Of a stretch of DNA of 40,101 bases, positions 1 to 40,101 are shown one piece after another; within the stretch, counting starts at the first letter, position 1, and every line of letters begins with the position of its first letter. The notes beneath the pieces were generated by a model. It was not told the DNA's origin, searched no databases, and worked only from the letters and a program-made list of their open reading frames with translations. The position numbers were made by a program, and so were the translations under genes. Source of the DNA: Desulfuromonadaceae bacterium (GTDB taxonomy: Bacteria > Desulfobacterota > Desulfuromonadia > Desulfuromonadales > JAAYDE01); contig JAAZDE010000021.1 in NCBI GenBank assembly GCA_012512925.1, forward strand, positions 1 to 40,101, given 5' to 3'.

Positions 1-63
1 ATGTGGGAAACCCGCATCCCCTGGGAACCGGGTGCAAGTGCTGAGGAAAAGAGGGATTCATGA
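1..63 (+). CDS. 3' end of an upstream gene (unidentified)
   Basis: Frame 1 is open from the window edge and stops at TGA 61-63. That stop overlaps the ATG of the J-domain gene in an ATGA arrangement, as in many junctions of this window. Only about 20 residues are visible, ending in a charged tail (EEKRDS), so the product cannot be named. The true start lies outside the window or, less likely, at the ATG at base 1. The overlap suggests translational coupling with the next gene. Confidence 0.4.
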   Translation: MWETRIPWEPGASAEEKRDS

Positions 64-356
64 CCTGGAATGAACTGGAAAAGGCCCTGGCGATCTTCTC
101 CCTGAGCGGACCAATCACTCTGGGGGAGATCAAGGTTCGACACCGGGCCCTGATCAAAAAATACCATCCCGATGCCGCCGCGGGCGGCGAAAACGATCGC
201 ATCCGGGAGGTCAACGCCGCCTTCCGGGTGCTGGTCGACTATTGCCGTGAATTTCGCTTTTCCCTGACGCGGGAGGAGTTCCTGAACCAGCATCCCGAGG
301 AGCGTTTACGGCAACAGTTCGCCGACAACGTGGTCTGGGGTAAGGCGAGTGAATGA
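60..356 (+). CDS. Small J-domain (DnaJ N-terminal-like) protein
   Basis: This 98-residue protein is almost only a J domain. Helix II with basic residues (KVRHRALIKKY) leads into the HPD tripeptide at about residues 36-38, followed by helix III (REVNAAFRVLVDYC). In the family, HPD stimulates ATP hydrolysis by a DnaK/Hsp70 partner, so a cochaperone role is expected. The Gly/Phe linker, zinc fingers and client-binding C-terminus of full DnaJ are absent, so the partner or substrate is unknown. A GAGG motif precedes the ATG, and the start overlaps the upstream stop (ATGA). The last bases run into a heptad tandem repeat, and the gene is convergent with leuD. Confidence 0.85.
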   Translation: MTWNELEKALAIFSLSGPITLGEIKVRHRALIKKYHPDAAAGGENDRIREVNAAFRVLVDYCREFRFSLTREEFLNQHPEERLRQQFADNVVWGKASE

Positions 357-392
357 TGAGTTATGAGCTTTGAATTATGAATAGTGAATTTA
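351..392. repeat. Heptanucleotide short tandem repeat
   Basis: Six degenerate 7-bp units follow one another: GAATGAT, GAGTTAT, GAGCTTT, GAATTAT, GAATAGT, GAATTTA. The first unit contains the stop codon of the J-domain gene. The spacing is strict and the consensus is about GAATTAT. This resembles the intergenic short tandemly repeated repeats known from several bacterial groups. No function can be assigned from sequence. Confidence 0.6.
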
Positions 393-419
393 CGCTGCAT
401 GGCCCTTAATTCACTATTC
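379..419. terminator. Inverted repeat between convergent genes, possible bidirectional terminator
   Basis: A 12-bp perfect inverted repeat (GAATAGTGAATT at 379-390 and AATTCACTATTC at 408-419) encloses a 17-nt loop. It lies between the convergent J-domain gene and leuD. The stem is AT-rich and has no clear U-tract, so terminator function is uncertain. The left arm is shared with the heptad repeat. Confidence 0.35.
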
Positions 420-434
420 CCAGATCATTATCGT

Positions 435-965
435 TCAGTATCTGTGATCGGCGAACTCCACCCATCCACCCGCCTCTACCAGGGCCCGGTCGAAGGAACT
501 GATCTCGAAGGGGATCGTCTCCTTGACCCCCACTGTTTCGCCGATAATCTTTGAACCTTCCACATCGACGGCAACAGTGACTTCCCCTATCCGCGACAGG
601 GCGAAGAGCCTCTCCAGATCCGGCTGCGGAAGTTCGATGGCGAGCATCCCGCAGTTGAACATATTCTGGCGGAAGATGCGGGAAAAGCTCGCCGCGATCA
701 CCGTATTGATGCCGTTGACCTCAAAGACCCAGGCGGCATGCTCCCGCGACGAGCCGCAGCCGAAGTTGCTCCGTGCCACCACTACGGTGGCGCGGGACAG
801 GCGTTCCCCTTTGGGATCAAAACCCTCCAGACTGAGATCCTCCAGCAGGTAAGGCTTCAGCGCTTCCTTGGTGACCTCCGTCAGATAACGGGCCGGTATG
901 ATTTCATCGGTGTTGATATCCGAGCGGTCCATAAAAATGGCCGGTCCGCTGAAATTTTTTGCCAT
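435..965 (-). CDS. leuD: 3-isopropylmalate dehydratase small subunit
   Basis: LeuD is the swivelling small subunit that pairs with LeuC to isomerise 2-isopropylmalate to 3-isopropylmalate in leucine synthesis. The conserved core FGCGSSREHA is present, and the N-terminus (FMDRSDINTDEIIPARYL) is typical of the short, roughly 165-175 residue family. The chosen start encodes MAKNFSG and gives 176 residues; GGAGAGG lies 9 nt upstream. A start nine codons earlier would lack this support. leuD follows leuC by 36 nt in the same operon and is the last gene, ending at a convergent junction. Short LeuC/LeuD pairs can also act on citramalate in the pyruvate route to isoleucine, so a wider substrate range is possible. 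Confidence 0.95.
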   Translation of the reverse strand: MAKNFSGPAIFMDRSDINTDEIIPARYLTEVTKEALKPYLLEDLSLEGFDPKGERLSRATVVVARSNFGCGSSREHAAWVFEVNGINTVIAASFSRIFRQNMFNCGMLAIELPQPDLERLFALSRIGEVTVAVDVEGSKIIGETVGVKETIPFEISSFDRALVEAGGWVEFADHRY

Positions 966-1001
966 GACTTCACATCCTCTCCATCCGGCCACGCCGGAAT
1001 C

Positions 1002-2282
1002 TCAGATCGTGCGGGGATCGGTGATGACTCCGGCAACGGCGGTCGCCGCGGCGGTGGCGGGACTGACCAGATGCACCATGCCCCCTTTTCCCATACGTCC
1101 GTTGAAATTGCGGTTGCTGGTGGAGGCGCAGACTTCTCCTTCGGCCAACACTCCGTTGCTCATTCCCAGGCAGGCCCCACAGGTCGGATTGGTGACGCAG
1201 AAACCGGCGTTCATGAAGATACCGATGATCCCCTCGGCCAAGGCCTCCTGGAAGATCTTCGGCGTGGCCGGGGAGACGATGCCACGCACCCGGTCGGCGA
1301 TCCGTTTTCCTTTGAGGATGGCGGCGGCGATGCGCAGATCCTCGAGGCGGCCGTTGGTGCAGGTGCCGATGTAGACCTGGTCGACGGGGGTGCCGGCCAT
1401 CTCAGACACCGGTTTGACGCAGTCCGGTTTGTAGCCGTAGGTGACCTGCGGCGCCAGGGCGGAGACGTCGAAACGGTACTCCCGTTCGTACTCGGCATCG
1501 GGATCGGAATGCCATTTTTGAAAATCGGCCACTGCGGCGTCTATATCGGCATAGTCGTTATGGACGAAAGGCCAAAGATATTCAGCGGTTATGCGGTCTG
1601 GAGGGCAGATCCCGGAGGTGCCGCCGGCCTCGATGGCCATGTTGGAAACCGTCATCCGCGATTCCATCGACATGGCGTCGATGACTGGTCCGGTAAACTC
1701 GATGGCCCTGTCGGTGGCGCCGTTGACACCGAGCTTGCCGAGGACAAAAAGGATCACGTCCTTGGCATAGACCCGCGGCGGCAGAATCCCATCCAGATAG
1801 ACCTTGATCGTCTTCGGATCGCGGAAGGCACAGACCCCTTTCAGGATGCCGACCTCCAGGTCGGTGGTCCCGACCCCGGCGGCAAACGCCCCGAAGGCTC
1901 CGTGGGTGCAGGTGTGACTGTCCCCCATGATGACCGTGAAGCCGGGCCGGATGTAGCCTTTCTCCGGGAACAGGGCATGGCAGACGCCGTTGCGCCCCAC
2001 ATCGAAAAAGTCGACGATGTCGTGGCGGCGCGCCCAGTCCCGCAGAATCTTGGCCTGAAGCGCCGTCTTGCTGTCTTTGGAAGGGGTGACGTGATCGATC
2101 ACCGCCTTGATTTTGGTCGGGTCGAAAACCCGGTCCTTGCCCCGCGCCACCAGATCGCAGATCGCCACGGGAGTGGTAATTTCGTGGCAGAAGACCCGAT
2201 CGATGTCGAGCACCTGAGTGCCGGGGAAAGGGCGGTCCCGCAGATGTGCCTCAAAAATCTTTTCCGCAATATTTTTTCCCAT
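1002..2282 (-). CDS. leuC: 3-isopropylmalate dehydratase large subunit
   Basis: LeuC is the aconitase-family large subunit that holds the [4Fe-4S] cluster and works with LeuD. Cluster cysteines are visible in GTCTNGR and in NPTCGACLG, and GDSHTCTHGAFGAF is the family signature. At 426 residues it belongs to the short LeuC/homoaconitase-like group. I place the start at the third possible ATG (MGKNIAEKIF) because GGAAGGA ends 6 nt before it. The upstream in-frame ATGs at 2297 and 2288 overlap or abut that site. leuC is separated from leuA by about 215 nt containing a strong hairpin, so it may have some independent control. Confidence 0.95.
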   Translation of the reverse strand: MGKNIAEKIFEAHLRDRPFPGTQVLDIDRVFCHEITTPVAICDLVARGKDRVFDPTKIKAVIDHVTPSKDSKTALQAKILRDWARRHDIVDFFDVGRNGVCHALFPEKGYIRPGFTVIMGDSHTCTHGAFGAFAAGVGTTDLEVGILKGVCAFRDPKTIKVYLDGILPPRVYAKDVILFVLGKLGVNGATDRAIEFTGPVIDAMSMESRMTVSNMAIEAGGTSGICPPDRITAEYLWPFVHNDYADIDAAVADFQKWHSDPDAEYEREYRFDVSALAPQVTYGYKPDCVKPVSEMAGTPVDQVYIGTCTNGRLEDLRIAAAILKGKRIADRVRGIVSPATPKIFQEALAEGIIGIFMNAGFCVTNPTCGACLGMSNGVLAEGEVCASTSNRNFNGRMGKGGMVHLVSPATAAATAVAGVITDPRTI

Positions 2283-2302
2283 GTCCATTCCTTCCATGAC
2301 CG

Positions 2303-2325
2303 AGCCGCTCCATAACGGAGCGGCT
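2303..2325. repeat. Strong hairpin in the leuA-leuC spacer
   Basis: A perfect 9-bp GC-rich stem (AGCCGCTCC / GGAGCGGCT) closes a 5-nt loop about 8 nt upstream of the leuC ribosome binding site. On the plus strand it is followed by TTTCTTTC, giving a terminator-like look for antisense transcription. On the leu mRNA strand there is no U-tract, so there it could stabilise processed leuCD mRNA or affect leuC translation. Confidence 0.5.
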
Positions 2326-2497
2326 TTCTTTCATAAATACCTCAACGGAAACCGGAAAACAACCGTTCCTTCCCTCCCGTCAGCCTCATCGTGGTGCAGA
2401 TCTGATTGCCGAAGAAGAGAAATTTGGTCTCTCAGGCAAGGTCCCGGGATGAGCATCGTAGCGTAGGGGCCAAAGGCGCAGTTTCCGGCGACCTGTC

Positions 2498-4039
2498 TCA
2501 CAGGCTGGGCTTCTTGATGCCGTTGTGCCGCGTGTGGAGTCGGTTTAGGGCATTGATGTAAGCTTTGGCGCTGGCCACAATGACATCGGGATGGGCTCCC
2601 TGGCCGATCACCTCGCGCCCCTCCTCTTCGAGACGGACGGTGGCCTCTCCTTGGGCGTCGCTGCCCCCGGTAATGGCGTCGATGGAGAATTGCAGGAGCC
2701 GCGCCTTACTTTTCGCCAGTTTGCGGATCGCCTTGAAGGTGGCGTCCACCGGGCCCTCGCCGATGACCGCCAGTTTTCTGAGTTTGTCGTCGATCTCCAT
2801 CTCGACTGTGGCGGTCGGCGCCGCGAAGGAACCGGAAGAGACGTTCATCTGCACCAGTTTGTATTTTTCCGGGGCGCGGATGATTTCATCGGCGACAATG
2901 GCGTCCAGATCCTCGTCGAAGATTTGTTTCTTCTTGTCGGCGAGGGCCTTGAAGCGGATGAAGGCTTTCTCCATATCCTCGGCGGAGAGATCATAGCCGA
3001 GACTTTCGATTCGCTGCTTGAAGGCATGACGTCCGGAGTGTTTGCCGAGGACAAGCTTGTTCTGGTTGAGGCCGATCGATTCGGGAGTCATGATCTCGTA
3101 GGTTGATTTTTCCATCATCACCCCATGCTGGTGGATTCCCGCCTCATGGGCGAAGGCGTTGGCGCCGACGATCGCCTTGTTGGGCTGCACCATGATGCCG
3201 GTGATGGTGGTCAGGAGACGGCTGGTGGCGTAGATGTGGGTGGTGTCGATGTTGGTCCGGTAGGGAAGAATGTCATTGCGGACGTTGAGGCTCATGACAA
3301 CCTCTTCCAGGGAGCAGTTTCCGGCCCGTTCGCCGATGCCGTTGATGGTGCATTCCACCTGCCGCGCCCCGGCTTCGATGGCGGCCAGGGAATTGGCCAC
3401 CGCCAGGCCGAGATCATTGTGGCAGTGGACCGAAAGGATCGCCTTATCAATGTTGGGTACGTTTTTCTTGAGATAGTGGATGATCTGAAAATACTCGGAA
3501 GGGATGGTGTAGCCGACGGTATCGGGGATATTGACCACGGCGGCTCCGGCGTCGATTACCCTTTCCACCACCCGCGCCAGGAAGGGGAGACGAGTTCTTA
3601 CCGCATCCTCGGCGGAAAATTCCACATTGGCTGTATAGCCGCGGGCCCTTTTAACCGCCTCCACGGCTTTGGCCACCACTTCGTCCTCTCCCATCTGCAG
3701 CTTGTACTTCATATGCACGTCGCTGGTGGCGATGAAGGTATGAATGCGTCCCCGCTCCCCGGCATATTTCACCGCTTCCCAGACGCGGTCGATATCCTTG
3801 GCGTTGGCCCGGCAGAGTCCGGCGATCTCACAGCGCTTGATGGTCTGGGCGATTTTTTTGGTGGCTTCGAAATCTCCCTCGGAGGCGATGGGAAATCCAG
3901 CCTCGATGACATCGACCCGCAGTTTTTCGAGCTGATGAGCGATGCGCAGTTTCTCATCTACATTCATACTGGCGGAAGGTGCCTGTTCCCCGTCTCTCAA
4001 GGTAGTGTCAAAAATTCTGATCATATTGTCTGTACTCAT
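2498..4039 (-). CDS. leuA: 2-isopropylmalate synthase
   Basis: LeuA condenses acetyl-CoA with 2-ketoisovalerate, the first committed step of leucine synthesis. The protein is 513 residues, the normal bacterial length. The N-terminal TIM barrel begins [16 protein letters not shown], has the metal-binding HCHNDLG motif and the [11 protein letters not shown] segment. The C-terminal region (about 380-513, including [14 protein letters not shown]) matches the LeuA allosteric domain that mediates leucine feedback. The start [10 protein letters not shown] is preceded by GGAAAGGAAG at good spacing; the longer frame upstream runs into the leader and is not coding. Expression is probably controlled by the T-box leader at 4111-4360. 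Confidence 0.96.
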
Positions 4040-4110
4040 ACTGCCGCTTCCTTTCCGGTGATGATGTTGAAAAGTAAAACCTGTTCCAGATGGTCGAACA
4101 AATCCCAAAT

Positions 4111-4147
4111 AAAAAAAGCTTCCGCCCCTGACAGGGGCGAAAGCTTT
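4111..4147 (-). terminator. Intrinsic terminator of the leuA T-box
   Basis: A stem AGCTTTCGCCCCTG / CAGGGGCGGAAGCT (4146-4118) is followed on the minus strand by a run of seven T (4117-4111). It lies 3' of the T-box sequence and about 70 nt before the leuA ATG. This is the expected place for the conditional terminator that competes with the antiterminator. Confidence 0.9.
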
Positions 4148-4360
4148 CAGCTTCGCGGTACCACCCTGATTCCATCCCCAGAAGCGGGGATGCTCGAATT
4201 ACCATTAACGCAGGCTCACGACCAAAGCTAGCGGCACTGGAATACAAGAAAGACACCGTTCACTTCGGCAGCTCCAAGGCGAGTTCGGCGGCACCCTGTA
4301 CCGGCTCACAGCGAACGCCGGCTCTCTGAGACAGGAAGATAGGCCTACTACTCCTCTTCA
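4111..4360 (-). promoter_or_regulatory. T-box leader of leuA, leucine (CUC) specifier
   Basis: The leader has the parts of a T-box riboswitch in order. The AGTA-box-like GGAGTAGTAGG lies near 4340-4350. A Stem I distal region (CAGAGAGCCGG, then GTGAGCCGG) follows. The specifier loop GAA-CUC-G has CUC at 4283-4281. The T-box AGGGTGGTACCGCG lies at 4167-4154, followed by the terminator at 4147-4111. In the known mechanism uncharged tRNA pairs with the specifier and T-box and stops terminator formation. CUC is a leucine codon, matching the downstream leuA. Stem pairings were judged by eye. Confidence 0.92.
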
Positions 4361-4384
4361 ACGCTTTTTAAACCATATTCTAAA

Positions 4385-4414
4385 TTGGTAACAGACTCAT
4401 TTGAGACTTGTCAA
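4385..4414 (-). promoter_or_regulatory. Possible sigma-70 promoter of the leuA leader
   Basis: A consensus -35 box TTGACA (4414-4409) sits upstream of the T-box leader. The best -10 at 17-18 nt is weak (TTACCA or TACCAA). The location fits a start of transcription just ahead of Stem I. The -35 match is seen directly; the promoter call is inference. Confidence 0.4.
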
Positions 4415-4518
4415 GACAAAATTCGCTGAACCTGTGTCATCCAAACATGCCGGGACTTTTTTCGCTAAATTTCTCTTTGGGTGAAGGCGCCGCCGGATTA
4501 AATCAGATATTCAAGGGC

Positions 4519-5292
4519 CTATGGGGAACTCTCCTTGGGTTTTTTCCGCCAGCGCAGCAAACGCAACAGATAGATCAATGGTCCGGAAAGCATATAGGCA
4601 ATAAAGATGGTGAAGATGAAGATTTCCGGTTTGGAGACGATGACGATGATGGCGATGATCGCCAGTACCAGAAAAGCGAAGGGCTGGCGCTTGAACAATT
4701 CCGGATCTTTGAAGGAGAAATAACGGAAGTTGCTGATCATCAGGAAGGCGAGTATGTAAATGAGCAGGAGCACCGAAACCTTCTTGATCGTTCCCGATCC
4801 CCCAAGATAGTAGAAGAGAAGGACGCATGAGGCCAGAATCGAGGCCGCGGCCGGAATCGGCAGACCGATGAAACGTTTCGATTCGACGGTGTTGATCTGG
4901 ACATTGAAACGGGCCAGCCTCAGAGCGCCGCAGACCACATAGAGGAAAGCCGCCAGCCAGCCGACTTTTCCATAAGGGCGCAGTGCCCAGGCGTAGATGA
5001 GCAGAGCCGGCGCCACGCCGAAGGCGACCAGGTCGGCCAGGGAGTCGTACTCGATGCCGAAACGGCTGGTGGTACCGGTGAGACGCGCCACCTTGCCGTC
5101 GAGCACATCGAAGATGCCGGAAACAAGGATGAACCATGAAGCGATGTAGTAGTCGCCGTTCAGCGTCGAGACAATGCCGTAAAAGCCGGCGAAAAGACTG
5201 CCGGTGGTGAAAAGGTTGGGGAGGATATAAACCCCCTTGCGGAGACTCTCAAAGCGCTCCCCCCGTTCCGGACGTACCGTTGGCTCACTCAT
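4519..5292 (-). CDS. pssA: CDP-diacylglycerol-serine O-phosphatidyltransferase
   Basis: This inner-membrane enzyme makes phosphatidylserine from CDP-diacylglycerol and serine. The CDP-alcohol phosphatidyltransferase signature is intact near residues 63-88: DG, then AR, then G, then two Asp in a D-x3-D arrangement (YDSLADLVAFG). Several hydrophobic segments follow, and the basic tail RWRKKPKESSP is cytoplasmic in type. At 257 residues it fits the Bacillus-type PssA. Its ATG overlaps the psd stop (ATGA), so the two consecutive steps are translationally coupled. The next gene downstream is leuA, which has its own promoter and leader. Confidence 0.95.
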   Translation of the reverse strand: MSEPTVRPERGERFESLRKGVYILPNLFTTGSLFAGFYGIVSTLNGDYYIASWFILVSGIFDVLDGKVARLTGTTSRFGIEYDSLADLVAFGVAPALLIYAWALRPYGKVGWLAAFLYVVCGALRLARFNVQINTVESKRFIGLPIPAAASILASCVLLFYYLGGSGTIKKVSVLLLIYILAFLMISNFRYFSFKDPELFKRQPFAFLVLAIIAIIVIVSKPEIFIFTIFIAYMLSGPLIYLLRLLRWRKKPKESSP

Positions 5293-5933
5293 TCCAGATA
5301 TCCGATGATGGTCTCCCCACCGATGGCGCGATCCCCAATGCGTACCGCCGCTCTGGTTCCTTTCGGAAGATAGATGTCGACACGGGAACCGAAGCGGATC
5401 AGGCCGTAACGCATCCCTTTGGTCAAGGCCTCGCCGAGTTGGGGATAGGTGACGATGCGGCGTGCTATCAGACCAGCGATCTGGACAAAGAGCAACCGCT
5501 TGCCGTTCTCCGTTTCCAGAAGGATGCCGGCTTGCTCATTGAGGTCGCTCGCCTTGTCGAGGGAAGCGTTGAGGAATTCACCCTTGCGGTAGAACGTATC
5601 CACGACTTTGCCGGAAAAGGGGACGCGGTTGACGTGGACATTGAATACCGACATGAAGATGCTTATTTTCAGTGTCTCGGCCTTTAGAAGGCGGTCTTCC
5701 CTGACCTCGCCGACGAAAACCACCTTGCCGTCGGCCGGTGAGACCACGGCGTTCTCGTCGACGGGGATGCAGCGCTCCGGGTTGCGGAAAAAATAGGCCG
5801 CAAAAAGCGTCAAGGCCAGCAGCACCAGGGTCAGAAATCCCCAGCCGAGCAGGGCGAAAACGAGGGTGACAAAAGCGAACAGCAGGATAAAGGGATATCC
5901 CTCTTTGGCTATCGGCTGATTGTTGTTGGTCAT
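5289..5933 (-). CDS. psd: Phosphatidylserine decarboxylase proenzyme (short type)
   Basis: Psd decarboxylates phosphatidylserine to phosphatidylethanolamine. The 214-residue protein belongs to the short Psd class. It has two N-terminal membrane segments (about 15-50), the conserved VVSPADGKVVFVGEV region and NVHVNRVPFSG. The C-terminal IRFGSRVDIYLP contains the Gly-Ser pair at which the proenzyme cleaves itself to form the pyruvoyl cofactor. It lies about 50 nt after ilvC and overlaps pssA by 4 nt. Its place in a branched-chain amino acid cluster is a shared gene order rather than a pathway link. Confidence 0.95.
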   Translation of the reverse strand: MTNNNQPIAKEGYPFILLFAFVTLVFALLGWGFLTLVLLALTLFAAYFFRNPERCIPVDENAVVSPADGKVVFVGEVREDRLLKAETLKISIFMSVFNVHVNRVPFSGKVVDTFYRKGEFLNASLDKASDLNEQAGILLETENGKRLLFVQIAGLIARRIVTYPQLGEALTKGMRYGLIRFGSRVDIYLPKGTRAAVRIGDRAIGGETIIGYLE

Positions 5934-5985
5934 TGGTCAGCTCCTTTGCACGGTTTTTCCGGCGTTATCCCCGCACCTCGGCTCG

Positions 5986-7026
<1,041 letters not shown>

Positions 7027-7518
7027 TTATTTTTCCACAACCTTGGGTCCCCGTCCCAATACCACGGGACCTGTCCGCACCAATTCACGAATTCCCATCG
7101 GTCTCAACAGTTCGACAATGGCTCCCACCTTGCCGGGGGTTCCGGTTACCTCGATGGTGTAGCAACGCGGCGCCACATCGACCACCTTGGCCCGGAAGAT
7201 ATCGGCGATGCGCAGCACTTCGGCGCGGGTATCCTCCTCGGCACTCACCTTGATCAAGGCCATTTCCCGCTCGACGCGGTCCTGATCGGTGAAATCGATG
7301 ACCCGAATGGTATTGATCAGCTTATGGAGCTGTTTGTTGATCTGTTCCAGGATTCTTTCATCCCCATGGGTGACGATGGTCATGCGGGAGATGGCGGGGT
7401 CCAAAGTCGGGGCGACGGAGAGGCTTTCGATATTGAAGCCCCGGCCGGAAAAGAGCCCGGCCACCCGGGCCAGTACGCCGAACTCGTTCTCAACCAGAAC
7501 CGAAATGGTATGTTTCAT
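7027..7518 (-). CDS. ilvN: Acetolactate synthase small (regulatory) subunit
   Basis: This is the regulatory subunit of acetohydroxyacid synthase, which gives valine feedback and raises catalysis by IlvB. The N-terminal ACT domain is clear (ISVLVENEFGVLARVAGLFSG), followed by the C-terminal regulatory domain (TGTPGKVGAIVELLRPMGIRELVRTG). The length of 163 residues is typical of IlvH/IlvN. The start MKHTISV is chosen from family alignment and has AAAGGA upstream; the longer frame starting MQRKTVA runs into the ribosome binding region. It lies 29 nt downstream of ilvB. Confidence 0.96.
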   Translation of the reverse strand: MKHTISVLVENEFGVLARVAGLFSGRGFNIESLSVAPTLDPAISRMTIVTHGDERILEQINKQLHKLINTIRVIDFTDQDRVEREMALIKVSAEEDTRAEVLRIADIFRAKVVDVAPRCYTIEVTGTPGKVGAIVELLRPMGIRELVRTGPVVLGRGPKVVEK

Positions 7519-7547
7519 GGCAACCGTTTTCCTTTGCAAGATAGCGA

Positions 7548-9245
7548 TCAGGAGGACAGGACCATCTCGTTCAAGGCCTTTCCGGCCGGCACCATGGGGA
7601 TGACGTTCTCTTCCCGCTCAACCTTGAACTCCATAATGACCGGTCCCGGCACATCGAAGGCGCGGCGGATGGTCCCCTCCACCTCGTCGGGGTGGCTGAC
7701 GCTGAACCCGACGGCTCCGTAAGCCTCCGCCAGTTTGACGAAATCGATGGGAACCTCGAGGATGGTCTGGCTGTAGCGTCTTCTGAAAAAGAGCTGCTGC
7801 CACTGTCTCACCATACCCAGGTAATTGTTGTTGAGGATGACGATTTTGACCGGCAAATTGAACTGCACCAGGGTGGCTAGTTCCTGGGAATTCATCTGGA
7901 AAGAGCCGTCACCGGAGATATCGATGACGCGCCGTTCGGGAAACGCGACCTGGGCGCCCAGGGCGGCGGGAAGACCGAAACCCATGGTGCCCAGGCCCCC
8001 CGAGGTGAGGAAAGTGCGGGGCCGGCTGAAAGCGAAGAACTGCGCGGTCCACATCTGATGCTGGCCGACCTCGGTGGTGATGATGGCATCATCTGTGGTC
8101 AATTCGCGCAGCTTTTCGATGACGAACTGCGGTTTGATGACGGAAGACGACGGGGTGTAGCGCACCGGATGGCTTTCCTTCCAGGCGGCGACCCGGCTTC
8201 GCCAGGGGGCCGTTTCCTCTTTGGCTCGGTTGACCTCCTCGGGAAATTCGGCCAGATTGGCGACCATTTTTTCCAGAACATCGTGCAGGTCGCCGACGAT
8301 CGGCAGATCGACGCGAACGTTCTTCTTGATGGAGGTCGGATCAATGTCGATGTGGATGATCTTGGCATGGGGGGCGAAATGAGGAACGCTTCCTGTCACC
8401 CGGTCGTCGAAACGGGCGCCCACGGCGATCAACAGATCCGATTCGGTGACCGCCATGTTGGCGGAATAGGTGCCGTGCATCCCGAGCATGCCCAGGGAAA
8501 GGGGGTGTTTCTTGGGAAAGGCTCCCATTCCCATGAGAGTGGTTGTCACTGGCGCCTCGATCGTTTCCGCCAGCTGCCTCAGCCATTCCGCCGCATCGTG
8601 GGTGTTGGCGCCGCCGCCGGCATAGATCACCGGATGCTTGGCGGCCAGAATCATCTTCACCGCTTTTTCCACCTGACGGAGACTGCCGCTGTAGGTCGGC
8701 CTGTATCCCGGCAAATTGACCGTTTCCGGATAGTCGAATTTGGTCGAAGCGACCTGGATGTCCTTGGGGAAATCGATGAGCACCGGCCCGGGGCGCCCGG
8801 TGCGGGCGATGAAAAAGGCTTCCTTGACAATCCGGGTCAGATCCTGGACATCCTTGACCAGGTAGTTGTGTTTGGTGATGGGGCGGGTGATGCCGACGAT
8901 ATCGGCCTCCTGGAAGGCGTCGTTGCCAATCAGCGGTGTCGGCACCTGACCGGTGATGATAACCAGGGGAACCGAATCCATGTAGGCGGTGGCGATACCG
9001 GTCACCGTGTTGGTGGCGCCGGGGCCGCTGGTGGCGATTACCACCCCGACCTTGCCGGTGGCGCGGGCATAGCCATCGGCGGCGTGGACGGCCGCCTGCT
9101 CGTGGCGGGTCAAAATGTGGCGGATCGGGGAATCCACCAAATCGTCATAGATGTTGATAACCGTTCCGCCGGGAAAACCGAAAACGGTATCGATCCCCTC
9201 CAGGCGAAGGCATTCCAGAAGAATCTTCGAACCGGTCATTTTCAC
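7548..9245 (-). CDS. ilvB: Acetolactate synthase large subunit
   Basis: IlvB is the thiamine-diphosphate enzyme that condenses two pyruvates, or pyruvate and 2-ketobutyrate. The N-terminal GFPGG and the catalytic Glu in [15 protein letters not shown] (about residue 49) are present. The ThDP/Mg motif [15 protein letters not shown] through NNNYLGMV lies near 440-475. The length of 565 residues is normal. The start is GTG at 9245, with GAGGAG ending 8 nt upstream; the in-frame ATG two codons later is less well spaced. It lies between ilvD (41 nt upstream) and ilvN. Confidence 0.97.
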
Positions 9246-9286
9246 TGAAAAAACTCCTCAAGCTTCCGTTGGCCTGGAAAAATTGG

Positions 9287-10954
9287 CTATTCCAGTGCCG
9301 CCCCCCTGGCGGCGTTCTGTACCAGCAGGGAGTAGCGTTTCAAATATCCCTCCGTAATCTTGGGCCGGAACGGTTTGAGGCTGGTCCGGCGAATGACGAT
9401 TTCCTCGGGGGTCAGATCGGCTTCGAGCAGATGGTCTTCCAGGGAGATGCGAATCCGGTCGCCGTCTTTCAGAAGGGCAATCACTCCACCCTCGGCAGCT
9501 TCGGGGGAGACGTGACCGATGCAGGCGCCCCGTGTTCCTCCGGAGAAACGCCCGTCGGTGATGAGTGCCACGCTTTCTCCCAGGCCCTGTCCCATGATAT
9601 AGGAGGTCGGCGCCAACATCTCCTGCATGCCGGGTCCTCCTTTGGGTCCCTCGTAGCGGATGACAACGACATGCCCCGCCTTGACCCGCCCCGCCAGAAT
9701 CCCCTCACAGGCCTCGGCCTGGCTGTCGAAGATGATGGCTTCCCCTTCGAAGTTCATCATCGACGGAGCCACTCCTGCTTTCTTGACCACCGCTCCCTGT
9801 TCGGCCAGGTTGCCGTAAAGGATCGTCAGGCCGCCGTCGGCGGAATAGGGGTTGTCCAGGGGACGGATGACCTCGCGGTCCCGAACCTGGGCGGAGGCGA
9901 TATTTTCTCCCAGGGACTTTCCGGTCACCGTGATGCAGGCGGGGTCGATCAGGCCGGGTATGGTGGCTATTTCTCCGAGGATGGCACTCACCCCGCCGGC
10001 GCGGTCCACATCCTCGATATGGAAATGGGAGGAGGGAGAGACCTTGCAGATGTTGGGGCAGCGCTCCGAAATGTTGTTGATGCGACCGAGATCGTAGGCC
10101 AACTTCGCCTCATGGGCGATGGCCAGGGTGTGCAGAACAGTGTTGGTGCTGCCTCCCATGGCCATGTCGAGGGCGAAAGCGTTGTCGATGGAAGCAACGG
10201 TGACGATATCGCGTGGAACCGGGCCGCCACTGCCGGCCATCACCACAATGCGCCGCGCCGCGGCGCGGTAGAGTTCCTGCCGGCGCGGGTCGATGGCAAG
10301 GATGGTGCCGTTGCCGGGCAGGGCGATGCCGATGGCTTCGCATAGGCAGTTCATCGAATTGGCGGTAAACATCCCCGAACAGGAGCCGCAACCTGGGCAG
10401 GCGTGCTTTTCGATGGTCTCCAGTTGAGCATCACTGATCTTGCCCCGGCTGTGGACAGCCACTCCCTCGAATACGCTGATGAGATCAAGAACCCGGCCAT
10501 CGGGGCCTTTCCCCGCCGCCATCGGTCCGCCGCTGACAAAGATGGCGGGTATGTTGACCCGCAGAACTCCCATCAGCATGCCGGGAATGATCTTGTCACA
10601 GTTGGGAATGCAGATCAGGCCGTCGAAACAGTGGGCCTTGACCATCGATTCAACGCAGTCGGCAATCAGTTCCCGGCTGGGCAGGGAGTATTTCATCCCG
10701 TCATGCCCCATCGCTATGCCGTCGCAGATGCCGATCGTGTTGAATTCGAAGGGGACTCCTCCCGCCTGGCGAATTTCTTCCTTGACCACGGCGGAAACGC
10801 GATTCAGGTGGACATGGCCGGGGATGATCTCGTTAAAGGAATTGCACACGCCGATGAACGGTTTGCCGAAGTCTTCATCCGTCAAACCGACGGCGCGGAG
10901 GAGACTGCGGTGCGGCGCCCGGATCCAGCCCTCCTTGATCTGATCGCTGTTCAT
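9287..10954 (-). CDS. ilvD: Dihydroxy-acid dehydratase
   Basis: IlvD dehydrates 2,3-dihydroxy-isovalerate or -methylvalerate to the 2-keto acid, the last shared branched-chain step. Iron-sulfur cysteines occur in [19 protein letters not shown] and [18 protein letters not shown]. The C-terminal [19 protein letters not shown] motif is also present. The chosen start [10 protein letters not shown] gives 555 residues, the usual length, with AAAAGGG upstream. The frame extends 35 codons further, but that part crosses the palindrome at 11018-11065 and is not coding. It is the first gene of the ilvDBNC-psd-pssA run. Confidence 0.97.
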
Positions 10955-11017
10955 GTTTTTTCCCTTTTGAATCGAAAACCCTGGTTGAAAAAATGAGGTT
11001 CTCTTTTCCTTCGGCCA

Positions 11018-11065
11018 TGATAAGTGAAAGGGTTCGGACCAGGGTCCGAACCCTTTCACTTATCA
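11018..11065. repeat. Perfect 23-bp inverted repeat upstream of ilvD
   Basis: The left arm 11018-11040 (ends GGGTTCGGACC) and the right arm 11043-11065 are exact reverse complements over 23 bp with a 2-nt centre. It lies between the DUF465 gene stop and the ilvD start, about 64 nt before the ilvD ATG. Neither strand has a U-tract after it, so it is not a standard intrinsic terminator. In RNA it would form a very stable hairpin. It could be a REP-like element, an mRNA-processing site or a weak terminator. Confidence 0.8.
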
Positions 11066-11083
11066 ATCCAGCCGGAAGAACGG

Positions 11084-11305
11084 TCATCCGTAATAATTCT
11101 TGCGGATGCTTTCCATCTCATCCTTGCCGGCCAGCTTCAGTTTCTGGACGTTTTTCCGCTCCAACTCTTCTTCAGGAGTCAGAAAGCGTTTGCCATCCAG
11201 ACGGGCCAGTTCCTTTTCCAGCAAGAGATGTTCTTCGTATAGTTTGCGGTAACGGGGATTTTCTTCTCTCAACTGCCGGATTAGCTCCATTTCCTTTTCA
11301 TCCAT
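11084..11305 (-). CDS. DUF465 / YdcH-like small coiled-coil protein
   Basis: This 73-residue acidic-basic helical protein has the DUF465 (YdcH) pattern: an N-terminal helix with LIRQLREENPRYRKLYEEH, a central leucine-rich helix (LEKELARLDG) and a C-terminal KLKLAGKDEMESIR segment. The function of the family is not established. The start MDEKEMEL is chosen because GAGGAGG lies 6 nt upstream; the longer frame lacks such a site. It sits about 80 nt after tsaB and ahead of the palindrome. Confidence 0.85.
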   Translation of the reverse strand: MDEKEMELIRQLREENPRYRKLYEEHLLLEKELARLDGKRFLTPEEELERKNVQKLKLAGKDEMESIRKNYYG

Positions 11306-11388
11306 CGAGAACCTCCTCAGCGCCGACTCCTTGCCCATGTTATGGTGCCCCAACAATAAAAAAAACAACCACTTTTGTCAACGGCCAA

Positions 11389-12093
11389 TCATCCCGGCAA
11401 CCTTTTCGCCGCCCAGGCGATTTCCGCCTCGGAAGGGCGGATATAGACAGGGCACAACCGGTCCGGGGCGACGCTTCGTCCCGCCCGGAATTCCTGCCGG
11501 GCCAGCAGTGCGGCGCTGGAAGCCCGTGGCAGATTGGCTGGCGGAGGAGGGAAGCAGGCCCGTTCGCCCATGACCTTTTCGATCAGGGGACGATAGGCGA
11601 CGGCGCCGCTGCCGATGAAAATGGCTTCACCAGAGATGGATGCCAACAATTGCTCCGGCGCCATGACCGTTTCCGCCGCCAACGGCTCGGGGTATCCTTG
11701 CCGACAGTCGAAAGTTCCCGCATAAACCTCGTTTTTGCGAGCGTCGACAATGGACCAGACCGGAACTCGGCAGAAGGGGAGGTGCATGGCCAGGGTCTGC
11801 AGCGAGGAGACCCCCACCACGGGGCGCTGCCGGGCCAGAGCCAACCCCTTGACCGTGGCCAGGCCGACCCGCAGGCCGGTGAAGGAACCGGGGCCGATGA
11901 CTGCTGCAAACAGATCCACATCTGCGATAGCCAGGCCAAGACGGTTGAGCAGGTCGGCCAGTGACGCCATCAGCTGGAGGGTGTGGTGTCCCGAGGCATT
12001 GATAAGAATCTCTCCGAGAAGGCGATCTTCCTCTGACAGGGCAATGCTGCAGCAGGGCGTGGAGGTGTCGATGGTCAAAAGTCGTTCAGCCAC
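11389..12093 (-). CDS. tsaB: tRNA threonylcarbamoyladenosine biosynthesis protein TsaB
   Basis: TsaB is the non-catalytic partner of TsaD (with TsaE) in making t6A37 on ANN-decoding tRNAs in the cytoplasm. The N-terminal ASKHA fold is seen in LLTIDTSTPCCSIAL. The family-typical GPGSFTGLRVGLATVKGLA lies at about 67-85, followed by VVGVSSLQTLA. The length of 234 residues is normal. The start overlaps the rseP stop by 8 nt, so translation is probably coupled. tsaD is not in the window. Confidence 0.95.
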   Translation of the reverse strand: MAERLLTIDTSTPCCSIALSEEDRLLGEILINASGHHTLQLMASLADLLNRLGLAIADVDLFAAVIGPGSFTGLRVGLATVKGLALARQRPVVGVSSLQTLAMHLPFCRVPVWSIVDARKNEVYAGTFDCRQGYPEPLAAETVMAPEQLLASISGEAIFIGSGAVAYRPLIEKVMGERACFPPPPANLPRASSAALLARQEFRAGRSVAPDRLCPVYIRPSEAEIAWAAKRLPG

Positions 12094-13426
12094 TCGCCCC
12101 TCCGAAGAAGAGGCGGACCAGATCGTTGTAGAAGGCCAATCCCATCAGCAGCAGCAGCAAGATGAGACCGGCCTGTTGGGCCAACTCGCGGGTGCGCAGG
12201 GACAGCGGCCGGCGGATCAATATCTCACAGAAATTGAAGAAAATATGGCCTCCGTCCAGAACAGGGATCGGCAGCAGGTTGAGAATGCCGAGCTGGATGC
12301 TCAGGAAGGCCAGAATCGACAGGATACTGGTGAAATCGGTCTGGGCGGCATGGCCGGCCATCTGGACGACGGTGATCGGTCCGCCGATGTTTTTGGCCGA
12401 CACCTCGCCGAAAAGCAGTTTCTTGATGAAGAGGAAGGTGAGTTCGATCAGATCCCAGGTTCTGGAGGCTCCTTCCCGGATTGAATCGCCCAGGCCGAAA
12501 CGTTTGGTGACGGTTTCCTGAAGGGGGGCGATGCCGATCAGAAAAAGGGAAGATGAGTCCCGTTCTTCCTTTTCCGCCCAGATGGTGAACTCGATACGTT
12601 CTCCTTCCCTCTCGACCAGATATCGGCCCGGTTTTTCATTCAGATCCTGGACGATCGTCCTGATTTCATACCAGGAATCGATTTTCCGCCCATTGATGGC
12701 CAGAATCAGATCACCGACCTTCATTCCCGCTTTGGCCGCGGCGCGTCCCGGTACCAGGGCGCCGACACGGGCTTCCTGCAGGGGGAGCAGGCCAAGGGAC
12801 TGTAATCCTTCCAGCCCCCCATCCCTGGGGTTTGCCAGGGGGACAGCGGCTTCCTCTCCACCCCGCTGCACGGTAAACCGCAATGGGGCGCCAAGGTGGG
12901 AAAGAACCGCTTTTTCGGCCGATTCCCAGGAAGTCACGTGAATATCGTTGACCGCGGTGATGCAGTCCCCCGTCCGAAAGCCGGCGTCGATGGCCTGGGA
13001 TCCAGCCGCCACATAACCGATGCAGGGGGGCTTTTCAAGAAAAGCCGGCATCGGTACGCCGATCAGGTAAGCCCAAGGGAGGAGCAGAAAGGGGAACAAC
13101 AGGTTCATTGCCGGCCCCGCCAGTACGATGAGGGTCCTTCGCCAGGGAGACTTGGCGGCAAAGGAGCGTTTTTCATCGCCGGGCAGAAGTTCGAGATTTT
13201 CATCCTCCTTTTCCGGATTCTCTCCCAGCATCTGGACGTACCCGCCCAGAGGCACGGCGCAGATCATGTATTCCGTTTCTCCCCATTTTCGCGAAAGCAG
13301 ACGGGGACCGAATCCGAGTGAAAATTTGAGAACTTTTACGTTCATGAATTTGGCGACGCAAAAATGGCCGAGTTCATGAATGAAAATCAACACCCCCAGC
13401 ATGAGGATACCGGCGAGAATGGTCAT
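12086..13426 (-). CDS. rseP: RseP site-2 intramembrane metalloprotease
   Basis: RseP cleaves transmembrane substrates inside the inner membrane; in E. coli this releases sigma-E from its anti-sigma factor and clears signal peptides. The zinc site HELGH is in the first membrane segment (about residues 18-22). The second metal motif NLLPIPVLDGGH lies near 388-399. Two PDZ domains lie between (about 120-190 and 205-280, GMKVGDLILAINGRKI in the second). At 446 residues it has the full two-PDZ architecture. It overlaps dxr by one base (TAATG) and tsaB by 8 bases. Confidence 0.96.
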   Translation of the reverse strand: MTILAGILMLGVLIFIHELGHFCVAKFMNVKVLKFSLGFGPRLLSRKWGETEYMICAVPLGGYVQMLGENPEKEDENLELLPGDEKRSFAAKSPWRRTLIVLAGPAMNLLFPFLLLPWAYLIGVPMPAFLEKPPCIGYVAAGSQAIDAGFRTGDCITAVNDIHVTSWESAEKAVLSHLGAPLRFTVQRGGEEAAVPLANPRDGGLEGLQSLGLLPLQEARVGALVPGRAAAKAGMKVGDLILAINGRKIDSWYEIRTIVQDLNEKPGRYLVEREGERIEFTIWAEKEERDSSSLFLIGIAPLQETVTKRFGLGDSIREGASRTWDLIELTFLFIKKLLFGEVSAKNIGGPITVVQMAGHAAQTDFTSILSILAFLSIQLGILNLLPIPVLDGGHIFFNFCEILIRRPLSLRTRELAQQAGLILLLLLMGLAFYNDLVRLFFGGASG

Positions 13427-14595
13427 TACAAACCCTCCACTTTGGCGGTGCTGGAAATCATGGCGGCGGTTTCCCTTCCCCAGCGGTCCGCTTCGAGAAC
13501 CGCTTCCAGTTTTTGTATGGGGACGGCCTCATGCCGTTCCAGGGTGAGGCGGATGATCGTCGGGATATCCATGAAGGTGATCTCCCCCCGCAGAAAGCAC
13601 TCTACGGCGACTTCGTTGGCGGCATTGAGAACCGCCGGGGCGGTGCCCCCGCGCCGCAGAGCTTCGTAAGCCAAGCCCAGACAGGGGAAACGCCGCGGAT
13701 CCACCTCGAGGAAGGTCAGTTTTCCCATTGCGCAGAGATCAAGAGGTGGCAGGTCGAGTGGAATCCTCTCCGGACAGCAAAGGGCATAGGCGATAGGGGT
13801 CTTCATATCGGGGATCCCCATTTGGGCGATGACTGCCCCGTCGATGTACTCGACCATGGAGTGGACGACGCTTTGGGGGTGAATATGGACATCGATTTTC
13901 TCTGCCGGCAGGTCGAAAAGCCAACGGGCTTCGATGACCTCCAGCCCCTTGTTCATCATGGTGGCGGAATCGATGGTGATCTTTTTCCCCATGTGCCAAT
14001 TGGGATGAACCAGGGCCGCGGCGGGGGTCACTTCACGCATCCTGTCCAGCGGCATTTCCCGGAAGGGTCCCCCCGATGCAGTGAGAATCAGGCGACGGAC
14101 ATCTCCTTTGCGGTGCCCCTGAAGGGACTGGAAAATGGCCGAATGCTCGCTGTCAACGGGCAAAAGATGGACGTTGCGACGCCGCACCCGTTCCATGATC
14201 AGGGGGCCGGCGGCTACCAGGGTTTCCTTGTTGGCCAGGGCCACATCCTTGCCCGCCTCAATGGCGGCCAGGGTGGGAATCAGTCCGGCTGAGCCGACAA
14301 TGGCCGAGATCACCATGTCGGCCTCATCATGGCTGGCACAGGCCACCAACCCCGCTATGCCGAAGAGAATCTCCGTCCCGGTGTCCTTAAGGCGCTCTTT
14401 TAGCCTTGCCGCCCGTTCCTCGTCAGGGACTGCCACCCTTAGGGGCGAAAACCGGCGGACCTGGTCGGCCAGCAGGTCGAGATTGTGATTGCCGGTGAGG
14501 GCCGTCACCCGGAACCGGTCGGAATGGGCGGCGACGATCTCCAGAGCGCTGGAGCCGATAGAACCGGTGCTGCCGAGAATGGCTAAATTCTTCAT
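13426..14595 (-). CDS. dxr: 1-deoxy-D-xylulose 5-phosphate reductoisomerase
   Basis: Dxr converts DXP to 2-C-methyl-D-erythritol 4-phosphate with NADPH, the committed step of the MEP isoprenoid pathway. The N-terminal NADPH motif is [17 protein letters not shown]. The active-site stretch [14 protein letters not shown] carries the acidic metal ligands, and [21 protein letters not shown] is the substrate-binding block. The length of 389 residues is standard. It follows cdsA by 25 nt and shares one base with rseP. The uppS-cdsA-dxr-rseP order is widely conserved in proteobacteria. Confidence 0.97.
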
Positions 14596-14620
14596 GGAAT
14601 GGTGTCAATCCGCGGTCGAA

Positions 14621-15418
14621 TCATCCAACGACCAGCCATGCGTAGTAATAGACTGCGGGAAAAGAGAAAAGGAGACTGTCAAGGCGGTCGAGAAGTCCCC
14701 CATGGCCGGGAATGACGAAGCCGGAATCCTTTACGCCGTAGCTTCGTTTTATCATCGACTCGAAAAGATCCCCCACCGGTCCCAGCACTCCCAGCAGAAG
14801 CCCCAAGGGAAGGCAATCGATCAGGTCCAGGGAGGGGAAGAAAACCGCCCTAGCGAAAAAAACAGCGGCCACGCTGCCAGCGATTCCCCCGACCAGACCT
14901 TCCCAGCTTTTCTTGGGGCTGATGGCCGGGTAAAGACGGTGACGGCCAAAAGCCGAGCCGACAAAATAGGCTGCGGAATCATTGACCATGATCGCCATCA
15001 AGGTCAGAAAAATCCATTGTCTCCCCGCTGCCAGATCGACAAGCAGGTTCAGATGCCCCAGAAGAAAAGGGATATATAAAAAGCCGAAGAGGATCAATCC
15101 CAACTGTTCGATGACCGTGGCCAGATCCTGGAAGCGGAAAAGAAAAAGAATCGCGGCAAGGACAAAGAGGAATGTCCAGATTCCCCAAGGGAGACCACTT
15201 TCCTGCCATTGGGGGAGCCAGACAAGCAAGGAACCGCTGATTACCGCCAGCACTTTCTCCACCCTCCGCTGGTTTGGAAGGCAGATCGAATAAAACTCGA
15301 AAAGCCCCCAACCGGCCGACACCATGACGATTCCGCCGAACCATGGCTGGGGCGTGAAGGCGATCAGAAAAATCAGCAGCGGTATGGCCACCAGAGCGGT
15401 CACTATCCGTTGTTTGAT
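14621..15418 (-). CDS. cdsA: Phosphatidate cytidylyltransferase, apparent ATC start
   Basis: CdsA makes CDP-diacylglycerol from phosphatidate and CTP in the inner membrane. It is a polytopic protein with the C-terminal family signature: SPKKSWEGLVGG, GPVGDLFESMIKRSYGVKDSG and PGHGGLLDRLDSLL with its acidic metal ligands. No ATG exists at the expected N-terminus. The first standard in-frame start is GTG at 15403, but it is 20 nt from the only ribosome binding site, AGGGAGG at 15430-15424. An ATC codon at 15418-15416 sits 5 nt after that site and would give M-KQRIVTALVAIPLL, the expected family start. I annotate from ATC; the conservative model is 14621-15403. Confidence 0.85.
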   Translation of the reverse strand: MKQRIVTALVAIPLLIFLIAFTPQPWFGGIVMVSAGWGLFEFYSICLPNQRRVEKVLAVISGSLLVWLPQWQESGLPWGIWTFLFVLAAILFLFRFQDLATVIEQLGLILFGFLYIPFLLGHLNLLVDLAAGRQWIFLTLMAIMVNDSAAYFVGSAFGRHRLYPAISPKKSWEGLVGGIAGSVAAVFFARAVFFPSLDLIDCLPLGLLLGVLGPVGDLFESMIKRSYGVKDSGFVIPGHGGLLDRLDSLLFSFPAVYYYAWLVVG

Positions 15419-15420
15419 GG

Positions 15421-16158
15421 CTACCTCCCTCCGACGGAAAGGCCCTTTTCCGTTTTTGCGCGGAGCAGTCCGAAGCGCCGTTTGCGCCGGGAAAATTCCT
15501 CAAAGGCGGCCCTGAGTTCCGTTCCTCCGAATTCGGGCCAATGGGCCTCGGAAAAGACCAATTCGCTGTAGGCGAGCTGCCAGAGGAGGAAGTTGCTGAT
15601 CCGTTTTTCACCGCTGGTGCGGATCAAAAGGTCAGGGTCGGGCAGGTCAGCGGTATCGAGCCGGCCGGAAAAGGTATTCTCATCGATGTCCTGGGAATCG
15701 AGCCGTCCTTCCTCAATTTCCACGGCCAGGCGGCGCGCGGCACGTGCGATCTCGTCACGCCCGCCATAGGAGAGGGCCAGGGTCAGGACCATCTCATGGC
15801 AGTCGGCCGTCTTCTTTCTGGCCGCCGTGATTTCCTGCCGGACTGCCTCCGGCAGCCGCTGCATATCGCCGATGACATTGAAACGAATCCCGTTGGCCAC
15901 CATCTGCGGCGTCTCTTCCCTCAAAAACTGCTCCAGAAGGCGCATCAGAGCTTCGACCTCGCCACGGGGTCTGCCCCAGTTTTCGGTGCTGAATGCGTAA
16001 AGGGTCAGATAGCCAACCCCCAGCCGGCGGCACTCCTCCACGACACGGCGCACGCTTTTGGCGCCCTCCCGGTGACCGGCGATGCGGGGCAGCATCCGCT
16101 TTTCGGCCCAGCGGCCGTTTCCGTCCATGATAATGGCGAGATGATATGGAATATCCAT
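15421..16158 (-). CDS. uppS: Isoprenyl transferase (undecaprenyl diphosphate synthase)
   Basis: UppS elongates farnesyl diphosphate with eight isopentenyl units to the C55 lipid carrier of peptidoglycan and O-antigen synthesis. The first conserved region IIMDGNGRWAEKR contains the catalytic Asp and the phosphate loop, followed by GHREGAKSVRRVVEEC. LYAFSTENWGRP and the C-terminal DLLIRTSGEKRISNFLLWQLAYSEL are also present. The ATG at 16158 gives 245 residues; AGGTGG lies 8 nt upstream and overlaps the GTG codons that would extend the frame by four. Its stop is 2 nt from the cdsA ATC. pyrH and frr, the usual upstream genes, are absent here. Confidence 0.96.
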   Translation of the reverse strand: MDIPYHLAIIMDGNGRWAEKRMLPRIAGHREGAKSVRRVVEECRRLGVGYLTLYAFSTENWGRPRGEVEALMRLLEQFLREETPQMVANGIRFNVIGDMQRLPEAVRQEITAARKKTADCHEMVLTLALSYGGRDEIARAARRLAVEIEEGRLDSQDIDENTFSGRLDTADLPDPDLLIRTSGEKRISNFLLWQLAYSELVFSEAHWPEFGGTELRAAFEEFSRRKRRFGLLRAKTEKGLSVGGR

Positions 16159-16287
16159 GGAAGACACCACCTTGAAATCTTCTAAACGGTTAAAGCTAAC
16201 ACGAAAAACCTTGACCTAGCAAGGGCGCGAATCATCCTGGGGAGAGGCTCTTCTCCAAGGCTTTCCGCCGCGTTCCAAAAAAATAAT

Positions 16288-16315
16288 TTGCCGGCGGGAG
16301 GGGTTTTGATATAGT
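16288..16315 (+). promoter_or_regulatory. Possible sigma-70 promoter of the Bax-like gene
   Basis: TTGCCG (16288-16293) and TATAGT (16310-16315) are 16 nt apart. If used, transcription would start around 16321, after the first in-frame ATG (16319). That favours the downstream ATG at 16385 for the Bax-like protein. Confidence 0.45.
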
Positions 16316-16384
16316 TTTATGACGGATCTCCGGTTCTCAAGGGTTGCGGTTAGTCCCCGAAAAAAAAGAGAGCCTGGTTTTTTT

Positions 16385-17311
16385 ATGAGATTATTCGCCC
16401 TTTGGAAAATTTTCCCAGCGACTGTTTTCTGCCTCGCGGCATTGATGACAGGCGACATCCTGCTCTCTCGCGACGATGGTAACTTTCGAGAGGAGGCCTT
16501 GGTACGCCCGAAAGTCGTCACCCTCCGCAGCCATGAGCAGGCCAAGAACCTCTTTTCCGCCCTCAACTACAATTGGAAAACAGCTGGAGAATTTGCTCCC
16601 TCTCTTCTGCTGACCTCACTTCCCCCCGACCTGGATCGCATCTCCGATGTCGCTGAAAAAAAACGTATTTTTTTCCTGGCGATGCTTCCGGCGGCGCTGT
16701 TGGCCAATCAGGAAATCGCTCTGCACAGGGAACGTCTGATCAATCTGTTCCGTCGCTTTGACGAAGGGGTTCAGCTTTTCGAAGAAGAGATGGAGTTCGT
16801 CGAGATCCTGGCCCGCGACTACAAGGTTTCCGGGGATCCTCTCACTTCTCGTGAACAACGGGCAAGTCTTTTGAAAAGGGTGGATATCATACCGCCGGCC
16901 CTGATTCTGGCCCAGGCGGCCTGCGAATCGGGCTATGGCACCTCGCGTTTTTCCAAAATGGGCAACAACATTTTCGGGGAATGGAGTTTTGTTCCGGGAA
17001 CCGGAATGGTACCGAAGAAGCGGCCGGAAGGGGCCAGTTACGAGGTAAGACGCTTCAACTCCCTCTTTGAGTCGGTCCGCTCCTATCTCAACAACCTCAA
17101 TACCCACAGGGCCTATGCTGAACTCCGCGATATCCGCTCCCGTTTGCGTTCCAAGGGGGCGGATTTAAGAGGAGACAAACTCGCCGAAGGCTTGCGGCTC
17201 TATTCCACTCAACGCGGCAGATACGTGGACCATATCCGGAAAATCATCCATCACAACGAACTTTTCCGCTTTTCTGAGACGCAATTGCTGTTCTTCAGAT
17301 TCCAGGTGTAG
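16385..17311 (+). CDS. Bax-like secreted glucosaminidase-domain protein
   Basis: The 308-residue protein begins with a signal or anchor segment (MRLFALWKIFPATVFCLAALM) and ends in a Bax/FlgJ-type glucosaminidase domain of the GH73 class. The catalytic-Glu region AQAACESGYGTSRFSKMGNNIFGEW lies at about residues 175-200 of this start. Such enzymes cut peptidoglycan glycan strands; E. coli Bax is the nearest named relative. The in-frame ATG at 16319 would add 22 residues but overlaps the likely promoter. It is the only plus-strand gene between 4 and 31 kb, divergent from uppS and convergent with the deacetylase. No partner is evident. Confidence 0.88.
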   Translation: MRLFALWKIFPATVFCLAALMTGDILLSRDDGNFREEALVRPKVVTLRSHEQAKNLFSALNYNWKTAGEFAPSLLLTSLPPDLDRISDVAEKKRIFFLAMLPAALLANQEIALHRERLINLFRRFDEGVQLFEEEMEFVEILARDYKVSGDPLTSREQRASLLKRVDIIPPALILAQAACESGYGTSRFSKMGNNIFGEWSFVPGTGMVPKKRPEGASYEVRRFNSLFESVRSYLNNLNTHRAYAELRDIRSRLRSKGADLRGDKLAEGLRLYSTQRGRYVDHIRKIIHHNELFRFSETQLLFFRFQV

Positions 17312-17361
17312 TATCTCCCGGGAACTTCATTCAGCAACCATTTTCCCTTGTGACGACCCCG

Positions 17362-18441
17362 TCAACCGTACCCGGCTCCACTCGCTACCCTCCCCTTTTT
17401 TATCCACAAATGGCTGAACCAATACCATTCTTTCCCATCCCTGGAAGGAGCGGTCAGAACATAGGTGGTGCGCCGTGAAGTGAGCGGTTTGCCGGCGAGG
17501 ATCAATCTCCGCTCCGGAAAACCGGGAACCTTTTGGATGACAACCGACTCCCTGCCGCCGACATAACAGCGGAGGCGGGAGAGGTCGGCGTCGGATGAGG
17601 TGATTTGCAGCTGCAGGGAAGGCGGATTGTCGCTGCCCAGCAAAGGGCTCGGAGGATCGATCACGGTGACGGGCAAGGGGCGCATCCGGAGTTTGATGAG
17701 AAAATTATCGGGATTTCCATAGCTGGCCCCCATGGCAAAGCGGGGAATAAGAAAGGGGTCGGTTGCCTGGTCGACGGTTCCCGAGTGCTGGACAACCGCT
17801 CCGGAAAATCCGCATCGAACAAGAAGATCGACGACTTCCGGAACGTATTCTCCGAAAGGATAGGAAAAGAGGCGCGGTTCGATACCCAGGTTTTTTCTGA
17901 AGAGAGTCTGGGCGCAGGCGATGTCTTTTTCGATGCGCTTGAGCCATTCCTCCTCCGATTCGTTTTCCCTTCTGTCGACAAGGTAGTCGTGACCATGGGT
18001 GTGGTTGCCGATTTCGATCCCCTCGGCGGCCAGAGAAGTCAAATCCCGCCAGGTCAGGTAACCGGTTTTGCCGATGCTGCCGGTACTCACAAAAAGAGTC
18101 GCCGGGAAACCGTAACGGCGCAGCAGGGGCATGGCGCCGCTCAGGAAGGTGTCATAACCGTCGTCCACCGTCAGTACCGCGCAACGCTCGGGAAGGAGGC
18201 TGTTCGAGCGCAGACGCCGCACCACCTCGCCCAAAGGCAGGACGACGACTTTTTCCTGCTTCAGGATTTCCAGATGAGCGGCAAAGTCGTCCAGGGAAAT
18301 GTTGGTGGAGGGGTAACGGGAATCGCCGAAGCGGTGATAGACGAAGATATTCACCCATCCGGCCGCGGATGTTTCCGCAACCAGAAGAAAAAAGAGGATG
18401 AAAAGCAAAAGGCCGATTCGGCGCAGGGAGTCAGTTGGCAA
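17362..18441 (-). CDS. Secreted polysaccharide deacetylase family protein
   Basis: The 359-residue protein has a signal peptide (LLLFILFFLLVAETSAAG) and a NodB-type carbohydrate esterase 4 domain. The catalytic base pair is in LTVDDGYDTF and the zinc histidines in IGNHTHGH; RLFSYPFGEY follows. A C-terminal beta-rich extension (about 250-359) carries no recognised motif and may be an Ig-like carbohydrate-binding module. The family removes acetyl groups from peptidoglycan, chitin-like or exopolysaccharide GlcNAc. The substrate cannot be told here. Its start overlaps the 3' end of the SpoT-like gene by 11 nt. Confidence 0.9.
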   Translation of the reverse strand: MPTDSLRRIGLLLFILFFLLVAETSAAGWVNIFVYHRFGDSRYPSTNISLDDFAAHLEILKQEKVVVLPLGEVVRRLRSNSLLPERCAVLTVDDGYDTFLSGAMPLLRRYGFPATLFVSTGSIGKTGYLTWRDLTSLAAEGIEIGNHTHGHDYLVDRRENESEEEWLKRIEKDIACAQTLFRKNLGIEPRLFSYPFGEYVPEVVDLLVRCGFSGAVVQHSGTVDQATDPFLIPRFAMGASYGNPDNFLIKLRMRPLPVTVIDPPSPLLGSDNPPSLQLQITSSDADLSRLRCYVGGRESVVIQKVPGFPERRLILAGKPLTSRRTTYVLTAPSRDGKEWYWFSHLWIKKGRVASGAGYG

Positions 18442-19876
18442 GGTTCTCCTCCCGCACTCGGCTGCGCAGGTAACGGCGGATGCTGTTGCGGGCCTTGGGG
18501 GTCAGCGACCATTCCAGCCATTTGGGCAGGGCCCGCGGCTTGGACGCCCGCTCGATTTCCACCTGGTCGCCGTCGAGGAGCCGGGCTTTGAGCAGTCGCA
18601 TCTTGCCGTTGACCCTTCCCCGGGCGGCATGCAGGCCCAACTCCTCGTGGATTTCAAAGGCAAAATCGAGGACGCTGCTTCCTTCGGGAAGGATGATCCT
18701 CTCCCCGCGGGGGGTATAGACCTGGATGGTGGTGGAGGCCAGCCGCAGGCTTTCGGTATCGAAAACCGATTCGCCTTCCAGAAGAGACCTCATAAGCTCC
18801 TGGAAATTGGTTTTCCGGAATACGAAGCCTGGGGCCAGAACCCCGGCGCGGTTGAAACGGGCCAGCTTGTGGGTGGTGATTTCGATTCTCAGCCGATACC
18901 CTCCCGCCTGCACCGTGGTCTGCAGCGCCTGGAAGCCGAACTGGGAGGGGATGTTCAGATAGTCTTTCAACTTGCCGGGTATGGGGGGGTAAAGTCCGTG
19001 GACCAGGCCGAGAGTGAGGTAGGCGTCGAGTGTCCGGTCCACGTCAATCTCCATGGTGTAAAGCTTGGGGAAGCCTTGGGAGGCCGCCCGTGCGGCGGCG
19101 ATGGAAAATGGGCGCCAGCGGTCCTTGATCAGGGCTTCGATCCTTTGGCTTTCAAATAACTGACCCATTTGGGAACGAATTTTTCGCAACTCTGGCTGCA
19201 GCTTTTCGCGGATCGCCTCCAGTATCTCCTGGTAACGTTCATAGCGTCGCGGATAAAGAACCCGCAACGACAAGGCATCCAGTTCGGAAGTGACATGGCC
19301 CATCCCAAGATGGAGGGCTAAGGGGACATAAACCTCACGGGTCTCCTCGGCGATCAGGGATTGCTTCTCAGGATCCAGGGCGCCGATGGTCTGAAGATTG
19401 TCGATCCGGTCCCAGAATTTGAGACACAATACCCGCACATCCTGAATGGCGGTCAGCAATTGTTTGCGGTAGGTCTGATTGCGGAGAATCTCACGGCTCA
19501 ACTTCTCGTCGGTTACTTTGGTCAGGCCGTTGACCAGAAAGGCGATCTCATAATCGAAGGCTGCTTCCACCTCCGCCAGGGTAACCGGGGTGTCTTCGAC
19601 GACATCATGAAGCAAAGCCGCGCAGATCGAGGCGAAGTCCATCCAGTTGCGGGCCGCCAGGTGCGCCACCCGGAGCGGATGGAAGATATAGGGCTCCCCC
19701 GATTTGCGGAACTGTCCGGCGTGGGACATCTTGGCGACTTGGATGGCCTGCTCCAGCATCTCGATCTTGCCATCCAGTTCGTCCTCGTTCAGCCCTCCCC
19801 CATAGTGGGTCACCAGAAGCTCCATGATTTCTTCAATCAGGCGCCTCTCTTTACGTTCGTAGTCGGTCGCAGTCAA
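18431..19876 (-). CDS. RelA/SpoT-like protein: HD hydrolase, degenerate synthetase, TGS
   Basis: The N-terminal half (about 10-170) is an intact HD (p)ppGpp hydrolase-like domain: HAGQFRKSGEPYIFHP, ALLHDVVEDT and FWDRIDNLQT keep the H, HD, ED and N positions. The next part (about 200-350) aligns with the RelA/SpoT synthetase through LGLVHGLYPPIPGKLKDYL. It has QFGFQALQT for the usual NGYQSLHT and RIEITTH where ExQIRT is expected, so key residues are missing. A TGS domain follows (VYTPRGERIILPEGSSVLDFAF). ACT/RIS domains are absent. A (p)ppGpp hydrolase or sensor is likely; synthesis is doubtful. The start is TTG at 19876 with AAAGGAAA upstream; GTG at 19891 is an alternative. Confidence 0.85.
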   Translation of the reverse strand: MTATDYERKERRLIEEIMELLVTHYGGGLNEDELDGKIEMLEQAIQVAKMSHAGQFRKSGEPYIFHPLRVAHLAARNWMDFASICAALLHDVVEDTPVTLAEVEAAFDYEIAFLVNGLTKVTDEKLSREILRNQTYRKQLLTAIQDVRVLCLKFWDRIDNLQTIGALDPEKQSLIAEETREVYVPLALHLGMGHVTSELDALSLRVLYPRRYERYQEILEAIREKLQPELRKIRSQMGQLFESQRIEALIKDRWRPFSIAAARAASQGFPKLYTMEIDVDRTLDAYLTLGLVHGLYPPIPGKLKDYLNIPSQFGFQALQTTVQAGGYRLRIEITTHKLARFNRAGVLAPGFVFRKTNFQELMRSLLEGESVFDTESLRLASTTIQVYTPRGERIILPEGSSVLDFAFEIHEELGLHAARGRVNGKMRLLKARLLDGDQVEIERASKPRALPKWLEWSLTPKARNSIRRYLRSRVREENLAN

Positions 19877-19917
19877 ACCGTTTCCTTTCACGCTTTCCGA
19901 CTCATCCGGGGGAGTAT

Positions 19918-20265
19918 TTACCCCGGGGGCCAGCCCATTTGGCGGCCGGCAAGGAGATGGAAATGGAGATGCCACACCACTTGGCCGCCGGCAGCTTTGC
20001 AATTGTTAACGATTCTGAATCCCTCTTCGGCAAAATCGAATTGCCTGGCCAGTTGATTGGCCACCAGGAAAATCCGGCCGACCAGTTCCTGATCCGCTGC
20101 TTCCAGATCGAGGGTGGTGGGGATATGGCGGCGGGGAACCAGCAGGATATGTTCGGGAGCCTGGGGATCGATATCCCGAAAGGCCACGACCAGTTCATCT
20201 TCATAGACCTTTGGGGAGGGGATTTCGCCGGCGACAATTTTGCAGAAAAGGCAGTTTTTCTCCAT
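19918..20265 (-). CDS. HIT family protein (HinT-like)
   Basis: The 115-residue protein has the CxxC near its N-terminus (CLFCKIVAGEIPSPKVYEDE) and ends with the histidine triad as VVWHLHFHLLAGRQMGWPPG. This is the pattern of HinT-like purine nucleoside phosphoramidases. The start MEKNCLFC has GGGAGG 6 nt upstream; a start nine codons earlier overlaps that site. It is 28 nt downstream of the YhaN-like ATPase and followed by the SpoT-like gene, so it is probably part of the same operon. Confidence 0.95.
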   Translation of the reverse strand: MEKNCLFCKIVAGEIPSPKVYEDELVVAFRDIDPQAPEHILLVPRRHIPTTLDLEAADQELVGRIFLVANQLARQFDFAEEGFRIVNNCKAAGGQVVWHLHFHLLAGRQMGWPPG

Positions 20266-20293
20266 TTTTTCCTCCCTGACATAGAAATTCAAA

Positions 20294-22429
20294 TCATTCC
20301 TCCAGAGCCATCACCCGCCAGCCATCCCGGTCGATCAGGGAAAGAAGTCCCCGATTATGACTGAAAAGCAGAATCTGATGTTGTGAGGCTGTGGTTTCCA
20401 GATATCTTAGCGTATCGGCCAATCGCTGGGAATCAAAATTGACCATCGGGTCGTCCAGCAGCAGAGGCAGCCGCCGCCCACCGAAAAGCTGGCGGGTCAG
20501 GACCAGGCGAATGGCGAAAAAGACGGCGTCGACGGTTCCTCGGCTGAAGCGGTCGAGTGGCTGCCAGCCTCCTTCTTTTTCCTTAAGCAGAAAACGGAAG
20601 CCATCTTCCATACGGATTTGGCCGTATTTTCCGGCAGTCACCAGGGCCAACCAACGACCGATTTCCGCCGAGAACTTTTTCAGGGATTCGCGGCGGAAAT
20701 CCTTCTCGGCGTCGCTGAGAAGATCGTAGGCCAGGGCCAAGACACTTTTTTGCTCCAGAAGAAATTTCTCCCTCTCCTTTAGAAACTCCGTCTCATCCTC
20801 CAAACTTTGATAATCACCCAACTCTCCGAGCAGAAAGGATTCCTCCCTAAGGTGCTCGGTCAGTTCCAGTTCCCGGTCATTAAGCCTTTTTTTCAGCAGG
20901 GTCAGCTTTTTTTCCGTCACCGGAAGCTCCTCGGGGGGAGGGATGGCCCCTCCTTCCCCTGCCTGTTCCCTGAGGATCGCTATTTCCCGGGCTACCGTCT
21001 CGTTCGCCTTGTCGAGTCGGGGACGATCCATCAGTACCGCCAGGGCACCGTGGATCTCACGCAGGCGTTGCTGACAGAAGCTTTGTCGCCTCAGCGTTTC
21101 CCGCAAGGCCTCCAGCTCACTTTCCCCATGCTGGAGGTTCATGCGCTCCAGCACCCTTTCCATCTCCCGCAGCCGGTGACGGATGTCCTCAAGGTCCTCT
21201 TCCAGAAACTGCGCCTGTTCCCGGATCAGGTGGCGCTGTTGCGCCAGCCGACGGCAACTCATCAGACCCTTCAGGGAAACCACGGAGAGCACCGTGCCCG
21301 CTGTCACAGCGACCGGAACCAGCAGATCGGGGCGATGCCGAAGAATCATGGCGCCGGCGCCGCCAAGAGAAAGCAACAGCAGGAAAACCTTCCCCCAGAA
21401 AGTTCCTTGGCCAATGGGCAGTCGGCCAAGGACGCCGTCAATCTGCTCTTCCAGAACCAGCGATTGGCGCCGCAATTCACGGATTTCCGGAATCATGCGG
21501 TGCAGCATGGCGGCGGTTTCCTCGGGGAGGTGAAGGTCACCCAAGGATTTTTCCAGTTCTTCTTTTTCCCGGTGCAGGCGTTCGACCTTGGCGGCTTCCT
21601 GTTGCAGACGCCGGTGATCTTCCTGCAGGCGATTCTCTCTCTCGGCCATGGCCAACCGGTTTCTGAGCCAATGGAGATAGCGTCCTCCTTTTTCCACCTC
21701 CTCCTGAAGCTTTTCGATAGCGCTCCTTAATCCGGCAATTCTTTCTTGGAGCGTTTCCAGGCGCTCTATCCTCTCGCGGCTTTCCTGCCGGCGGCGATCC
21801 ACTTCCAGAATTTTTCCGCGGACCTTTTCCAGTTCCCGCTCCTGGAGTTTGTCTTTTCCCCACGGGTTGCGCCGTGTCACTTTAAAGTAGTCTTCCAAAA
21901 GGGAGGTCAGGACCTGGTCATAATCGACCTCGGCAGACCCGGAAAGGAGCTTTCTGATCTTCCCTTCCAGTTCCCCACGGGGCGCCACTTCAAGACTCCC
22001 CTGGCTGTAAAAAAGTGAGGCCCGGAAAATTTCCTCCTCCGCCACGCCGAGATAGGAGGAGATCCGGTCGAGGTACTCTTCCCGTTCCGAAGAGCGTCCA
22101 CAGGGGGAGACCCGGCCTTCGAAACAGAAAGAAGAGCCGTTGTCGTTCTTTTCATGAAGCAGGACTTCGTCGGACAGGATGTCACGCGTGATCCGCACCG
22201 AGCCGTCTTTATGACTAAATTCCACGGCCACCTGGCAATCGCCTTCCTTTCCCCAGTGCCGGAAGCGGTCCTTTTTTCTAACGCCGAAGATGGCGGCGGG
22301 AAATCCCTCCATCAGGGTCGATTTCCCTGCTCCGTTGGGGCCGAGCAGCAGATTGAGTCCCGGTTCAAAGACAAATCGCCCCCTATGGAAGCGGCCGAAA
22401 TTCTTCAATTCCAGAGATTGAAGAATCAT
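20294..22429 (-). CDS. YhaN/SbcC-like AAA ATPase with coiled coils and a membrane hairpin
   Basis: This 711-residue SMC/Rad50-type ATPase starts with LQSLELKNFGRFH and Walker A GPNGAGKST (about 33-41). Long coiled-coil arms of Glu/Arg/Leu-rich heptads follow. The C-terminal half has a signature-like FSRGTVDAVFFAIRL and Walker B LPLLLDDPMVNFD. In the middle (about 348-395) are two hydrophobic segments (VFLLLLSLGGAGAMIL and LLVPVAVTAGTVLSVVSL), where Rad50 would have its zinc hook. That layout is known for YhaN-type proteins. The ATG overlaps the stop of the SbcD-like gene (ATGA), so the two products are probably partners in DNA-end handling near the membrane. Confidence 0.88.
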   Translation of the reverse strand: MILQSLELKNFGRFHRGRFVFEPGLNLLLGPNGAGKSTLMEGFPAAIFGVRKKDRFRHWGKEGDCQVAVEFSHKDGSVRITRDILSDEVLLHEKNDNGSSFCFEGRVSPCGRSSEREEYLDRISSYLGVAEEEIFRASLFYSQGSLEVAPRGELEGKIRKLLSGSAEVDYDQVLTSLLEDYFKVTRRNPWGKDKLQERELEKVRGKILEVDRRRQESRERIERLETLQERIAGLRSAIEKLQEEVEKGGRYLHWLRNRLAMAERENRLQEDHRRLQQEAAKVERLHREKEELEKSLGDLHLPEETAAMLHRMIPEIRELRRQSLVLEEQIDGVLGRLPIGQGTFWGKVFLLLLSLGGAGAMILRHRPDLLVPVAVTAGTVLSVVSLKGLMSCRRLAQQRHLIREQAQFLEEDLEDIRHRLREMERVLERMNLQHGESELEALRETLRRQSFCQQRLREIHGALAVLMDRPRLDKANETVAREIAILREQAGEGGAIPPPEELPVTEKKLTLLKKRLNDRELELTEHLREESFLLGELGDYQSLEDETEFLKEREKFLLEQKSVLALAYDLLSDAEKDFRRESLKKFSAEIGRWLALVTAGKYGQIRMEDGFRFLLKEKEGGWQPLDRFSRGTVDAVFFAIRLVLTRQLFGGRRLPLLLDDPMVNFDSQRLADTLRYLETTASQHQILLFSHNRGLLSLIDRDGWRVMALEE

Positions 22430-23556
22430 GCCTCACCACGGTCGCGAATCTGAAAGCGGGCCATCACTTCACGGAAAGCCCTTTCCAGAGAAATGCGCTC
22501 TTCCTCGGTTGCCTTTTCCATGCGGGAGCGAATGCGCCGGACAAAGGAGCCGCGAACGGAATCTTCATCGGCAATTCGATGAACGAAGCGGCTGTCGAAA
22601 AAGCGGGTTTTGTCGTTTATTTGCAGATGGAAAAAGTCACCGCCAACCCTGGCCTGGAGATAGGCGCAATCGATGGGAGTCTCTACAGTGCCGGTCAATT
22701 CCAGCCGCAGCAGCAGATCGGGGTCGCCGAGGGAACGAATCGTTTGGCAGGCTGAAGATAAATCGACGCAACCGGAGAGGTCGAGGGTTATTTCTTTCAG
22801 GGTGCGATGGTTGACCACCCTCTTTTCCACCGTCACACCTTCCCTGCCGACGGTCACCAGAGCGGTGTAGCGGGGGCCGTTTTCCCCGAATCTCTTTCCT
22901 TCCGGAGAACCTGGATAACAGGCCAACACCCTTCCGTTCTTGTCCAAGACCTCAAAGTTGTGATAATGGCCCAGGGCCAGGTAGTCGAGATTCCATTCCA
23001 CCAGGTCATCGAGGGAAAAAGGGAGGTCCTTGGGCCGATAATCCCACTCCCGGCTGCCCATGCGGGAACCGTGCAACAGGCCGATATGGATGCCTTCGGG
23101 GAAGCGCCGTGTCATGCTGGGGAGGGCCTGGGCCGATTCGGCTGAGCGGTGGGCAAAACCATACAGGAAGATCTTTTCCCCCCGGATCTCCAATGGAACG
23201 GGTTCGGTCACCTGGGGATTGTCGAGAAGAATGCAGCCGGGGAAGCGGTGACGACGGTAGACCGAATTGGGGAAGGCAGGGCCGTCATGGGTGCCGGGCA
23301 GCAACACGGGCACGATCCCCCGATCGATAAGTCGCTGCAGACCCCCCTGGACTTTGGCGAGAGTGGCCGCGGTGGGGATCGGAGTGTCGAACAGGTCTCC
23401 GGCGATGACGAAGAGATCGGCCTCCCAGCTGCTGGCCAGGGCCAGCAGCCGTTCGAAGGTGCGGAGGAAATCGTTGCGGCGCTGATTTTCTTTTTCACCA
23501 AGGGAGGGGAAGGGGGCATCGAGATGGATATCCGCCGAATGAAGCAGTTTGATCAT
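22426..23556 (-). CDS. SbcD/YhaO-like DNA repair metallophosphoesterase
   Basis: A calcineurin-type phosphoesterase of 376 residues. Metal motifs are LLHSADIHLDAPF, FVIAGDLFD, a third motif read as PGTHDG instead of the usual GNHD, GLLHGS and LALGHYHNF. Together they match the SbcD/Mre11/YhaO nuclease family; the Asn-to-Thr change in motif III is worth noting. The start MIKLLHSAD is an ATGA overlap with the tlyA stop, and the 3' end is an ATGA overlap with the YhaN-like ATPase. The longer frame upstream is only the tlyA region read in another frame. A nuclease working with the adjacent ATPase is inferred. Confidence 0.9.
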   Translation of the reverse strand: MIKLLHSADIHLDAPFPSLGEKENQRRNDFLRTFERLLALASSWEADLFVIAGDLFDTPIPTAATLAKVQGGLQRLIDRGIVPVLLPGTHDGPAFPNSVYRRHRFPGCILLDNPQVTEPVPLEIRGEKIFLYGFAHRSAESAQALPSMTRRFPEGIHIGLLHGSRMGSREWDYRPKDLPFSLDDLVEWNLDYLALGHYHNFEVLDKNGRVLACYPGSPEGKRFGENGPRYTALVTVGREGVTVEKRVVNHRTLKEITLDLSGCVDLSSACQTIRSLGDPDLLLRLELTGTVETPIDCAYLQARVGGDFFHLQINDKTRFFDSRFVHRIADEDSVRGSFVRRIRSRMEKATEEERISLERAFREVMARFQIRDRGEA

Positions 23557-24308
23557 GGACTCTCTCGGGTTCCCTGGCGAACCAGATGGATGAGGTACTC
23601 TCGATTCCCCTTGGCGCCGGTGATGGGGCTTTCGATAACGCCCCGCACCAGGCAACCGTAAAGAACTGCCATATCCCCCACCATTTTCACTGCCGCCTCG
23701 CGCTGATCGGCGTCCCGGACGATGCCTCCCTTGCCGATCTGCCCCCTGCCGACCTCGAACTGGGGCTTGATGAGGGCAATGATCTCGGCATTATCGCTTA
23801 ACAGTGCCAAAGTGGGCGGAAGAACCTTAGTCAGGGAGATGAAGGAGCAATCGATCACCGCCAGCGATGGTCTTTCGCCCAGAGAGTCGCTGGCCAGTTC
23901 GCGGATGTTGGTCCGCTCGAGGGAAGTGACCCGAGGGTCCTGACGGAGTTTCCAGGCCAACTGCCCATAGCCGACATCCACCGCGAATACCCGGGCGGCG
24001 CCGTTCTGCAGCAGACAGTCGGTAAACCCGCCGGTGGAGGCGCCGACATCGATCGCCGTCCGCCCACTGACATTTACTTGGAAGTGAACCAGGGCTGAGG
24101 CCAGTTTGAGCCCCCCTCGGGATACGAAGGGGATATCCTCCCCCTTGAGACGCAGGGGCACATCCTCGGCAAGGCGGACGCCGGCCTTGTCCTGAAGCTG
24201 CTCGGCGGCCACCACCCGTCCGGCCAGAATCAGGGCGCGGGCGCGTTCCCGGGATGGAACCAGTCCCCGCTCCACCAACAGTTTGTCGAGCCTTTCCTTT
24301 CGCGCCAT
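23553..24308 (-). CDS. tlyA: TlyA family 2'-O-ribose rRNA methyltransferase
   Basis: The 251-residue protein has an N-terminal S4 RNA-binding domain (RLDKLLVERGLVPSRERARALILAG) and a C-terminal FtsJ/RrmJ-type SAM methyltransferase domain. The SAM loop is AIDVGASTGGFTDCLL, and VFAVDVGYGQL follows. TlyA proteins methylate ribose in 16S and/or 23S rRNA and affect capreomycin sensitivity in some species; hemolysin was an older name. It is the first gene of the operon that continues into the SbcD-like gene through an ATGA overlap. Methylation targets cannot be read from sequence. Confidence 0.93.
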   Translation of the reverse strand: MARKERLDKLLVERGLVPSRERARALILAGRVVAAEQLQDKAGVRLAEDVPLRLKGEDIPFVSRGGLKLASALVHFQVNVSGRTAIDVGASTGGFTDCLLQNGAARVFAVDVGYGQLAWKLRQDPRVTSLERTNIRELASDSLGERPSLAVIDCSFISLTKVLPPTLALLSDNAEIIALIKPQFEVGRGQIGKGGIVRDADQREAAVKMVGDMAVLYGCLVRGVIESPITGAKGNREYLIHLVRQGTRESP

Positions 24309-24405
24309 TCGTCACCAAAAAAAGATAAAAGAGTATTCATGTCAAGAAGATAAGCTAGCACAGGCCTTTCCGGGGAGCAAATCCTTTTCCCTTTCCTTGC
24401 CATCA

Positions 24406-24443
24406 ACGACGAAGGCCGCCCCTCCCAGGGCGGCCTTCGTTGT
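24406..24443 (-). terminator. Hairpin terminator of the secreted repeat-protein gene
   Basis: A long GC-rich stem (CGAAGGCCGCC / GGCGGCCTTCG, extendable to about 15 bp) closes a short loop 29 nt after the stop of the gene ending at 24472. On the minus strand it is followed only by a poor U-rich stretch (CTTCGTCGTTGATG). It separates that gene from tlyA. Confidence 0.65.
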
Positions 24444-24471
24444 CATTTCCTATATATAAATAAAACTCAAA

Positions 24472-26292
24472 TCACCATTTGCCACTAAGAGGAGCGTCTC
24501 CCGCCTCTCCAAATTTGAAGGTGATATCCGCGGCACCAGAGGAGTGGCTGTTCCTGAGATAATATGTGTCGCTCCGCTTCACTCCGATTGTATCGATGCC
24601 ATTGCCGTTCCAGTCCCCCACCACCGGCACGTCCGCTGCCTGTTCGTAGTTGTAGTAGACATGAGGATCGCCGGTGCTGTTGCTGTTGCGCAGACAATAT
24701 AAGTTGTCCCGCTTAAGGCCCAGAGTATCCACCCCGTCACCGTTCCAGTCGCCGGCCAAAAGAACGTCGGTGGGGAGGGCGGTTTGCCATCCGTAGCCGA
24801 AAGAGAGGTCTGCAGGAGAATTATCATTACTGTTTTTCAGTAGGACCTGGTTCCCCCTCTTGAGGCCGATGGTATCCACACCGTCACCGTTCCAGTCGCC
24901 GATGACCACCTGGTCGCTGCTTTGGCCGAAGGTGAACACTTGGTCAGCTGGGCCGCTGCTGTTGGTGTGGCGCAGGTAAAAGGTGTTGCCGCGGCGCATA
25001 CCGATCGTCGCAACCCCGTCATCGTTCCAGTCGCCGGCAAATACCTGGTCGGTGGATTGCACGTCTCCGAAACCGAAAGAAAGGGTGACGGCTGCCGCAG
25101 TAGCACTGTTTGTCCCCTTGAGATACCAGGTGGAACCGCGGCGAAGGCCGAGATAGGAGGTTTTGGACGGGTTCCAGCTGCCTTCCACATGCCGGACGAC
25201 TATCGTGTCTTTTTCATTCATGGTCACCGGTTGGGCAAAGTGGGCGGAGCCAACCATCAACGCACAGACCTCTTCAGGGGTGTGTTTGGTTTCTGCATCT
25301 TTTGACTGATCCTCTTGCAGTCGATAGGCGAAATCCTCCGTAATCTGTACAAAAGAACTGGCGATCCCACCTTTACCCAAAAGGTATTGCTGGGTGGTGC
25401 CATTCGCAATTACCGATCCCTGTTGGTAAGGGCTGCTGATCGCCAGATAACCGACTTTTTCCTGAGCATGGCTACTTCCCAGCAGCGATTCCTGGGTGAA
25501 AAGACCGGCGCTGAAACCTCTGCTGGTCAGGTTCTCGGCCCGCACCATCACCGGTTTATCCCCGTCGTCACTGGTCTGCGCGGTCAGCAGTAAAACGGGT
25601 GTTGAAGATAAGCCACTGATAAAAACCTGATTGGTGAGATTTCCGCTGGAACCCAGGTAGAAGCTACCCGCTTCCCAGACGGCGCCGTCGGACATGGTGT
25701 GGCGACCCTCTTCCATCACCAGGTAGGAAACCTTTTCACTGCCGTGTTTGCCGTCCAGGTAAGTCCATTCCTTGAACCGGATCTCAAAGGAATTGGATTG
25801 TACGTTGCGAAGTTGGATAACCCCTGCCGCCGCATCACGGTAACTGGGCGGTCCCACGATCACAATCGGATCGGCAAAACTTCGCGACAAGGTCACCTTT
25901 TTCCAGGCATCCGTTATCTCGGTCTGGCCGGTCAGCGGATTGCCGGAACCGGTGGTGGAGCCGGAGTTATTGTCCGGAGCAGGAACGACGGTTGTTTTTT
26001 CCGTGACGATATTTGAGTAAGGGCTCTCACCGTATTGATTGTAAGCGGTAACTGCGAACGAATAGCTTTTGTTGTCGTTAAGGCCGGAAACGGTATGGGT
26101 CGTACTGGTATTGCGGGTATCGCCGCAAAGAGGAAACGGCGGGTTTGGATTGTCGGCCTGACAGTAGATGCGGTAACCTGTCGCTCCCGTGCTGGTCCCC
26201 CAGGATAGGGAGACATCCTTGGCGAAAGAGGGCGACAGCATCATAAACAGAATGCCGATGGCCCATGTGATCGAAAGCTTTTTATTTTTCAT
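24472..26292 (-). CDS. Secreted FN3 / H-type lectin-like / VCBS-like repeat protein
   Basis: The 606-residue protein has a signal peptide (MKNKKLSITWAIGILFMMLSPSFA). A fibronectin type III domain follows (about 28-98; TGATGYRIYC and SGLNDNKSYSFAVTAYN). A Gly/Ser linker leads to two copies of an H-type-lectin-like beta module (about 125-215 and 220-300; SFEIRFKEWTYLDGKHGSEKVSYL and FSAGLFTQESLLGSSHAQEKVGYL). The C-terminal third has VCBS/FG-GAP-like repeats with GDWNGDGVDTIGLKRGN. Such repeats often bind calcium and form beta-propeller-like blades. No PEP-CTERM tail or anchor is present. It is transcribed alone, with AT-rich DNA upstream, and an extracellular adhesive role is likely. Confidence 0.88.
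   Translation of the reverse strand: MKNKKLSITWAIGILFMMLSPSFAKDVSLSWGTSTGATGYRIYCQADNPNPPFPLCGDTRNTSTTHTVSGLNDNKSYSFAVTAYNQYGESPYSNIVTEKTTVVPAPDNNSGSTTGSGNPLTGQTEITDAWKKVTLSRSFADPIVIVGPPSYRDAAAGVIQLRNVQSNSFEIRFKEWTYLDGKHGSEKVSYLVMEEGRHTMSDGAVWEAGSFYLGSSGNLTNQVFISGLSSTPVLLLTAQTSDDGDKPVMVRAENLTSRGFSAGLFTQESLLGSSHAQEKVGYLAISSPYQQGSVIANGTTQQYLLGKGGIASSFVQITEDFAYRLQEDQSKDAETKHTPEEVCALMVGSAHFAQPVTMNEKDTIVVRHVEGSWNPSKTSYLGLRRGSTWYLKGTNSATAAAVTLSFGFGDVQSTDQVFAGDWNDDGVATIGMRRGNTFYLRHTNSSGPADQVFTFGQSSDQVVIGDWNGDGVDTIGLKRGNQVLLKNSNDNSPADLSFGYGWQTALPTDVLLAGDWNGDGVDTLGLKRDNLYCLRNSNSTGDPHVYYNYEQAADVPVVGDWNGNGIDTIGVKRSDTYYLRNSHSSGAADITFKFGEAGDAPLSGKW
24475..25190 (-). repeat. Tandem repeats coding for five VCBS-like units
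   Basis: This part of the secreted protein gene codes for about five units of 45-50 residues. Each has a GDWN(G/D)DG(V/I) metal-loop-like motif, then TIG-(L/V/M)-(K/R)R and a YLR-NSN-type strand. The units are recognisable at DNA level (repeated GGCGACTGGAACGG-type segments, minus strand) but have diverged, so recent expansion is unlikely. Confidence 0.7.
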
Positions 26293-27583
26293 AAAATCTC
26301 CATGTTCATAGAAGAATGCTCACCTTTTGTCGAAGACGAGCGTTTTTGATTTACCATTAAAAAAATAACGGCGCGTCCCTCTCTTTGACAACCTGGCTGT
26401 CCCTTTCAGAATTGTTTGTTTTGTTTTGCTGGATTGTTCCAGCGTTACCTTTGTTGAATATGATTCGAGCTATGTCACCTGAATTTTCGTTTAAAAGTGC
26501 CCTTTTTTTCGATATGGGATCATTACTTATCCTTGTTCGTAAGCAGAAACTCACAACTCATTTTTCTGCGATTGTGGAAGTTTTTTTCATTCGTTCCTTT
26601 ACCGACAGCACCACATGTGCCATTACCAGCCAAATATCAAAAAATTATTTCCTAATTAATACAAGAAGTTGCCTTTTGAAAGGTTTGCTTGAGGTCCAGA
26701 TGCTCATTTACATCCATCATTTCAGCATGTTCCCCTTTTGTGGTAGCAGCATCGAGAAAAATAGCCGGAACGATATTTAATTTTTTGATAAATAGTGAAG
26801 TGAATAATCGTGAAAAACTAATTTTTTTTGCTCTGACGATTTAATTTATTGAATGAATTCAATTTGTTGCGTACTTGTCCAGAATGGAGGGAGATTTTGT
26901 TTTTAAAGAAAATCGGCCGTGAATTAACTAGTCAACTCTGCAAAAAAGGTCAGTCCTTGTCCATGTCCTTCCCCGGGGGGGCGCCTGGGACTGAAGCTGG
27001 ACACAAAATCTTATCCATTTTTGTATAGTCAATGTCGTCTCAACCTCGCCCAGAAGCCCTCAACTTCCCTCCTTCCGGTAAACGATGGTCAGGAATACCC
27101 CAAAAAAATCCGTTCACAATTACATTCTCCCGGGCGTGGGTTGCTTTTGGTTTGCCGGATCCTCTCTGAAGATTAAAAGCAAAAAATTTCAGGAACCTGA
27201 AAAACTGTTGTCCCAAGAAGGTTTTGCCAACATCATGCCAGTGCTGGAAAGAGCTATATGGCAGGACGAAAAACAAATAAATTCAGCCGACTATGAATAA
27301 TTTTCAGGCCATTTATGACGCCAAACGGCGACATGGGGAGGTATCTTTCGGCCGGGGATGGAAAGATTGTCCGATTATTAAAAATCCGACCGCCGACAAG
27401 GGGACAATATGATCAGTGATTTTGTATGGTTGAACAGATTGAGAGGGGTGGGTGTGCTTTGTCGCTAAGGTGAGACGTTATAAGGGGGTGGGGAGTTTCG
27501 GGTTGCTGAAAGAAACGGAGTGGGGCGGAGGGGCGGCAGTTGTAAATCATCCTCTGCGGCAAAGGTGAAAGAACTACAAAGGA
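26293..27583. other. 1.29-kb AT-rich stretch with no convincing gene
   Basis: Between the secreted protein start and the prsR stop I find no frame with a good ribosome binding site, family motif or normal codon use. The open frames here (such as 26385-26780 plus and 27040-27276 minus) look random. Base composition is much more AT-rich than the flanks up to about 26930, with poly-T runs, then returns to GC-rich. A 7-bp inverted repeat ATTGAAT-GA-ATTCAAT lies at 26848-26863. The 5' region of the secreted gene and possibly regulatory sites are expected here; an old insertion or gene remnant is possible. Confidence 0.6.
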
Positions 27584-28963
27584 CTAGGAGTGCTGAAACC
27601 CGTGTTTCTTCATCAGGTCGTACAAAGTGGGGCGACTGACTCCCAACAGCTCCGAGGCCTTTAGAATATTTCCCTGATGCTGTTCCAGGGCCGCCAGGAT
27701 CATCTCTTTGTCAAGGCGGTCTCGGGCTTCCCGGAGAGTCAGGGTGCTCGGGGGTTTTTCGGAATTATTGGCGGCGGATCTGTCTTGACCGGCAAAATCG
27801 AGATCCGCCGGCTCTATGATCGAGGTTTCGGCCATGATCACCGCCCTTTTTACCCGATTTTCCAACTCGCGGACATTCCCCGGCCAGGAGTGGGCCTCCA
27901 ACTGACGAAGGGCGGCGGCACTGAACCTTCTGGCTCTTTTGTTGTGCATTTCGCCGAACCGCCTCAGAAAAAGGTTGGCCAGAAAGATGATATCGTTACC
28001 TCTTTCCCGCAAGGGGGGGAGTTCGATGATGATCACGCCGATGCGGTAGAAAAGATCCTCGCGGAACTTTCCGTCCTTGATGGCTTCCTTGATATTGGTG
28101 TTGGTAGCGGAGATGATCCGGGCATCGACCTCGATATTTTCCCTGCCACCGACCCTCTGGATCACCTTCTCCTGGATGAATCTCAGCACCTTGACCTGGA
28201 GGGAAAGAGGCATTTCTCCGATTTCGTCCAGAAAGAGCGTTCCTCCCTGGGCGGATTCAAATTTTCCCTGGACCCGTCCATATGCGCCGGTAAATGCCCC
28301 TTTTTCATGACCGAAAAGTTCCGATTCCAGAAGGGTTTCAGGTATGGCGCTGCAATTGATGGGGATGAATGGGGCCGATCTGCGGGGGCTGTTGCCATGG
28401 ATGGCGGCGGCCACCATCTCTTTTCCGGTGCCGCTTTCGCCAAGAATCAGTACCGGGACATCGCTGGAAGAGACCTTGCGGATGGTTTTAAATATTTCCA
28501 GCATGCTGGGGGAGTGGCCGAATATTCCTTGCATCTCCTTTCCTTCCGCTGAAAGCGCGGAATGGAGCTGACGATTTTCTTCTTCGATAACGGCAAGATG
28601 AAAGGCTCTGTTAAGAATGATGCGCAGTTCATCCAGATTGACCGGTTTGGTGTAATAATCGTAAGCGCCCATGCGTATGGCCTTCAAGGCGTTTTCCCGC
28701 TCTTCGTGGCCAGTCAGCACAATCACCTTGGTCCAGGGGGCCAGCCGCATAACCTCTTCCAGGCAGCGGAAACCTTCAGTGGAACCATCTTCATCAGGGG
28801 GCAGGCCGAGATCAAGAGTCATGACCTTCGGTTCATGTTCGCGGAAAAGTTCAAGCGCCCTGGCCACGCTATCGGCGGCAAAGACCTTGTACTCTTTGCT
28901 CAGGCCCCATTTGAGCTGTTTTTGTATCTCTTCCTTGTCATCCACAATCAGCAGAACATGCAT
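27584..28963 (-). CDS. prsR: PrsR-type sigma-54-dependent response regulator
   Basis: A 459-residue NtrC-type activator. The receiver domain (1-120) has acidic DD near the N-terminus, the phosphoacceptor in MTLDLGLPP and the switch Lys in YYTKPVN. The AAA+ domain has Walker A GESGTGKE, the sigma-54 contact loop GAFTGA and Walker B GGTLFLDEIGEM. A Fis-type HTH closes the protein (ILKASELLGVSRPTLYDLMKKHGF). Sequence style and the adjacent kinase match PrsR of the exosortase/PEP-CTERM two-component pair. The start MHVLLIVDD has GGAGG upstream; the longer frame extends into the kinase gene in another frame. It overlaps prsK by 26 nt. Confidence 0.93.
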   Translation of the reverse strand: MHVLLIVDDKEEIQKQLKWGLSKEYKVFAADSVARALELFREHEPKVMTLDLGLPPDEDGSTEGFRCLEEVMRLAPWTKVIVLTGHEERENALKAIRMGAYDYYTKPVNLDELRIILNRAFHLAVIEEENRQLHSALSAEGKEMQGIFGHSPSMLEIFKTIRKVSSSDVPVLILGESGTGKEMVAAAIHGNSPRRSAPFIPINCSAIPETLLESELFGHEKGAFTGAYGRVQGKFESAQGGTLFLDEIGEMPLSLQVKVLRFIQEKVIQRVGGRENIEVDARIISATNTNIKEAIKDGKFREDLFYRIGVIIIELPPLRERGNDIIFLANLFLRRFGEMHNKRARRFSAAALRQLEAHSWPGNVRELENRVKRAVIMAETSIIEPADLDFAGQDRSAANNSEKPPSTLTLREARDRLDKEMILAALEQHQGNILKASELLGVSRPTLYDLMKKHGFQHS

Positions 28964-31070
28964 TACCTTTTCCTCCGGATGGCGGCAGAGTTGACCTGTT
29001 GCTTTTAAAGGTGTTTCGATCCGATTGTGAAAGAGGGAGATAGACGCAGAAAACGGAGCCTTTTCCCTCTTCGCTGCTGACCTCGATGCGGCCGCCGTGG
29101 GCCTCGACAATATTTCTGCACTGATAAAGGCCGATGCCAAAGCCCTTTTTTTTGGTGGAATGGAAAGGGCGGAACAAGCACTTGTCGATAAAGTCACGGG
29201 ACATGCCAATGCCCTGATCAGCAACGCGCAGGAAAGCCTCCTTCCCTTGGCCCACCTCGATAGTCACCGGCGCCATTTCCGAACAGGCCTCGATACCGTT
29301 CATGACAAGGTTCAACAATACCTTTTGCAATTCCGCGGTATCTCCTTCCACCATGGCCGACTCCCCGGAGATCTTCACCAGATGGGTATTGAAAGTTTTG
29401 CCGCAGTCTTCGGCAATTTTCATCAGGTCACAGGGCCTTTTAGCCAGGATCTTTTTTTCCTGAAAATCCTTCAGTCTGGCGATAAGGGCCCTCATCCTTC
29501 CCACGCTGCCGGAGAGGGTGGCAAGCAAATCCGCCTGGAATTCGGGATCTCCGATAAAGTCTCTGGCGTTGGTGGTTGTCATGTCGAGGGCGGAAACCAG
29601 ATTTTTCAGATCGTGGATGACGAAAGCGGAAACCTTCCCGATAGCGGCCATTTCCCGTTGTTCCGAGAGTTCCACAATCAGTTTTTGACTCAGCAGTACG
29701 TTGGCCGATTGGCGGGCCAGAACCCTCATCAGATCATAATCCTCGTATGTGGCGATTTCACCAGGATTTATCTGTGGACCAAGAATGACGAAACCCTCCA
29801 GTTTCTCCTTGAAAAGAAGAGGGACAATGTAGGTGACTCCGTGTCGGAAAAGAAAATCCCCATTCTCTTCCAGGATTTCAGGGTTGTCGTCGCCAGCGTT
29901 GAAAACCCAGTCCCTTTTGTCAAGAAACCGAATCAGGGAATTATCGTGGGGGAAAACCGTTCCCAAAGTATCCATTTCCAGAGAGGCCAAACAGGTGTAG
30001 GCGTTTTTTCCTTCTTTCAGTGAAAAAAGAGATGCCGAGTGAACGGCAAAGGTTTTACAGAAAAAGGCGAGAATGGCCGCCCCCAGTTCCTCCAGGCTGT
30101 TTTTGGCGGTTATGGTTTGAGTGAATTCCAGCCACTGGTTCCGATAGTCGTATTTCTGGCGGTAAAAGTTTTTGTGCAAAAAAACCTTTAACCTGCGTTT
30201 TGCCGTTTCCGAAAGCAATACCACGGAAAAGGCAACGCCCGCGAGGAGGGCGACCAGCCCCAAAAAGGTTTTTTGGGGGGAGGCGCCCAGATAGCGCATC
30301 CCTTCTCCTGCCAGTCCCAATCCGAGGAAATAGATGCCGATAATCAGGACAACAACCGACCGCACGGCCATGTCCCTGGAAATATAAAGTCCTGACAGCC
30401 CTCCCCGCCGGAAGAAGGAATAGAAGATCATCCCGCAGCCCAGCAGCAGGGCGGCGCTTTTTTCCGCCATCAGTCCCATGTTCAGCGTCCGGTACAGGAG
30501 TCCCTGACTGTAATAAAGTATAAACATGGCCAGGATGACCCCTGCCCCGATAATTTCGAATTTGACCCGCCACTTTTCCAGCGCCGGTAAAGACAAAAGG
30601 TTTCTTTCCAGGTTGGCGAGGGTGAGGATGAAAAAAAGCAGCAGAGCAAGATAGAAAAAATAGCCGACATTACCAAGAAAGATCAATTTTTCGTGGGGGA
30701 AGTCAGGCGAATAGAAAAAGTTTTCCATCGGGACGAAGATGGCAACAGGTACAAAGAACAGGGAAATGGTTATTGCCCCTCGTTGAAAAATACCAAGCTT
30801 ATGAAATCCTCCTTGTCTTGCAAAGAAAAGGGAATAGGAAAGCCACAGGATCGGGAGAAGGGATTCAGCAATGAGTGTGGCCCTTTTCCAATAGGAAAAA
30901 TGCTGAGGATTTCGCAACACCAGAAAGTCACAGAGTTCAACAGCGGCGCAGCAGATCAGGGCGCCACCCAGAAAAAGAGAACTGAGATAATGTCGCTTTG
31001 CGGCAAAAACATACAGGACCAGAAGGAGAATTGACGTTATAACCGCTATTGGAAGAAAGAGATGAGGCAT
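28938..31070 (-). CDS. prsK: PrsK-type membrane sensor histidine kinase
   Basis: The 710-residue kinase has about eight hydrophobic segments in the first 300 residues, a GAF-like region (about 325-480) and a HisKA/HATPase core. The H-box is AFVIHDLKNLVSALD, the N-box LLNLVMNGIEAC, the G1 box VADQGIGM, and FHSTKKKGFGIGLYQCRNIVEAHGG follows. The architecture and sequence match PrsK, the kinase of exosortase (PEP-CTERM) systems, which pairs with PrsR. It is 5' of prsR with a 26-nt overlap. No exosortase, PEP-CTERM protein or polysaccharide gene is in the window. The upstream 385 bp contains a comM fragment and no strong promoter by eye. Confidence 0.93.
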   Translation of the reverse strand: MPHLFLPIAVITSILLLVLYVFAAKRHYLSSLFLGGALICCAAVELCDFLVLRNPQHFSYWKRATLIAESLLPILWLSYSLFFARQGGFHKLGIFQRGAITISLFFVPVAIFVPMENFFYSPDFPHEKLIFLGNVGYFFYLALLLFFILTLANLERNLLSLPALEKWRVKFEIIGAGVILAMFILYYSQGLLYRTLNMGLMAEKSAALLLGCGMIFYSFFRRGGLSGLYISRDMAVRSVVVLIIGIYFLGLGLAGEGMRYLGASPQKTFLGLVALLAGVAFSVVLLSETAKRRLKVFLHKNFYRQKYDYRNQWLEFTQTITAKNSLEELGAAILAFFCKTFAVHSASLFSLKEGKNAYTCLASLEMDTLGTVFPHDNSLIRFLDKRDWVFNAGDDNPEILEENGDFLFRHGVTYIVPLLFKEKLEGFVILGPQINPGEIATYEDYDLMRVLARQSANVLLSQKLIVELSEQREMAAIGKVSAFVIHDLKNLVSALDMTTTNARDFIGDPEFQADLLATLSGSVGRMRALIARLKDFQEKKILAKRPCDLMKIAEDCGKTFNTHLVKISGESAMVEGDTAELQKVLLNLVMNGIEACSEMAPVTIEVGQGKEAFLRVADQGIGMSRDFIDKCLFRPFHSTKKKGFGIGLYQCRNIVEAHGGRIEVSSEEGKGSVFCVYLPLSQSDRNTFKSNRSTLPPSGGKGNACSADCG

Positions 31071-31218
31071 AGGGCAAACATCTTTTGACTTTAAGGGGGA
31101 AGTTTCTCTATCAAAGATAAAGAAAAACGGCCTGATTTCAATTTTTAAAAGAAAATTAATTGAAAATAAAGTGACGTGTGAAAAATTCTTTCGCGCAAGG
31201 GAAACATTTGAGCAGTCG

Positions 31219-31290
31219 TGGATCGCCTCGGCGAGATGGTCCTGAAAGGTGTTTTCCTCTCCGCCGGGATCGGCGACGCGACCATTGAAA
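31219..31290 (-). pseudogene. Decayed fragment of the comM 3' end
   Basis: Bases 31219-31276 match 39941-39998, the 3' part of the comM gene at the right end of the window. By eye 50 of 58 positions are identical without gaps, and the first 21 are identical. On the minus strand the fragment reads VADPGGEENTFQDHLAEAIH against [20 protein letters not shown] in comM. It has the same orientation as comM, lies in the 385-bp gap between prsK and the TVP38 gene, and has no start or continuing frame. It is most likely a duplicated or rearranged remnant. The rest of the 31071-31455 gap shows nothing recognisable. Confidence 0.8.
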
Positions 31291-31455
31291 GAGGAAAAAA
31301 GAAAGAAAGATAAGTCAGGGCGGCTGGCGATCTATTCCGTCGGTGTCAAAAAAAGTAGCTTGCATTAACTTTCCGCCGGGGATGAACATGTGGCAAAATA
31401 CCCGCCACAGTCAATCAAGACGAATTATAAATTGTGAAAATGGGAGGTTGGCGGA

Positions 31456-32157
31456 ATGAAAAACCGGAGCACGAAAATCCTTCTTGTATTGGCGCTGGTG
31501 GTGGCAGTCGGGTTGTTTTTCGCCTTTGACCTCGAGCGGTTCATGACTCTGGATTTTTTGAAAGACCAACAGGAAAGTTTTCAGAGTTTTTACGCCGACC
31601 ACCGCATGGCGACACTGGGGGCCTTTTTCCTCCTATATGTACTTGTCACGGCCCTTTCCCTTCCTGGTGCTGTAGTCATGACAATTGCGGCCGGCCTTCT
31701 CTTCGGCTTGTGGACAGGGGTGATCCTGGTGTCCTTCGCCAGCACCATCGGTGCCACCCTCGCCTTTCTGGTCAGCCGGTTTCTCCTGCGGAACTGGGTC
31801 CAGACCAAATTCCGCAACCGTCTTCAGGCCGTCAACAATGGAATTGAGACCGAGGGGGTTTTCTACCTTTTTACCCTGCGTCTTGTCCCGATCTTTCCTT
31901 TTTTTGTAATCAATCTGGTTATGGGCCTCACTCCCATGCGCACCCTCACATTCTACTGGGTAAGTCAGCTTGGAATGCTGCCCGGGACCGCGGTTTACGT
32001 CAATGCCGGTACTCAACTCGGCCGGATCGAGAGTCTTTCCGGAATTCTTTCCCCCACGCTGCTGTTTTCCTTTGCCCTCCTCGGGATTTTTCCCCTCATT
32101 GTCCGCAAAGGGGTCGATATCATGAAAAAACGCAAAAAATTCCATCGGGAGGATTAA
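31456..32157 (+). CDS. TVP38/TMEM64 (VTT/DedA-like) membrane protein
   Basis: The 233-residue integral membrane protein has an N-terminal anchor segment. The VTT-domain hallmarks are LSLPGAVVMTIAAGLLFG with the re-entrant-loop-type Pro-Gly, IGATLAFLVSRFLLR, and FTLRLVPIFPFFVINLVMGLT. A basic tail (MKKRKKFHRED) ends it. DedA/TVP38 members are linked to lipid scrambling or undecaprenyl-phosphate flipping, but this member's substrate is unknown. GGGAGG precedes the ATG. It is a single plus-strand gene, convergent with sixA 64 nt downstream. Confidence 0.92.
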   Translation: MKNRSTKILLVLALVVAVGLFFAFDLERFMTLDFLKDQQESFQSFYADHRMATLGAFFLLYVLVTALSLPGAVVMTIAAGLLFGLWTGVILVSFASTIGATLAFLVSRFLLRNWVQTKFRNRLQAVNNGIETEGVFYLFTLRLVPIFPFFVINLVMGLTPMRTLTFYWVSQLGMLPGTAVYVNAGTQLGRIESLSGILSPTLLFSFALLGIFPLIVRKGVDIMKKRKKFHRED

Positions 32158-32221
32158 AGAATGCAAGAACACTCCTTGAGATCGATGATCCCGGTCAAAA
32201 ACCCGCGTTAGATCAAGTTGG

Positions 32222-32725
32222 TCATTTCATTTTATCTGGTCCTTTTGGGGAATCCTCAAAAAGGACTGTTCCTGAATGGGCCTGAATGTGCTGCCAGGAT
32301 TCCACGGGCAACCGGAGGCTGACCAAACCGCAGGTGACGATTTCGTTGATTTCCTGGGATGCCAGGAAGTTGGCCAGTGCCGTAAGTTCCGGATTGTGTC
32401 CTATCAAAAGCACATCGCTGAACCTGTCATCAATTTTTCTTATAACATTCAATAATGTATCCACATCCCTCTGGTAAAGGAGCGGTTCGTAAATGACGCT
32501 TTGAACCGAGCCGCCCAGTTCCGGGATGACCCTTTCAGAGGTTTGCCGGGCTCGGACTGCAGGGCTGGACAGAATCAGCTGCGGCAGACTATGGCGTCTG
32601 GTGAGGCGGCGGGCCATGACCGGGGCATTCTCCCGCCCTCTTTTTTTAAGTGGACGGTCGAAATCCTTCAGGCCTGGGTCTTTCCAACTGGATTTGGCGT
32701 GACGCATCAGGGTCAGGTTCTTCAT
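32222..32725 (-). CDS. sixA: SixA-type phosphohistidine phosphatase
   Basis: The 167-residue protein of the histidine phosphatase superfamily has the catalytic RHA motif (LTLMRHAKSSW, about 4-14), SSPAVRARQTSE and the second His in LLIGHNPELTALANFL. SixA in E. coli removes phosphate from His on phosphotransfer proteins. The ATG has a strong GGAGGGA site. The gene directly follows a broken parA, and the old parA frame runs into its 5' end. The location after ppk1 and CHAD suggests co-transcription with the polyphosphate genes; a role there is inference. Confidence 0.9.
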   Translation of the reverse strand: MKNLTLMRHAKSSWKDPGLKDFDRPLKKRGRENAPVMARRLTRRHSLPQLILSSPAVRARQTSERVIPELGGSVQSVIYEPLLYQRDVDTLLNVIRKIDDRFSDVLLIGHNPELTALANFLASQEINEIVTCGLVSLRLPVESWQHIQAHSGTVLFEDSPKGPDKMK

Positions 32726-32747
32726 GTTCCCTCCAGGTTTTTTCCCC

Positions 32748-33041
32748 TACATTCAACCAAAGATCCAAATGACGACAGGAAAAGTCAGCGGGCAGTAGAT
32801 CAAGGTTTTCAAAATCGGTTCCCTTGACCAGACCTGTTAGATCGGGTTTGCCGCGAAACAGGTTTTTGCCTCCTCCTTTAATTTTCGGTTTGACGCGAAA
32901 ATAGAAAGTCGCCGCCACTTGCGGGTCGAGATCCCATACCAAGGTGGTCATCCCTTCGCTTGAGGCAATTCATGGGGGGTTGACGGCTGCGGCGGTTTTG
33001 CCGACACCGCTCTTGATGTTGCAGGTAGCAAGGATTTTCAT
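32748..33041 (-). pseudogene. Broken ParA-family ATPase gene
   Basis: The remnant starts with ATG 33041, which overlaps the CHAD stop as ATGA. It reads MKILATCNIKSGVGKTAAAVN with an intact deviant Walker A (KSGVGKT), then hits an in-frame TGA at 32972-32970 (codon 24). The frame continues with TTLVWDLDPQVAATFYF (the Walker A' region) and KGTDFENLDLLPADFSCRHLDLW. All similarity then ends after about 98 codons, just before the sixA ribosome binding site. A full ParA would be about 250-300 residues, so Walker B and the C-terminal half are lost. No frameshift is needed; one nonsense mutation and a 3' deletion explain the state. Confidence 0.9.
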
Positions 33042-34627
33042 TTTGCGGTTTCTTTCTGAAAAACCTTCTGCCGAAAAAGGGACCGGCAAGTCCGGCGATT
33101 TGCCAAAGCCGAAAAATCGGTAAAAAGGGAACCAATTTTTTTTCGGAAAGCCAGTTGCTGACAGTGCACATGGTCGATGAGAACCTCTATGGCCATGAAA
33201 ACTGAATCGGGAAGGTCGCTTCGCTCCTGTTGCATTTCCTGGCGGAACTGATGTAGGGCGCTGGTTTGAATCGTGATGTCCTGGAAGCCGCCCAGGTTGT
33301 CCTGGAATTCTTTCAGTGTTTTGATCAATTTGCGTATTACATCGGCAGGATAAAGGCTTTGGAAGAATTCCATCAGATAGCGGAGCTTTTTGCAGGCGAT
33401 GCGCAACTCGTGGAGAGCTTCAGGGGGCGATGAATCATCAATGACGGCGCCTTTTTTCCAGACCTGCCGGCAGGTTTTCCAGATGCGCCGCGAGGCGATC
33501 TTCCCGATCGACTGCTCGGCCTTGTGCGGCCAGATCGTTGATTCCATCGGCATTTCCAGAAATTCACGCCACTCCCTGAGGAGGCGTTGACATCGTTTCG
33601 AAGCGAGTTGCCGGGCGAGAACTTTTTGTGCTTTTTTTTGACGCAGGGTCAGAAAACCATGCAGTGGTTCCAGATCGTTCCTCATCGGTTCAGGAAGGGA
33701 CATTTGGTAGGTTGGCCATTTTAGCAGATAGACATCGAGATCGCGGGTCGGGCCGGTGATCTCTCCCAACCACTTGAATTCCGGACGGAACCTCTCAAGA
33801 ACCTGGTCCGGGAGCACTCCTTTGATCTGGTTGACAAGGCTGCGGGTCCTGCGCAGCGCCACCCTGAAATCGTGCAGAAATTCCGAATCGGTGCCCCTTC
33901 TCGCACCGTCCAGATTGCACTCCATGATGGTCAGCAACTGTTCCAAGATCAACTTAATGGCGGAGCCTGATGCCATGGAGGCTACCAAGTTCAGATCAAG
34001 CTTGCCGGAATAATCCTGCGATTTTTTACCGAGGCAGCGGAGGGCTTCTTCAAGTTCCGCTTCTGCAGTTTGGCATGACAGGGTTTTTTCAATCAGTTTG
34101 CGGGCATGATCATAATGCTTGCGATAACCATTCAGAGGCTCCAGGCGGATTCTGTGAGGCAATGAAAATCGACCACCCTCATTGAGGATGGCCGACTCAA
34201 CGCAAATCCGCAGCACGGATTTTCCATTCTTGTTGAGAAGTTTTCCTTGATAGGCGACGACGTCAACGGATGCTACCGGCAGCAAAGCGCGCATCTCAAT
34301 GATGGAGGCAATTTTTTCCCGCAACGGCCCTCTGGGCAAATCGCGAGCGAATCGGGGGGTGCTCATGGATATCTGCCCCAGTGTCATGTTATCCGCCAGA
34401 CGCCGCCACCAGGTGCGAATCTGGTGTGAACGTCTTTCTTCCATCAATGAACTGCCGTGGCGATGAAGACGCCAATCGAATGTGTCGAAATAGGTGCGGC
34501 AAGATTTTTCCGGAGCCTTGGTCTTCACCTTACCGAGGGCTTCCAGCAGGGTGAATGAGTCCTGGGGAGTGTGATTTTCGGGGAGAAGATAGTGGCAAGA
34601 TCCACGGGTCATTGGCTTTATCATCAC
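33038..34627 (-). CDS. CYTH-like/CHAD domain protein (polyphosphate-binding type)
   Basis: The 529-residue protein has an N-terminal CYTH-like region (about 1-200; TYFDTFDWRLHRHGSSLMEE) and a C-terminal CHAD domain. The two CHAD helical repeats each carry the conserved His and basic residues: LHDFRVALRRTRSL (about 252-265) and ALHELRIACKKLRYLMEFF (about 405-423). CHAD domains bind polyphosphate and localise to polyphosphate granules in studied bacteria. It is coupled at both ends by ATGA overlaps, to ppk1 upstream and to the broken parA downstream. An alternative start is Met6 (MTRGSC). A granule-associated role is strongly suggested by context. Confidence 0.9.
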   Translation of the reverse strand: MMIKPMTRGSCHYLLPENHTPQDSFTLLEALGKVKTKAPEKSCRTYFDTFDWRLHRHGSSLMEERRSHQIRTWWRRLADNMTLGQISMSTPRFARDLPRGPLREKIASIIEMRALLPVASVDVVAYQGKLLNKNGKSVLRICVESAILNEGGRFSLPHRIRLEPLNGYRKHYDHARKLIEKTLSCQTAEAELEEALRCLGKKSQDYSGKLDLNLVASMASGSAIKLILEQLLTIMECNLDGARRGTDSEFLHDFRVALRRTRSLVNQIKGVLPDQVLERFRPEFKWLGEITGPTRDLDVYLLKWPTYQMSLPEPMRNDLEPLHGFLTLRQKKAQKVLARQLASKRCQRLLREWREFLEMPMESTIWPHKAEQSIGKIASRRIWKTCRQVWKKGAVIDDSSPPEALHELRIACKKLRYLMEFFQSLYPADVIRKLIKTLKEFQDNLGGFQDITIQTSALHQFRQEMQQERSDLPDSVFMAIEVLIDHVHCQQLAFRKKIGSLFTDFSALANRRTCRSLFRQKVFQKETAK

Positions 34628-36828
34628 CGCAGGTTTCGTTTGCCGAAATCCTTGGATTTTCGTTTGCGCAGCCGTGTGGCTTCACGATTGCGTTTTTCCG
34701 CCCATTCAATTTGAATTTCCTGGCTTCCTCGGGATTCCTCCCCCTTGCCGGGGGTTCGCTGGATGTAGCTTCCCTCCGGTTGCATGTCCCAGGCACTGCG
34801 GCGGTCGTTCAATTGAATATCGAGGAGTTTTTTTAAATCGCGCTGCAGTTCCGGAGTCTCCACCGGCGCCACGACTTCCACACGGTTTTCCAGATTGCGG
34901 CGCATGGCATCCGCTGACCCGATTAAATATTCGGGATTTCCGCCGTTGGCAAAATAGTAGAGGCGGGCATGTTCGAGAAACCGGCCGACGATGGAGACGA
35001 CACGAATATTTTCCGAAAGACCGGGCAGACCGGGGCGCAGCCTGCAACTGTCGCGGACCAGCAGGTCCACCTTGACACCGGCCTGGGAGGCGCGATAAAG
35101 AGCCCGGGTTATTTCCGGATCCTCAAGGGCGTTCATCTTGAAGATGATCTGGCCGGGTTTGTCAGGGGAATGCCGTTCTATCTCATTGCGGATCTTGTGG
35201 AGGAGCGCCTTTTTCAGATGCTTGGGGGCGGGGAGCAGCTTATGGTAACTCCGTTTTGGGGTGTAGCCGGTAGTCAGGTAGTTGAACAGTTCGGTCACAT
35301 CCTGGCCGATCTCTTTGTCGCAAATGAACAGCCCCAGGTCGCTGTAGAGCCGGGCCGTGACGGGGTGGTAGTTGCCGGTCCCGATATGGACATAACGGCG
35401 CAGGCCATTGAAATCCTGGCGAATGACCAGAATGACCTTGCAGTGGGTTTTCAGGCCAACCACCCCGTAGGTCACATGGATTCCTGCCTCATCCATGCGG
35501 TTGGCCAGCCGAATGTTGGCTTCTTCATCGAACCGGGCTTTCAGTTCCACCACCACGGCTACCTGTTTGCCGTTCTGGGCCGCCCGGATCAGTGTATCTA
35601 TAATGGGGCTTTCCGGGGAAGTGCGGTAAAGAGTCATCTTGATTCCCCGCACTTTGGGATCTGCGGCGGCTTCGGAAAGGAACCGCTCCACCGAAGAAGA
35701 GAAGGATTCATAGGGGTGTTGCAGCAGTATCTCCCTGGCTTCACGGATGATGTGAAAGATGCTCCTGTTATTCTGAAGGGCGGGATGATCAATGGGGCGG
35801 TGAACGGTATCCTTCAGTTTGGGCAGATCAAGATTGGCGATCTGCCACAGGTCGCGCATCCCCATTATCCCTTTCAGTTCGAAAACGTCGGCCGCTTCGT
35901 TTAGGCCGAGCTCGGCCGCCAGGCGGCCACGATGGGTGGGGTCCATGCCAGGCTGAACCTGGAGGCGGACAATCGGGGCGAATTTGCGATCCCGCAGGGT
36001 CGTTTCGATCAGCGACAGGAGGTCGTCGGCGTGTTCCTCATTGCGGCTGGTGTTGGCATTGCGGGTGACCCTGAACAGTTCGCAGCTGACAATTTCCATT
36101 TCCGGGAAGAGCATGTCGAGATTCTGGATCATGACCTCTTCAAGGAGAACAAACCGGTTTTTCTTGCCGATGCGGACAAATCGGGGCGCGCCGGCGCTGA
36201 TCGGAACCTTGACCCGGGCCAGGGAGGTTGAGAGGTCCTGAGGGTAGCGCAACGTCACCAGCAAATTGAGTGAAAGATTGGAGATAAAGGGAAATGGATG
36301 GGCCGGATCGATCGACTGGGGTGTGACCAGAGGGAAAATATTGTTGTAATACTCCTTGCGCAGGAAGCGGCGATCCGTGTCGCTCAACTCGGGGTATTCG
36401 AGGATTTCGATGCCGGCTTCGCGAAGATCCCGCCACAGAATGTCGAGAAGTAGATCTCGCTCCTGCTGGTGTTTGAGGACAAAAGCGTAACAGTCCTCGA
36501 TCTGCTCGTTGGGAGTTCGCCCATCGACGGTTTCTTCAACGACACCCGCGCCAAGTTGCTGCTTCAAACCGCCGATCCGCTTCATGAAAAACTCGTCCAG
36601 GTTGGAGCCGGCAATGGCGGCGAACTTGACCCGCGCCAGAAGGGGTATGCGTGGGTCTCGGGCTTCATGCAGCACCCGGCTGTTGAATTCCAGCCAACTC
36701 AATTCGCGGTTCAGGTAAAATTCTGAACCAAAAAGATCGGGGGTTTTTGGCTCACTCGTTTTAAGAACTGTTTTTCTTAAGTTTTTTGAAGCCTGGTTAT
36801 TTGGAATGACTGATTTGTTTTTACTCAT
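34624..36828 (-). CDS. ppk1: Polyphosphate kinase 1
   Basis: PPK1 reversibly polymerises the gamma-phosphate of ATP to polyphosphate. The N-domain shows YLNRELSWLEFNSRVLHEA, and the head domain follows. The C1 domain has ARFDEEANIRLANRMDEAG and the autophosphorylated His in VGLKTHCKVILV. The C2 domain has RFLEHARLYYFANGG. The start at MSKNKSVIPNN gives 734 residues, somewhat longer than the common ~690, with a charged N-tail and a weak ribosome binding site. The longer frame upstream runs into the divergent promoter region of ppx. The stop overlaps the CHAD start (ATGA). Confidence 0.95.
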   Translation of the reverse strand: MSKNKSVIPNNQASKNLRKTVLKTSEPKTPDLFGSEFYLNRELSWLEFNSRVLHEARDPRIPLLARVKFAAIAGSNLDEFFMKRIGGLKQQLGAGVVEETVDGRTPNEQIEDCYAFVLKHQQERDLLLDILWRDLREAGIEILEYPELSDTDRRFLRKEYYNNIFPLVTPQSIDPAHPFPFISNLSLNLLVTLRYPQDLSTSLARVKVPISAGAPRFVRIGKKNRFVLLEEVMIQNLDMLFPEMEIVSCELFRVTRNANTSRNEEHADDLLSLIETTLRDRKFAPIVRLQVQPGMDPTHRGRLAAELGLNEAADVFELKGIMGMRDLWQIANLDLPKLKDTVHRPIDHPALQNNRSIFHIIREAREILLQHPYESFSSSVERFLSEAAADPKVRGIKMTLYRTSPESPIIDTLIRAAQNGKQVAVVVELKARFDEEANIRLANRMDEAGIHVTYGVVGLKTHCKVILVIRQDFNGLRRYVHIGTGNYHPVTARLYSDLGLFICDKEIGQDVTELFNYLTTGYTPKRSYHKLLPAPKHLKKALLHKIRNEIERHSPDKPGQIIFKMNALEDPEITRALYRASQAGVKVDLLVRDSCRLRPGLPGLSENIRVVSIVGRFLEHARLYYFANGGNPEYLIGSADAMRRNLENRVEVVAPVETPELQRDLKKLLDIQLNDRRSAWDMQPEGSYIQRTPGKGEESRGSQEIQIEWAEKRNREATRLRKRKSKDFGKRNLR

Positions 36829-37057
36829 CGGAAGGCTTTTCGGCAAAGTCGAATAAATGGAAAAATTCTCTTTAACTGTTACCGTTGCTCGGTTAGGAAA
36901 TTGCTGGAATCGGGTTAGAGCCACCAAAAACAGCAGAAATTCTGATAAAAATTCTGAGGGGAACGCCACCTATTAACCAAACCCAAATAATATTTTGGTA
37001 AAAGTATAGCAAAAAGGATGAGATCCTGATTATTCCTGCATGAATAAGGAAATAGTG

Positions 37058-38686
37058 ATGAATGATAAACGGCTGGCGGCGATCGACATCGGAACCAACT
37101 CAATCCGCTGTATCGTGATTGAAGTCGATGCCAAAAAGGGATTCCGGATTCTCGACGACGAAAAAGCCAACGTTCGGTTGGGAGAGGGGTTGACTGTCTC
37201 TGGTCGCATCAGCCCTGCCGCCTGGGAACGGGCGCAGGATGCCCTGTTGCGCATGCGCAAAATCGCTGAAGGGTGGGGAGTTGATTACATTGAGGCAGTG
37301 GCGACGAGTGCGGTGCGCAAGGCCGCCGATCGCGAGGAATTCATCGCTGCGATGAATTCCCGGACCGGCATCGACATCCGCGTCATCAATGGCAGGGAAG
37401 AAGCGGAACTGGCCACTCTCAGCGCGCTACACCATTTTGATATGCATAACATCCGTTATGGACTGATCGACATCGGCGGCGGCAGCGTCGAAGTGGTCAT
37501 CGCGACGGGAAGTCACATTGAAAAAATTCACTCTCTGGATCTGGGAGCGGTCTTTCTGACTGAATATTTTCTGAGCGGCGATCCCATTAGCAGCAAGGAA
37601 AAAAACCGTCTCCATAAACATCTCCGCAAGGCCATCAGCAAAAATTTGGGAGGAGAGGATTTCGGTCTTCAATGTCTGATCGGCTCCGGGGGACCTGTGA
37701 CCAATATCGGCGGCATGATCATGGCGGGCCGCGGGGAACAGTACGACAGTGTTCATCGTTATGATGTCCTCCACTCTGAAATCGTCCATCTCCTGGCTAT
37801 GCTGGAAAGAAAAACCCTCAAGGAGCGCCAGGCCGTCGACGGGCTGAGTCCGGACCGGGCCGACATCATCGTGGCCGGTGTCGCTGCAGTGGATGAACTG
37901 ATGCGTTTTTTCGGAGCCAATCTGCTGAAAATAAATACCGGAGGATTACGGGAGGGGCTGATCATCCGAAGCCTGAAAAACCATGGATTGTGGCCCTTGG
38001 AGGACAAAAAGCGGGACTGGCTCTCGTCGGTACTCAGTTTTGCCCGTTCCTGTCATGCCGATGAGGCCCATGGCGAACAAGTGCGACGGTTGTCCCTGGC
38101 CATTTTCGACGGTATTCCGGCAGACAAATCTTGGGACCTTCGGGCCCGCCGCATACTGGAAGCGGCTGCCTTGCTGCACGATGTCGGCTATTTCGTCAGT
38201 TATAACAAGCATCACATGCATTCTTCCCATCTCATTCGCCACGCCGAATTGTTTGATTTCACTCCGCGGGAGACAGAAATCATCGCCAATCTGGCGCGCT
38301 ATCACCGCAAATCCCTTCCCAAGAAAAAACATCAGGATTTTTACCGCCTTAGCCCTGAAGATCGTGAATTGGTTGGCAAATTGGGAGGAATCCTGCGCCT
38401 GGCCGACGGCCTGGATCGCCGGCGCAGCAACGGCGTCAAAAAATTGAGTTGCTTCACCAGTGACGGGAAAGTCGTTATCGAGGTGGCTGGGGATGAGGAT
38501 CTGTCCGTGGAGCTTTTCGGCGCCCGTGCCAAGTCCGACCTGTTCAAAGTTGCCTTCGGACAGGAGGTGATTGTGGAAGACATCTCCAGTTGGGAAAAAC
38601 CGCCAACCGACCACGGTATTCCGCCTTTGCCCCGAATGGAGAAATGCGTCGACCTCCTTGCCTGGAAAGGTCAGGGTCGGAAGTGA
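37058..38686 (+). CDS. Ppx/GppA phosphatase with C-terminal HD domain
   Basis: The 542-residue protein has an ASKHA exopolyphosphatase/pppGpp-phosphatase core (about 1-310): AAIDIGTNSIRCIVIEV, the Glu-rich NGREEAELATL, GLIDIGGGSVEVVIA and IGSGGPVTNIGGM. A C-terminal HD domain follows (about 330-480): LLHDVGYFVSYNKHHMHSSHLIRH and LRLADGLDRR. This two-part layout is known in longer PPX proteins. The ATG at 37058 is chosen because AAGGAA lies 6 nt upstream; the ATG at 37040 has no site. It is divergent from ppk1 with about 230 bp between the starts, consistent with polyphosphate breakdown next to synthesis. Confidence 0.92.
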   Translation: MNDKRLAAIDIGTNSIRCIVIEVDAKKGFRILDDEKANVRLGEGLTVSGRISPAAWERAQDALLRMRKIAEGWGVDYIEAVATSAVRKAADREEFIAAMNSRTGIDIRVINGREEAELATLSALHHFDMHNIRYGLIDIGGGSVEVVIATGSHIEKIHSLDLGAVFLTEYFLSGDPISSKEKNRLHKHLRKAISKNLGGEDFGLQCLIGSGGPVTNIGGMIMAGRGEQYDSVHRYDVLHSEIVHLLAMLERKTLKERQAVDGLSPDRADIIVAGVAAVDELMRFFGANLLKINTGGLREGLIIRSLKNHGLWPLEDKKRDWLSSVLSFARSCHADEAHGEQVRRLSLAIFDGIPADKSWDLRARRILEAAALLHDVGYFVSYNKHHMHSSHLIRHAELFDFTPRETEIIANLARYHRKSLPKKKHQDFYRLSPEDRELVGKLGGILRLADGLDRRRSNGVKKLSCFTSDGKVVIEVAGDEDLSVELFGARAKSDLFKVAFGQEVIVEDISSWEKPPTDHGIPPLPRMEKCVDLLAWKGQGRK

Positions 38687-38716
38687 TGGCCTGGCGCCTG
38701 ACCTTTGACCTTCCGC

Positions 38717-39559
38717 TTAAAAAATCTCCGGGATAAACTTCCGGCCCTCCAGGGAAGCACGGTCGTCATAGGCATTGTCCAGAACCCGTTCGCCGAGCTT
38801 GGTTTTTTTATGGTCCGGTTTTTCGTAAGGGATCAGGCTCAACAGATGGGAAATGCAATTCAGCCGGCCACGCTTTTGGTCATTGAAGGGAACAATATAC
38901 CAGGGGGCCTCCTTGATATCGCTGGCCGTCAGCATGGCGTCCCTGGCCTTGGAATAGTCGTACCAGCGATGGTAGGATTCAATGTCCAGAGGGCTCAGTT
39001 TCCAGATCTTCCGGGGGTCGTCAACCCGTGAGCGGAAGCGTTTCTCCTGCTCCTCCATGTTGATTTCCAGCCAATATTTGATGAGTTGAACCCCGGAATC
39101 GACCAACATCCGCTCAAAAAGCGGTACGACCTGCAAAAAATGGATGTATTCCTTTTCCGTGCAGAATCCCATGACGCGTTCCACTCCGGCGCGGTTGTAC
39201 CAGCTGCGGTCGAAAAGAATGATCTCGCCGGCGGAGGGGAAATGTTGGATATACCGCTGCATGTACACCTGGGTCTTTTCCTTTTCAGAGGGGGCCGGCA
39301 ACGCCACCACGCGGAAGACCCGGGGGCTGACCCGCTCCGTGATGGCCTTGATGACGCCCCCCTTGCCGGCGGCATCGCGACCTTCAAACACCACAACAAC
39401 ACGATGCCCTGACTTCTTGAGCCATTCCTGAAGGGACACCAGATCTCCGTGGAGACGCTTCAACTGCTTCTCATATTCTTTTCCTTTCAACTTTTTCCCC
39501 TGTTTCCCGACCGCCTCATTGATCCTTGAGCCGGATGATTGTTTTTCTTTTTTGCCCAT
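38717..39559 (-). CDS. ppk2: Polyphosphate kinase 2 (PPK2) family protein
   Basis: PPK2 enzymes use polyphosphate to phosphorylate nucleotides, mainly ADP or GDP for class I. The 280-residue protein has Walker A FEGRDAAGKGGVIKAI (about 58-73), the following lid/basic residues and Walker B ILFDRSWYNRAGVERVMGF. RSRVDDPRKIWKLSPLD and ESYHRWYDYSKARDAML are further PPK2 blocks. The length suits single-domain PPK2. The start MGKKEKQSSG has GAAGGAGA 7 nt upstream; the longer frame up to 39865 has no such support. It is convergent with ppx 30 nt away. The nucleotide preference cannot be read with certainty. Confidence 0.93.
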   Translation of the reverse strand: MGKKEKQSSGSRINEAVGKQGKKLKGKEYEKQLKRLHGDLVSLQEWLKKSGHRVVVVFEGRDAAGKGGVIKAITERVSPRVFRVVALPAPSEKEKTQVYMQRYIQHFPSAGEIILFDRSWYNRAGVERVMGFCTEKEYIHFLQVVPLFERMLVDSGVQLIKYWLEINMEEQEKRFRSRVDDPRKIWKLSPLDIESYHRWYDYSKARDAMLTASDIKEAPWYIVPFNDQKRGRLNCISHLLSLIPYEKPDHKKTKLGERVLDNAYDDRASLEGRKFIPEIF

Positions 39560-39844
39560 GTACGGATCTCCTTCAAAAAAGGTTGTGGTCAAAAGGGATG
39601 GGTCGAGAAAACTATACCATCTTTGAGCAGGTTTGATGGCTGAGTCATTGCTCCAACCACGGTGCATTTTCGACATCGGTCTTGCGACCAGGAATCTGCT
39701 TGGCGTCCCGAGCATTGGCCCGGCGGGGTTCCTTGACGACGGAAAAAAGCCGGGAGACCACATGTTTTTTTGGTGGGGTCGGACTGAATCAACCCACAGT
39801 GAGCAATCTTCGCGGAACAAGACCCAAACCCAAACGCACTGAAC
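39560..39844. other. Gap between comM and ppk2
   Basis: About 285 bp without a supported gene. A TATAGT on the minus strand near 39615 could be a -10 box for ppk2, but no good -35 is at the right distance. A 6-bp stem CCCGGC/GCCGGG with a long loop lies around 39719-39755. Nothing else is seen. Confidence 0.4.
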
Positions 39845-39882
39845 GACAAAGCCCCGGGTCCGCAAGGAACCGGGGCTTTGTC
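39845..39882 (-). terminator. Intrinsic terminator after comM
   Basis: A perfect 13-bp stem GACAAAGCCCCGG / CCGGGGCTTTGTC with a 12-nt loop lies 27 nt after the comM stop. On the minus strand the descending arm ends TTTGTCGTT, a short U-rich tail. Confidence 0.75.
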
Positions 39883-39909
39883 AATGGTGGAAAAAGGTCG
39901 GGGTGGTCC

Positions 39910-40101
39910 TCAGGTCGTCTTTCGGTCCAAACTCCGGTACTGGATCGCCTCGGCGAGATGGGGCTGAAGAATGTTTTCCTCTCCGGCCAGATCGGCGATG
40001 GTCCGCGCCACCTTGAGAATGCGGGTGTAGCTGCGGGCGGAGAGGGCCAGGCGGTCGGTGACCAGTTCCAGGAGTCGCCTCCCCTCTTCATCCAGGCGGC
40101 A
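39910..40101 (-). CDS. comM: ComM / YifB Mg-chelatase-like AAA protein, C-terminal end (partial)
   Basis: Only the last 63 residues are in the window; the gene enters from the right edge. The frame reads [39 protein letters not shown] and then [19 protein letters not shown] before TGA 39912-39910. This is the highly conserved C-terminal domain of ComM/YifB, a hexameric helicase that helps branch migration during natural transformation in studied species. A strong terminator follows. A decayed copy of this very segment lies at 31219-31290. Confidence 0.92.

What the first reader, a model, noticed from the sequence alone, without database searches (positions are those of the whole stretch)
31219..31290. 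Displaced, decayed copy of the comM 3' end 8.7 kb away from comM
58 bp next to prsK match the comM 3' end at about 50/58 positions, same orientation, with the protein frame still readable (GEEN..Q.HLAEAI). The segment between the two copies holds TVP38 and the whole polyphosphate cluster. comM is a known integration site for genomic islands in other bacteria (for example Acinetobacter). This may mark a duplication, an inserted block, or a target used by an element that left.
Basis: partly seen in the sequence, partly recalled or inferred. Interest (0 to 1): 0.55.

Follow-up and report, generated by a model that had tools for sequence, protein, structure and literature searches.

The report
Decayed fragment of comM's 3' end
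A short dead copy of the tail of the DNA-uptake gene comM lies beside prsK; it is probably a worn scar from mobile elements that repeatedly break into comM, and in related bacteria such elements seem to carry and swap the gene's tail.

Summary
In detail: 31219-31276 (minus strand) matches the comM 3' end (39941-39998) at 50 of 58 positions, same orientation, far beyond chance. The fragment lacks comM's last nine or so codons, its stop and any attachment arm, and shows no sign of protein constraint: it is a dead scar. No examined relative has comM beside prsK or the polyphosphate cluster. comM in this genome appears split by a large-serine-recombinase element at a known hotspot (contig C45). 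In the same order, extra comM 3' ends lie downstream of comM on the same strand in G049 (eight in all), G035 and G051; G007 and G040 hold an extra one on another contig. In G049 six of seven readable copies group with another family's comM. G021 and G035, one genus, share comM up to the recombinase core (142/150 identical bases before it) but not after it (103/150), so comM tails are swapped there. G035 also has intact comM, 9.2 kb, then a displaced tail, with no recombinase of this family between: the window's layout. Tail turnover is therefore my best reading (0.45). A plain rearrangement (0.35) is not excluded: the window's comM end is native and the cluster between is shared with its genus. 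The fragment is minor; tail swapping is the lead.

The parts
31219..31276 (-). Decayed copy of comM codons ~494-513 (G001 numbering), 50/58 identical to the window's own comM; gapped extension to ~31288
39910..40101 (-). 3' end of the comM gene (63 codons and stop), running off the contig end; groups with the same-genus comM
   Evidence: 90% to G001; 98/90 with G001; 96/93
39941..39998 (-). Part of comM that the decayed copy matches
28938..31070 (-). prsK (PEP-CTERM system histidine kinase)
   Evidence: NCBIfam TIGR02916, 509.6 bits against a cut-off of 300
31071..31155 (-). Leader of prsK, weakly alignable to G001 (61% over 242 columns that run into prsK); the alignment stops before the comM fragment
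31456..39559 (.). Block between the two comM pieces: TVP38, sixA, remains of a ParA-like gene, CHAD, ppk1, ppx, ppk2. sixA-ppk2 is collinear with G001 contig C87; that contig ends just past sixA, and TVP38 has no match in G001 at E <= 1e-20
39645..39764 (-). Short remnant resembling IS110-family transposase, between ppk2 and comM
   Evidence: listed annotated IS110 transposases at E 6e-4; no family hit

Best explanation
The fragment is a non-functional, worn comM tail left by turnover at the comM integration hotspot. In this order, elements with a large serine recombinase enter comM at a conserved AAMNP motif; comM 3' ends are displaced downstream or arrive with elements, and later lose their flanks and decay. 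Here an older tail came to lie beyond the TVP38-polyphosphate block, beside prsK, and only about 20 codons of it remain. Shown: the duplicate, its orientation, its truncation, the split of comM on C45 up to the missing piece, and the recurrence of displaced comM tails in relatives. Inferred: that this fragment arose in that way, and how the block came to lie between.
For: Match far beyond chance; differences 2/4/2 over codon positions (corrected by hand). Own comM is joined to a recombinase gene at the site used in G049, G050, G007 and G018 (pairwise 51-78% identical over the parts held). Four split genomes searched with the comM 3' part: G049 eight copies, G007 two, G050 one, G018 none. G049: same strand, six of eight behind the same arm. 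G035: intact comM, then 9.2 kb without a recombinase of this family, then a comM 3' end on the same strand behind an arm like that of G050; this is the layout of the window. G051: intact comM, a displaced 3' end ~27 kb downstream and a decayed fragment of codons 464-522 at 58% identity, comparable to the window's. G007: a truncated tail fused to recombinase coding sequence. G049: one decayed copy (40% identity, five stops).
Against: The fragment has no core, arm or recombinase remnant beside it. The window's comM end is native, and the fragment is closer to own comM than to any other, so no foreign tail is involved here. sixA-ppk2 is a cluster shared with G001, not obvious cargo. The join of C45 and C88 is inferred: ~290 bp of comM are missing from the assembly. 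Extra tails were not sought at equal sensitivity in most genomes with an intact comM, so no base rate is known. One of the four split genomes searched has a single tail and one has none.
Confidence: 0.45

Rival explanations
1. A plain chromosomal rearrangement, unrelated to the elements: recombination with homology to comM on one side placed the block between comM and prsK and left the old comM end behind, now decayed.
For: In G001 the three neighbourhoods are apart: comM is followed by a convergent wzc-like gene, ppk2 has an unrelated ORF upstream and prsK a divergent ORF about 0.9 kb upstream. comM or the block beside prsK: 0 of 27 other genomes with prsK over the cut-off (flanks at most 1.5 kb, some cut by contig ends) and 0 of 13 prsK loci with up to 10 kb flanks, one of them G001 again. 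comM beside ppk2: 0 of 7 other genomes with a ppk2 match at E <= 1e-60. Both comM pieces look native.
Against: It needs a separate cause for a pattern that already recurs at this locus in relatives. The fragment lacks comM's stop, which a plain displaced end should keep.
Confidence: 0.35
2. Tandem duplication of the comM end plus block, followed by deletion of most of one copy.
For: Gives the same layout; both copies look native.
Against: One copy only of ppk1, ppk2 and TVP38 was found in the own genome at the thresholds used.
Confidence: 0.1
3. Displaced end of a departed island whose integrase targets the very 3' end of comM.
For: A perfect run of 21 bp lies at one end of the 58 bp.
Against: The similarity does not reach the comM stop, no integrase was seen nearby, and no phage or plasmid record matches the spacer.
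Confidence: 0.04
4. Chance resemblance or a separate conserved gene.
For: None.
Against: E 7.7e-13 in the genome, no shuffle near the score, no counterpart beside prsK elsewhere.
Confidence: 0.01

Closest known systems
Dehalococcoides ssrA genomic islands (PMC3146451, passages read)
   Same: Tandem islands bounded by repeats of the target gene's 3' end; CcrB-like serine recombinases; islands without their own integration module
   Different: Those repeats are 20 bp; the comM copies in G049 are ~470 bp of coding sequence. The window's fragment is 58 bp without an arm
Large serine recombinases that target magnesium chelatase/ATP-dependent protease genes (PMC10083194, passages read)
   Same: Same target gene family, said there to be targeted by 12.4% of predicted site-specific integrases; own comM on C45 is such a case
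   Different: The passages read do not mention element-borne or swapped comM tails; the rest of the text and the supplements were not read
Tn6022 (Tn7-like) and Tsy elements in comM (PMC10293859, passages read)
   Same: Insert in comM and leave its 5' and 3' parts on either side
   Different: They use TnsF and a Walker B region target; the elements here carry a serine recombinase and cut further downstream
Pseudogene fragments at rearrangement junctions (recalled, no call)
   Same: Partial, unconstrained copy in the same orientation beside a moved block
   Different: Here the locus is also an integration hotspot, so the cause is open

Membership tests
Large serine recombinase element in comM (contig C45 of this genome) | Serine recombinase gene abutting a truncated comM | tested here: met
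   27 (Zn_ribbon_recom E 0.001, 19.9 bits, below the 25.3 cut-off); 51 (XisF profile E 2.7e-10, below its curated cut-off); 71 (72% to the G050 recombinase over 243 aa). Only the C-terminal half is on the contig
Large serine recombinase element in comM (contig C45 of this genome) | Both junctions with a shared core | tested here: inconclusive
   5' junction seen; the 3' junction is missing from the assembly. Both junctions seen in G049, G050 and G007
Attachment-site duplicate (window fragment) | Core and element arm next to the gene fragment | tested here: not met
   no 10-base piece of the C45 arm in the window; the fragment lies ~130 codons past the core
Attachment-site duplicate (window fragment) | Recombinase inside the bounded block | tested here: not met
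   none among the ORFs read between 31456 and 39559 (by reading, no profile search). The G035 counterpart also lacks one of this family
Pseudogene fragment | Truncated, with no codon-position bias of changes | tested here: met
   (only 8 changes)

The most novel reading that the evidence does not exclude
In this order, serine-recombinase elements move comM 3' ends of ~470 bp between families. A tail joined at the core keeps the reading frame, so an incoming unit can rebuild a chimeric, apparently intact comM and push the old tail downstream. comM would thus be broken and healed repeatedly while islands pile up, and the window fragment would be a worn-out tail from such turnover.
Probability: 0.35. 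Interest if true: 0.7.

Novelty: new member of a known kind. Interest (0 to 1): 0.4.

Why it matters
In itself the fragment is a minor fossil. It leads to comM, a helicase of natural transformation, as a place where elements not only insert but appear to exchange the gene's tail. If elements do heal comM as they enter, they would be switching a host's DNA-uptake function off and on, which bears on the open question, raised in PMC11472951 (passages), why comM is targeted at all.

Tried and rejected
Chance: rejected. A known RNA in the spacer: no Rfam match at gathering scores (the only match in the window is a T-box elsewhere). Spacer in a plasmid or phage record: no match at E <= 1e-5. comM-prsK adjacency as the shared order: not seen in the relatives examined. 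G001's downstream neighbour of comM (wzc) as the lost neighbour: only a 39% paralogue in the own genome. G001's ORF upstream of ppk2: no match in the own genome. comM 3' ends in IMG/VR contigs: six pattern matches, none a relative. IS110 remnant: not confirmed by Pfam, NCBIfam or PDB sequences, only by weak tblastn. A possible extension of the fragment to comM's last codons was seen by eye only and is not claimed.

Results against or short of my reading: the pair G031/G040 has the largest drop in identity after the core of all 435 pairs of 30 intact comM, but its DNA shows no sharp break there (116/150 before, 114/150 after), so only G021/G035 supports a swap at the core. The displaced tail of G035 does not group with G021, so it is not shown to be the native tail. 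The drop at the core in G021/G035 could also be ordinary homologous recombination that happened to end at a conserved motif.

Not run: extra comM tails in all genomes at the sensitivity (cap on the genome search reached). (E <= 1e-50) is too strict to serve: it shows an extra copy in 1 (G040) of 41 genomes with a full or nearly full comM and missed those of G035 and G051. The 15 loci came from DNA hits of the window fragment: 6 are comM itself or its split part, 2 are displaced tails, 7 hold no comM. That is not an unbiased sample. The trees leave out the decayed G049 copy and 11 of the 41 full or nearly full comM, which had not been fetched.

Literature: one search found no paper with all of 'Mg chelatase', 'large serine recombinase' and 'attB'. 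In some searches the term comM also matched words such as 'common', so those lists are of little use. Searches listed nothing on comM tails carried by elements. Passages of four papers were read; none was read whole. This is not a claim that it is unpublished.

The element-turnover reading rose from 0.3 to 0.45, the plain rearrangement fell from 0.5 to 0.35, tandem duplication fell from 0.12 to 0.1 and the 3'-end-integrase reading from 0.05 to 0.04; the novel case rose from 0.2 to 0.35, its interest if true from 0.65 to 0.7 and the overall interest from 0.3 to 0.4.

Full report
What was checked. The window is the whole of contig C88 (40101 bases) of a 213-contig assembly, G000. comM runs off its right end, so only the last 63 codons are present. 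The fragment is real: 31219-31276 on the minus strand matches 39941-39998 at 50 of 58 positions. It is the only other strong match in the genome (E 7.7e-13, next best 0.03). With gaps the match reaches about 31288, scoring 86 against at most 49 in 1000 dinucleotide shuffles.

What the fragment is. It corresponds to about codons 494-513 of the 523-codon comM of the same-genus genome G001. It has neither the gene's stop nor anything further upstream. Of its 8 differences from own comM, 2, 4 and 2 fall on codon positions 1, 2 and 3 (frame corrected by hand), so there is no sign that a protein is preserved. At the 7 of 58 positions where own comM and G001's comM differ, it agrees with own comM at 4, with G001 at 1 and with neither at 2.

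Where it lies. On one side is prsK, whose leader can be aligned weakly with that of G001 to about 31155. On the other is TVP38, which has no match in G001 at E <= 1e-20, and then sixA-CHAD-ppk1-ppx-ppk2, collinear with G001 contig C87 from about 32282 to 39579. C87 ends just past sixA, so the TVP38 side cannot be compared there. Between ppk2 and comM is a short stretch resembling IS110 transposases (not confirmed). In G001, comM is followed by a convergent wzc-like gene, ppk2 has an unrelated ORF upstream and prsK a divergent ORF about 0.9 kb upstream. The wzc has only a 39% paralogue in G000; the ORF has no match there.

Other relatives. In 58 genomes including G000, prsK is over the family cut-off in 28; none of the 27 others has comM or the block beside it within the flanks held (at most 1.5 kb). 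None of 13 prsK loci from named genomes, with up to 10 kb flanks, does either. One of the 13, a Zodletone metagenome contig, equals G001's contig in length and match position; several others are named Geobacter, Geobacteraceae or Desulfuromonadaceae. Seven other genomes have a ppk2 match at E <= 1e-60, none beside comM within 1.5 kb. DNA searches of the loci then held found no copy of the fragment beside another prsK.

comM in this genome. The 5' part is on contig C45 and ends at the AAMNP motif, followed by a stop codon and the convergent 3' end of a recombinase gene. The product matches recombinase profiles only weakly but is 72% identical over 243 residues to the recombinase in comM of G050. 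About 290 bp of comM are not in the assembly, so the join is inferred. Of 58 genomes, 41 have a full or nearly full comM match, 12 only partial ones and 5 none at E <= 1e-50. Among the 12, G000, G049, G050, G007 and G018 have the recombinase at the same site. G006 and G012 have inserts of about 17 and 28 kb elsewhere in comM. Several of the rest stop at contig ends.

Displaced comM tails elsewhere. Four split genomes were searched with the comM 3' part: G049 has eight, G007 two, G050 one and G018 none. In G049, a single-contig genome, they lie on one strand over 149 kb. The comM 5' part and the only recombinase of this family in the 250 kb read are 86 kb beyond. Six of the eight follow the same arm, the inverse of the arm at the 5' junction. 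In a tree of 42 rows, six of the seven readable copies group with G035 (100/100), while the outermost groups with its own family (100/89). The extra copy of G040 groups with G056 of another family (99/90). The window's comM end groups with G001 (98/90); a second tree of 44 rows agrees.

Tail swapping. G021 and G035, of one genus, have nearly the same comM up to the core (protein 336/351) but not after it (115/156); this is the second largest drop of 435 pairs. At DNA level identity is 142/150 before the core and 103/150 after. G035's tail is the one that groups with the six G049 copies. Downstream of its intact comM, G035 has 9.2 kb without a recombinase of this family and then a displaced tail on the same strand, behind an arm like G050's. 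G051 has an intact comM, a displaced tail about 27 kb downstream and a decayed fragment of codons 464-522. The largest drop, G031/G040, shows no sharp break, and G035's displaced tail does not group with G021, so the history is only partly readable.

Which explanation. G035 and G051 show the window's layout in better condition, so a worn tail from turnover at comM is my best reading (0.45). A plain rearrangement stays close (0.35), because here the arm and core are missing, the comM end is native and the cluster between is shared with G001. Tandem duplication with deletion (0.1), a 3'-end integrase site (0.04) and chance (0.01) are unlikely.

Known background. Magnesium-chelatase/protease genes are a favoured target of large serine recombinases (PMC10083194, passages). 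Tn6022 and Tsy insert into comM (PMC10293859, passages). comM is often inactivated by mobile elements in Acinetobacter baumannii (PMC11472951, passages). Tandem islands with repeated target-gene ends and CcrB-like recombinases are known at ssrA in Dehalococcoides (PMC3146451, passages). The fragment is a new instance of a known kind; the tail swapping may be more.

Noticed in passing
L157-L169 (G049:C1:3762000-4012000): Array of eight comM 3' ends on one strand; six share an attachment arm, six of seven readable ones group with another family's comM. HipAB-like genes sit beside one examined 3' end (profile search on L158), with related flanking DNA at three others.
   Followed up: partly
L081 and L086 (comM of G021 and G035): Two intact comM of one genus, nearly identical up to the recombinase core and divergent right after it.
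   Followed up: partly
L173 (G035:C1), 3331-3804 and 12970-14505: Intact comM and, 9.2 kb downstream on the same strand, a displaced comM 3' end behind an attachment arm.
   Followed up: partly
L177 (G051:C12), 2716-3189 and 5432-5638: Displaced comM 3' end and a decayed comM fragment on the same strand, downstream of the intact comM.
   Followed up: partly
L032 (G000:C45:1-1761): Own comM is cut at the AAMNP motif by the 3' end of a large serine recombinase gene; C45 ends inside that gene.
   Followed up: partly
L110 (G040:C86:4438-4917): Extra comM 3' part of foreign affinity, 3.7 kb from a serine recombinase N-terminus, besides an intact comM on another contig.
   Followed up: partly
L112 (G006:C1) and L113-L114 (G012:C41): comM split by ~17 kb and ~28 kb inserts at other positions; the G006 insert holds genes that look Tn7-like by eye (no profile search).
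   Followed up: no
32726-33171: ParA-like gene of the polyphosphate cluster: a 254-aa frame in G001, truncated here (about 450 bp missing at ~32730).
   Followed up: no
31456-32157: TVP38 stands alone here, while in many relatives the matching frame is over 700 aa, probably a fusion.
   Followed up: no
39645-39764: IS110-like transposase remnant between ppk2 and comM.
   Followed up: partly
4130-4370: T-box leader (Rfam RF00230, 125 bits) upstream of a gene that reads, by eye, as a 2-isopropylmalate or citramalate synthase.
   Followed up: no
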